A DNA stretch of 64,000 bases from NCBI RefSeq assembly GCF_000346465.2, contig NC_034015.1, forward strand, positions 18,275,510 through 18,339,509, in the 5' to 3' direction. A model generated the notes under the pieces. The model saw nothing but the letters and a program-made list of their open reading frames with translations. It searched no databases and was not told the origin of the DNA. The DNA comes from Prunus persica. Taxonomy: Eukaryota > Streptophyta > Magnoliopsida > Rosales > Rosaceae. Positions 1-64,000 of the stretch are shown here, piece after piece. Both the position numbers and the translations under genes were made by a program. Within the stretch, counting starts at the first letter, position 1; each line of letters opens with the position of its first letter.

Positions 1-396
1 ATGACAAAAAGGAAATGAAGAATTTGGGTTAGACTGAGATATAGTGAAAAGTAGCATATCATATTCAGGATTTCTTTTTATGTGAAAATCTTTTTTGGGT
101 TGCAAGTCAAAAGAACTTGGTTTTCTCAATCTAGATTAGACAAGTAAGAAAATCCACATGAAATACTTCTGCATCTGTTACACAGGCAAGATGTCCAGAT
201 TGAGATGTGAATATGAATGAGGTAAGATCTACTAATTGATCTTATTATAACTAGTTGCTAGTTCCATATCTGAACAAGAAAGCAGCAGCAGGAGAAGCAG
301 TTAGTTACCAAGGCAAATGTAATTTTATAGCTCAGGTTATGACCTCAACATAAAGTCATTAAGCATTTTGGTGAAAGCAAAAGCAACGAAGAATAC

Positions 397-3300
397 CTGA
401 TAAATACCCAGGATCTTTGCCAGGCAAGTCGGGCTTCGAGTACTAATTGACTCTGACAAATACTTAAAATAAGATGGTGCAAACTTGATAAATGACTCCA
501 GCTCCGTCTTTGTAACTTGTTTGATGATAAACCGATCATCCAAGGTTTTTGCAAAGAAAACATTGCTCTTTCCACCCTGGGCCCCCCACTTCTTACAACG
601 GCTAAGAGATCGCACAAAATCTATTTCAGAAGGGCAGCATGTCCTCCTTAAAGCCTCAAACCGCGTTGCGTAGTAACAAGTCACTGTATACTTCACCTTG
701 CCAAGGGGGCCATCATCTGTAAAAGAAACTCTAGCATGTAAATCCTTTGACAAGAGTGAGTCCAAAGCCTGAGAGCTCCGTGACCGTGACGTGGATATGA
801 GGCTCTCATCAGACGAACCAAGATTCCTGTAGGTCTCAGAAACTGCCTCGTCAAAAGAGGTAAGTGAGAGAAGATTTGCTGAATCAAAAAGGGGTAATGA
901 GACTGAAGAATCCAGAGCATCTTTTGGTCTCTCAGACTCAGAGATCTGCAAATGGTAATCTGGCGAGACAAGTGCATATGCAATAATACTAGTGGGTTCA
1001 TCATCAAACACAGGGATAACAGTGTCATTAACACCAATAGGCAGTAGCAGCCTGGCACCACTTTGCCGTTCCAATTCCCTGAACAATGGAACATAAACAG
1101 GATTGCCCTCACCAATAAAGAGCTTCTGAGCATTCAAGGAAATATTTTTGTCGAATCCCTTAAGATGCAATGGAGAGCTAAGAGAATGAGTTACCTGTAC
1201 CCCAACTTGGTCAATAGTATAGTTCTGCAAATCTGAATTAGATGCAACTTTTCTTATTGCAGTTGGAGAATTTACTAAGGTTGAATCAGGAATAGAATAG
1301 CCATTGTCTTTAGGTATTGTACTAGTTGGATGACTTTCACCAGTCCAAGCTGCATCAAGGGTATCAGATAAATTTGCCACTGTTGGACACTCATCCCCTT
1401 CTGAGAGGGCCCTTCGTACACTTTTTCCAGATTCCAATGGATCAGATTTATCTATGACATTTGGAAAGGAAGGAGTGGAAAGATCAGCCTCATTACTATG
1501 ATTCAGGTCCAGACCCATTTCAGTTTTGTTCTGAACCCCTCCAGGCGGGCTAAAGTAGCCAACATCTCCTCCTTGATTAACATTTATATCGGGCTTTGTT
1601 TCCAGAAGAGATGAATCACAAATACTAACTCCTTTACCTGGCTTGGAGTTTATATTTGTCTCGGCAAGCTTCTCCATAGAACTGAGAGGTTTCTCCTTGA
1701 GTTTCGGAAGGGAACTGCTCAAACCTTCCTGAAAACCTTTGTTACTTAAACTGGCAGCATGAATCAGGCGTTGGTCCCAAACATAAGAGTGGAAAAGCAA
1801 CTGCCTCCGCAATTTATTGATCTCAAGAATATCAATTGCAGGATGGCCAAACTTCACCTCCCTATGCATAACTTTTCGTAGTGATTCCTAAACAATGCCA
1901 TTGTCACCAGTGAGATACCAAATAATGCAAATAATAGAACTTCCTTAACAAATGAAAAAGGAAATGAAAATTTCATAATGCTGGGTAGACTTTGAGTACG
2001 AAGGAGCAGGTGGAATGGGGGTGGGATTCAAGTGAACTACCTCAAAGTCTTCTCTTTCCTTTTGAAGCATCTCTTCAAGTTCTGCAATTTGATGACTTGA
2101 TTCAGGTGCTTTCTTACCACCATCCTGTGTTCCTGCAAGTGGTCTCTTCCCTAAAATTTGATTAAGTGCATTGCGCAATTCAGTAAATAGAAGCTCTGCC
2201 CGATGACCCATCTAGTAACACAAGATCAACAATCTCATAAGCACTGAGAAGTTTAGAATCACTTGCTATAGCAACTAAGATTTAAAAACTGCACCTCATC
2301 TGCTTCTTTTTGTATCCATTCCTGATTATCATAGTAAAATTCGAGTTTGGATGGTGGCAGATAAACAGAATGAACATGAATTGAAGCATAGCTGAAGCAA
2401 GCAACCATTCTCCCAAAACTGTACACGTAAGAACAATAGGATAAGAAGATACCAAATATTGCTTTAGTGTCTAGATGAGAACTTAGAAAGAACAAAAAGA
2501 AACAAAGTGATGCAACAGAACAAGTTTTTCTCTGAAACTCAAAAAGGTAAACTGAGAATGGTGACAAGATGTCTTGAAGTCTAGACCACTCAACCCAAGA
2601 AACCCAAATCAGAGCACCTTGAGTTAACAGTTATGAAACCACCCTAACTAACCTACAGATGTCTAAGCTGAGAAATTACGACAAAATTATGAATGTAGTG
2701 TCTATCTGGTACAATGACAGAAAAAATTTAATACACATCCTGAATGTTTTTCTTCTTCAACATTTTCTATTTGGTGGGGTGGACTGAGACTGGTTAGTGC
2801 AAGTTTCAGCAGTTCATAAGGGAAAATACATACCCATAAAACCGAAGACAATCTCTGTGAAGGGAATGACCACAGGTTGCGACTCTGTTTGCAGCTGCAT
2901 GATTTGAAAAGCTCAATTCCAAAAATTTCCCGAAAGATAAACCCCAAGCAGCATCTGACATGACTACTCTGCGAGTTGCTGGAGGAAAGCCATTGGTTCG
3001 AGGACATCTCAAGCACCTGTGCCACATCCAAATTTTGCCTTCCCTTTCCCCCGGTAACAAAGTCTCTGGGAGTTTCTTAACAGATATTGTAAGGCTCCCT
3101 TGTCTATGAGTATAACAATGAACATGCGCTTCTGATGGCATCCCACATGAACGACAAAGGTAACTCTAATAAAGAAGAATGACAACTTCGTGTTATGACA
3201 GTGCTGAAGAAAAATATATTTCATATCAAATTAGCAAAGGAAAAAGGTCATGATTGACAATAGAAAGTACCTGATCAAATAGATGATCTCGTAAGAACCT

Positions 3301-6300
3301 CCCCAAAGGCTTATCAAAATTTCCATAGTATTTGATTCGAAAGAGATGTGAACGTTCACAAACAGTTCCTTTCCACACACAACGTGTTGATAGGGAAACC
3401 AAAATGCTTTGGTGGTCAGAAGGTGAGGGGGGAAACTCTTCCTTTGAAGATTCCACCTCCTCATTGTGATTATCACTATGATTTTTTATGGATGTAAATC
3501 CTGGAGCCTCTCCAAGATTTGCAACTAAATCAACATTATCAGCATGGCTATTGCCACCACCATGTTCTAATGCCTCTGAGGCTCCAAAAGAATTAGAGAT
3601 CAATCTATCATTGAACAAAGCTTCTCCAGCCTTATCTGTTTTGGCCAGGAAAGATTCTTTACAACCCATATCAATATCATTTTCAGAGGCACAAATTCCG
3701 GGGAGCTTTTTACGGAAGGAATCTCTGATATCCTCTCCCGGGTGAGACAAGGAACCGAAGGGAGATCTAGGTGCTACAGAGCCCGAGGAATGAACTCCAA
3801 GAAAAGCTTGAGAGCAAGCAGCTTTAGATGAGCAAATTGAATTGGCGCCTTCCATATTCAAAATGGGGTCGATATTGGTACACAAGTCACTATCTGAAAT
3901 TGAGCCTTTATTAGATTTCTGTAGTTCACTGCTAGCTTCGGGACCCTGAGGCTTGCCAGCCGCTGGGACACTAAAACCAGGTATTGTGGAAATAGACCTG
4001 TCAATACTTGATGGTTTATCGGGTAATGCAACAGTTATCACAGACTTCAAAGGAAGTTCTGGAAGTGAAGCACCTTCATCAGCTAGAAATGAAGTCTCCA
4101 GAGCCAAGTGATAAGCCGCAAAAACTCCATATTGGACAACATGTTTCACCTTCTTTAACTCATCCCCATTGGCACCACGGAGCAAAATCTGAAACAAATT
4201 CAATTCATCTGAATACTTCTGACTCTTATTTTTCTAATTTTCTTAAAACAGAAAACAGATTAAAAGGAATTACTACTACAAACGCAAAAACAGGCATGCA
4301 ATTGCAACCCCACAATCCATCAGTCCAAGCTACGAACTCTATCTTACAATATTAACATCCTTGGTCAGTGATCCTGTTAAGCTGATTAGAATTTCCTAGT
4401 CTCTGCTATATTGCTTTTGTGCTCCCACCTGGATATTATATTTGTATAGATAACCTAACTGAAAATACAGTAACTAGCCTATACATTCAAGGTCTAAGAA
4501 GAACAACAATAAGTGCCAGTTAATGCCCAAAATTTAAGCAGAATTTTGTATATCCACCATGTCCATGTGTGATGTAATTATATTAATGACTTACAGTAAC
4601 ACCCAAGGGCTTCGGGCAACCCTCGAAGAACATTAGAGTCTTTGTCAATTTCTTCCCACCTTGCCCAGCACTGCCATGCACTTCAAAAAATTTCTCCACA
4701 TGGAATATATCACAATACCCTAGTTTTGGTGATATGAGATGATCTATTGAAGGGACTATTTGTGCCCCAGTGCAGCGGGCTATTCGCTCTAAAAGTGGCC
4801 TCTTGATATTCAGAACAAGTGATATGTCTTTGGCAAGAAGGTAATCTTGAGCATAACGGGATACAGACTTCTCCACCAAAAGAACATTAGGGTGATGTGA
4901 GTCTATCTTTGCAACTGCCATCTTCAGATGATCCATTTCCTAAAATAGAGAATTTAGTCCATCAGAAGAAGAAACCTCCCAGATTGCTAAATGAATGGTA
5001 GGATAAGTAAGTGACACAAAACATAGGCAGGGTTCAAACCCTTATCAAAACCCTATATATTTAAATTGTTAACTTACAAAGCCTAAATAAAGGGAAAAGG
5101 GCAACCTGCTGCAACAAAGTATCAAAACTAGATAACAGATTTGAAACACGCTGATATTCCAAAGCTCCTCCAAGGATTAAAAAGCGTGGCTTTTCTATCT
5201 TTGATGTCATTCGCCGATGAGCCACATTTTTCTTACAAACAACTCCTTTAACCACCGTACTGAAGAAAATGAAATGAAAAGCCATCAAAATTATGAAAAT
5301 GGGTGATTTGTTACAAGAACATACAACCTTAATGAAGCCTTATTGCAATAAATGGTGGTGATGGAAGACATGAAGCGAACATTCAAGCAAGCATATAGCA
5401 TCTATTCAGCAAAAACATGTCATCCACCTCCAAGAACCTAAAAGTATGTATCATCAGTCTAACAGAATAACAAAGGCCATCTTCTTTTAATAAGCTTTCA
5501 CAATGATATTTGTGTAGAATGGAAATCTCCATCTTGGACACATAAATGGTTCAATAACAGGAGATATGGTTAAATAGCTAATGATTAACACTTCAGCCCA
5601 AATCGATAGCTAAAATATACTCATTGATAATAGAACCAACAAGAAATGCTTGCATAAGCAGACATAACAGGACTGTCACAAATATAAGCTAAAATTTTAG
5701 GAACCATTCTGAATTTGGTCTACTGAAATACTACACCGAATGACGGTGCCTTAAGCTGCACTGCAATGTGAAACCATACACAGACTTTAGATCAAAATTA
5801 CCTCTCATTCCTACGCCCACAAGCTATGCATTTGACCTTCACATATCCCCCAGGATCCATTCCTCCACCCTTGCTTGTATCTGGCTTAAGGAGTGTGGCA
5901 GCCTCCCACGACAAAGATGTAATTATGTCCAACCAGCTCTCTTTGTTGTCTTCATCACCCAGAGGTAGGCTTTCAACCTGCAAAAGCTGAGCTACCAAAG
6001 CTCTAAAATGACCTTCCACCACATTCTTCATCGCATTCCTGTGCTCCTCAATTGACTTCTCTCTAGTACGACACTCCCCATTACCAAAGCTATTTGAAGA
6101 ACGCAAATATCCCCACTCCCCAGTAGCACCACCAACACCACCACCATCATCATCGTCCTCATCAAATAAGACAGCTTCTCTCTCATCTTCCTCATCCTCA
6201 GGCTCCGGAGGGAGCCAAAGTAGCCCATTGTTCTCGAAATCCACAGGTTCTGCATTTGTACTTTGCAGGTCATATGGAGAAGTTTCGCACTCATCACAAT

Positions 6301-7490
6301 TATTGTGTTCATATGATTCTTCCCTGAGTTCCTGACTTCCCTCTACACCCTGAGTATCAAAACCCTCAGGTAATAAGGAACTCGTGTTATCTCCATCAAG
6401 ATGCACATTGTGTGGTCCATAGACATTATCGAACTCCTCGATATTGACTGCACCATAATAGTCATTGGCATGAGAGAAATGACTTGGTTCTGAATCTAAA
6501 CGATAAACGCCATAGTCATCATCCTCATCATCACTCCTGGTATCAGAGGATAAGTAAAAACATGAAACTAATTATCTTATAAAGAATCAGATGTAAGAAT
6601 ATGAGAATACAGTCATTAATATGACCTAACAATAAATGTCTCACAGGTAACATTCACCTTAGATGAAGAATGAATTGAGTCAAATGATATTTCACAGAAA
6701 CAGAAACTCTTTATTCACTTTTCAACCCACATTTTGTCTTCTTTATTCAGAAATACTCAAATATCTTACAAGGACAATTGAAAACACATGTGAAACTAGA
6801 GAAAATAATGCTGTATCAATTTGTGAAAGTACTCAGAAAAAAAATATTCAGATAGGGCAGGAGATACCTGTTCATGCCAAAGCCAAAGTGGTTAGGAGAC
6901 GACTCTGCCATGGCTGCATCAGAACTAATACTCCTCTGAGATGTACAATTGTCTTGTGTGGCTGTAACTGAATCGATTTGGGGAGATGATTGATTAGGGC
7001 TAAGACCAGAAGTATACGGCACACGCTGGTAAGGTCCAGTCGAATAAGGGGTAGAGCCAATAGTGCTGCTACTACTGTGGCAGGTGCAGCTGGACTTGGT
7101 ACTTGCCAAACTTGTCGCAGATGGTGATGGACTGAGGCCAGGGCTTCGTGCAGGGGGGCCATTATCAACTGTTGCTATCCCTTGCTCCCATTGCCTGAAG
7201 CAATAATTACAGACCCTAATCCTCTCCCAATCCTCCCTTCCAGCCCTTTGCTCATCAGATGGGGCAGGAACAGAGTTTGCAGTACACTTGGCACAGAAAA
7301 CTCGGCCACAAAGTCGACAATGATGCCTCCGGTTAAATATTGTGAACTGAGAGTCACAGTCATAACATACCCTACAGCTCTGATCAGGCATCCAAAAGTC
7401 CCTGGACACATTGGGCGGCTCGGACCTCCTGGGGATCCAAGACTTGAAAATGTCAACTAACTCGGATAGTTTGTTGTCGGGGGTGCCCAT
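397..7490 (-). CDS. FAB1: 1-phosphatidylinositol-3-phosphate 5-kinase, FAB1A/B type (3' end missing)
   Basis: Makes PI(3,5)P2 from PI3P on late endosomes and vacuoles (PIKfyve/Fab1 family). Nine exons are visible (minus strand): 6868-7490, 5802-6536, 5106-5259, 4595-4939, 3271-4198, 2834-3165, 2295-2418, 2041-2211, 397-1887, giving about 1634 residues. The start is the ATG at 7490 (MGTPDNKLSE). A FYVE zinc finger lies at about residues 33-105, with the RRHHCR ligand motif and eight zinc cysteines. An acidic linker follows. The Cpn60/TCP1-like domain is in exons 3-5 (GVVCKKNVAHRRM, LILGGALEYQR, KPLGVT). The Cys-rich FAB1 region is in exons 6-8 (SYLCRSCGMPSEAHVHCYTH). The last visible exon opens the PIP-kinase domain (GGKSNVFFAK, RFIIKQVTKTE). 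Positions 1-396 read as intron, so the rest of the kinase core lies left of the window. The FYVE domain points to the FAB1A/B rather than the FAB1C/D clade. No frameshifts seen. Confidence 0.95.
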
Positions 7491-9438
7491 GGACAACTAC
7501 CCCACCCAAGCCCACTCATGATGAGAGGATCATTGCAAACTCTTCCCACAACAAACGACAAGTGAGTACGAATGCACCTGCTAAAAAATAAAAATCCAAA
7601 AGAAAACAAAGAAAATGAAGCAATTGCAAAACCCAACAAGATCACTAGCTGATTGCTAAGAACTCATTGAAATTAAAATGTATACATAAATGTCATCTTA
7701 ACACTCATACTTGGATTGACAACTCCAAAATTCATAAACATAAAAAGAGAACCTGAGAATTGAGGTTTGCAGAGAAACTGAGAATTCAAAAAAAGAATTA
7801 CCCATTGTAGCTAGCAAAAGGGTTGCATGCAAAGGCACAACTTAAGCTTAATTTTCTCATGGTGTAGAAGAAAAGCAACATAAATTACCAGGACTAAGAG
7901 TTGCGAAGCAGCCAAATTCAATTCCCCAAGGCGAAAGTCCCCAAATTCAGTGCCTTTCCGAATTAGAATTCTGAGAGATTGCAAAAAATTACAGAGCTCA
8001 ATCCCAAAATGCTTTCTTTCTTCAATTCAATTTATCTGTGTGCCAACCAAACAACCCAAGCCCTAATCAATCAAACAAGGCGCAAAATCTTCGATAGGCC
8101 CCACCAGAAATATAACCACGTCTTATATGCAGAATATATAAATGTTTTAATTTCGGCTCAAAATGGTTTGTTCATACAACGACAAACCTGCATATATTCG
8201 TTCATGGAAACAAACACGAACCATAAAATATATAAACCACACAAAAATTAATAATATTATTATTATAATCATACGAAAAATTACAAGATAAAGAAAGACG
8301 AAATGTCAACCGCACCTGTAACTGTAATTCCCCACAATTTGGCGCTCCCATTGAAACTTTACTCTATATATCACGCCAAGATCCACCGACTTATTTAATG
8401 AATTCTCATGCAAAAAATTTATACCTTCTTCCTCTATTTTTTTGTCTTTTGTTGTTTGTTTTTGGCTTGTTATATATATATTTATTTATTTATTTATTTA
8501 TTTTTTTTAAATATTGTTTTTTGGAATACTATTTCGATTTTTGTGTGGAGTGGTGGCACGTCGAAGAAGAAAAGGAGGGTTCTTTACTCATGAATCACCA
8601 TAATTATTATTAATTATTTGCATACTATAATCAGTGCATGTGAAGATAAAAAGATAAATATCGAAATTGAAATCAATTTATGATAACTTTTTATATTAGA
8701 GATTGATTTATGATAAAACTAGAACGGTAGCACGTCATGCATGTGTGTGAGAAAAGATGAATGTGATTTTTGCCAATGGTTTTTATTTTGTTTTATTTTT
8801 ATAAACGAAAATGATTCATAGCTAATTTTTATCTTTCTCGTATTTATTTAAGTCAAATATGAATCATTCCGTAATTCGGTGAAATAACTTATTTTTCATG
8901 AAAAATTTAAGTATTTCTTTATCCGTTCATGTGAGTCGAATATGAAATTTTTTCTAATTAAATGAAAAAAAACTACATTAAATTCGGCTTTTATAGCAAA
9001 TTATTCATCCCAGCGACCATTTTTGCCAGAGGTTTTTAAAGCATACAATTCATCTCAATAGTCATTTTATTGAGTAGATGCCGAGCGCATGGTCATTGGT
9101 CAAACAAGACAACACGTGACCAAGGCCACGTGATTGAACTGATCCAACTGCTACAAGTCAAAACCAAGCCATGAATGAAGTATGAACCGTCGCTGGTGCA
9201 TACCCTTTTGATTCAGATGGTCAGTGTTTGCCATGTGTGTGTGTTGAAAGATGACAGATAACCCTACAGAATTTGATTTCTTTTGAAGGCCAAAGGACCA
9301 AAAAAAAAAATTAAATTAAATAAATAGAAAATTAAATTAAATTCATGAAGGAGCAACTAACCCAATTTGCTAGAGAAGCCTAGAAAAAAAATAATGAGGT
9401 AAAAGTTATATATATATATATATATATCTTGTTCTAAG
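7491..9438. other. Intergenic: FAB1 5' leader and promoter side, bHLH 3' flank
   Basis: No coding frame with domain signal was found. The stretch next to 7490 must carry the FAB1 5' UTR and promoter. The rest is AT-rich, with a TTTA run at about 8480-8505 and a TA run at about 9411-9427 just beyond the bHLH stop. Open frames here are short and low-complexity. Confidence 0.6.
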
Positions 9439-9838
9439 TTATCTTGCAGCAAAAGAATGGTTCTTGGCTTCTTGTTTGACCTCAGGCAAGCTGCTGTTGC
9501 TGCTGCTGCTGCTGTTGTTTTGAACAAGGCCGCTATCGTTGAAACCGGTTTTCTTCCAATCATCAGAAGCAGGAGCTGGTGATGATGATGATTTTTTTTC
9601 TGTGGATATGGCATCAGCAAGAGCAATTGGCATAAGGCAGAGACCTTTGCTTTGGAGATGCTGCATTGCCTTGGTCACATCTGATTCCATCAGCCTCACT
9701 ACTTGCTCTAAGGCAATTTCATTGAATGAAATGTCAGTTACTTGGCCAACTGACGGCAACAGCGAAGAACCATTGGCACCCTGACATAGATTCACTTATC
9801 AGAACAATGATCAAGTTGTTCTTATTCCTAATTAGAAC

Positions 9839-9873
<35 letters not shown>

Positions 9874-11689
9874 AGAAGAAAATTTAGAAGAGGGTTTCGC
9901 ACCTTAGCTTGTTGAGTGTCTGTGATGAGAGGAACAACTGCTCCTGCAGCACCAACTCTGCTCATGCTTAGCACCTGCATATTGTCATATCAAGCACCAA
10001 ATTATGGACACTGTAACAGAATTCAAAGTCTCAGTTCTGTTAATTGTGATTTTGTTCAATTTTTCAGACCGTATTCGAGTCAACCATCCACAGTTTGGGA
10101 AACTGAAAATTGAGTTTCATTACAACCCTATTTCTGGAGCAAAGAATATAAACTGTTGATGAAAGTTCTCCGTCATATACCTTGATTTGGAGCTGAAGGA
10201 ATTTGACGTACTCAATGATTTCATCTAGCATGGATGCCTTGTCAGTCTGCAAAATTACCAATCATATCAGCTCTTCTTTAAATCCAGCCACTATAAATTA
10301 CACTGGCAACTGTTTCAGTGCGAGATGGAAGAGCTTACCCTGTTAGAATTCGGCACCAGTTCTTGCAGGTTCTTCATTCTTTCAGCAATTTTTTCTCTCC
10401 GAAGCTGCAAATATGTGTTTTATAAGATATAAATGCTTAGTCCATTTAATTCCCAACCAAATTCCTTTGACAAGTGGACTTCAAATTCTAATGGTTCAGG
10501 TCTTGGAAACAGATAATGCATGAAGAAGCAAAACTTTATATGAATGACACAACTAACCCTTTCAGCAATACTGTGTGGATCAGTTGCCTGGCCTCGACGT
10601 GCCCTCATACGAGGCTTTCCAGTTCCAGTACATTCAGCAGAGGGGGTAGTTGATGTAGCCTGTAAGTGAAAATTGTAAGTTCATTTTTTTACAATGCTTG
10701 ATAGAATTAGGATTTCCTTCTCAAAAGTATCCAAGAGAACAGTGGAGCTAGGATAAGTACCTGCTGTAAGGACTGCAATCCAGACATTGTCATTGTAATC
10801 TGAGGCCCAGAAGCAAAAGAAGGCAAAGGATAATTTTGTAGGTCCTGCTTTCCCTTCAAAATTACACAGGCAACAATCATAAAACCATTTCACTTACCAA
10901 AACTGTAAATAGATAATCATAACTATGAGTTAAAATCTAATTTGTAGCTACCCAAGTTTTTCCCTAAAGCTTATATAACTAGAAATATTAAGTAAGTTTA
11001 TGATCCTAGACTGATACCTCTGTGGTGACTAAAACAGCCAAGTTATTGGGATCGTTTGCCATGGCATAAGTACCATTATCCCCATATTCTCCTTTTAAGC
11101 CAAAGCTGCACATTCTGTGCTGTCCCATACCAGGAGAAAGAGAAGAAGGAACACCCTCATAAGATTGAAGAGGCCACAACTGAGAAATCGAAGGAAGGGT
11201 TTCGAAATCTCCATTGAATCTTTCGAAGATGGATGGTTCACGGTTGTTGCATACCACATTTTCCGGCTCTATGGTGGAAAGAGATGTTCTCACCATGTTA
11301 CCATTCAAAGGCAGCTGCTCCAGAGAAGCAAGTGAGCAGGGGGTTACAATATCCACATCATATTGCAGGCCCGGATTTTCGACTTTAAAGCTACCATCCA
11401 CCTTTCCATTTGAGAGGTTTGGCTTGAAGTTTTTACCATCATCTTGTGCATCTGACTCTAAATCATGAACAATAGATGAAGCATCTTGAGCAGCCAAGCT
11501 CTCCATACTGTGGTTTGAATTAGTCAAATATGTAGGGGAACTATTGTTGTCATCCTCATCCACTCCAGCTGAATTGAGAAGCATTTCATTTGGTTGCCCA
11601 GATTCACAACATCCCCAAGATGATCTCTCCTTCACATCTACATCTGACCATGAAGAGGAACTGAAAAATTGATTAAGATAGTTGTCCAT
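9439..11689 (-). CDS. bHLH transcription factor, LRL/bHLH66-69-82-like
   Basis: Seven exons (minus): 11018-11689, 10761-10853, 10558-10659, 10339-10404, 10181-10246, 9903-9974, 9439-9780, giving 470 aa. The start is the ATG at 11689 (MDNYLNQFF). The N-terminal half is Ser/Asn-rich and acidic, without a known fold. The bHLH domain lies at about residues 272-335: basic region RARRGQATDPHSIAER, then LRREKIAERMKNLQELVP and TDKASMLDEIIEYVKFLQLQ. The His-Glu-Arg pattern of the basic region suits E-box/G-box DNA. VLSMSR and a C-terminal block (LMESDVTKAMQHLQSKGLCL) follow, typical of the LRL (LJRHL1-like) and UNE12 group. LRL proteins act in root-hair and other tip growth; that role here is inferred from family membership. 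The C-terminus has a Ser/Asn repeat coded by CTG/GTT-rich DNA. Confidence 0.92.
9841..9871. repeat. (GA)n microsatellite in the last bHLH intron
   Basis: About 15 uninterrupted GA units followed by AAG repeats, inside the intron between exons 6 and 7 of the bHLH gene (9781-9902). Confidence 0.9.
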
Positions 11690-12214
11690 CTTCAAAGATA
11701 AAGACTTTTCCTCCTCTGCTTATTTTATGCTGGCTGCACCTATAGTTTATGAAAAATGGACATACAATTAGCTTAAAGACTTTCCTGTACATGAATTTAC
11801 GGTCATGTTTTCCAATAAAGCCTAAGAAAATCAGCACTCTCTAAATCTATTATGAAATGATTCTCTGAAATTCCTGAAAGAACCTAAATTTAGCAGGAAC
11901 AAAACCCCAATCATACATTCCAGAAAACCCAACACAGATGTATTACAAAATTTGCATGAAGAGAACAGAAAAATATAAGACATATATATATACCCGGCCT
12001 TATAATCTAAATGGCAGCTAAATTAAACTCATGGGTTAACATATTGATCACATTATCTTCCATAAACCCAGTTGACAGAATTGGTTTCCAAGCGTGACAA
12101 CAGGACACACAACATACATTCATACGCATATGCTTACATATATATATATATATATATATTATTTTGCAGAAAGAGAAAACAGTAAACAATAATGTGAGAT
12201 CAAACATTGACACT

Positions 12215-12259
<45 letters not shown>

Positions 12260-13555
12260 CACTAAGAGAAGCCAAGAGAGTAGAAGCAACAGTTATAGTA
12301 GCAGTGCACAAAACTTTGAGCATCCAAAAGAAGAAAATTGATTAATTAAATAATTAATTAGACTCACAACTAAACCAGAAACCGCTCTTGTAGGCTTTTA
12401 CAGATGAAAAGCTCATTTATCCTTCTTTTTTCCAGTTTTCTTATTACTCTCTACTTTATTCCTTACCCTTTAAAGTTGTGCATGGTGTCAATCAGCCATT
12501 GGTCCACATCACCAAGATTACAAAAGAATTTTCCTCTTGACTAGAACGTTACAGATTTTTCAATGAGCTTTCAAAATTTCCGTAAAGTTAGCCTCTTAAT
12601 CGTCAACTGATGCTGATCAATTATATGTCCTCTGAGTTGTCCATGCAAATTGCAATGCAGCATCTATAGGGGCATTATGGTAATTTTAGTGGTGACAAGT
12701 TAACCACGCACCCTGACAAAGCGGACGGGTTTCGGTTCCTTTGGTTTGTAGTGGGGAAGTGCTTAGTTTCACCACTTCCTTCTTCTTGTTGACCAAAACA
12801 AGCCTTCCTTCCCGTGCCACTCTATAGTTTATATTGTTCGTCAGGGGTATTTCTGTAATTCAATTAATAGCCCAAAATATCCCACTAGGGTCACAAAAAT
12901 CAGAGCCCATCAAGACCCTTGCTCATAGTTTTATATCTGGTTTTGATCATTTTATATGCTTTTGGAAGTTTGCCCCTTAATCGTCAACCAAATGTCTAAA
13001 TTTGAATAACTTGAAGCTCAAACATGGTTTCTTTTTGACTGATTGTTGGGTAAATATAGTACATTTTCATGGAACGATTTACCAACTTGATCATTGCTCA
13101 TTCAATGGGTGAAGGACTTTTTTTCCCCCTTTAGAAGGAGCATCACTTTCATTTGGCGAAAGAGCCTCATACAAACTTGTAAAAAGCAGCATAAACTATA
13201 CTCAGTGGAAGGCCTATATTGCCCCTCATGGATTAGGTAGCTACCCGCAACCATGGTGTGACCTTTTGGAAAGGCTGAGCTGTGGAGAGGATGGGAAGCA
13301 TTGAAACACCTGAAGCATCTGCAAGACTTGACGGTACCGAAGTAAACTCTCCTACTGCTTAAACTTAAAAGTGAAGTGCAGATATATTCAAACCGAGCTC
13401 AAATCCGATGAAAAGCTAACTGGAACTTTATTGAGCACGGAGGTATCAGCTATTGTTATCCCACCTCTTTTGGGACTGTAGAATTTTCTCATACATGTAC
13501 TGTTTGATGATTTGCAATATTTAAAGTATCATCATAATCTATGTTATAGAACATG
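11690..13555. other. Intergenic: bHLH promoter region with TA and GA microsatellites
   Basis: Holds the 5' leader side of the bHLH gene and the 3' flank of the RBR gene that ends at 13556. A (TA)n run lies at about 12137-12159 and a (GA)n run at about 12222-12256, 530-570 bp upstream of the bHLH start codon. GA-rich tracts are common in plant 5' leaders, so this one may be transcribed. No domain-bearing frame seen. Confidence 0.6.
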
Positions 13556-15594
13556 TCAACGCCCCCTACAATTGGGACAATTGTGGCCATGATTGGCTTT
13601 TAAAATTTTACCGCATCTGTAGCAGAAAGCTGTTTTGCACCTGCAATCAACACATAATAAATAGAAATTCACAGGGAATTCAAGGATTCATTGAACGAAA
13701 CAAGTCAGAGTAATTGTACAGGGCAAATTTCAGCAGGACAATGGGGTGTAGCTATATAAAGTTCTGAAAAATAGAAAGCTTCATACACAGTAAACTCAAA
13801 ATTTAGTTCAAAGACTGGTCACATAAAACAAGAAGAAAATTTAGGCAAGTTTAAATTTTGCAGCTAAAAAAGTTAGGCAGTGCTGATCTGAATTTAAGAA
13901 AGGATTTATTTCCTATCTTGTTCGTTTGAACAAAGATACACAGTTACTATGCTCATCCATTGTGACAACTCCAATTCAGTTCACTGCTTTTCACAAATCT
14001 ATTCAAATGTGTCAAGGCATGGCTGCCTTATTTTTGCAGACTCCCACATTAGACCTCCAGATAGCCACTTCAAAGGACAAAGACAAAGGACTCTAAAGAT
14101 GGGAACTTTAGCTCGAACTCAATTGTTGTTTGAGAATATTACCTTACTAGAGGTGCCAGAAAACCAATAATTCCTCCACCTAGGAATTGGCTATTATCGG
14201 GGTAATCGTACTCAAATTCATACCCTGGTCTGTGGACCTTGTACCACGTTTCAAGAACCGAGAACAACCAAGGTAAACAGTTTTGAATAAAGTCAATTTC
14301 AGGGAGACAGAAATTGCTGTTGACAGAGGTTGATTAAGATAAAGAAGTGAGCAGTCTACTTTATAGCTTTGATGCTTAGTACAGCAAATTCAGGGCAAAT
14401 TGTATGTGTAGCCTCATAAAGACGCACTAATTAGTTTTCTTTATCCAATGCATTTTCCCAGCGATGCATCCAATAATAGTGAGCAAACATGATCGCACAA
14501 TCATCCTCAAGGGGATTTTTATACAACAGGCATGGAGTGGCAAAGCAACTCCAACTGATCTTTTATATTATAAGGTAGAACCAACAACGAAATTGCTAAT
14601 TCACGTGAAAAAACCATGTAATAATTTCAACAAAAGATAACATATATGGGTATAAATCAAATGCGAAGACTTTGAGGAAAAATAGCAGATAGACTGACCT
14701 GCACATCATGAACATGCAACCCTCCGATTTTTCCACATAGAACTTACAATTGGGGCATCTTCTCCATTGTTTCTGCTGCGCAAGGTTCTTCAACATGACA
14801 GCTTCCTTTTCCCTCTCATCCTTATTCAACTTCTGAAATTCTTCGCACTCAATCTCCTCGTGCCAAGGAACTTTGCACTGGGCACAGAACATTCTCCAAC
14901 AATTGAGGCACTGTGATTGCCTTATAACCTCTTTCCCATCATCAATCAACATAGCAGAGCAATCCTTATAGGGACAATAGAACTTCTCAGACCCAAGAAT
15001 CACACTCTCACACAACACACTTCCCCACCTATCAAACACCTCAGGGGGCAGAATTGGTCGACAATACTCGGCCTCTAGCAATCCTTTACAATCAGGAACA
15101 GGGCACCTAATGTTTGTGATGTTCTCTTGAAGCTTCGAGGCCACGTAGTTGACCGTACAGTCAGTACAATAACCATGGCTGCAATTTTCTACCCCAAACA
15201 ACTGGTTTCCGGGCTTGGTTTCAACACAGATTTCACAAACAAAAGATGGGTTTTCATTGGAATTGGAAGATTGCCCAGCTTCGGTCACAGAAGGACCCGT
15301 AAAGGGTTTTGTTCGTTTTCCGAAGGGGGTGTTTGAGGGTTTAAACCTAAGAATTCTAAGCTCATCGTCATCGTCGTAAAAGTCTAGAGTTTCATCAGAA
15401 AGGTCGATAAAGTTACCTGCTTTGATCGATTGAAGGCCTCTTTCCTCTTCCAAGTGCTCTGCCGAGCGCTTCAGTGAAATGGGTGTGAAGCAAAAGGCAT
15501 CGTCGTCTTCAATGTTCACGATCTCAATTTGGGACTGAGGCTGAGACTGAGAGTGAGCCACTGTTTTCTCCATCTCAGGTTTCCTTGTTCTCAT
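13556..15594 (-). CDS. RBR E3 ubiquitin ligase (RING1-IBR-RING2), copy A
   Basis: Two exons (minus), 14699-15594 and 13556-13640, give 326 aa. Members of this class take ubiquitin from an E2 onto a Cys in RING2 and pass it to a substrate. RING1 is at about 120-170 (CEICVETK, NCSHGYCTDC, RCPVPDC). The IBR is at about 190-250 (FYCPYKDCSAMLI, CLNCWRMFCAQCKVPWHEEIEC). RING2 begins at about 280 (CPNCKFYVEKSEGC), with the predicted catalytic Cys293, and ends in exon 2 with FCYRCG and a C-terminal CPNC. The single intron (1058 bp) splits an Arg codon (AG|G) just after MFMMC, the same place and phase as in the other intact copies. The first 118 residues are acidic and apparently disordered. All zinc ligands look present. 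No RNase H or ARIADNE extension is seen, so it belongs with small plant RNF144-like RBRs. Substrate unknown. Confidence 0.9.
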
Positions 15595-17517
15595 TGGAAA
15601 CTTGTCGCTGAGATTGAGACGCTTTTGGACTCTCTCTCTGCAATTTCAATTTGAGTAGTCTTCCTCTTCCTTAATGTGCACGCTACTCTTGTTAATTATG
15701 GTTAACTCTTTAAATTCTACAATGGTGGTGACGCAGAGGATTATACAGTCCTGGGATCTCTTTTTAATCAACGACAATTAATCAAGCACAATGTTATTAT
15801 TTTATTGGTTACATATTCTGGGTTGGATTCTGGCCAATCAACCGAAAAATTGCAATTCTTTTATAAAAACTATAGAAAAGACAGGAATTCTTGCCGTGCT
15901 TTGTGGAGTGTGACACATCTAGATAGAATGAAGGGGGAAGAGGAAGGAGGATTTTCTCATACATGGCATGTCAAGATGTCGTGTAGAATCGAATTTGAGA
16001 TCACTAGTATATAAGTTAAGATTCTTTTTTCGTTGGACTAGACCCCACTAGCAAGCATTCACGAATATTACTTGACATGTGTGTAAAAATAAAACATAAA
16101 AAAATATAAAAATAAAAATTACCACACACATGTCAAACTGGTGTGACACATCCACATAGAAATCTAAGGATTAATGAATGTTGCTTGACACAAGTGCAAT
16201 AAATAATTTATCTAACGCAAAAAAAAAAAACAAAACAAAACAAAACAAAACACTTTTACACACATGTCAAACTTTTATTGATAAGAATGTAGGAGAGAAG
16301 ACAAGTATTTTCCTTATAATATGAGTTCATTGGTAACAAATTATTTGATCAATTTATTTATTTTAAATTTCTACAAAAGCTACTTTTATAATCTATCTAT
16401 ATATATAAAGCAAAAAGCAGAAAATGGTGAAACATTCAAAATACCAAAAAATGCCCTTGGTTAATGCAAATATTAAGAATTGAAATTATTAATTAAATGA
16501 GGATAATATGGTAAATTCATAATTTTTCATATTAAAAAAATTAAAATTAAAAGAAAATTCAGATAATGGGTCCTATTTTTATGGAATACAAATATCCATT
16601 ATCTTTTTTTATTCTAAAATAAATTTAAAAAATTTTTAAAAAAAACCTCTCGTATGCGCGGAAGCGCGTGCAGAGAGGCTAGTAAAAAATAATTCATATA
16701 CAACAAAGTTACGATATTATAATGAATTAGCGTCAATTAGGTATCAACAAATTTGTATCCATCATTGCATTCATTTCATTCAATCTGTGAATCTCCTCTA
16801 ATTATGTGAAAACAACCACCACTAGTATGCCAATATTTTCCTTATGCCATCTTCTCTTCTCAAATTATATGAAGTACTTTTGTTTAAAGTAACTTTATTT
16901 ATATGAAAGATAGACACATGAAAGACTCTTTGTTTGTTTTTTTTTAAATTAATGGGGAATAAAACATGGATTCTTTAATCCACTTTGTCTCCCTTTATTT
17001 TATAAAAACCTTCCCACACCAATGCAAACGCATTCTAATTCAAAATCTCTACCTCACAAGCAAAAAGTGACTTTATATGGTACACTTAATTTTTGGTAAG
17101 GACAATGATTCCCTCATTGTTCGTACTCGTTGCTCACTAGTGTAACCCATTCAGAAGTAGACACGTGTTTTTCTTTCTTAATCTAAATATATATTTCATT
17201 TCACAACATTATTTTCTCAGTTGAATGCTATTTTGTCTTTTTATTTTTGGTTTAACTTTCCTATTTAATTTTTATTTCCCCAAATAAAGCAAGTCATTCT
17301 TTTGGGGTTAAGGTTAAAGAGGCCTAAATGGCTAAAGTTGGGGTTCTTTTTCAAGAGGCATGTGGTGAGAGGCTGTGATTGAGGGAAAAAAAAAAGTTAA
17401 GAAAAATAAAATGAAAACTGAAATGTATTTTTGGAATAAGAAAAAAAAAAATCAAACACCTGTCTGTTGATGAAGCCCAAACACATTGAGGCCCACAAAA
17501 TGGCAACCAAACCTGTG
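15595..17517. other. Intergenic with paired inverted motifs and a Helitron
   Basis: Two related blocks lie at about 16058-16136 and 16175-16273. In the first, TTGACATGTGTGT is mirrored by ACACACATGTCAA across an A-rich spacer. The second begins TTGACACAAGTG and ends with the same ACACACATGTCAA. They may be an old duplicated foldback element. The Helitron at 16392-16682 is listed separately. No protein-coding signal seen. Confidence 0.5.
16392..16682 (+). mobile_element. Short non-autonomous Helitron
   Basis: The element starts TCTATCTATATATA directly after an A (16391). It ends GAGAGGCTAG directly before a T (16683), so it sits exactly between A and T as Helitrons do, with no target duplication. 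A hairpin (GCGC-GGAA-GCGC, about 16656-16667) lies about 15 bp before the CTAG end, as expected. It is 291 bp long with no coding capacity. Confidence 0.85.
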
Positions 17518-18190
17518 CTACAAAATCAGATAGCCCAACATTGTGCCCTTTATAAAAATGGAAGGCCTTTCCCAGTGAAGACAAAAGATAAAATTGAATA
17601 AGCTAGCTGTGGAGTCAAATGTGCATGTATTCGTACAAGGATTGTTCCAATTCTTCCAAGAATACGAGGGTTCTAGCACCAACATTAGACTTATTTTGTC
17701 GTAGTACGAATTAGAGTGAGGTCTGGATTTGTAGAAGAACGCATGTCCACACCTGCAAGCAACCACCCAAATTCGAAATCATCATCGTACACGTAGATAT
17801 GTCATTATACGTAGACACTTTCTTCGGAGGTTTTGAATGAATATATTAAGAATGAATGAGAATGTATCTACAATTTTGTATCTGCGTACATGTTCAATTT
17901 CAAACTAAGTATATACTTCAACTCAAATTAAGCCTAATTTCCCAACTAGTTGCTGCAATCATAGAAAACTATATTCTTTTTTTATTTGTGTGTGTGTGTG
18001 TTTTTTTGGCTTTTAATCTGCGGAAATTTTTGAATTAATTAGGGCAAGAACATGTATGTTCTAGTTTGCTATTATTCCTCTTGTTGCTTCGTGCGTACGT
18101 TACTCCTCAAGGCAGGTTAAATAGAGCAGTCTTGGTATTTTGTGTCGGTGTTAAATTCAAGAATCCTTTCCTTGGTCAATAAGGATTTTA
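17518..18190 (-). pseudogene. RBR relic lacking exon 1 (duplicate of the 19.2-20.7 kb locus)
   Basis: The exon-2-like part is 17518-17752, opened by a clear acceptor (TTGCAG before GTGTGG) and reading CGHAFFYKSR. It has lost the last C-x2-C pair of RING2. The DNA on the 5' side matches the intron and then the upstream flank of the neighbour at 19201-20623. For example, GAATGTATCTACAATTTTG occurs at about 17859 and 19820, and AAGAATCCTTTCCTTGG occurs at about 18160 and 20755. Exon 1, which should lie between these two matched stretches, is absent. The copy therefore arose by duplication and then lost all of exon 1. It could act as an alternative 3' exon for the neighbour, but that is speculation. 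Confidence 0.75.
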
Positions 18191-19200
18191 AACCTTTTTT
18201 AGTGGCATTTTTTTACTCAACAAAAATAAAAATAACAGAAAAACAATACATTATTATTCCCTGCAATCGCAAATTTCCCAACTTGCTTCAGAACAAAACA
18301 TTTGCTTCCCTTTCTTTTATAAAAATCTTCCCACACCAATGCACACGACAAGCTACAGGTTCGACAAAGTCTAATCCATAATCTGTATTGAATCTTGCAT
18401 TTAGGATAGTTTTTTTTAAAAAAAAGGAAGGTCCACTGAAATTACAAGATAGAATTGGCAAGGGGACAAAAAAAAAAAAAGGAGAAAATCCAAATCAATA
18501 ACCACAATTTAATAACTTAAAAATGGGGGTTCTAGCACGAAAAAGAAAAACAGGCAAGACGATAATTAAAAAAAAAAAAAAGTTGGGTAGACTAGTATTA
18601 TGGGCCTAGTTGTATTTGGGAATGTTTGTTATTGAGCTGCATTAGGTTTATTGTTGTAATTAGAGATAGGCTTGATGTTTTGAAGATGGTTTTGAGGGGC
18701 TAATTAAGATTGATAAAACCCTATAATTATTAGGCTAAAGTCCAGGGGAGCATAAACAAAGTTTCCCCTTGAAAATAGACGTGATTCACATCAGCAAAAT
18801 TCTTTCCAACAAACTAAATCACCAAAGTTGCAATTCTTTTGTCTCTACCTTCAGAACTGACAAGTTGACTTTACTCTTCAAAACATTTAATTTTGCGTCG
18901 GAAAAATAAAACATACACTAATTATTTTCAAATAATAAATATATAAACTTTCTTCACATATTTTCGTAATTTTTTTACCATAACAATGCATTACTTGAAT
19001 TTAAGACTCTGTTGGGGCAAAAATTATTAAAGCAACAAACAAATCTTTTCAAATTGTCGCATAAGTCAACAAAAACTTTAATCTAAAGAGTTTAATTTGC
19101 TACTACATTGGAGACGCTCTACCTTAATTACATTAATTAAAGAAAAGAGAAAGCAATTTTAGTAAGATATCTATCGAGTGTATCAGTAGAAGGATCGTTA

Positions 19201-20623
19201 CTATTCTCCTTTCAAGAATATACATATTTCTTTCAAGAATATATGTATTTCTTTCAAGAATAATATACGTCTTTCTTTCAAGAATATAAGTATTTCTTTC
19301 AATGATATACTTGTTTCTTTCAAGAATATACGTGTTTCTTTCAAGAATGATATACGTGCTTCTTGTGTTTCTTTCAAGAATATACGTGTGTCTTTCAAGA
19401 ATGATATACGTGCTTCTTGTGCTTCTTTCAAGAATATACGTGTTTCTTTCAAGAATGATATACGTGCTTCTTGTATTTCTTTCAAGAATGATATACGTAT
19501 TTTGTTCCAAAATATACGTGTTTCTTTCAAGAATGATATATGTATTTCGTTCAAAAATATAGGTGTTTCTTCCAAGAATATACGTATTCTGTCGTAAAAG
19601 GAATAGCTGGGTTCGTTGTATAAGAACCCACGTCCACACCTGCAACAACCCGAACTGGAAATTATCATCACTCATACTAATCAATTTTGATGGCGACGTG
19701 GCTTTAAAAAAAAATAAACAAACAAAGGGCATTTAGATTTTGCATATCATTGAATAATTAAGATGACGTTTTAGATACTTTGATTCATAGTTTTATGAAT
19801 GAGTATATCAATGATGAATTTGAATGTATCTACAATTTTGTATCTACGTATATATTCATAATATCTTAAAACCAATTTCAAATTAAGTAACACTAGAACT
19901 CAAATTAGGCCTAATTTCCAAACTAGTAGCTACAATCAATCTACAGAATTAATTAGGCAGCAAGAGTACTATAATCTACATAACCGACCTGCATATCATG
20001 CGGTTGCACCCAGAAGATTTTTGAATATAGTATTTGCAACTTGGACACCTCGGCCACTTCAGTTTTCTGGCAAGCACCTTGACCATATCATCATCATTTA
20101 GTTTCTGAAACTGGGCACAATCGAATTCAGTATGCCAAGGAACCTTACAACTAGGGCACAACTCTCTCTTGCAATGAGGACACACTGATGCACACACAGC
20201 CCGTTTGGTGCCATTCTCATAAACCAACAACGCTGAGCAATCCTTGAAGGGACAGTACAAGTACTTGTCAGTCTCAGACCCCATAACCACAGCTTCACAC
20301 AAGGCACTGCCCCACCGATCGAAAATTTGGTTCGGGAGAATTGGACGGCAGTGCTCCGGGTCTAACATGCCCTTGCAGCCTGGCACAGGGCACATAATGG
20401 ATGTCACATTGTCTTGGAGCTTGGACACTACGAATTTGACAATGCATTGGTCGCAATAAAAATGGCTGCAACCCTTCACCTTGAATGACTCTTGCAGATG
20501 CTTTGACTCAACGCAGAAATCACATGTGAAAGTGCTTGGATTAATATCATCTTGTTGGTCATTGATTAACAATATCGCCAATCCTACAACCTTCCTTTGG
20601 TGTCGAAGTTTCTTCCCTTCCAT
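19201..20623 (-). CDS. RBR-like protein with degenerate RING2 and repeat-encoded tail, copy B
   Basis: Two exons (minus), 19989-20623 and 19201-19639, stay in frame for 357 aa. RING1 is at about 34-83 (CDFCVESK, GCSHFYCDQC, MCPVPGC). The IBR is at about 104-169 (YCPFKDCSALLV, CPHCKRELCPSCKVPWHTEFDC). The start of RING2 (CPSCKYYIQKSSGC) keeps the likely catalytic Cys206. After the usual phase-2 intron, exon 2 begins CGRGFLYNEPS where intact copies have an FCYxCG pattern, so the last two zinc cysteines are missing. The remaining 125 or so residues are a tandem repeat of 7-8-residue units (RIFLKET, RISFLKET) encoded by a minisatellite. The frame is open to a TAG at 19201. It may be a functional variant or a decaying gene that still has a long frame. 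Expression is unknown. Confidence 0.7.
19205..19600 (-). repeat. Coding minisatellite, 21/24-bp units and 54-bp higher-order unit
   Basis: Repeated copies of TTTCTTTCAAGAATATACGT (plus strand) alternate with a form carrying an extra GAT. In the centre (about 19330-19490) two such units plus CTTCTTGTG make a 54-bp unit present about three times, coding 18 residues ending in TQE or AQE. Unit lengths are multiples of three, so the reading frame survives copy-number change. Confidence 0.9.
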
Positions 20624-23600
20624 GATTCAATCTTAGTAATTGATTAATTTCTTGGGATGTCGATGCCAAGAATACGTATCTTCAAGGCAGACCGTGAGTG
20701 GGAACTCTTAATTATAGGTTAAATAAGTCTCCGTATTTTTTGTTGGTGTTAGGTCAAGAATCCTTTCCTTGGTAAATTGGTAAACCTTATTAGACTCTAG
20801 ATATGAGTAAATAATTCAAGTCAATTGTTTGGTGTCAACTTATATTATTTAATTACCTGACTAACTAATGTTGACGTAAGTCTCCCAATTAATCAAGGAG
20901 ATTTATTTCCTTGGTTAATTAAGGGATTTACTTTCCTATTTTTATATAGTTGGTAAATCATTGTATAATTAGGAGATACTTTCCTAATTTTTTACTATAT
21001 CTAATTCCTTGTAAAGCACCCTGTAAACTTTTATATATACTTCCTTATGGAGAAGAATAAAATTAGCATAATACATTCAAACCATATTCATATTTTAGCA
21101 ACTAATACAACTCACACACTTCGTTTTAGATAATACACGCTTAATTATAAGGCTATGAAAAAAAGAACACACACCGGTTTGGGCTTTTTAATATATATAT
21201 ATTTTTTTGGTATTCCAATTTTAACTTGGGGGTTGCACAAATGATGGGTGGGCCAGTGAGGAAGACAATGAAGGAAGCAGATAGAAGGAAGAGAGAATCG
21301 GGAGAGAGGTTTCTTGTTTTAGTATTAGGTAGGGCTGTCTTTCGGCCGGATCAGATCGGAAACAGCAATTCCAATTCTAATCCAATATCTTTCAGAATTC
21401 AATATAGAGTTCCGATTCCGATTCCGAAAAAATTTGGAAATTTTCGGAAGATTCCAATTTCGAAGCCCTTAACTGACAAAAAAAATTTAAGAGATTTAAA
21501 TGCCCAAACTAGCATTTTGTAAAAATCTCAACTAAACTTTAATCAAGAAAACCCAGCTTAGGGGTTTAACAACTAGTCCAACAGGAACTTTACAGGCCCA
21601 AATAGGTTGTACTTTTAAGTCCCTACACAAAATGACTGAGTTTGAAGATATTTATAAAAGACTAAACACCTGAAGTTTATTCTTGCAGTCGATATGGGAC
21701 TCCAAGAAGAAATGGGAGTGCAACTTCTCTCTCCACTCTTTTCTTGATTTCTACTTGGTTACTCATCCATCACTTCTCCTCTCTCTTCCGTTTCTTCCTT
21801 TCTAATCCATGAATGCCAACCTTCATTTTCTTTCTTACTTAAAACTCTTCAGATATGGAACAATATGTACGGATCCTGTTAGGAAAAAAAACAAAAACAC
21901 TTCTCCAACCAAAAAAGAAATCATTCTTCAATTCTTTATCTCTACTGTTTCTTCTCTTGCATTTTTATTTTTCTGTGTTTGCACTAAATCATTTATCCGA
22001 TGTATATGTTCTCCATTGAATCCTCATTGGAGCTCTCTTCCCTTGTTGCAATACCCCACACCATCCAGATTTTTTCTTTATCATTTATTTTTCTGTTTCT
22101 GCACAAATTCATTACTTTTTTGGTATTGAGATGGAATGAAAACCTTTAATTAAGAAAGAAAGAAAATCAAAGAATGAGTTTTAAAAATTTAGAAATGTTT
22201 CCTTCTTTTTTTCGTCACTTCAATTCAATGTAGGATTGCAAAAAAAAAAACGCAGATGGTTTTTTTTTAAAGTTATAATTGCCTTGGACCTCCTCTTTCT
22301 GATTATCCTTGGAACCTATTATAATTGCCCAAGGCATAGCTTATTTTGAAAGTTATAGCATGTTTGAATTCACCTTATATATATATAACAATCTATTATT
22401 TTATATACAACAATCTATATAGTATATTGATTATTAATCAAAGTAATTTGTCCTACATATTATATATTTATATTTTGTTCATGTGAATCAAATTTTTTTG
22501 ATTCCATGCTAAAGATGGATTCACATCCATCAATTGATGCTCAAGACTCAAGTTATAGCCGAGTGACTATCACATTGGTTTTAGATTCTAGTGGGTCATG
22601 AACATGTATAAAGAGTGTTAGACGTTAATCATGCTCTAGACAATTGTAATACTACAATTTTCAGGTTGGAATACTACAATTGTTAAAGCTCCAATTAATA
22701 TACGCACATTATATGTGGTGTTTCATGTATAAAATGATTTTATAATTAAAAGTTTAATTGAAGATAGTTTATAATTTTAAAAATACATACATAAATATAA
22801 AATGAAATAGTATAATACTTCCTACATTTACCATATATGTACATAGTACATATGGATATAACAAGCACACATATGCACCTTTTTGTTATATTAAATCAAG
22901 CATATTTTCCAAATATATATATAGTCTTAAAGTTACATACTACTATGTTTAGTTTTTTTTTTTTTTTTGTCAAGCCTATATTTAGTATGTACAAATATTT
23001 GTATGTGGGTACTAAAACTTAACAAATAAGAAATGAAACATATATAAGACCTATAAACTAAAAATAATGCAATTATACTTAGAAACTCGGAATTTTTCGG
23101 AAAAAAATTGGAAAAATCGGATCGGAATGGATTCGGAGAACTTCGGAATTTTTCGGATTGGAATTTCGGAATGTTCGGCATTTATCGGAATTTTCGGATT
23201 TCGGCATTTTCGGATATCGGATTTATCGGAGTCGGATTTTTTTGGAAAAAATCAGACCGGAATCGATCGGAATCGGATTTTCCAATCCAACTTACACCCC
23301 TAGTATTAGGCAACTGTTGGATATATCTAATGGCTAAAATGATTTAGCAAAAACAAATGAAAAAATAATTGTCATATGAATATTACTAAAAGAACTCGTG
23401 TCATTTGAATTTCAATTTCCATTTAAATTATCAAAGATTTAAAAAATTATAGTATGATTTGATATTATCTGAAGCACCAAACACAATATAACTTGACTAT
23501 TTATCTTGAACAACACCAAACGCTTCATAATATTATAAATAAACAATTAGTACTCTCTGAAACAAATTAATATTATCCGGTATAAATTAATCAGTTCAGT

Positions 23601-23939
23601 CCAACATATCAAATTAGCCCTAGGATTTTAAACTTAACCTTTTGGAGGGGCGGTTTTGTAATTAATAATAAATAAACAATCGCAAATTCCAAGCTCGCAC
23701 AAAAATCAAAGCAGCCAACAATATATTCTGGAAAATCTGAGGGTTGTTGCACTTAGGAATGGCAAAAACAGAAAGAAAAGATGCATCTTTTTTTGGTCAG
23801 ATAAAAAAAAGATGGATCAAGCACTAGGTTAATGAAACTTGTGAGATCAAGTACATTTGGCTCCACACAAAACCATGGCCAGCAACAAAATGATTTTTCA
23901 AACCCGATCATCAGCAGAAAAAGGATCAATGCACTTTGG
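20624..23939. other. Intergenic: RBR copy B upstream flank and a hAT-like element
   Basis: The first 700 bp hold the upstream flank of the RBR gene at 20623. The region 21330-23302 is a transposable element, listed separately. From 23311 to 23939 the DNA is AT-rich with no coding signal. Confidence 0.6.
21330..23302. mobile_element. hAT-like non-autonomous transposon, 1.97 kb
   Basis: Ends are TAGGGCTGT at the left and the inverse of TAGGGGTGT at the right (ACACCCCTA). An 8-bp duplication, GTATTAGG, flanks it exactly (21322-21329 and 23303-23310), as hAT elements leave. Both ends carry clusters of TCGGAAT/TTTCGGA motifs, densest at 23085-23280, which resemble subterminal transposase-binding repeats. 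No transposase frame is present. Confidence 0.85.
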
Positions 23940-24440
23940 TATCGTTTTGGCAGAACCAACATCAGATTGAGTAAATATTTAACTCAAATTAGCCATCTTG
24001 AGAAAGAAAAAAAAAAAATTGGCAGCGGCAAAAGTTCACTTGACCTGCATTTCATCCTCCAGTTCTTTTTCTTGTGCAGTTTCTGAAACTTGACACAATC
24101 AAACTTAGTATGCCAAGGAACCTTACACTTGACTTGGCACAAAACACCCTTTCGCAATGAGGACACAGAGACTGCTTGATAATCCTCAGCTCCATCATGA
24201 ATCAACAAAGGCCGAGCAATCCTTAAGAGCTCATTTTGTGAGTTGGATTATGTAGTTGGATAGGATTTATGATCCTAGTCAAACGTTTGGTGGCCTAAGT
24301 TGGATTGGATCATGTCTGGAATCCTACTAAACCTTTAACTAAGCATTGGTGGCAGTAAAAATGGGCACAACCCTTATGTTGAATGAATGAGTTTTCTAGA
24401 TGGGTTGACTGGACACAAATATCACATACTTAAGTTGGGT
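23940..24440 (-). pseudogene. RBR pseudogene
   Basis: Two RBR pieces are recognisable. At about 24040-24222 an IBR remnant reads CKVPWHTKFDC, then runs through KKKNW straight into MKCR, so the RING2 segment with the catalytic Cys is deleted. At about 24325-24440 a RING1 remnant reads CDICVQ and KGCAHFYCHQC, with a stop codon just before it and no usable start. About 100 bp of unrelated DNA separates them in place of the RING1-IBR linker, possibly an inserted fragment. The flank at 23960-24000 matches intron DNA of the neighbour at 25141-26583 (ATTTAACTCAAATTAGCC in both), so this is a decayed duplicate of that gene. Confidence 0.85.
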
Positions 24441-25140
24441 TTTTGTTGTTTTCAGGATTTGAAGACTGCCCAATTTTATATGATCATTAAAGCATTCATC
24501 TTTGTGAAATCATCATCATTTTGGTTCTGTTTTTGTTTCAAGTTTTTTATGTGAACTGTGAAACTCCAAGACTCGTCATCTCTTCTTTTCTATGTTTCTT
24601 TTTGCTCTGAATAATTGGATGGATCAAATGCTCATCAGCAAAGTTAGACACAACAGTCTGCACAGAGTTCACTCCAAACCTAACTTTATCAACAGATTTG
24701 GTTTGTGCAATGCCGTGTGTCACATTTTAGACTAAGCAACGTGTCATGTGTCTCTTCACATTTCTCCCTTTTAATTAAAGAAGGTTTTGAATAAATAAAA
24801 AAAAAATTAATAGAGTAAAACAGACCACTCGGGTGAGAAAATGAGTTAGAATTATCCTAGATTAAGGGTTTTATAACAAAATAAAAAAAGATGAGGAGAA
24901 GATTCAAATGAAAAAGATAAGGAGAGGATTCAAATTGGAGCAAATGAATATCTCAATCGGAGTAAAATACTACATGCGTCAAAACAAATTCCAAAAGTAA
25001 TACTGATCCCTATTAATATGGCACATCTTGTCCACTCTAAAACTTCATTTAATTTCCAGTATTATCCTTTTGTGTAATCCAACCACCTGCATCAACCTGT
25101 AGCGTTGCAGCAAGATCTTCTCGTGAGCAAAAATAAAGGC

Positions 25141-26583
25141 TTATTTGTGACAGCTTGGACAATGTCTGGTATGTGAAGTTAAGGAAGCTTGAACTCCACA
25201 ATTGTAACAGAAAGCATTTCCACACCTGCAACATTTGCAATCAAATTTGATTACAAAAGCAAAGGAACCACTAGTGTAGTGGTTTGGAGCAATTGCTCCT
25301 CCAGGCAAAATCCTAGGTTAAAGTCCTAGCATCCGTGTAGTTTGTGTGAGTTTAATATATTATTGTCATTCTCAATAGGAAAGGTCCTCAAAAAACCAAA
25401 AAATTTGATTATGAAAAATAATACAAAAAAAGAACAAGAAATATACACCAAAAGATCAAGTTTATGTAAGTTGAAGGAGGCATCGAACAGCTGAAACCAA
25501 TATCAGATTAAGTAACATTTAACTCAAATTAGCCCTTTTTAATTCCTAAGCTATTTGAGAATCAAAGAAAATAAACCAATCTGCAGAGAACCTAGAAGTA
25601 GCATAGCAGAGAAGTTCAACTGACCTGCATTTTATGTAGCTGCACCCATCGCGTCTTTCAACATAGTACTTGCAACTTGGACACCTCCTCCAGTTCTTAT
25701 TCTTGGCAAGCTCTTCCAGCTGCTGATCTTCACCCCTATCTCTCAGTTTCTGGAACATGTCACAATCGAATTCGGTATGCCAAGGAACCTTACACTTGAC
25801 ACAAAACACTCTCTTGCAATGAGGACACTGAGCTTGTTTGGTATCATCTGGTTCCTCATCAATCAACAGCGTGGAGCATGCGTTGAAGGGACAGAATAAG
25901 TACTTTTTCTGAGGCTCCATAACCACAGATTCACACAAGGCCTTGCCCCAGCGGTGAAAGACGTCGTATGGGAGAATTCGACGGCAGTACTCAAGGTCTA
26001 ACACCCCAGGGCATCCTTGATTCGGGCACGTAACAGATGTGACATTGTCTTGGAGCTTGGACACTATGAATCTAACAATGCACTCTTGACAGTAAAAATG
26101 GGCGCAACCCTTGATGTTAAATGAGTCTTTTAGCTCAATTTGCTCAACACAGAAATCACATGTGAAAGTTGAATCAACAGCGTGCTCTGTTTCCAAAAGA
26201 GATTCACACAAGGCAGTCCCCCACAGATCAAAGACGTCGTTCGGGAGGATTGGACGACAGTACTCAGGGTCTAGCAGGCCACTGCAGCCTGGTGTGGGGC
26301 ACATAATGCATGTCACATTGTTTTGGAGATTGGACACTATGAATTTAACAATGCACTCTTGACAGTAAAAATGGGCGCAACCCTTGATGTTGAATGAGTG
26401 TTCTTGATGAACTTGCTCATGGCAGAAGCGACATACAAAATTTGGATCAATATCACCAACTTGCTTCTTTTCTTTCATATGTTTACTATGTTTGGTCATG
26501 AGGGTACCGATTTTGTTGCCCAATTGTTTGCCTCCCAGAACTTGCTTGTCCAGGTTTTTTCCTCTGCAAATTATGTTGCCCAT
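25141..26583 (-). CDS. RBR E3 ubiquitin ligase with two RING1 domains, copy C
   Basis: Two exons (minus), 25625-26583 and 25141-25225, give 347 aa. A first RING1 is at about 51-100 (CRFCHEQ, KGCAHFYCQEC, MCPTPGC) with its linker (CRPILPNDVFDLWGTALCES). A near-copy follows at about 142-220 (CDFCVEQ, KGCAHFYCQEC, CPNQGC, CRRILPYDVFHRWGKALCES). The IBR is at about 231-274 (CPFNACSTLL, CPHCKRVFCVKCKVPWHTEFDC). RING2 is at about 301-343 (CPSCKYYVERRDGC, predicted catalytic Cys314) and exon 2 ends FCYNCG...CPSC. The N-terminus MGNIICRGK fits an N-myristoylation site with a palmitoylation Cys, so membrane attachment is possible. The intron carries a SINE. Exon 2 is 85 bp, as in copy A. A CTT/CT microsatellite abuts the start codon. 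Confidence 0.88.
25254..25400 (+). mobile_element. tRNA-derived SINE in the intron of RBR copy C
   Basis: Shares a body with the SINE at 39281: CACTAGTGTAGTGGTTTGGA, a Pol III box-A-like stretch, then a degraded box B (GGTTAAAGTCC), GCATCCGTGT and TCAATAGGAAAGG before an A-rich tail. An 11-bp duplication, AAATTTGATTA, flanks it (25243-25253 and 25401-25411). It is opposite in sense to the host gene. Confidence 0.8.
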
Positions 26584-26600
26584 CTTCTTCTTCTTCTTCT

Positions 26601-26655
<55 letters not shown>
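26584..26655. repeat. (CTT)n(CT)n microsatellite
   Basis: CTT repeats run into about 22 CT units directly upstream of the ATG of RBR copy C. On the coding strand this is a GA/GAA-rich 5' leader. Confidence 0.9.
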
Positions 26656-26659
<4 letters not shown>

Positions 26660-26748
26660 TCTTTAGTGGTTCTAAACTTTTCACACTCTCATGAAACAAC
26701 AGAACACGAAAGACTGATCTATGTGGGAAAGCTTTCACCAATAATTAA

Positions 26749-27854
26749 GAGTGATGCTAAACGAACCCTAAAATTAACTAAGTACACCCTACTATCAAAG
26801 TATTTATTGAATTACTAATTTATCCTAATATAAAATGACTAAAAATGATATATTCAATTGTGAAACATAACACCACATATTTTTAGGGTGTACTCAGCAC
26901 TGTTTAAAAACCATCTAAAACATGACACTGCATATTTTTCCCTGCACTTCTCTTCTTCTCCATCTTAGCATTTCGACAACCGAACTCTTTGATCTCTCAA
27001 AACCAAGCTCAGTAGAACCTCTTCTTTCAATCACTCTTCTGCTCAGTATAAAACATACAAAATCCCAAACTAGAAGAATAAAGAGCAGTTTTCTTTTGCC
27101 CAATACCGAGCAGCAGTTTCAAAAAAAGGAAAAAAAAAGAGAAAAAAAAAAAAGAACTGCAAAGACTTGACTGATTGCTATAATAAACCACACAATGTAG
27201 TTGTTTCTTCTTAGCTCTACAAATTTTCATGATGAATGTACAGTCTCTGAACATGAGATCTTGAAAATGCAATTTGACATGAAGACATATTAAAAACTGC
27301 TCTTATTTTTGCAAAGCAAAGTGTATTTCAGCAATACAGTTGCTGAAATTTTCCTTTTGCCAAGAAGAAATTTACTTGAAGGAATTAAAAGAAATATGCA
27401 GGGGCTGATTCAATACAGTGCAGTGCTTGTTTGTGTTAGCCATTGACGGATGGACTCGTTGTGAGACACACATCAATCAATGTCTAGCATTCTCCGAAGA
27501 AAATTTAAGGCATATATAAATACAAGGTTGATTGATCTGTACAATGAAGTCCTTGTCTGCAATCCTAATTAATTATTTCTTTGAGTCTTTGTTTATTTGC
27601 TCTACCATTTGGAGTTAAAGACTCAAACATTAAAGAATTAAAGAAGACTTTGAAGTTTTCGCAGGCAAAATCATAATTTGAACGTTTTAGCATCAAGAGG
27701 AATGAAATCAAAGAATTATGTTGAACGTTTTTGTATCATTAGTTAGATTTAGGATATATCAAAAAGAACAATATTGTCCAGATTTTACAGTTAAAATTTT
27801 TGAGACTCAAAGTATGGAGAAAAGGGGATCATAGGGAGATCGATGAATGTTGTT

Positions 27855-27885
<31 letters not shown>

Positions 27886-28036
27886 GGCGAGCTAGAGTGT
27901 ATTAGGGTGTACTATGGGTATTTTTGGTAGTTAAATAGGGTATACTTAGTTAATTTTAATTTTTGATTTAAATATCAGGGTGTACTTAGATCATAAGGTG
28001 TACTCAGTTAATTTTAGGGTTCGTTTAGCAACACTC
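26749..28036. mobile_element. hAT-like non-autonomous transposon, 1.29 kb, upstream of RBR copy C
   Basis: Inverted ends of about 40 bp: GAGTGATGCTAAACGAACCC at the left and the inverse of GAGTGTTGCTAAACGAACCC at the right, both continuing into TAAAATTAACT and AGTACACC. Direct 8-bp flanks are ATAATTAA (26741-26748) and ATAATCAA (28037-28044), one mismatch. Additional GGGTGTACT motifs lie inside each end. A long T run is at about 27860-27885. No transposase is present. Confidence 0.8.
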
Positions 28037-29109
28037 ATAATCAAAGAGGATGCAAAAATAGTCACACTGGGAAAAGAAGAAGAAAAACAAGAATAAAAAG
28101 AGGCGTTTGAGAAGTGGAGACCTTAGAGTTATAGTGAGGTTTTAAGACTGATTATATCTATAGGGTTGGAAGATGAACTTCATCTTATCTTAAAGACATG
28201 AAGTTGAGAGTTCTTTCTCGGTAAGAAATAACACTTCCTTTTTTTTTAATAAACAGAAATAGGACTGACTTCGTCAATGCGCATGGTAAGCAAAGTTAAC
28301 CTTTTTGGAGAAACTCCAAATCAAAATATATATTTCCTATTAAGTTTCATTTGGGCAACCAATTATGCCACTGATAAACATCGGACTTGTATAATATTGT
28401 GAAATATCGAAAAGGACCCTTGTGGGCTCAATGACACGCTAAGTAGTGGTGGCGTTATTAAATTCATTTATATTATAACACTTGGAAAGTCTAATGGTGA
28501 TTAAATGCATGCATGAGACCGAGCCCACTACCAACAACGTAATATTTTGATCACCAGGCCAGAACTGGAATTTTGATCACCAGTCCAGAACTGAAAATTC
28601 CGTAAACATAATTTCACATGGCGGGGTGGGGAGGGAGGAGACCTTTTAATTTTGTAAGTTTTTTCATTTTTTATTTTTATGTTTATAAAATATTTAAACT
28701 TTCTAATGTGTGTTGTATTTAATTTGGATTATAAATTTTTATTAGTTAAATTACTAAAATGCCCATACCACATCAACAACTAACAGTATTACTAAAGAAA
28801 TTGACAAAATGTGATATGGTGAGACACGAAATGCAAGTACAAGGCGAGACACGAAATGCAAAGTATAAGGTGAGAAATTGAGTCAGTGCACAGGGGTCAT
28901 ATCAATAAATAAGTCTTAAAATTATATTGGTTTCTTATATACAAGTGCAGTTCCAAGTGTGGCCATCTTCGTTCTCCTTTATGCAGATAAAAATATAAGC
29001 CAACACCTATTAACCTTTTAATGTACAATTACAGACCAAAGGTGAGGAATTAAGAAAATAATTCTGAACAGAAAGCTTCAGCAAGTTGTCATAAGAGATC
29101 CAACAAGAT
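28037..29109. other. Intergenic with two short tandem duplications
   Basis: A 26-bp unit (TTTTGATCACCAG...) occurs twice at 28545-28596. A 25-26-bp unit (GAGACACGAAATGCAA core) occurs about 2.4 times at 28818-28875. No coding signal. The right part is the 3' flank of the FYVE/SYLF gene. Confidence 0.7.
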
Positions 29110-31489
29110 CTAGCACTGTAGACTGGAGTAGAGGTTTTCAAGCGCCGTATACAGGGGCTCAGCAGCCTTTGGTCTGTCCACTGTTCCGAGTAGTATATCC
29201 GAAGTCGTCAGGTAAGGGTCACCATAAAATTGTAGATTGGTATCCATCCTTGTGGCCACAATGTTCCCTTCCAATGATACTCCTACAAATGCACCTGTCA
29301 AACATTGGAACATCGCTACATCAGGAGTCAGCTCTTTTCCCATGCTTTCCACACACCGCAATTAACAGAACCTCAAATGCATTAAACAGTTCTACCATGG
29401 ATTCAAAAAGAGTTAAGGGCGGAGTCATGGAAGAATAATGGCCGACAAACTCGGGAATTTGACAAAAAGATAGAGCATGGGGACAGACAGCGTTGTGACA
29501 AAATTGGATGCTCTATTGCAAAGTGTGGCAAGTTTATATTCATGCCCCATCATGTCCCACATGCCGAGTTCCGATATGTAAAAAATGCTGATACGCTAAT
29601 ACAAGCATTTTGAGTCTAAAGATGTTATCGCACCTTTGCTACAACTGTATGTATAGCACATTCCAGAACCTCTGTCTCCAGCACGCATATCTGCTTCCAG
29701 CACTCTACCAATAGGTCCTGCTGCAACACTACAGCCAGCACCAAGAGAAAAATGCATGCGACTACAAAACGTTTTCACAGCTTTTAAGTCATGAAGTACA
29801 ATTATGAAGTCCATAAGCTCACCCCCAACCTGGAAAAAAAAAAAACAATGGCAATAAAAAGATTACCACCTTGGATAGAACTAAGTACAAAGTTCTGGCC
29901 AATATTAAGAACTTCCCAACTTAATGAATAGGGAGAGACTAAATGAACCAATTTTATGACTTCAGTTAAAAAGAAATTGATATAGGCAGATGCATGTGAA
30001 TTGTTTTCTTACTTTTAATTCTACAATTAATGCATATGGGTTCTTATCTTACTACTCTGTCCTTTCTTCAAACTGAAGCATATTCAAATAATTAATAGCA
30101 ACGCAATAAAAGAAAAAATATAGATAACATTTTAACAATGAAAAGATTGCATACCTGTGCACCCCATCCTAAGCCAACAGAAAATATGGATGATGGAGCA
30201 GACCATGATCCATCTGACCTTCGAGCAATTACCAAACCAGTACCAAGTTTGTAAGAAAGAAGCACACCAGCTTTAGCAACTGTTAAGATTGCCAGGCCTT
30301 TGGCTCCTCTGAGAACAGCTAAGGGTATGGACCTCTCAGGATTCAACCTAGCAACCTGTCCAATCCCAAGAAACATTCATTACACAAGATGTCATAAAAC
30401 AGCTTAATAAATGGGATCATTTAACCAGTTATATATTGATTTTACAACTCTTTAAAAGCCATTTTAAGCTAGTTTCCAAGTACATGAAATGAAAGAAATA
30501 TTCAATCAGTATTTGCAATGCACTCTATGAAACGATAAAGCAGGAAACTATTAATCCAGAATGGTGGGAAGACAAGTAACTTAAGGAAACTTCAATGAAA
30601 TTCAGAATTGCACCTGGGAATAACTTCTCAATGTGTTGGATGCTTTGTATATTTCATGTTCCATGGAAAAACCAACAGGAAGATTTAACCATCCTCTTGT
30701 GCATGTCCAATCCATGACATCATGCTTTGCTGCTTGTGAAGCATTGCTAATGTTGTTGATAAGAATACCCTGCAAAGGGTCTAGCCTATCATAGCAGGCA
30801 TCACAGACCCTTTGTGGATTCCTCTCCCTAAACTTGACAGGCAACAAGCACCTTCCTTTACTACATGTTCGGCAGAAAACACCACCACAGAATCGACAAT
30901 GATGTCTCCCACGAGTAAGGGCAGTGAAAGGAAAAGTGCACTGCATGCAAACTGTAGTCGAACTATCAGGAAGCCACTCAGGGGGCTCAGCCTCCAAAAC
31001 ATCTTTGTACGCATTATAATCAAACGCAGTTGGTTCAAGAAGGGGTGGAGCACTGGGTGTGTAGACCGAGGAGTGCAAGTAGGTTTCACCATTCTTTTCT
31101 GAGCCCAGAAATGAAACATTCGAATTGGGTAGTTGCTTGTCTGATGGAGGACCCGGAGCTTTGTTCCGACCAGTCAGAATGGCAACCATCCCACTCAGCA
31201 CATTCTTCAAGTTGACCTCGGGATGCATATTAGTCTGAGCTGAATCACAAGGCTCCTCGCTAGAATCATATCCGCTGCCATCAATAAAATCTTCGGATTC
31301 AAGGGGAAACTGGAATGCATAATCTTGTTTCAAGGGCTTGGAGGCTACTGGGGGGTAACTAACTTTAGCACCGTCTTCTGGCTCGGTCCATTCGGAGCCG
31401 ATGAATTCATCATCATATTGGAATTGGGTTTGGCGTTTGTCTATCTTAGGAAGGGACGAATACGAAACTCTCCCCTCAAAGCTCGCCAT
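29110..31489 (-). CDS. FYVE and SYLF domain protein, CFS1-like
   Basis: Four exons (minus): 30614-31489, 30155-30355, 29634-29829, 29110-29294, giving 485 aa. MASFEG at 31489 is taken as start; an upstream in-frame codon is not ATG. A FYVE finger at about 170-238 has EWLPD, RGRHHCRFCG and RVCDACY, so PI3P binding is expected. A SYLF (Ysc84/DUF500) lipid-binding domain fills the rest (GAKGLAILTVAKAG, GVLLSYKLGTG, GAGCSVAAGPIGR, GAFVGVSLEG). A PSAPP motif at about 145-149 is the type that binds the UEV domain of ESCRT-I VPS23. As I recall it, Arabidopsis CFS1 has this architecture and links autophagosomes to ESCRT-I. All domains look intact. Confidence 0.92.
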
Positions 31490-32354
31490 GCGATTTTTCC
31501 AAGCACTACACAAGTTTCAAGATTTGGTTGGTATTCGAAATCAGCATACGTTACAAAACTCAAACCCAAAGAAAGCGCAGGAAAGAATCAACTGTGCAAT
31601 TTACAAAGCAAAAGCAAGGTGAATATTCAGAACCGAATTAAGGAAAACTAACAAGAACCTTATATGCAGCTGAACAATGAAAATAATTCGTTAAGTATTT
31701 ATCTTTTCTCGAAAACATATATGAGGAATTGGAATTTGCTTCCTGTTTGTTCTAGGGTTATTTAATTCAGAATGAAAGAAATAACAGATAAATAAGAAAA
31801 CAGAGCAATGGAAAACATACCTGTTTATCAAATCGAGCTGTTAATTAAATAAAATTGAGAAAAGAATTGGTTTGCCTTGAGATTTTCTCTCACTGTATTT
31901 TAGGGTTTTACGATAACTGAAAAACATTCAATTGTGCACGAAGAGCAAGAAGAAGAAGACGAAGATACACGACAGCCGGGTTCTTGAGATATACGAAAAG
32001 ACTTTCGGTGTGGATCATATACACCAACACTCCGTCCCTCCTCCTCACACGTTTTTAAAAATAAAAATAAAAAACCATAAAAAACGACATGTCGTTTTAC
32101 GACAATACATCACGTGTTAAATGTCGTTTTAGTTAGCTTGCTTCTTGCTACCTGTTGAGAATGTACTTCTGTTGTAATGCAACTGCTAAATTTTCGATGT
32201 TATTTATAATTTTTACATTAGTTTTTATCAAACATCCAAACAAGGAAAAGGAAATGGTTTCTCATATTTCCCATTCACTTCAAAGCAGTTTAAGGTACAT
32301 CAAAATTTTCCCAATAAATATTACAATTTGTTAACCTAACTAACTAGCTTCAAT
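31490..32354. other. Intergenic between the FYVE/SYLF and SMU2 genes
   Basis: Contains the 5' leader of the FYVE/SYLF gene (next to 31489) and the 3' UTR of RED/SMU2 (left of 32355 on the minus strand). No other coding or repeat signal seen. Confidence 0.6.
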
Positions 32355-35300
32355 TCAAACACGAAGCTTCTTGCCAGGCTGTACATCATCGTCGTAATGG
32401 CCGCCGCCGCCGCCCTCTCCATCGATGTCCTTATCCATCTTCTTTCTGGCAAGTATCTTGTTGATCTTGTGCAGATCATTAGTGATCTTCTGGTCCTTGT
32501 TTTGCTTTCGTGTCTTTCGACCATCTTGCATCTTCACGCCAAATTGGAATGCTGCCTTCGGCATAGCTTCCTTCTGCTCATTGTATGTTGCCCATTCTTC
32601 TTCTGTCTCAAAGTCCCATCGGTGAAGACGACCCTTAGCCTGTTCAGAAATATTTTAACAAATACATAAGCACTGATTGTAATTTGTAACAATAACTATA
32701 ATGTTGCGCCCATAACTGTTAGATGATCATTCATAGAAGCAAACAAAGAATTCCCACTGAAGTATTTTCTCCAATATGTTGGATGTCATACAAAACTAAG
32801 CTACAGAATGAAGCACACTTCCTAGGCAGTATGAACAAGATTATTGGTTTAATCAGAAACTTACTCGTCCCCCCATATCCATTTTTGACAAGTCATCTTC
32901 ATCGTCGCTGTCAACGATCTCCCGATTATACTCTTGATAGCCAGGGTAACATTCAGAATAACTCTCTGAGATGAAGTTGGGATCCTTTTCTCGGGCATCT
33001 TTCTCCCTCAATTGTTGAAGTCTTTGGTCATCACGCTTGAACACAGATCCTAAACCCCGATCCTTCTCTTCTTGAGTCATAAAGCGTGGATCCTGTATGT
33101 TTAGGCCTGCTTCAACATCATAACCCTCCATATTTGGCTGGAGGTACTGTTCAGGATAAGCCATTTGCTCAGCATATTGGTACTCCGCCGGCCACTCACC
33201 CTGGTAGGCCCCAGCCATTTGTGTTTGTGTTGCATCGTATCCATTCTAAATCCAAACAATGAACAGAGAATTACTCATCTATGAAAAAATGCAAGTCAAG
33301 TTTCTGTTTAGAAACACAGTTTGTACAACAATCTTCAAAATGAAGAAAGAAGAGGATCAACATACTGTTTCTTGCCATTCCTGAGGCGCCCCATAGGGTT
33401 GGACGGGACCATAAACAGGTTCATCAAAATAAGAAACTTTTTCCTTGTTCCGGGGAGACTCTTCCATGTCTTCAGAGAGAGGGCTTTGACTCAAATCCTT
33501 ACCAGGAATAGCATAGTCAACACCATCCCCAACAAAAATGTCATCCTCATCTGCTCTAGCCATAGTTGGGCCTTGTTGTGCTTTTGAATCTATATGATTT
33601 TTCCTCGGGGGAGGACCAGGAGGTGGAGGTGGGGGCGGAGGCAAAATCTCTCTTTTAGTTTCATTCTTCGAAGTCCCAGCATCAGGCTTCGAGGGCTTAT
33701 CCTCTTCAACAAATTCATTACCAATAATTGAAATCTTTCCTATAACTAAAACAAGGACCAAGAAAAGAACTTGATTAAATAATCAACAAATAAACAACGA
33801 TAAAAGGTAGATAGGATGAAGGATGAAAACAATTGATGAGAACTCTCAAAATGGATTATGAAATATTATCTCTTCAACCCTCACAGTATACACCAAAATG
33901 CCAGCATCACAGACAATATTAGGCAAGTTATACCAAACACACAACAAGGAATTCTGATACAAATTAGTTTAGTTTGGTTTAGTTTATCTCCAAAAAAATT
34001 AAGTTGACCACATTTAAACAATGTTTTCAAATACATGCTTTATATATCGCTTCGCTTTGACTTGGAAAGAGAATTACTCACAGTATATTACAGACAATTG
34101 TATCAAGAACCTAAGGTTGCATATAGAACTGATGATGTCCAGTTACTTTTGACCAAAAGCAGGATAGGGAAATTACCTTTTGCATCTTTCTCCTTCTTTT
34201 TCTTCTTGAGAACCTTTCCAGAAGATCCAAGACGAAGATATGACATAATTTTAGCAATTCGATCAAGTACAGAACCATCAACACTGACAGTTACCATTTC
34301 CTGCACAATAAGTAGAAGCCAAAATCAGCATAACAGTCCAACACTAAAAGGACAAGCGCACCAAGGATCAAGAGAATTTTAACCTCTGGTTGCGGACAGT
34401 CGGCTTTGCTCCTATGCAAGGTGGTTGGGATATCATGAGTGTATCCACCCTCCTGATATGTGGAATAAGAGAAAATGATACAGAAGTTAGGAAAATGAGA
34501 GATCAAATTCATTGAGTATCCAAAAGTAAGCTCAGTACTCTCTAAGAAGTGTGTACAGAGCACTTCTACTCATAGTTGATCTACCATGCATGCTTCAGGT
34601 GGCAACCAAACACAAAGTGATCCCGAACAAGCCACCCAAGGTTTATCATGATTCACGCAAGCTTAAAACATGAGCCCAAAATTATCCCAAAAAGACTACT
34701 CTGCCCTAAAATACACAGGCTTAAAATAAAAAGAGCAACCAAGACTCTTACCATGTTGAAAATAAATGACATCCTACCAGGAAGGAACATCTCATTGGTT
34801 TTTATAACAGCTTGTGGCTTGACTATGCATTGGTACACCGACTGAAACACAGAAATGAGACATCAATGCAAACAGTTAAAGATTTAAGAACAAAACTACC
34901 TCATCATATCACCAAAAGTAACACACCTTTGCAGTTGCAGTTCGAAATGACAATTTTTGGTCTTCCTTAGATGCCCTGTCAGAGAACAGAAAACACATGT
35001 TAGCACACACGCTATGACAAAGCTAAAGAAGTTTATTGACATTTGCCATACATCTCTAGAATAATAACTCATATTAACACTTGAAATGGCCAGTATCAAC
35101 ACAGACTCTAATCCTTCTACATCATGTTTGCCAAATTTAATTACTGTAATCGTAAATATAAATGGGAAAATATGGCATAGCCTGACAATTAGGACAAGTA
35201 ACCATATACAATTACCTAGACTTTGCATCAGCCTCATCTTCAGCATCTGGCTTTTTGTCAATCTCGCTTCTTATTTTGTTAAGTAAAGCGTAATCCAATC

Positions 35301-36141
35301 CTTTGACCAAATGCGTGTGTTCCACATCACCTGAACAGAATTAATCCCGTTCAGCATACAGATAAGAACAATGACTTTCCGCATTTACACAAAATGGCTT
35401 GCCAAAAAAACTATTGACTATCTGTTTTCATGAATTCTTACACAAAGCAACAAATGCAAGGTTATTTCTATCGCAATTTGTTTGAATAACACATTGGGAT
35501 TTTTTTTTTTTTTTCTATTTTAATGAGTAACACGTACCTCCAAGATACTTGCTCTTCTCAATGGATAACTTCTGTGCTTCAGCTGCCCTACAAATACCAT
35601 TGCAAATATGATTATGCTAATAAACAGCAGAGCCATAGTCAAGTTGAACATGAAAGTTTAGATAATAACCGGAGATCAACATTTCCAGGAGGCGCAACGG
35701 CGTGAAAAGAACCCAATTCAGTCTGCTCATAATCAGGATTTTGATCTTCTCTTCGCTCCTTTGCTCTGTCTCTGTATTTTGGCAACTCCGGCTGTTCTGC
35801 TTTCTCCTCTCTGCATGCAGCACCACATAAACATAACATCAAACACATAATCTACATTCAAAAATTCATTTTTCAATGTCTGAAAAGCTAATTTAATCCC
35901 AGATTTTAGCAAAACAGGTTCATTACCCACATAAAAAAGGGTACAAAATTAAGATAATAATAATAAAATTTTAAGCTTTAGAAAAATAAAAAAAAACATG
36001 GTGCTGATGCCCATATCGACTACGCTGCATGTTAAACGTTGAATTGGAAGCTGTGTGTTGTACAGTGAACGAAACAAATTGAACTTTAACTCACTTGCGG
36101 CGAATAACTTTCTCCTTGTGATGTTTCTTTGACGACGTCAT
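32355..36141 (-). CDS. SMU2: RED/IK spliceosomal protein, SMU2 homolog
   Basis: Eleven exons (minus): 36095-36141, 35670-35810, 35538-35587, 35216-35330, 34927-34975, 34752-34841, 34384-34452, 34177-34300, 33366-33739, 32865-33245, 32355-32639, giving 574 aa. It starts MTSSKKHHKEKV. The RED N-terminal region is recognisable (PKYRDRAKERREDQNPDYE, KYLGGDVEHTHLVKGLDYAL, FLPGRMSF, DIPTTLHRSKADCP). A polyproline tract (about eight prolines, GPPP) follows, then an acidic region. The RED C-terminal block reads GRLHRWDFETEEEWATYNE and KAAFQFGVKMQDGRKTRK, with a basic end PGKKLRV. RED/SMU2 works with SMU1 in the spliceosomal B complex and affects splice-site choice. Exons sum exactly to 575 codons. 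Probably a single-copy housekeeping gene. Confidence 0.95.
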
Positions 36142-37051
36142 TGATACAACTGAATTAAAATCAGGGTTGAGGGAGCTTCTTCAAATGGCAACAGTTAGGG
36201 TTTGCAGCAGTGGCGAATTGGCGAAACGAGGTCGCTGGAACAAGATGCAGGCAGGAGGATTTCGTTGATCGCTAAATTACGGATATAGCCTTCCGTATAT
36301 ACGCATGCTTGAAAGTTGAAACGCACCGTTCTTCAATTTTGGCTTCTTTCTTTCTCTTTTTTCTTTTTCTAATTCGTGAAAATTAAGTTTGACAACTCAA
36401 TCAAAAACGACATCGTTTCGGGTCACCTCACTAGCTCCTTTGGACCGCATCCTTCGGTGGACATTTTTTTTCTTTTGGTCAAACCTCATTGGACTATGCA
36501 CTTCTCTTGCAAGCTTGTCCTTGATCAACAAGGAAGAGAACTTAATTCGTTCGGATCCTTAAACATGCTTTGTGCACCCCAAATTGAAAGGATTTGGGTA
36601 TGGAAATAATAAAAATTCTAAATAGTTGACATGTACTTATTTCATTCGTTGTTAATCATTATATATATGCTTAAATTGTTAATTAACATATCAATTGTTA
36701 TATTATACGATTACTTATAATGGTATAAAAATGTGATCATTCTAACATTATCCGTGCTCGTGAGTTTCGATGTTGCTCGACAACCTATGCAATTGATCAT
36801 GGTCCTCCTCTTAACCCTTACTAAAAGACAATATATGGTAGTATATAGAATAATGTCCAGTCAATTGTGAATTATTGGTGCTAAACTAATAGACAAATTT
36901 AGGCTGATAATTACAAGGGAGCTTTTGGTTATTAAAAACTCTTGAAAGCTTGGCCTTTACTAGCCAAGAGTATCTAAAACTCTATATATTCTTACACATA
37001 AGGATTTCTAGGTACCTAGAGGACAGAAGTCAGTAATATTCAACTTGTCAA
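36142..37051. promoter_or_regulatory. Divergent intergenic region between SMU2 and the GDSL lipase
   Basis: The two genes are transcribed away from each other, so this 0.9-kb segment should hold both promoters. A TATATAT box lies at about 36983-36989, 63 bp before the lipase ATG. The stretch 36760-37050 is duplicated upstream of the lipase pseudogene at 42360-42670, where the TATA box is missing. Confidence 0.6.
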
Positions 37052-38826
37052 ATGGCAAGCCTGCAGAATTCTCCCTTGGATCACTCAATCCTCATCTGTG
37101 TGAGCACTCTGCTGTTGTCAACTGTGTTTGGATCATGTGCTAGTGATCACACATTGAGCAGCAGGACTGTTGCCTTGTTCACTTTTGGTGACTCAACTGT
37201 AGATCCTGGAAACAACAATTACATCAAAACCATTCCTGAGAACCAAGCACATTACAAGCCGTACGGGCAGAACGGCTTCTTCCAACACCCCACGGGACGC
37301 TTTTCTGATGGTCGTATCATCGTAGATTACATAGGTAAGTATTATATAAATATATTTGCATAATCAAAATAAAGAAGTATAGAAGATGTGGTATAATGTT
37401 TTGTATGCTAATGATGCAGCGGACTATGCAAAGCTGCCACTGATCCCTCCATTTTTACAACCTTCTGCTGATTACACAAATGGTGTCAACTTTGCATCTG
37501 CTGGGGCTGGCGTCCTTTCTGAAACCAATCAAGGATTGGTATGGCAAATTTTAGTCTTTATATGGCTATGAATCACTAGAGATCTTCTTATTTTGTGTAC
37601 ATAATAATTTGAATCGAATTGTTCAATTTTAGGTGATTGATCTTCAGACACAATTGAAAAACTTTGAAGAGGTGCAGAAATCACTAACAGAAAAGTTTGG
37701 AGAAGTGAAAGCAAAGGAAGTGATATCAGAAGCAGTTTATTTCATTAGTATTGGGAGCAATGATTACATGGGTGGTTATTTGGCCAACCCAAAAATGCAA
37801 GAACAATATAACCCTGAACAATATGTGGGGATGGTAATTGGAAACTTGACACAGGCAATCCAAGTAAGCCTTATCAAACCTGCTTTTCATTGCAGAGGGT
37901 CTTCAAAACAAGGCCTGCTGACTTTTGAGTTGACCCTTTTTTTTTTTCTTTTTCTTTTTTGCAGGTGTTGTATGGGAAAGGGGCTAGAAAATTTGCTTTC
38001 CTAAGGTTGTGTCCACTTGGATGCTTGCCTGCCTTTAGAGCTCTGAACCACAAAGCCAGTGGAGGGGATTGCTTTGAAGCAGCTTCTGCCCTTGCTCTAG
38101 CACATAACAATGCTTTAAAAACTGTGCTCACAAGCCTTGAATATATGCTCAAACAGTTTAAGTACAGCACCTCCAATTTTTATGATTGGCTCCAGGACAG
38201 AATAGATAATCCCTACAAACATGGTAACTATGCTTTATGTTATTTTTATTTTCTTCCCAAACTTACAATAGCACCATTAAAATATAAGAAAAGTAGTGAT
38301 CCCCAGTGACCAGGCAAAGCACAATATAGAAAGGGGTTAGATAGATTAAATTACTAAAATGATCTTTGGTGGGGATCTTAATCAATGGTTTCAGGTTCGA
38401 AACATAGTAACACGTTGATAGTGTGTGTGAGAAAATCCCCCTCCCCCTTCCTAACTTTGGCAAAATAATGACTGCACTCACGGAAAATGGTCATTTTAAT
38501 CTAACATTTACTGTGTAGGTTACAAGGATGGAGTGAATGCTTGCTGTGGGACTGGACCCTATGGGGGCATCTTCACCTGTGGAGGCACAAAGGAAGTTAA
38601 AGATTACCAATTATGTGAAAATGCTGATGATTATGTATGGTGGGATTCTTTTCACCCCACTGAGAGGATCCATGAGCAGCTTGCAAAGGCTCTCTGGAAT
38701 GGGGCCCCTTCCTCTGTAGGGCCATACAACCTAGAAGAGCTCTTCTCAGTTGATGAGGAGAAGCTCACCATTGGCTATATGGTTGATGACCCAGAAGCAC
38801 AAGATCACTTTTCACTTCTAAAATAG
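37052..38826 (+). CDS. GDSL esterase/lipase, GLIP-like, secreted
   Basis: Five exons: 37052-37334, 37420-37538, 37633-37863, 37965-38223, 38519-38826, giving 399 aa. An N-terminal hydrophobic stretch (ILICVSTLLLSTVFGSCA, about 13-30) is a likely signal peptide. Block I reads FTFGDSTVDPGNNNY with the catalytic Ser48. Block III has GSNDYMGGY (Asn177), and block V has WWDSFHPTE (Asp340, His343). These are the serine-hydrolase residues of the SGNH/GDSL class. Family members cleave ester bonds in lipids, cutin or small molecules in the apoplast; the substrate here is unknown. Similarity in length and motifs points to the GLIP1-5 group. A frame-broken duplicate lies at 42672-43277. Confidence 0.93.
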
Positions 38827-38984
38827 TAGCAGGACAGGACCACGGTAGCTTACCCTGCAGCCTGCCCGTCAGTGAAGGGGCTAGAAGTTTAGTTGATATA
38901 TGCAATTTGTATGTGATGATGTGTGTTGCCCTTGTGATAGTTAACTTCTTTGCAAAGTCAGTCTCCTCCTATGTTTGGGCTTCG

Positions 38985-39125
38985 GCCTCCATAAACATAT
39001 TTGCGAATAATATTAAGTAAAAATAACAACAAACATAAATATGTCTTGAGTGATATGTTGAATCCAGGTTCCCTAAAATCTTCACGACCCCCAACCCTCC
39101 CTCCAAAAACCGAAGTGACAACCAA
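38985..39125 (+). pseudogene. RBR 5'-end relic downstream of the GDSL lipase
   Basis: Matches the upstream flank and first codons of RBR copy D: TTGAGTGATATGTTGAA at about 39045 and again at about 43550, then a frame beginning MLNPGSLKSS at 39055. Homology stops at about 39125, where other repeats begin. No RING domain remains. Confidence 0.75.
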
Positions 39126-39169
39126 CGATCAAGAAAGAAAAACATATTTTATTATTCAGATTGTACAAT

Positions 39170-39614
39170 GTTTGAAAAATCGCTAGGCGGTCCTAGAGTT
39201 TTTTTTTTTAAAAAAAAATTATTTTGTATTATAAATTATAAATTTATACAAAATCAGGCAAAATAAAAGGATATATAACCGCAAAGGACCCACTAGTGTA
39301 GTGGTTTGGAGTATTTACTCCCTCAGGCAAGGTCCTGGGTTCGAGTCCTAGCATCCGTGTTGTGTGTATGAGTTTAATATGCTATCGCCCCTTTCAATAG
39401 GAAAGGACCTCAAAAAAAAAAGGATATATAACCCAAAAAAAAAAAAAGGCATAGATACTTAGAGAGAGAGAGAGAGAGAGGGCCGCGAGTTGCGGCGGGT
39501 GGGTGAGGGGTCGTCGCGGCTTGGTGGTGGTGGTGGTTTTCTTTCAAGTCCAAAAAAAAACCTTGGCTAGGCCGCCTAAATCCCGTCTAGCGCCTAGGTG
39601 CTGATTTTTTGAAC
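39170..39614. mobile_element. Inverted-ended repeat element, probable MITE, with a nested SINE
   Basis: The left end is GTTTGAAAAATCGCTAGGCG and the right end is an imperfect inverse (GCGCCTAGGTGCTGATTTTTTGAAC). The body holds a GA run and GC-rich DNA, plus the SINE at 39281. The family is not identified and no clear target duplication was seen. Confidence 0.45.
39281..39416 (+). mobile_element. tRNA-derived SINE
   Basis: CACTAGTGTAGTGGTTTGG resembles a Pol III box A. GGTTCGAGTCC (39338-39348) is a perfect box B. It ends in an A run and is flanked by a 16-bp direct repeat, AAAAGGATATATAACC (39265-39280 and about 39417-39432). It is the same family as the copy at 25254-25400 and better preserved. 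Confidence 0.85.
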
Positions 39615-40259
39615 TAAAATAACAACAACAAAAAATTCATATTCACATTTATTTCTCCCCTTACCCCATCTCAGCTCAGTAGGGGTGAGCATTAATCTAG
39701 CCGAACTGATTAAATTGGCCGAATTGAACAGTAATTATAGGTTTGGTTTAATTTTGACCAAGAAAAAGTCAAATGGTTTAAAACCAAACCATACTATATA
39801 TCAGTTGGTTTGGTTTAAGCTTTTATAAATCAGTTTAAAGCAGACCAGACTGATATATATATATATATATATATTTTACACGTGTAATCCCCCAATTAGA
39901 TAATAACTAGACTATCTACTTATATTTTTATTTTTATTTTATTTTGCACGTGTAGTCCTCTAGAGAATCACTATATATGAATGTTGAATTTGAAATTAGA
40001 TAGACCTTTTGTAGTTGTTGATATTTAAATTGTAGCTATATTAGTTATTGAATTTTGAAGATTGATGACATGTGGAGTTTTAGGATAGTTTCATTGTAAC
40101 TACATTAAGATATATTTATTTTTTATAAACGGTATAGCCGGGTTAATAAAAAGCCGTGTGGCTATACTTCGGTTTTATTCAAAAAATAGTATAGCCGGGC
40201 GGCTATACTATTTTTTGAAACGTGGCGAAATGGGCGCTAGGCGGGACGGCTATATAAAT

Positions 40260-40875
40260 TGTAAGATCCCACATCAACCAATTGAGAGGGGGTGATGTGC
40301 CTTATATGTGCACACCCGCATCCATCTAGCACGAGACCTTTTGGGAGCTCACTGGCTTCGGAGTCGTAGGAACTCCGAAGTTAAGCGAGTTGGGGGCCAG
40401 AGCAATACCAGGATGGGTGACCCACTGGGAAGTTGCTCGTGAGCTCCCAGAAACAAAACCGTGAGGGCAGAGAGGGGGGCCCAAAGCGGACAATATCGTG
40501 CTACGGCAGAGCGGATCCCGGGATATGACAATTTGATATCAGAGCCACTCTGCCGTGCGGTGCGAGTGTGCCGACGGACGTCGGGCCCTTAAGGGGGGTG
40601 GATTGTAAGATCCCACATCGACCAACGGAGAAAGGGCAATGTGCCTTATATGTGCACGCCCGCATCTATCTAGCACGAGGCCTTTTGGGAGCTCACTGGC
40701 TTCGGAGTCGTAGGAACTCCGAAGTTAAGCGAGTTGGGGGCTAGAGCAATCCCAGGATGGGTGACCCACTGGGAAGTTGCTCGTGAGCTCCCAGAAACAA
40801 AACCTTGAGGGCTAGAGAGAGGGGCCCAAAGCGGACAATATCGTGCTACGGCGGAGCCGATCCCGGGGTGTGACA
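40260..40875 (+). mobile_element. Complete Cassandra TRIM retrotransposon
   Basis: LTRs are at 40260-40530 and 40604-40875. Each begins TGTAAGATCCCACATC, ends TGACA and carries a 5S rRNA-like segment. The primer-binding site GATATCAGAGCC (40535-40546) follows the left LTR; it fits initiator Met-tRNA in this family. The purine tract AAGGGGGGTGGAT precedes the right LTR. A perfect 5-bp duplication TAAAT flanks it (40255-40259 and 40876-40880). The 73-bp internal region has no coding capacity. The LTRs differ at roughly 15-20 sites by eye, so the insertion is not recent. Confidence 0.95.
40344..40448 (+). other. 5S rRNA-derived segment within the left Cassandra LTR
   Basis: GAACTCCGAAGTTAAGCG and GGATGGGTGACCCACTGGGA match the internal promoter region of plant 5S rRNA. 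The same segment recurs in the right LTR at about 40688-40792. It is a captured promoter, not a ribosomal gene: it sits inside a retrotransposon LTR and the 5S ends are altered. Confidence 0.85.
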
Positions 40876-41396
40876 TAAATAGTCTAGCCGTTCGGCTTTA
40901 CTATAGTTTTTATTATTAAAAAATATTATAGCCGCCCGGCTATACTTGGGGCCTTTCTTATAACAAGCGTACAGACGAGCAGCTGTATTACGATTTTTAT
41001 TTAAAAATAGTATAGCCGTGTGGCTATACTTATTTGGCATGTGGCAAGCTGACTCAGCTCCAGGTGTGCTGTTTTTTAATTATAGTATAGCCGGGAGGCG
41101 ATACTCGAGGTTTTTTTTAAAATAAAAATGGTGGCACTAGGCAGGTGATTTTTTTTCTTTTTTTATAAATAGTATAGCCGCGCGGCGATACGCTTTCTGC
41201 ACTATTTATAAAAAGGTATAGCCGGCCGGCTATACGTTTTAAATTGACTAAATTACCAATTTCACCCTATCTTCTCCTCTAGTTTACGTACTTGCCACTC
41301 CCTCTATTTCTCTCTTTCCTCCAATCAACCACAGCCCCAGCCCTCTTTAGTTCAACGTAATTAGGGTTTTGATCCTCTTCATCATAAAACCCACGA

Positions 41397-41573
41397 ATGT
41401 AATCAGACGACGACTTCGGCATGCTCGACGCCAATGATAACGAGGATTTCTATAATGCCGGCGACGACGACGAAGCCGGCGCTATGGACAGCGACGAAGC
41501 TTGAGTTGCGGATTACGAGTTCATCGACAACGACTCGGACGATTCCAATGATGTCGCCTCACATCGATACCAG
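41397..41573 (+). pseudogene. ARIADNE-type (ARI) RBR gene, first-exon fragment
   Basis: The frame reads MLDANDNEDFYNAGDDDEAG then ADYEFIDNDSDDSNDVASHR, the acidic N-terminus of plant ARI5/7/8-type proteins. It ends at an intact donor (CAG before GTGGCT at 41574). Stops directly after the ATG and at about 41501 make it non-functional. An apparent 5' leader (about 41250-41396) precedes it. No later ARI exon follows; the next sequence belongs to another RBR pseudogene. Confidence 0.75.
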
Positions 41574-41631
41574 GTGGCTTTCTGCTTATTATTATTTTTT
41601 AATTATGACAGTTTCCTTCTATTAACCTATT

Positions 41632-41995
41632 TTCGAATAATATTGAGCAAAAATAAAAACAGACTAAACAAGAAACCCACAGAAATATCTCTTGGGGTGA
41701 TATGTTGAAGCCAGGTTCCCTAAAATCTTCAAGCCCTCCAACCCTCCCTCCAAAAACCGAAGTGGCAACCAACGATAAAGAAACAATGACAAAGAGCCAG
41801 CAGGCTTTTGTCTGTGAAATCTGTGTTGAGCCCAAGGCAGAGCAGCATCCGAGTGGTTTGGCATAAAAAATTGCAGCCATGCTTATTGTAGGGATTGCAC
41901 ATCAGGGCTGCTAGAGCCCGGGCTTTGTCGTTCGATCCTCCCCAAGGAGGTGTTTGAGAGGTGGGGGTCGCCTTATGTGAGGCTGCTAGACGGGT
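41632..41995 (+). pseudogene. RBR pseudogene, relative of copy D
   Basis: Matches RBR copy D from its upstream flank (CGAATAATATTGAG) through the start region (ATG at 41702), RING1 (FVCEICVEPKA) and part of the linker (CCCAAGGAGGTGTTTGAGAG). A frameshift falls in RING1 after CATCCGAGTGG. About 70 bp corresponding to the second half of RING1 are deleted after TGTAGGGATTGCAC. Homology ends at about 41995, where palindromic repeats resume. Confidence 0.85.
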
Positions 41996-42671
41996 CATTT
42001 TCTCTTCTTGTTTTTTTTTTTTTTTTCGAATAAATAGTATAGCCGCCCATCTATTAAATATAAAATACATAAAGAGTATAGCCGAACGGCTATACTACCT
42101 TTTTTTATTGTTAAAAACAGTATTGCTGGGCGGCTATACTCTGGGTTTTTAATTTAAAAAGGTATAGCCGCCCCGGCTATACTTTCTTGACACGTCGCAA
42201 GTCGGCGGTATAAACAGTATAGCCGCGCGGCTATACTAGGGTTTTTTATTATAAAAAATAGTATAGTTGTGTGTATGAGGATTCCTGCTCCCTTATAGTT
42301 TAGACTATCGCTTGTACTCAAAAAAATAAAATCCTCTAGAAAGCAATGTGATTTGATAACATATGCAATTGATCTTAGTCCACTACCCCAAATCCTTACT
42401 AGAATACAACATTAATAATTACTAGAACCAAAGATATCTAGAATAATGCTCGTTCAATTGTGAATTATTGGTGCTAACAGACATTAATTTTAGGCTGATA
42501 AGTACAAGGTAGCTTTTGGTTATTATAAACTCTCTTGAAAGTTTTGTCATCTACTTGCCAAAGATTATGAACTCTCGAGAGTTTGGCATCTACTAGCCAA
42601 GATTATCTTAAACTCTTACACGCAGGATTTTTAGGTGCCTAGGACAGAAGTCAATAATTTCAATATCTCAA

Positions 42672-43277
42672 ATGGCCAAGCTGCATATTTCTCTCTTGGA
42701 CCACTTAATTAATATTCATATCTGTGTGAGCACCTTAGTGTTGTCAATTGGGTTTGGGTCATGTGCTAGTGATCACATATTGAGCAGTACATCCTGGAAA
42801 CAACAATTACATCAACACCATTCCTGAGAAATTAACCAAGCACATTAGCGATCTTATTTTGTGTACATAAATTTGATCGAATTGTTCAATTTTAGGTGAT
42901 TGATCTTCAGTTCAGACAGAAAATGATCTTTAGAGCGGATCTTAATGATCCCTCCAATCTCAGTAAAATAGTTTGGTAATTTCAATTTTACACAAACTAT
43001 GGTCATTTTAATCTAACATTTACTGTGTAGATTACAAAGATGGAGTGAATGCTTGTTGTGGGACTTGACCCTATGGGGGCATCTTCACCTGTGGAGGCAC
43101 AAAGGAAGTTAAAGACTACCAATTATGTGTGAAAATACTGATGATTATGTATGGTGGGATTCTTTTCATCCCACTGAGAGGATCCATGAGAACCTTGCAA
43201 AGACTCTCTGGAATGGGCCCCCTTCCTCTGTAGGGCCATACAACTAGAAGAGCTCTTCTCAGTTGATGAGGAGAAAT
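42672..43277 (+). pseudogene. GDSL lipase pseudogene
   Basis: A degraded duplicate of the gene at 37052-38826. The start codon and signal-peptide region remain (42672 on). The GDS block is deleted: the sequence jumps from TTGAGCAG to ATCCTGGAAACAACAATT. Most of exons 2-4 are lost. Exon 5 is nearly complete at about 43031-43277 but has a stop in place of Gly (GGGACTTGACCC) and frameshifts. Homology extends upstream to about 42360, where the TATATATT box of the active copy is missing. Confidence 0.92.
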
Positions 43278-43336
43278 AATTAGTATTGGAGTCTATTATT
43301 ATTAAAAAAAAATAAGAATGGGAAAAATAGGAAAAA

Positions 43337-43362
43337 TAATAATAATAATAATAATAATAATA
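43337..43362. repeat. (AAT)n microsatellite
   Basis: About nine AAT units just downstream of the GDSL pseudogene. Confidence 0.9.
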
Positions 43363-43558
43363 ACCATGTGGCGGATGGTCTTGGTGATTTTGACCATTCG
43401 CTGGCAATTTGTATGTGATGATGACTTCTTTGCAAAGTCAGTCTCCTTCTATGTTTCGGCTTCGGCCCGAATAATATTAAGTAAGAATAAAGAGCACAAA
43501 GAAAGCGAGAAAAGATCAACAAACTAAACAAGAAACCCACAGAAATCTCTTGAGTGAT

Positions 43559-44706
43559 ATGTTGAAGCCAGGTAAATCTTCAATCCCCAAAAACCCTCCC
43601 TCCAAAAAACGATATGGCAACCCACAATCAAGAACCCCCTATAAACCCCCTATGGATTTATCCATAACTGAAGTTGGGGAGTCTTTCAACTCGGAGAATA
43701 CAAAGACCCAGCAGGCTTTTGTCTGTGAAATCTGTGTTGAGCTCAAGGCAGCAGCATCCGATTGGTTTGGCATAAAAAATTGCAGCCATGCTTACTGTAG
43801 GGACTGCATGGTCAGTTACGTGGCCTCCAAGCTTGAAGAGAACATCACAAGCATCCGGTGCCCCGACCCAGATTGCACATCAGGGCTCCTAGATCCCGAG
43901 CATTGTCGTTCGATCCTCCCCCGGGAGGTGTTTGAGAGGTGGGGAGTTGCCTTGTGTGAGGCTGTGGTACCTGCCTCTCAAAAGGTTTACTGTCCCTACA
44001 AGGATTGCTCTGCAATGCTAATCATTGATGATGATGGGAAGAAAGGGATGATCGTAAGGCAATCGGACTGCCCCCATTGTAGGAAATTGTTCTGCGCGCA
44101 GTGTAAGGTTCCTTGGCATGTAGGGTTTGAGTGTGCCAAGTTTCAGAAGTTGAACAAGGTTGAGAGGGAAAGGGAGAACATGTTGAGAAACCTTGCGAAG
44201 AAGGAACAATGGAGGAGATGTCCCAATTGCAGGTTCTATGTGGAAAGATCGCGGGGTTGCAACATCATCCAATGCAGGTCAGTTTATCTTTTACCTTCTT
44301 TCTCCCCTAATTACTGATAAATCCGATCAGTGACGTAAAATGTCGATCTTAAGTGGTTCTATTTCTAATGTTGAAGGAGGAGGTCCCAGACTCCCATGTG
44401 ATTTCAACCTCCCTAATAATTATAAATAAATAAAACAAAGGTGGACTAAAATTGCTGAATACTGTTTCAACTTGTTTCGTTCAATTCAATGAATTCTTGA
44501 ATTAATGCCCTATTAATTTATGTCCTTTTTGAGTTGATTGCAGGTGCAAAACTAAGTTCTGCTACGAATGTGGTGAACTTTACATCAATTGCAAGTGCAA
44601 AATTGATTGTTTTGTTTGTTTGTTGGGGTGCTGCGGACTTATTGTTGTTGTTGTTAGTTTTTTTGTTGTTATTGTTATGTTCTGGCGGGCAGTGGCAGAG
44701 CCATGA
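43559..44706 (+). CDS. RBR E3 ubiquitin ligase with C-terminal hydrophobic segment, copy D
   Basis: Two exons, 43559-44277 and 44544-44706, give 293 aa. RING1 is at about 56-106 (CEICVELK, NCSHAYCRDC, RCPDPDC). The IBR is at about 145-192 (CPYKDCSAMLI, CPHCRKLFCAQCKVPWHVGFEC). RING2 starts at about 221 (CPNCRFYVERSRGC, predicted catalytic Cys234) and continues CKTKFCYECG in exon 2. Exon 2 then codes CKCKIDCFVCLL and a roughly 20-residue run of Gly, Ile, Val and Phe (about 268-287) with a short polar end, resembling a tail anchor. RNF144-type animal RBRs also have a C-terminal membrane segment. The intron sits at the shared AG|G position. The ATG at 43559 is the first in frame. GDSL pseudogene DNA lies just upstream. 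Confidence 0.85.
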
Positions 44707-45463
44707 ATTTAAGTAAGAGGGGCACCCTTTAAAATTCACTCTTTCTTATATGACAAATCAACCTACTTTTCAAGAAATTCCTTTTTCTCACTTTTCTTTG
44801 TTTTTTTTTTCTCTCTTATTTTTTATGAATAACCTAACACTCTTTCATGGTAACAAAATCCATGCAACTCAAAAGAAATTTACACATGAAATAAAGAGAA
44901 GAGGGGCATTTAAGAATTTTTGAGGAATTTTAAAATATTTGTGCAAGATCACTAACATAAAATTTTATGTACAACAACATTTTAGATGGGCCAGTGCCCA
45001 CCCTAGGCATGCACTGATGTGATCAAGTTTTAATTGACGCTATTCTTGAAGTTATTATCTTGATTTTTCTTATTATAATTGAATACACGATAATATTTTC
45101 CGACATAAATATGGCCAATCCATAGCCAACCTTGCTAGCTCATGATTGCCGGTCAGATTGAAGCAATCAAAAGAGCAACTTTCAGTGCTCAAATGTGGCT
45201 AACTCAAAGTGCCCCGGCAGGAATTTGCCTATTATTTTTTCAATTGATATTTCGATATAGAAAGATCGGCCCTTGATTTTTATTTTTTTTTATTTTTGAA
45301 TGATAACCTTAACTCTTTAAAATTAATGAAGTTATCAAATTCCAGCAACATTAATAAAGTTTCAACAAAAAAGAAAAAAAAATAATTGACGTGTCAAAAT
45401 CACATTGATTGTAAGAAGGAGCTCCTCCTCAATTTTATTTTTGGGTCATGCTAGGGAGACCAA

Positions 45464-45569
45464 CTTTAGATACCAACTTGTGTACCAACTCTCTAATAGA
45501 GGTGGAGCCCACCAATACAAGGGGTCCCACACTCTATTAGAGAGTTGGTACACAAGTTGGCATCTAAAG
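45464..45569. mobile_element. Foldback MITE, 38-bp arms
   Basis: The left arm 45464-45501 (CTTTAGATACCAACTTGTGT and on) is mirrored by 45532-45569 with a single mismatch. A 30-bp loop separates them. No internal frame. Family and target duplication are not clear. Confidence 0.85.
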
Positions 45570-45914
45570 CACTCGAGAAGAGTAAGACCAAAGTCTCTGC
45601 TGCATTTTTCTTTTTCGGGTGGATTTGTGGGATTGTGAATTGTGAATTTATGAGGATTTTGATTTTGGGGGTCTTTGGTAGTTCGGATTCTTAACGACTT
45701 TGGGCGGGAATATTTTTGCACGTGGAATGCACGTGAGTTAGACAGGTCGGTGACTTCTAATGTAAGGAACTAATATATGGACACCCATTAATTTGTTTTC
45801 TAGACACCCAATTCCATAAACAAATCTTTGTTGTTCACAAGTAGGTGTGGCAATTTCCGATGACGACTCAATACATAATTTGACATCCGCACGATTAAAC
45901 TTTACAGTCAACTC

Positions 45915-46143
45915 NNNNNNNNNNNNNNNNNNNNNNNNNNNNNNNNNNNNNNNNNNNNNNNNNNNNNNNNNNNNNNNNNNNNNNNNNNNNNNNNNNNNNN
46001 NNNNNNNNNNNNNNNNNNNNNNNNNNNNNNNNNNNNNNNNNNNNNNNNNNNNNNNNNNNNNNNNNNNNNNNNNNNNNNNNNNNNNNNNNNNNNNNNNNNN
46101 NNNNNNNNNNNNNNNNNNNNNNNNNNNNNNNNNNNNNNNNNNN
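45915..46143. other. Assembly gap (229 N)
   Basis: A run of N bases. Any frame crossing it is artificial. It lies about 320 bp upstream of RBR copy E, so part of that gene's promoter may be missing. Confidence 0.99.
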
Positions 46144-46464
46144 GTCAAATATGATGTGCGGTTGCACATCATTCAAGAAAGAGAAGAAGAGAGAGGTAGC
46201 AAAAACAGGAAAGTAGAAGAGAGAAAGGCACATTAAGGCAACTTATTGTATCTACCCTAATTCGGACTCGGGATAGCGTACAAGTAACACATTAATATTT
46301 ACATATATATATATATATATATATAAGCTTAAGAAGAGGAAGTTATATGCGAGTGAGTGGCATGTACATATATATAGAAGAATTAATAAATTAAGAAGAT
46401 CAGGAAACTGAGCTCAAAGGTGAAGAAAAAAAAGTGTCGCAGTTGCAGTCTCAATTTCAGTTTC

Positions 46465-48040
46465 ATGGCGTTTTTGAATGTTAACTTTGGGGAGGTTAAA
46501 CATGATGATGATACTTATGGAGATGATCATGACTTGTTCTTCACACCCTTGTCATCCCCAACAAGGTTGTCCACAAAAAGGCGGCCCTCCAAAAATTGGT
46601 GTAACCCAATCTTGCAGCACATCAAGGCTCTTCTTCCATTCAAAATGCGAAGAAATCCCTCAAGTGATGAGACCAAGAAGACGAAGAAGAAGATTAACAT
46701 GAAGACGAAGACGAAGAAATCGAGTTTCCACCCTCCAGCATACGGTGTAAGAACTAATAGTGATGAATATAATTTCTCCACTGATGATGCTTTTGACAGA
46801 TTTATGCTTTATTTGATGCCCTTTGAAACTAGCGGAGGAGGTCGGCTCTACGTTGATCATAATTATGAAGAAGAAACTCATGAATTTCCAAGATCAATCA
46901 ATCCCCAGAAAAAAGCTACTTCTGATGATGATGATCTCTTGAATGAATTTATGCTTTCTTGGGAGCCCTTCAAAAATAGACGAGATCCAAATTATTTTGA
47001 TGAAGAAGAAGTTGAATTTCCAAGATCAAATATCGATCCCCCCAACACTCCTGAAGAAGTTGACGACATTGTTGCTCATGACAATAAATTCATGGCTTCT
47101 TCTAGGGTTTCTCATGAGGTTGGGAAGCCTTCCGATTCGAAGAATATCGAGTACGTCCCAGCGGTTAATAATAATTTTGGTTGTAATATCTGCTTTGAAC
47201 CCAAGGCTGGACACCAGTGGTTTGACATCAAAAATTGCAGCCATGGTTATTGTACGGAGTGCATGGTCAATTACGTGGTCTCCAATCTTCAAGAGAACGT
47301 CACAACCATTCGATGCCCTGATCCTGATTGCGCATCAGGATCAATAGAGCCCGAGGATTGTGACTGGATACTTCCCCAAGAAGTGTTTGAGAGGTGGGAA
47401 AGCTCGCTTTGTGAGGCTGCGATCCCCAGCTCTCAAAAGTTTTACTGTCCCTTTAGTGATTGCTCTGCGATGTTGATTATTGATAATGATGATGGGAGTG
47501 AGGTTGTGCGGCAGTCTCAGTGCCCGCATTGTCGAAGGCTTTTCTGTGCGCACTGTAAGGTTGCTTGGCACGAGGAGATGGAGTGCTGGGAGTTTCAGGA
47601 GTTGAATGACGATGAGAGGGGAAGGGAAGACATCCAGTTAAGGAACCTTGCAAACATGGAGGATTGGAAGAGATGTCCCAACTGTAAGTTTTATGTGGAA
47701 AAGAAGACCGGTTGCAATGTCATGAAGTGCAGGTCAGTTTCTATGATCATAAATATATTTGTGAATCCCGTTTTTCATCATATACATGTCATAATCGAGA
47801 ATCGTTTATTTAATAATTAACAATTTAGAGAACATATTCTCAAAAAAATTTAGACTAGCGAAGCCTTCAACCTGTTTTGTTCAATATATACATATGAATC
47901 GATCCATTACTGCCCTATCCATATGATTGGATTAATTTCTGTTTATTTGCAGGTGTAGAGCTACTTTTTGCTACAGATGTGGCCAGAGTTTAAGCGTGCC
48001 TAAAAACCAACGTCACTATTGTTCCTATTGTACGGGTTGA
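46465..48040 (+). CDS. RBR E3 ubiquitin ligase with long acidic N-terminus, copy E
   Basis: Two exons, 46465-47732 and 47953-48040, give 451 aa. The ATG at 46465 (MAFLNVNFGE) is used; the frame is open further upstream but without an ATG. Residues 62-86 are Lys/Arg-rich, a possible nuclear signal. Residues 108-143 and 158-187 repeat a pattern (FMLYLMPF...EFPRS and FMLSWEPF...EFPRS). RING1 is at about 240-289 (CNICFEPK, NCSHGYCTEC, RCPDPDC). The IBR is at about 328-374 (CPFSDCSAMLI, CPHCRRLFCAHCKVAWHEEMEC). RING2 starts at about 404 (CPNCKFYVEKKTGC, predicted catalytic Cys417) and exon 2 gives CRATFCYRCG and CSYC. The intron is at the shared AG|G site. It has the longest N-terminal extension of the cluster. 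Confidence 0.88.
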
Positions 48041-51000
48041 GTACATTTTCTACAACGTTTGATTATCATAAGATGTACTTTCAGAAATTTTGTTTATTTT
48101 TCACTTAAGTATTCGACAAGTAGGCTTCGAATTTTACATACTTCTTTATGAGAAGTAGGCTTCAAATTTTACATACTTCTTTATAAAATCCTCCATACGA
48201 TGACCTTACACCAATTTTTTTTAATCAGAAGCAAGTTTCATTTTTTTTTTTTTTTTGAGAAATTCTATGATTGCATTTATAATTCGGCCAAAAAAGCAAC
48301 TAGCCACAAAAGGCCAATACAAACTAGCCACAAAAGGGCCATTACAATAACGGAGCGGTCTAATATCAAAATTAAGATAATATAGTGTGTTTTTACTAAC
48401 GATTAGTCATGATCGAAGAAACTCTGGCACAGGTATCCCAACTAAGATTTCAAATTTAGAATAATTATAAAAAAAAATTTGAAAAAAACAAAGCCATAAC
48501 AATACAAATAAAATTAAGAAACGCAAAATAGACCTCAAAACAGTTCACAAAAATTTCCCCATTAATTAAAATTAACAATAATTACGCACGTGATGAAAAT
48601 AAAGAACCTCTTTTGTGCTTGTATATATTAATTATTATAAATTGGTAGGTAGTTCATAGAAGAAAAGTATACGGTTTGGTTAATGATGCTGCATATAGTA
48701 CACGTGGCAATTGGACAGTGGTGCACTAATAATTGAGCAACCTAATGAATTATGAAACACGTTTTTATTTTATTTTTATTTTGGTTTTAAATTTGACTTT
48801 ATATGTGAGTTGCATTATCTTCTGGAAGAACCTGGACGATGTTTGGCTTCGGCAATGTAATGTAATGTGAACGGTGAGGATCAATTATTGGGGAGAGGAG
48901 TGACAGGCAGTCGTGGGTGCAACTGAGTGAAGGACGAAATCTGGGCCGTTGATTTCATGACTGCGCTGCACATCAAGTCATATCAACCGACCGATATCAG
49001 CTATAGGCATTTTTTATTTTTGTTTTTAGCAAAGTCTAAATGCATGCTACTTTTAAGAAAATTAAATAATTATAAAAAATTGATATATTTCACAATCTTG
49101 TTTCTGGTACGGCAATTCAAGTCAATGCCAAGTCAAATGAGCGACACAGTCACAAAAATTTGGGCTGTTAAACTTGTTTGCTTGTTACTTTGTGTTTTTT
49201 TATCAGGTTGTTACATGTTTGTAGTGTTCACACTATCAAAGAAACAAATTCAGGTCGGATTCGGGTCAGCCCACATGAAGTTGTTAACTTGTTACTAGGT
49301 TTTTTTTTAAGAACAAGCAGAATTTCGTTGAAATATGAGCAAATACAAGAGATTTACAATGAGAATACACCCCAAATGGAGGTAGAGCACACAAAATTTG
49401 GACAATGTAAATTTAGCTAAACAGTGAACAAAAAATATGGAAATTTCAAACTTAGCTCACTAAGAGTTGAAAACTAGATGATTAATAAGACTCCTGGCAG
49501 CACCAGTGCTTTAGAAATCATGGTAAAACAACATATTTTGCGGTAACAGAGAATCCGAGTCACCAAAAGTGAAAGGGCCTTATCGCTCAACATTCACATG
49601 GCCAGAGAAGACCATAGCACCTCCAACATCCCAATACAAAAATGGGATGAAAAATCTCTCTACAACATGAAGAGATAGAGAGGTGTCTGATTTAATAGCC
49701 GAAAGGGTTGGTTCTTGGGGAAACCCCAGGAACCAGAAGGGTTGCTAAGGAGAGGGGCTGCGCTGGAGAAGAAGAAAGGGTGATAGATTTTTTAGGGTAA
49801 CTTGTTAATTGTTCAATAGTGATTCTAGTTTATGGAGTTTATCATACTATACTTTAGGTTCATGACATATTAACAATGTTCCGTATTTATATTAGCACAT
49901 CGTGACGCGACTCATCATACTCAATATTTTTCATATTATATTTTAAGTTCATGAGATATCAATTATATTATAATACATAATTTATTAGTAACACCACAAA
50001 TGATAGTGTAAAATGTCACACTAAATTTTCTCTCTCTTATTGCATGACCAAAAGAAATCATCTTTATTGTGTTATTTTAAGTCCAAATTAACCGTCCTCT
50101 AACATTGATCGTGATGGCGTCTAATTACGACAATTTTATATTTTATATTTTGTCTATTTACGATATTAAGTTTTTACAAAAGGTTAAAACAAAACCAAAC
50201 CTTCCACCTTATAAAATTTACTCTGCAATGGTGACATAGGATAGGAGTAATAATAAGAAGGAGGCTAATGAGAAATGATAACAGGGTCAGCTGAAGAAAT
50301 TAGCCAAGTAATTATATGAAATATATTTATATAAAAAACTATATGAATAATATGTGGACTGACTGAGCGGTCACCGAAGTTTGTGGCTTTGTTTGGGTCT
50401 GTGAGATCTCCTTCCCTTTCTCTCATGTCTCTATACAAACAACAACAACAGAAAAATAGCAGACCATACAAAATAAAATAAAAATAATAACATGTTCAAT
50501 AATTTGGTCTCTGTTCCTTTTTGTTGTTTGTAATTTCTTCTATAGCTCGGAGGCTGGCTCCGGTCTTCCAACCCCCTTTTCTTCTCGAACCTCCCACAGC
50601 TCTTTCTATTTTTCTACAATTTTTATTTTTCCTTGTATTTATCATCTTTTTGCGCCCCAAAATTTTCTGCTTCATATTCTCCTCGTCGCTTTTCCCTTCC
50701 ATATAAAGCTTCCATTTTCAAACCTCCGCTTTCTCTCTCTGTCTCTGCGTTTTCGCTGTATAAATATCCTGAATTATACGTATATATTCCAGTTAGCTAC
50801 ATATTTTGCGCAATTATTTTATTCGATCTCGGAAAATTGATTCTCCGCCTGCTTTATTCGATTTTTTTATATTAAAGATCAGAGTTTTGAACCGGAAGAA
50901 GCTCAATATTTACTTCCGCTGAATCGTTCCCAGATTTGAATTTATCTGGTTTTGTTAATGGGAAGAGGAGGAGCTGGAATAGGCAAGGTCAAAGTCTGCT

Positions 51001-51228
51001 GCTGAAGGTTTTGTTTTTGGTTTTGTTTTTGCTCGGAATTTGATAGTAAATGTTGTATTTGAAGCAGCCAAACCCCACAATTCACACATGGGGTTCATTA
51101 GGTGAATGATTTCCAATAGTTTTTCACCATAGAAGATTTGTGTGCTTGGCTTTGATTCTTCTGTGCATGCCATTCTGATAGAAACCCTGAGCCTGAGGCT
51201 CGGGGATCTGAAATTCCAAACTTCAACG
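48041..51228. other. Intergenic between RBR copy E and the SAC gene
   Basis: A 35-bp unit (AAGTAGGCTTCRAATTTTAC core) is duplicated in tandem at 48118-48187. At 48235-48260 and 49299-49312, T- or A-rich runs precede stretches that look like decayed retroelement tails (for example AGAATTTCGTTGAAATATGA), but no reverse-transcriptase frame is visible. The last 500 bp before 51229, with CT-rich DNA at about 50725-50750, is probably the SAC promoter and 5' leader. Confidence 0.5.
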
Positions 51229-54200
51229 ATGGCGTCCTCAGAGAATGAGCCTGTGTCTCACTTGGAAGACGAACCTCGTCCTCCTCCTCCTCAACATTTC
51301 GATATGCAGAAATTCAGGCTTTACGAAACTCGATCGGTAATTTCATTCAGCTCTATTTGTTTCATATAATGAAGATCTATTTATATTCAACCTATTGCAA
51401 TTTGTTATATTCCATAAAGGATTCTTCAATATTTTGGTGGGCTGATATTGTTTTCATTGTTTAATGGCAAAGTTGGAATCGGCAATGTGTTTTCTTTTGC
51501 TTATATGAACCATTTTCTTTCGGGGAGGTTTTTGATTGAATCTAAAATTTTGTAAATTTATGATATGTTTGCTTATTTTTGCATTTTTATTAGTTCAGAT
51601 GGTTTATTGTGCTTTGTGCGAATTGGATTATAAGAGTGTACCAACTTATACATTTTCTTTTCCCCGCAGAACTTTTACATGATTGGAAGGGACAAGACTA
51701 GAACTTATTGGAGAGTACTAAAGATTGACCGGTTGGATCCTTGTGAGCTTAACATTCGTGAAGATTCTACTACGTACACTGAAAGAGAATGTTCTGACCT
51801 CTTAAGGCGGATACATGAAGGAAACAAGGCCACAGGTGGATTAAAGTTTGTCACTACTTGTTACGGAATTGTCGGTATGGGATTTTGATATCACATCTTG
51901 TGCATTTATTGCATAATCAAAATGATTTCACTGCTCATTGTCGCTTGCTTGTTTCAGGATTCATTAAATTTCTGGGGCCATATTACATGCTTCTTATCAC
52001 GAAAAGAAGACAGATAGGTGCCATCTGTGGTCACATGGTGTATGCCATCTCCAAGAGTGAAATGATCGCACTTCCAAATCCTTCTGTTCAGTCCAGTATC
52101 GCTAATTCTAAAAATGAAAACAGGTCGTTAGTCCATTCCGGTTGTACGTGTATTTAGTCTGCAGAAACAATGACCATTGTTTGGAAAAGTACTGTATTTT
52201 GAGAAATATTTTTTCTTATGTGACATTCTTCTGGCTTGCTTTATTTGAACCTTTTTCGAAATTAAAAACTTTATCTTATTCTTAGAACAGTTTAACTTGT
52301 TATATGTACAATTTTAAGCATAATGTCATAATATTCTATGAAGGCTTCTAGATTAGGATTAGTATATCTGTACAATTTTGATTATTGAGGCTCATTTTTT
52401 TGGTTGAATTGTGGAAAGGGAAGCTGGAGAGGAGGTTTTTAAGTGAAATCACACAAATATGAGCACAAAGTTCTGAGAATTTAGTTATTACTTTTGGTGA
52501 AACATTGTGTAACCAAGGTTCATCGTGTAAAATCTTTTCTTATCCTTTGTTAGAGTTCACGATTACATCTGCTTTTTGCTATTCTTTTTACTAAATGTTT
52601 TAATCTAAATTTTGTCTGGTTTTAGTTGTTAATACGTTCTCTATTTCATTGATGGCCTTAGATACAAGAAGCTCTTATGCACAGTGGACCTTACAAAGGA
52701 CTTCTTTTTCAGCTACTCATACCATGTTATGCGTAGTCTGCAAAAGAACATGTGTAAGAATCAGACAGGACATGTCCTTTATGAAACCATGTTTGTCTGG
52801 AATGAATTCTTAACTCGGGGAATTCGGAATCACCTTCAAAATACTATTTGGACAGTTGCTTTGGTTTACGGCTTCTTTAGACAGGTGAGGTTTGAATGGT
52901 GTTTAGACAGTGTGGAAAGTAATAATTAATGCTTTATCTGGTTAGGTTAACAAAAATTTCAGGGATACTCATTAATGTTGCTCTTTTCATGTAACTAAGT
53001 TCTACCCCTCCTCCTCCCTCCTAAAGAAAAAAGAAAGAAAGAAAGGATTTAGTACCTTACTGCCTTTTGATACAAAGGTGCTCACATCTTACGTGCATGG
53101 TGGAATTTTCGTATGTGGAATGAGTTTAACTTTGAAAGTCTGTAGAAGATTATATCTTCAAATGAATGTGCTTCGGCATTTTTTTATTTTTTTAGATCTT
53201 TACCAGCTGTTCATTTTTCAAAATTGTCAGCAAAACTTGGGTGTATGACCGTTTGTCCTCGAAAGCTTTACTAATGAATTTTGGACTGATGGCTTGATGA
53301 TATTTAAATGTAGGCCACTCTCTCTATATCTGGACGTGACTTCAAACTGACCCTTATTGCAAGGCGTTCACGTCATTATGCGGGCACCAGGTGAGGGGGC
53401 ATTCATACTTTGATTCTCTTATCCAATTCCATGCTTTTGACATAGATTAAGAAAATTGTATTGGCTTCCTGGTAACCTGTGTTCAAAACCAGTGGTTTCT
53501 CAAATATTTAAGGATGTACGGGTGGTCCTTGCTTTCAAAAGAAGATAAAGTGAGGGGACAATCTTTACCCTGAATGTCAAACTTGTGATGTGATATTTTC
53601 TTCTTAGTTCTCTTGTATAACGTATGATTGCCTGAAGCTGTGTAACACAGTTCAGATTATGGCTTTTTTCTTTCTTTTTTTCCTAATATTGTCATTATAT
53701 GTTGCTGCTGTCTTGTATTTGATGTTACCTTAAGTATTAGCTTTCTAGGCTTACATGCTTATGGGCATATGTGTAGATTTTGTATGCCTCATGTGTTGCC
53801 TTTACTCTTGTAGGTATCTAAAACGTGGTGTTAATGAGAAGGGAAGAGTAGCTAATGATGTTGAGACAGAACAGATTGTCTTTGAGGATGTTCCTGAGGG
53901 CTTTCCGATGCAAATAAGTTCTGTCGTTCAGAACCGTGGCTCAATCCCTCTATTTTGGTCACAGGAAACATCACGTTTAAATATCAAACCAGATATAATA
54001 TGTATGTTCTTGCGTAAGCAGTATCTCTTGAGGTTATTCTGTAAATTCCTGTAACTAACTTTTTTCTCCTGCCAGTGTCAAAGAAGGACCAAAACTATGA
54101 AGCCACTAGGCTTCACTTTGAAAATCTTGTCAAGCGATATGGGAACCCCATTATCATATTGAATCTGATCAAGGTAAAGTTTCTTTAGTGACCAATTCTA

Positions 54201-54824
54201 TGTTGATGCTGTTCATCATGTTGCTTTCTGTAACTGCACGTCATGAAGGAAACTGAATTTGAACCTAGAATCCACCTTTTTCTCTTAAATTATTTTGACA
54301 TGCTATCTTTTGGTAGCCCTCTTTGTTAATGTATTTCCTTGTTATTTATTTGTTTATTTTTAAAAAATAATAATAATCAACAGACTCAAGAGAAGAGGCC
54401 TCGAGAGTCCATACTTCGTGCAGAATTTGCTAATGCAATAGATTTCATTAATAAAGACTTATCTGAGGAGAACCGTCTTAAATTCCTCCACTGGGATCTG
54501 CACAAACATTCCCGGAGGTAAAGCTTATGTTTGATTTATTTTAATAATGTGGTACTCCGGAATTTTATCTTTTCTGAAAAATTGTACCCTTCTTTCCTCC
54601 TCCCATTCCAGCAAAGCTACAAATGCTTTACTACTCTTGGGCAAGGTGGCTACATATGCCTTGACGCTAACTGGATTCTTCTATTGCCAAGTTAACCCAG
54701 CACTGAGACCTGAGGGTGTAATTAAGTGGCCTTCCTCTGGGTAAGTTGCCATCTCATTTAATGGTTTTCTAGTTTTAATTATCTTTCTTCATCCAAGTTT
54801 TTTTACAAATTTTAGGTCTGACAA

Positions 54825-54884
<60 letters not shown>

Positions 54885-57800
54885 AGAAACCAATTTTCTG
54901 GTTGCTGTAAGTTTTCAGTTTCCTGTTAGGCATGAGCTTCTATGTTCATTACCTCGTAAAGATGTAACTAAAATGATAGCTAATATGATCTCATAACAGG
55001 TTTACTAGTGTACATTGCTTTAAAAAATTCTGGTTGATGGAACTTTGACAATGTAAATATGGAACAGGAATTTTGAAAATGGTGACTTATCTCCCCAAGA
55101 ACATAGTGCTAATGGTAATGAGGATGCTGATAACATAGAGAAAACACCGAGTGGAAGCAAAAATATTGCAAATGGTAATCATTCTGTCAAGCCATCCACG
55201 TTCCAAAGTGGGGTGATTAGGACCAATTGCATAGACTGTCTGGATCGCACAAATGTTGCTCAGTATGCATATGGCTTGGCTGCGTTGGGACAACAGCTTC
55301 ATTCGTTGGGAGTTGTAGAGAATCCAAAGATAGACCTTGATGCTCCTTTGGCTGATCATTTGATGGGATTTTATGAAAGAATGGGCGACACACTTGCGCA
55401 CCAGTATGGTGGTTCAGCTGCTCACAATAAGGTGAGGAATTTGATTTGGAATGTTTGTTTGTTGAACTGAGTCTAATAAGCTTTGGGATCTGAATGTGAC
55501 TAGTATTTGGCCTGCTTAACGTTTAGGTTTACGGTCATGGACCTTACATACTAACACCTGTAGACAAATTTTTATGTTATAACTCAAAAATTAATTGGTA
55601 ATTAGTGACCTTGATTCATTAATTGTGTATGGTTCCTTGATTCTTTAATTTTCTATGGTTCTTTGATACACTTGAAATTGAAATTCTGTATAGATATTTT
55701 CTGAGAGAAGGGGTCAGTGGAGAGCAGCAACTCAGTCTCAGGAGTTCTTTAGAACTCTTCAACGGTATTACAGCAATGCTTACATGGATGCAGAGAAGCA
55801 AGATGCAATTAATGTGTAAGTTCTGCATTAAGTATTACCTGTGTCTGAATTCCAGCACGTATGCATGCATGCACGTGTTTATATTTTTTGGTTAAATAAA
55901 TCCCTATCAAGATTTCTGTTTTTAAACCTCAGTTTTGTAAAAGTGTAAATTATTTCATTCGATTGTAGAAGTCCTTTTGTGGCTGTTAATAAAGGTTATA
56001 TGTAAAGTTACAGTCATCTCTGTTACTGCCCACGCGAGAAATAAAAACTGTTGTGCTGTAGAAGTTCCTGTCAGCTGATCCTTTCATTGATTTATGTTGA
56101 TTTTTCCTTTAATATTTTGAGCAGATTTCTGGGGCATTTTCAACCACAAGAAGGTAAACCTGCATTGTGGGAATTGGATTCAGACCAGCATTATTACTCT
56201 GGGAGGGATGAACCAAAAGATAAGGATCTAGATGGAAGGTATGTAGTAGCCTAATCAAAATATCAAGATTCGTCATTTCTGTCAGATAGAACAAATGACT
56301 TCGAGTCTCCATGTCATGCTGGGTGTGCATGTTGGTAACTTGGTCTATAGTTGGGTAAACTTAATTTTATCATCTTTTTGTCCCATTCTATGTTTTAAGC
56401 CGCATCACGGGAGCCTTCTGTTCAAAAATCTTTTAAAATTGAAATGTCCAAGGGGAATTAATAGGTACTTTTTTGTGTGCTAACTGACGGATGTGTCCTG
56501 TGTCGTTTCAGAGGTGCAATCTCTATGAAAAAATTACAATGAATTTTTACAAGCTTCACCTTTTCTTAACAAGTATCATAATTATTAATGAATATATGGG
56601 TTGTAACATTTGTTTGATATTTTTAGATTTTTGCTACCGATCTGTGACTCATGCATATTAATTTCTGAGCCATTTGCTCAACTGATTTCCTTTTTATCTA
56701 TAGGTCCATTTTCAAAAGATCTTATTCCGACGGTAATATTCTTCGTGAAAGCAGCTCACCTATGTCATCCCCACATGTTAAGCCGGAGAAATTTACTAAC
56801 TCTTGTATGCCAGATCCATCACAACAAGAAAGCAAGATTCTTTCAGAGTCATCACCTGATATATCAACTTCTGAGAGTGATATTGCCTATTCAAGGTTTG
56901 CCTACATTAGTCTTGTTTTGGTTCTGTAGTTTTCTTGGTAGATGTAGAAAAGGAACAGCTATGTGTTCAGTGCTTGCATTGCTGAAACGTGGTGAAGTAG
57001 AGATAAACTATCAAGTTGGCATTATTACGTAATTTATCTTAAATATGGAAAGCAATCAAGAGAAGAAACTTGTCAAAGAGCACATGATAGAAACTAGGAA
57101 GTAAAGAAGGCAGTTTAATTTTGTAATGAATCCTTTATTCTCTCCTGTCAGTATTTACCTAATACATTACAAATATGATATATTTGTTTGTGAAATGAAT
57201 CCTTTTGTATTCACTCTTATAAGATAAGGCCTTTTAGTTGTCATTATGCGAATCATGTGATTAGGTAACTTCTGTTGTTGCTTCCTTTAGCTTCAGTAAA
57301 TTGAGAATATTAGTACGACCATAATAACAAATTATTACTGACATGATAATGAAGCATGTATTCCTGGTAATGTTTATTGTTAATTTTTTTAGTTGACTAC
57401 TCCTTTCAGAAGTCCCTGCAATGCACATGTTTCAAACTTTTTTGAAGACAGTTCAGGATGGTTTTTGTTGTCATTTTGATGTTCCAAGACTCTGATTCAG
57501 CTTTTATGTTTCTGTGTTTGTCTGTAGGTACGCTCCCGCAATGCCTCGCAGGCAACTTTTTGGAGAGTTGCAGAGATACCGGTGCCTTGAAAGTGATCAT
57601 ATCTACTATTCTGAACGTGGAGATTCATACAACTTCTCAAACTTTGTTGACCTAGACTGGCTATCTTCTTCCGGGAATTCTTGTGAGGAGGAGCCATTCG
57701 AGAGGTACTTTTTAGATTGAGCTTTGAATTTATTATGTTCTTATTGGTCCTGGGAAAGAAGCAAATGATTGTGAATTCTTAATAGAGGATGGAAATCCTA

Positions 57801-58358
57801 AAAGCCTGTTATTTCCTCCTTTTCTTTATTGGGGATGGGGGCAGAACATTATAATTTTGCTGAGATTTGAGATGTAACGATTGCAGGTCATCAATACTGA
57901 CAAACTCTCCAATTGAGGGACTATCATCGGAGAATGTTGTTAATGGAATAATGGGAGATTCTACCCCCTCTACAAGTGAATATGGATCCGGCTTGAAGGT
58001 CAGTAACCTTCCTTCCAAATGCTAGAAACATTATCACACTTAATATTTGGTGTTGGTTTTACAACAATTTATAGTTTTGGGATGAAAACCTTTTTGATTT
58101 ATTAATTAGCAATAGTTAATCAACTGATTAATTCAAAGATGCTATAAAATTTGGTTCATTCGAAAATATTTTCCTTTGCGTCAACATATGACATCAAAGT
58201 GTTTATATTTCCTTCGGTTGCTGCCTTTTGGTTTGTAGGGGAAGGAGCAGACAGGACCAAATTTATCCTTTAATAACGGAGAGAGTTCCAATGTTCTTGA
58301 GGAGTATCCAGATAGCTTTGTGAACTGGGTCAACTATGGAGAGACACTCTGCCACTGA
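51229..58358 (+). CDS. SAC-domain phosphoinositide phosphatase, SAC1-5 clade
   Basis: Sixteen exons: 51229-51336, 51670-51874, 51958-52123, 52662-52884, 53314-53390, 53814-54001, 54076-54173, 54384-54517, 54612-54740, 55068-55431, 55694-55815, 56125-56238, 56704-56895, 57528-57704, 57887-57998, 58239-58358. They sum to 843 codons (842 aa). The SAC domain spans about residues 40-620: [20 protein letters not shown] near the start, and the CX5R catalytic signature [12 protein letters not shown] with Cys497 and Arg503. The C-terminal third is Ser/Asp-rich and keeps plant-SAC blocks ([38 protein letters not shown]). Arabidopsis SAC2-5 hydrolyse PI(3,5)P2 at the vacuole, and SAC1/FRA7 belongs to the same group. 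No membrane segment (as in SAC6-8) or WW domain (SAC9) is seen. Position beside the FYVE and kinesin genes suggests the SAC3 ortholog. Confidence 0.94.
54823..54881. repeat. (TC)n microsatellite in a SAC intron
   Basis: About 28 TC units with one interruption, in the intron between exons 9 and 10 (54741-55067). Confidence 0.9.
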
Positions 58359-59875
58359 AGTTTGGATCATTTTTCCTCAATAATACATTTCCTGCCTTCA
58401 TTTGGCTCAACCATTTCTCCAAAGATGCTGGTCCATGGATGAGAAACTATAGAGTGCATGTTAGCGATATCGGGAGCAAGGGAGAACCAAAAGCAGTGGA
58501 ACCGACATTCATTGGGAGGATATCATTCCTGGAGGCAATTGTGCCGGTCCTCATGTACGATACAACCTTGAGTTCGTTCGTCATGAAAATTTCAGTCGGA
58601 AGTTATACCAAAGTACAAAAGAGTAAATAGTCAACAATTAAGATTCTTTAGGAGCTCTTCCTCCATCAGGTCTTGGATAATAGATTTTAATCTTGTAAAT
58701 ATTTTGCTCGTTGGAGCTCCACTTTAGAATTGCAGGCCATTGATTCTTTATTTTCCTCAATGTTAATTTGTGGACCCGCATAAAACTAACATTGTTGGGT
58801 AAGTGTTGCGGAGTATCCTACTGTTGTAGAACTGGTGCAGCCATTCTTGCCTTTAAGCGCTAATTTTAGGCCTTTAGCCTGTACGACTTGGCGTTTGATT
58901 GAAAGACTACAGTGTGCTGTACTTTGAAGGCTGAAAAATGTATCTCTAAATGCAAAAATAAATTGTGTCCAAATCGGCCAAATAAAAGATTCAATATTCA
59001 AGTCAGTGTGTCTGCTCCTTTGTATCTGAGTTCAATTCCCTTTTATGTACATTAGACAGTGAAAAGAAAAGGATTCATTTGAACCAATTATAGACATTAT
59101 TGAGATAGGTAAATCATGGAGACTGTTCCCCGGGAATATCCAATCCAAAGCTTAGTTGAGTTAATTGTGCATCACATCAAATTTGAACACTTCGTCCAAA
59201 TCCAGAAATACACGCATGACATTCTCGAATTGTTACCGCAATTCTTGACCAAGAACTGAGAACTGTTTCCATCCCCAACGTATAGAGAACAAAGACTACA
59301 TCGACTATTGAAGAAGGTAACAATTTTTACTGATTACAAATTTACCACATGGAGATTACCAGTGGTAATTCACCGCCATGATCAATTGACCCGAAACGTT
59401 AGTGGTAGTTTGACCAAAATTTCTAGGAAAATGTCGGACGAATTTTGAGTTGTGTGGAGAACCCCTCGATGCCAATGGCCTTAACCCGTGACTGTTGGTG
59501 CAGATTACTCAGTTTTTACCCACAATATTAAAGCAGATTACTAAGCAGAAGTGCAAAGTTTTGAAACTGCCAAGAGCAGCGGTCAACCCAAACGACCAAA
59601 ACAGCCGAAAGCAAGAAGAGCGTAGAGGAACAGGAGGTATAGAGATGGTTTTTTAATGAGAAAATTCATAGCCAAAATAAAATTCTACAAAAGGAATCCC
59701 ACAGGTCGCGTTTTAGTTTTCAACATAAACTCAAAAGGCAAACAGAATAAAATAAAGCTACAGATGACCACATAATCATTAAAGTTAAAGCTGCAAGTAG
59801 TCTGAGAATGCTGAAGCTCGTGCTGGAAATATGGGGAGAAAAGTCCAGCAGCAGATAAATCAGCAGAAATGATTA
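58359..59875. other. Intergenic between convergent SAC and eIF3k genes
   Basis: The 3' UTRs of both genes face each other here. No repeat with recognisable ends and no domain-bearing frame was found. Confidence 0.6.
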
Positions 59876-61506
59876 TCAACCTAGAATGGGGAAGATACGA
59901 GCCACGTGCTCTAATGGAATGCCATCGTCTGTGCTCTTTTTCAGCTCTGGATGGTTAAATTCATTTCGAGGCAGGACAATGAGTTGACCCCTTCCATGAC
60001 CTTTCTCAAGAATCCAACCGTTATTGGCTACATGGTGCTCAAGGAATTTGTCCAGGGATAGGCCTTCAATATTGATAGCCTGTGACATACCACATCTAAA
60101 TATAAGTCTTGCAGACAATATACAAAGCAGCAGAGGATATTTTAAGAGCTCCCAGAGTAAAAGTATTCCCAAACAAAATGTGATTTATGTATAAAATTGA
60201 AGCAGATACCTCAGCAAGCACAGATCGGGGAACCCTTTGGTACGTCAAGGAAAGAACATGAATTGCATAGGCTTGAATTGCTTGCTCAAAACCTGCAAAC
60301 AATTCTCTTGTAAGTGCATTACATACAACATAACATAAATACACAATACTGAGAAAATATGATGGTGACAAAACCAGTAGCAGGACATCATCCATAACAA
60401 TTCCATAAATCGAATACCTGGGACAGCTTCAACTATGTGACGATTCTTGGATGCTTCATCCCAGAATTGACTGAACCTTCCAGTCTGCAAAAGGAAGAAG
60501 TAGCTTTGTAAGCCATGCATAAGTACTGAATCAAAGGACCACAGACACCACATATACCTCCAAATAGTGAGATAGGACAGTGAGTGTCTTGAACTGCTCC
60601 TCCATTTGCTGATAAAGAATTAGAGAAAACAAAAGAGGGGATTAGCTGAACAACATTCATTGACCAAAAAAGTTCAATAAGATTCAACCTCCAAAACAAT
60701 CTCAAATTTTGATAATGAAATTCATTGCAATAACATAAAGAGATGACGAAACTAATCAGAGCTGAATAACCGAGGAACTTGGATACCACTTTGTAATTTT
60801 GACACACACATATATACACACTGCAGAACCCATTTGAACACTTTGTCACTCATGTTAACAAAAATAATGAAATTCCAACTGGGTATGTAAGAAAATGAGA
60901 GAACTTATACCACTCTTTCTGGGATTAAGAATAGACAAAGGCCGAAATCAGGGGAGGGCATTGCCATCAGTGCCTGCACATTAATACACATACAAATAAG
61001 ACAAATTTCTTACTTTTGCATTAAAAATAAAACTAAAAGAAACGTTTTGCAGCAATAGGATTTAATGGAGACCTTAACCAAGATGCGGGCAACAATTTGA
61101 GTGCTCATACGGTCCGGCTCAAACTGCACCCAGGAAAAAAAAAATAGACAGATAAGTTTACAGAATCTAAAACACAAACCAATTTTTAAAGAAAAACCCA
61201 GTTCTCCTATTACCTGATAGATACGAAGAAGGCAGAGATTGGCATCGAGATTATAAGTTTGTGAAGAAACCTAAAACATTGAAAAACAAATATAGGCCAG
61301 TCAATCAATCAATAATTAATTCAGTTAAGAACTAATTAACCCAAATATCAGCATTCATTCATCAATAAGATACAGAGACATACCTGCTCGTTAACGTAGT
61401 TTTCAAGATCGGAAAGCATGTCGGGGTTGTACGGATTCACAGCCAGCAGCTGCTCCACCGCCAACGCCACCTGCTGCTGCTGTTGTTGTGGAACCTCTCT
61501 CCCCAT
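59876..61506 (-). CDS. TIF3K1: Eukaryotic translation initiation factor 3 subunit K
   Basis: Eight exons (minus): 61384-61506, 61214-61270, 61073-61123, 60911-60973, 60558-60608, 60418-60484, 60210-60292, 59876-60079, giving 232 aa. It begins MGREVPQQQQQQ, a polyglutamine tract coded by CAG/CAA. eIF3k motifs follow: LLAVNPYNPDMLSDLENYVN, YNLDANLCLLRIYQFEP, SRFSQFWDEA-like FSQFWDEASKNRHIVE, and FEQAIQAYAIHVLSLTYQRV. The winged-helix end reads LDKFLEHHVANNGW. eIF3k is a small subunit of the eIF3 complex, bound next to eIF3l. Length suits the plant family (about 225 aa) allowing for the Gln run. Confidence 0.95.
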
Positions 61507-63373
61507 TGTTCCGATTTGGGTTTCTTTTCTTCTTTGTTTATTCGAAAAATCTCTCTGTAGATTTTGTATCGTCGTCTCTCCTTCAGTTTCGATAGCTTGC
61601 AAGTACACAAACAACACGAGAGCGAAAAAGGGTTTGAGGGTTTTGGCTCGCTGGCCTATAGTTTTGCGTTAACGATTACAGCCGTACCAAATTTACCTAT
61701 ATACCCCTTACTTTCGTTCCTTTTCTTTTTCTTTTTCCTTTCTTAGATTTTCTTTTTTGGTTAAGTAAATTATAAATTCAAGGTCATGTTTACCTATATA
61801 CCTCTTAATTCTTTTTTGGTTGGTAAAGGAAACTTCCCTTTTTTTCTTTTTCTGTTTTGTCAAAGTTAGGAAAATGAGAGGAAATTCACACACACATGTA
61901 TTATGGGAGCTTAAGCTTAAGATCACTTGGAAGCGCATCAAATGTTTGGGTCAATCCAACTAACACCTCATTGGTAAGGAAGTTGCTTACGGTGTTATTT
62001 TGATTGTATGGAACATGTGTTAATTGTTGTGCAAATTCTATGTGTTTTCAGCTCCATTAGAGAGAGAAAAAAAAAATACACAAACATAGAGAAAGAAACA
62101 AAGTCCACGACACAATATAAGTAGTAATTGAGTAAGTCTTATTATTGTTTCAAACCAAAATTATTGCATATGCAAGACATAATTCCTTATTTATTTTCTG
62201 CAGCAAGACCTCCGCATTGCATGCACTTACGCCTCAGTAGCCAATGCTTTAATTAATATGGTTATTTTTGTAGCAGCTCTCATAGCATGAATTCACGACA
62301 CCTTTCATATAGTGTTTATTTATAATATCAATCAAATAAAACCAAAATAAGAATATCAATGATCGAAATATAATTTCAAACAAATGATCAAGCAAGGGAG
62401 AGGAAATGACCAGAAGTAGTAGTTGTGGTGGCAATGGAGTTGGCACAATTATGTGTACAATTATACACAACATTCGAAGGTCCAAACTTGCATTTAATCA
62501 TGCATTTTGTCGCACTTCGTACACCACAAGGAATAAGATGATCATTTGGAACTACATGATTTGTATTGGAAGGATGGGAGACATCCTCAACTTGACCAAG
62601 AGTCTTGCCATTTTGAACCACATTGGTATAAGAAGGATTGAATATCAGCTTGATCTATTGCAAGAACAAGCATGCTCATCAAAACCACAGCCCTCAACAC
62701 AGCATCCATTGCTCCTCACTTTTCTTTGTTTTTCTTTTTCTTTCAACTCTATTTGATTGTCGAAGTTTGTTGGTGTTGGAAGTGGAAGCTAAAGCCACAG
62801 TTTATGGGAGACCCTTAAACCCTTTGGCCATCTATGGTTCTAAGCATGATTTGGAGCTAATTACATGAGCTGTAATGAAGCCTAGATTGAAGCGATACAT
62901 GCATGACTATCCTTTTTAGCATAATTGAAGGTGTCTCTTTTGATTTCATGGCGATGACCAGTGAAGACCACCCACAGTTCAGTCCAAAATATTTCTCTGG
63001 TGAGCCTCAAATTTTTATTAATTGCTGGATGTAATTCAGGCGGTTTTGTATTCATAATATATATTCTGAGCTGTGTGTATATTTGGTTTCTCATTCTAGG
63101 GAGTTAAAGAGGATCCGTGTTGTATTTCTTCTATTTCAGTTTTCAAACAAAAGAAAAGCCATAGTAATATCCGAGTGTAAAAAACATCCATGGTGACGGT
63201 CGCACCGGAAGATTACTCCAAGGCTGGGAGGCTTTCAAGCAAGCCCTCAAGGTTGGCAATATTACTACTAAAATAACCATTTACATTCATTGAAATTGCA
63301 AATTAGTACATACATCACAATTCTTGTTCCTGGATGCACAGCTTACATAACAAAAAAAATTTACACTACTGTT
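61507..63373. other. Intergenic between eIF3k and the NACK kinesin
   Basis: Holds the eIF3k promoter (right of 61506) and the kinesin 3' flank. The only coding-like signal is the broken cysteine-rich frame at 62388-62709. Confidence 0.5.
62388..62709 (-). pseudogene. Possible small secreted Cys-rich peptide gene with a broken frame
   Basis: A minus-strand ATG at 62709 opens a 40-codon frame with a hydrophobic signal-like start (MDAVLRAVVLMSMLVLA) that stops at 62587. A second frame, offset by one, continues to 62388 and carries five cysteines. Four have the spacing C-x3-C-x10-C-x3-C, also seen in plant alpha-hairpinin-type peptides. The two halves look like one gene split by a small indel, by an unrecognised intron or by a sequence error. 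No homologous family was firmly recognised, so function is unassigned. Confidence 0.35.
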
Positions 63374-64000
63374 TTACAGATTCAAGAGATTTGATATCAA
63401 GTTCCAGCCCATCCATGTTTTCTTATCAGAAGGGTGTGCAAAATTGAGTTCAAACATCTCCTTGCTAACATGTTCACCAGATTCACAGAAGCCCACCAGC
63501 TTGGCAACAATTTCAGCACTTTCTTGTACATGTTGCATGTTATGAGGATCTGTCCACAATTTGTTCACGAGTTGCAGCCTCCTCTGTTTTCCTCCTGGTG
63601 GAATCTCCCATTTCACATAAAGCATTTCTCTTTCATCTGCTGTCAGTCTAGAACTCACCCTCTTAGCTAAATATTCTCTTTCTTGCTTTAGAGCCTTGAT
63701 GCTGCAAAATCCATACATCCAACCAAACATATTGTCACAAGTTCACAAATCAATAAATATATCAGCAGATTATTACAAGTACTGTTGGTTAGTCTTATAA
63801 GAGGATTAAAACTACTTGGGATGTATGTACCTAGCTGAGACTGAGCCTGCAGGTTCATCGCCTAAAAGTGCCGGACTTGCATTGCCAAGATCCGAGAAGT
63901 GTCTCTCCAGCCATTGCAATCTTCGAAGTTCCACTTCCATGTAAATCTGATCAGTAGGGTCTCCCTTGAATAACATATAAAATTGTGTGCGGTGTATAAT
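63374..64000 (-). CDS. NACK-type kinesin (HINKEL/TETRASPORE family), C-terminal part
   Basis: The last two exons are visible (minus): the terminal exon 63374-63701 and the one before it, 63831-64000, which continues past the right edge. The visible protein reads [40 protein letters not shown], then [31 protein letters not shown] and a final [16 protein letters not shown]. This is the conserved DUF3490 C-terminus of plant NACK1/NACK2 kinesins. These motors bring the NPK1 MAP kinase kinase kinase to the phragmoplast midzone to drive cell-plate growth. The motor domain lies outside the window. Position next to SAC suggests the TES ortholog, but HINKEL cannot be excluded from this part alone. Confidence 0.93.

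Follow-up and report, generated by a model that had tools for sequence, protein, structure and literature searches.

The Prunus persica genome carries, in great abundance, a short palindrome whose two arms stand almost strictly 2 nt apart around a centre of free sequence and change mostly independently of each other; G-boxes in a consistent orientation accompany part of its clusters, and one unit (L052) has an arm-body-arm layout. Our best reading of these sequence patterns, held with slightly better than even confidence, is that the clusters are predicted arrays of binding sites for a dimeric protein, harboured by non-coding elements of a mobile or satellite-like kind. The array from which the analysis started lies in a window of 64,000 nucleotides of contig NC_034015.1.

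Abundance, centre and spacing of the palindrome

The motif was modelled as a two-fold-symmetric 22-mer, AGTATAGCCG-NN-CGGCTATACT (consensus AGTATAGCCGNNCGGCTATACT), and copies were scored by their number of mismatches. Its 18-bp core occurs exactly 4,689 times in the 227.5-Mb genome, while the reversed control does not occur at all, and the dispersed clusters that the first-pass annotation had expected from a genome-wide search were found in large number. Scaling from a sample at the tip of contig C1 plus the window puts the number of copies at about 11,500-13,900 when up to 3-5 mismatches are allowed. Shuffled arms, searched in the same sequence, gave 0-2 matches in 29 of 30 cases and 89 in the remaining one.

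All 16 dinucleotides are present at the centre among 100 places listed, CG occupying it in 1062 of the 4689 exact cores, and the copies in the window array agree with the free central variation previously described there. Counted over alternatives of 3-12 nt, the length of the centre is near-strictly 2 nt, although indels are rarer than substitutions in any case: exact arms with such longer centres are found at 26 places genome-wide (9 with 3 nt, 3 with 4 nt), and 134 of 145 paired half-sites in the sample are separated by 2 nt. The sample also holds 120 half-sites with no partner, many of which are decayed palindromes or chance one-mismatch matches.

Organization of the array in the window

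A mismatch scan of the window placed 12 copies with at most 5 mismatches in 40131-42285 (Table 1). Together with a 6-mismatch member at 40968 and a palindrome with a 3-nt centre, they bear out the initial count of at least 13 palindromes in 2.1 kb; a further 6-mismatch match at 42297 lies outside this interval and was excluded. Three copies are exact 22-mers (starts 40188, 42075 and 42216) and five have an exact 18-bp core. The copy said to have perfect 18-bp arms exists, at 40188, and its perfect arms in fact measure 20 bp. With up to 3 mismatches the core is matched 14 times in the window, where 100 shuffles average 0.05 matches, and 12 of these matches are inside the array region, the other two being at 22554 and 36284. 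The copy with the CCC centre is one of the genome's 9 exact-arm places with a 3-nt centre.

Table 1. Features of the palindrome array in the window.
Feature	Position	Strand	Remark
Left half-site remnant GGTATAGCCGGG	40131..40142	+	
Decayed palindrome, 5 mismatches	40147..40168	.	
Palindrome, exact 22-mer, centre GG, perfect arms 20 bp	40188..40209	.	
G-box spacer motif relative GAAACGTGGCG, forward	40217..40227	+	
Target-site duplication TAAAT, left copy	40255..40259	+	
Cassandra-type element, two ~272-bp LTRs	40260..40875	+	
Target-site duplication TAAAT, right copy	40876..40880	+	
Palindrome, centre TT, 2 mismatches	40881..40902	.	
Palindrome, centre CC, 1 mismatch	40925..40946	.	
Strongly decayed palindrome, 6 mismatches	40968..40989	.	
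Palindrome, centre TG, 1 mismatch	41009..41030	.	
Weak G-box spacer motif relative GGCATGTGGCA, forward, under motif-scan cut-off	41036..41046	+	read directly
Palindrome, centre GG, 2 mismatches	41084..41105	.	
Palindrome, centre CG, 2 mismatches	41171..41192	.	
Palindrome, centre GC, 2 mismatches	41215..41236	.	
RBR-type (IBR/RING) gene fragment separating array halves	41240..42030	+	
Decayed palindrome, 5 mismatches	42036..42057	.	
Palindrome, exact, centre AA	42075..42096	.	
Palindrome, centre GG, 2 mismatches	42119..42140	.	
Palindrome, 3-nt centre CCC	42161..42183	.	
G-box spacer motif relative GACACGTCGCA, forward	42189..42199	+	
Palindrome, exact, centre CG	42216..42237	.	
Half-site remnant AGTATAGTTGTG, array's right edge	42260..42271	+	

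The array is discontinuous, being split by a 616-bp Cassandra-type element and by a fragment of about 0.8 kb from the local RBR-type gene, parts of which resemble 38988-39139, 43510-43634, 43700-43808 and 43871-43964. The 616-bp element has the features of a Cassandra TRIM, namely short LTRs (93% alike), each with a 5S-rRNA-like stretch (RF00001 matches with E-values of 1e-4 and 1e-3 and scores of 31.9 and 28, the gathering score being 38), and a 5-bp target-site duplication; its insertion is a later event, separate from the array. The surrounding DNA is a cluster of IBR/RING (RBR-type) genes, so the earlier statement that the array is not tied to any gene needs amending, and the window cluster is best explained as a decayed copy, interrupted twice, within this gene cluster. 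TRF called no tandem repeat in 40131-42285, Rfam at its gathering score found no RNA family in 36000-46000, and a scan with the bacterial code found no tRNA.

Spacers, G-boxes and carrier repeats

In the sampled loci the spacers contain a G-box motif, GACACGTG, that occurs 46 times in 19.0 kb of array and 13 times in 250 kb outside, a 46-fold enrichment; half of the array occurrences are in one locus (L051). The motif is carried by 15 of 39 clusters with at least two palindromes, in a single orientation in 14 of these, and its exact form is absent from the other 24, including the window cluster, where relatives alone are found. L052 is a unit with forward G-boxes on the left, reverse G-boxes on the right and a 1.1-kb body between them. 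This body is non-coding (no ORF above 96 aa), and pieces of it recur beside arrays in 10 of 22 other sources. The unit measures 2,024 bp and repeats in tandem with adjoining units of 2,063-2,066 bp, so that L052 can alternatively be viewed as a single array with a switch of orientation, the unit ends being a matter of choice. An orientation scan found no inverted G-box pair in the sampled loci other than L052, and L047 has inverted repeats of about 300 bp, 75% alike, that enclose its array.

Sub-families with common spacers, bodies and flanks are present in the sample. In one family TTTAAA stands on both sides of the array in L040-L043, while L044 and L045 vary there; shared across copies, it is not an independent target-site duplication. 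In the sole flank family searched for an empty site, none was found: of the 49 matches to a joined-flank query none spans the junction, with the best 40 of 107 first-look candidates scored. Late insertion of the array was accordingly set aside for that family.

The most serious competitor, to which we would give roughly one chance in four, is that the palindrome belongs to an old dispersed satellite or minisatellite with no function, a palindromic unit of 40-50 bp spread by unequal exchange and segmental duplication, in which the conserved arms would reflect detection and recent amplification only. Several features speak for it. The spacing from palindrome to palindrome peaks at 44 bp (13 of 144 steps below 150 bp) and 48 bp (15 steps). 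Higher-order tandem units are present in L043, L051 and L052, and the regular spacing of listed places suggests units of about 0.7, 0.8, 1.6 and 2.0 kb. Shared flanks enclose one, two or three palindromes in one family, and L037 has a 291-bp tandem duplication that ends exactly at a palindrome, as read in unmasked sequence (a further alignment was run with palindromes masked, so alignment ends at palindromes carry no meaning there). However, spacers differ strongly among arrays and palindromes do not, the length of the centre is nearly fixed despite its free sequence, and the clusters are small and dispersed, unlike a classical satellite with long head-to-tail arrays of one consensus monomer. 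Reduction of all copies to a single satellite or transposon already known, sharing one longer consensus, named at the outset as the outcome that would overturn the idea, was not seen within the sample, where both spacers and contexts differ.

Genes and transposons near the arrays

Sampled arrays have ordinary genes no more than a few kb away. Two sets of ORFs yielded neither a binding protein nor an autonomous partner. Among 10 long ORFs near arrays there was no transposase, and 9 have host-gene families; a second set of 10, with 8 ORFs at loci and 2 in the window, comprises one with a reverse-transcriptase domain, the two window ORFs with IBR domains and seven without a family. The neighbouring ordinary genes are consistent with a host regulatory role, in which the palindrome, as the site of a host transcription factor, would form an enhancer together with the G-box and mobile elements would have distributed it close to genes; so are the enrichment of oriented G-boxes in some clusters and a precedent in Brassica, where E2F-type sites have reportedly been amplified by MITEs. 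On the other hand, no host factor is known to us that recognizes such a 22-bp site, and the arrays decay freely at many loci; we regard host regulatory arrays as improbable, at about one chance in nine.

The palindrome is depleted from the middle of contig C1. Between 14.6 and 32.5 Mb, limits chosen after inspection of the data, one palindrome variant has none of its 96 places, and other listings put 2 of 100 (another variant) and 1 of 15 sites there. The same interval holds 18 of the 28 MULE matches listed on C1 and 18 of the 27 DUF1985 matches, from the best 150 candidates scored per family. MULE, DUF1985 and CACTA, the families searched, found no support as array neighbours. For CACTA, the termini CACTAC[AT][AT]G or their complement gave 7 matches in the window and 22 loci, none of them paired around an array; the nearest, at 158 bp from a palindrome, stands unpaired, and the others are at least 1.5 kb away. 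Exact cores were likewise not found within transposase-encoding elements, the nearest to any of the three CACTA transposases listed for C1:0-2.27 Mb being at least 22.7 kb distant (best 150 of 989 candidates). CACTA (En/Spm) termini were rejected for the arrays of the window and these loci.

Arm changes favour two half-sites over a hairpin

Genome-wide counts at one pair of arm positions gave 706+629 = 1335 one-sided changes and 104 paired ones, 95 being expected under independence. At the arm position 10 pair, 477 changes are one-sided and 28 paired, compared with 12 expected, a 2.3-fold excess that still leaves 17 one-sided changes per paired change. Among 193 sampled copies there are 312 one-sided and 41 two-sided changes, 14 of the latter complementary. 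Changes that are mostly one-sided speak for a dimer reading two half-sites rather than for a hairpin under maintenance. Hairpin maintenance, one of two ideas put forward in the first-pass annotation, thus failed for the most part when examined through compensatory changes. The other idea, a dimeric protein site, fits the fixed 2-nt spacing, the free centre and the independently changing half-sites.

In 34 duplicate pairs with a flank divergence of about 6.5% (a set that omits pairs whose palindrome is gapped or whose flanks have more than 6% gaps), 38% of bases differ in the centre, compared with 11% in the arms. Divergence of arms relative to flanks was dropped as proof of selection because old copies are detected through their arms, and arm conservation in old copies is partly a matter of ascertainment. 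The possibility that, as with bacterial REP sequences, what functions or is copied is a hairpin or cruciform (or the RNA of one) draws on the fast-changing centre of these pairs, the paired excess at position 10 and the folding of two exact copies as 9-bp hairpins (-6.7 kcal/mol as DNA), but we judge it a long shot, since one-sided changes dominate, the other pair of positions is at the level of independence, the arms do not as a rule show the complementarity-keeping changes of a REP-like hairpin, no empty site was found in the one family searched, and a hairpin would tolerate the 3-4 nt centres that are so rare.

A model for the palindrome arrays

In the binding-site reading, the palindrome would comprise two 10-bp half-sites (AGTATAGCCG) in two-fold symmetry, 2 bp apart, and a dimeric protein would read them as duplex DNA, contacting the arms and little of the centre. 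The sites lie in small clusters, mostly at steps of 40-57 bp (86 of 144 steps below 150 bp) and in some cases alternating with oriented G-boxes; these clusters would belong to diverse non-coding repeat elements, with two inverted-G-box arms around a body in at least one case. The putative protein may be encoded, now or formerly, by a mobile element, or may be a host factor that the element exploits; it could serve to unite ends, to promote transcription or to counter silencing. The clusters would grow by unequal exchange and tandem duplication.

A different kind of protein is conceivable, with a probability we put near one in ten: a dimeric, transposon-derived enzyme that sits on the half-sites and acts at the 2-bp centre, making the palindrome a site of strand exchange or cleavage. 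Its centre would turn over fast, with centre length and arms fixed, and arrays would grow and recombine at the sites. The divergence of the centre relative to the arms in the duplicate pairs is greater than expected from relaxed constraint by itself; the same figures would also follow if neighbours in an array exchanged palindromes.

If the binding-site reading is true, one specific 22-bp binding site is repeated some ten thousand times in a tree-crop genome, with G-boxes next to part of the copies. It would then offer a ready system for the co-evolution of a mobile-element or host protein with its site arrays, the question posed by VANC and TNPA, and a route to genes whose regulation shifted after an array landed nearby. 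A centre of fixed 2-bp length and free sequence would make a clean biochemical prediction.

Comparison with known systems

Bacterial REP/BIME sequences are short dispersed palindromes that number in the thousands and are often clustered. The peach palindromes share these traits, but they reside in a plant nuclear genome and show little or no compensatory signal. A likeness to foldback elements and long-TIR MITEs may be seen in the inverted-G-box arrays around the non-coding body of L052 and in the inverted repeats of L047, whereas most peach clusters have no inverted arm pair. Falling Stone MITEs are reported from Prunus in passages of PMC13359793. These passages and the titles listed in literature searches (40 of 377 and 30 of 138 in the two main lists) hold no description of a repeat of this 22-mer; the two lists include some plant papers that contain one or two of the 8-letter strings.

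Passages of PMC2613891 place the subterminal TNPA-binding repeats of CACTA (En/Spm) elements near the element ends, GC-rich beside AT-rich, and indicate that an element-encoded DNA-binding protein of the TNPA type can act in trans on non-autonomous copies. Repeated motifs close to element ends, for a protein that the element encodes, would be the point of likeness; the peach arrays that were read differ in having no CACTA termini paired around them.

In Arabidopsis, VANDAL (Mutator-like) elements carry VANC-binding motif arrays, in which a short motif accumulates in non-coding DNA; passages of PMC5735166 and PMC10398659 describe these arrays as expanding and contracting, with motifs in the same orientation. 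The VANC21 motif is given there as the 9-bp YAGTATTAY, in a paper whose text does not contain the word 'palindrome'; compared with VANC21 alone, the peach consensus does not match, having only AGTAT in common. The peach motif also differs in being a 22-bp dyad with a free centre, and in its depletion from the part of C1 that holds most of the listed DUF1985 and MULE matches. The likeness to the published VANDAL passages is one of organization: both systems have arrays of short motifs in non-coding repeat DNA, and the oriented G-boxes of peach recall the same-orientation motifs of VANDAL elements.

The palindrome array belongs to an abundant genome-wide population

The array of short palindromes that the first-pass annotation had described at 40131-42285 is real, and it is more structured than was visible at that first reading. 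This interval contains 12 copies of the 22-mer AGTATAGCCGNNCGGCTATACT (two 10-bp arms, or half-sites, around a free 2-nt centre) with at most 5 mismatches each, together with a further single copy with 6 mismatches and one palindrome with a 3-nt centre, and its spacers are AT-rich. When up to 3 mismatches are allowed, the 18-bp core has 14 matches across the whole window against 0.05 expected, 12 of them inside the array. Two foreign pieces split the array (see table).

The retroelement inserted within the array carries 5S-rRNA-like stretches that score below the gathering score of RF00001, hence no family is listed for them at that score. By the definition of that class, we take it to be a Cassandra-type element.

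The genome-wide search that the annotation had proposed, made in the 227.5-Mb assembly (192 contigs) in which the window occupies C7:18275510-18339509, returned 4,689 exact cores and none for the reversed pattern. The palindromes are abundant as well as real. Among the matches listed, the first 77 places on contig C1 (to 2.245 Mb) fall into 30 clusters under a 2-kb gap rule. Our sequence sample comprised 20 stretches from the tip of C1, 196 kb in all, one more stretch of 7 kb and, from C2, one of 2.1 kb. In the C1-tip stretches plus the window we counted 193 copies with 5 or fewer mismatches, 65 of which are exact cores; this scales to about 11,500-13,900 copies genome-wide, a rough figure from a sample chosen around exact cores.

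Half-site spacing is nearly fixed and arm pairing is mostly not conserved

Half-sites in the sample, with one mismatch allowed, lie 2 nt apart in 134 of 145 paired cases; many of those shown among the 120 without a partner are decayed palindromes or chance-looking matches. Beyond the 2-nt centre, a genome-wide count covering centres of 3-12 nt gave 26 places with exact arms; the centre is 3 nt long in 9 of these, including one in the window. Adjacent palindromes are 40-57 bp apart in 86 of the 144 steps shorter than 150 bp. All 16 central dinucleotides occur among 100 places listed, CG being present in 29 of these and in 1062 of the 4689 exact cores; composition is nonetheless uneven, with C at 53% of first positions (159 copies, both strands counted).

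The annotation had left open a hairpin or a dimeric protein site. Of the arm changes across the 193 copies, 312 are one-sided and 41 two-sided, and 14 of the 41 are complementary. Genome-wide, T-to-C at arm position 5 is one-sided in 706 and 629 cases and present on both sides in 104, with 95 expected under independence; some of the 104 listed lie at regular intervals and are probably tandem copies of one another. G-to-A at position 10 (one-sided 220 and 257) is found on both sides 28 times against 12 expected, and age differences among copies would yield some of this excess. DNA folding gives -6.7 kcal/mol for two exact copies, and -4.0 and -5.3 for two decayed ones. Overall, arm pairing is not the conserved property, and the hairpin half of the proposal loses ground. 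A dimeric protein on duplex DNA would account jointly for a spacing that is fixed, a centre that is free and half-sites that change independently, and from these three features we infer such binding.

Duplicate pairs were aligned through their flanks, excluding those with a gap in the palindrome; the pairs are not independent. At 5-8% flank divergence, arms differ by 10.6% and centres by 38% (34 pairs, 34 distinct copies), with 22 of the 34 pairs involving a single locus, L051; without it the values are 9.2% and 50% (12 pairs, 16 copies). At 25-32% flank divergence, arms differ by 16.5% and centres by 62% (97 pairs). Because of these figures, we conclude that palindromes, the centre most of all, change fast early and that the arms level off later. 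This levelling at high flank divergence is partly ascertainment. The most likely reading, to which we give slightly better than even chances, is that the palindromes are arrays of a dimeric binding site within non-coding repeat elements. A passive satellite is an explanation we consider rather unlikely.

G-boxes accompany part of the palindrome clusters

Counted on either strand, the G-box motif GACACGTG has 46 occurrences in the 19.0 kb that the arrays cover (2.42 per kb) versus 13 in 250 kb outside (0.052 per kb); GACACGTGGC is a strong bZIP-type G-box. Of 39 clusters with at least 2 palindromes, 15 contain GACACGTG, in a single orientation in 14, the exception being the left array of L052, a repeat unit on C2, where one reverse copy is caught at the edge. 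Some of the enrichment is owed to common descent, most clearly in L051 (23 of the 46). The window array has no exact GACACGTG.

Arrays are probably carried by repeat elements

Flanks are common to different arrays, in several arrangements. In one family, read at loci L040-L045, 1-3 palindromes are flanked by conserved sequence, with TTTAAA on both sides of the array in L040-L043. A joined-flank query of this family gave 49 matches on all eight large contigs, some being these loci themselves; none crosses the flank junction, and at 8 places both flanks are present but separated by a gap. The array in this family is therefore old and not a late insertion. At another locus, L047, inverted repeats of about 300 bp, 75% alike, lie on either side of the array.

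L052 is one unit, 2,024 bp long, of a tandem array; the neighbouring units measure 2,063-2,066 bp. In its left array the G-boxes run forward, in its right array they run in reverse, and a body of 1.1 kb lies between the two; its longest open frame has 96 codons. Of 22 other sources, 10 contain pieces of the body (L031, L032, L034, L035, L039, L046, L047, L048, L050 and L051), adjoining arrays in all except L034. We take L052 to have an arm-body-arm architecture, of which a complete example was seen once and in which the unit start, within a tandem array, is a choice.

Two local features were also seen. Within the L052 body, positions 673-760 contain another short motif, also palindromic but distinct from the 22-mer (GACGAAATTTCGTC, GCCGACGAAA), and at L037:4397-4978 a stretch of 291 bp is duplicated in tandem, with the junction falling exactly at a palindrome end.

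Features of the window and tandem units elsewhere in the assembly
Feature	Position	Strand	Remarks
G-box motif relatives	40067, 40217, 42189	forward	in or adjoining the window array
Short retroelement	40260-40875		two LTRs 93% alike, 5S-rRNA-like stretch in each; TAAAT on both sides
RBR-type gene family fragment	about 41240-42030		IBR/RING domains; repeated nearby in the window
RBR-type gene cluster	14599-15645, 19979-20626, 25549-26688, 43481-44314, 46390-47817		open frames with IBR/RING domains
Pieces related to RBR-type genes	38988-39139, 41240-42030
21-bp unit array (CTTTCAAGAATATACGTATTT)	19209-19582		higher-order periods 45-108 bp
Tandem unit of about 1.6 kb	C1:38586820-38594891		suggested by regular steps among palindrome places listed
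Tandem unit of about 0.7 kb	C3:5284450-5290704		suggested by regular steps among palindrome places listed
Tandem unit of about 0.8 kb	C1:4412863-4433715		suggested by regular steps among palindrome places listed

Chromosomal location and neighbouring genes

One palindrome variant has 96 places on C1, in 70 clusters under a 10-kb rule, none of them in 14.6-32.5 Mb, an interval equal to 37% of the contig with bounds set after inspection. Since other listings have sites there (2 of 100 in a list ending at 32.1 Mb, and 1 of the 15 C1 places in another), the palindromes are strongly depleted in this interval, not absent. Among the C1 matches listed, 18 of 28 for MULE and 18 of 27 for DUF1985 lie inside it.

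Genes close to the sampled arrays are ordinary: nearby long open frames belong to host families in 9 of 10 cases (HSP70, AP2, mTERF, two PPR, ubiquitin hydrolase, a TAF1-type domain, glycosyltransferase and an LRR protein) and to no family in one. Ten further open frames comprise one with a reverse-transcriptase domain (locus L033), two with IBR domains (window) and seven without a family. No autonomous partner of the arrays was found among the transposon families searched (MULE, DUF1985 and CACTA).

Many places in the assembly have MULE transposases that score equally and have open frames of 726 aa; three examples are C1:18681325, C2:25365516 and C4:22805373, at each of which a DUF1985 match lies about 12-13 kb away. 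This set has the look of a VANDAL-like family that was active recently.

Comparison with known systems

CACTA termini were looked for around the arrays and no pair of them turned up, and the VANC21 motif, when compared with the palindrome, did not correspond to it; for these reasons we assign the arrays to neither CACTA nor VANDAL elements. The two closest arrangements described are the arrays of VANC-binding motifs in VANDAL elements (PMC5735166, PMC10398659) and the TNPA-binding subterminal repeats of CACTA elements (PMC2613891). In our reading, the palindrome arrays, while assigned to neither system, would work like these VANC and TNPA site arrays.
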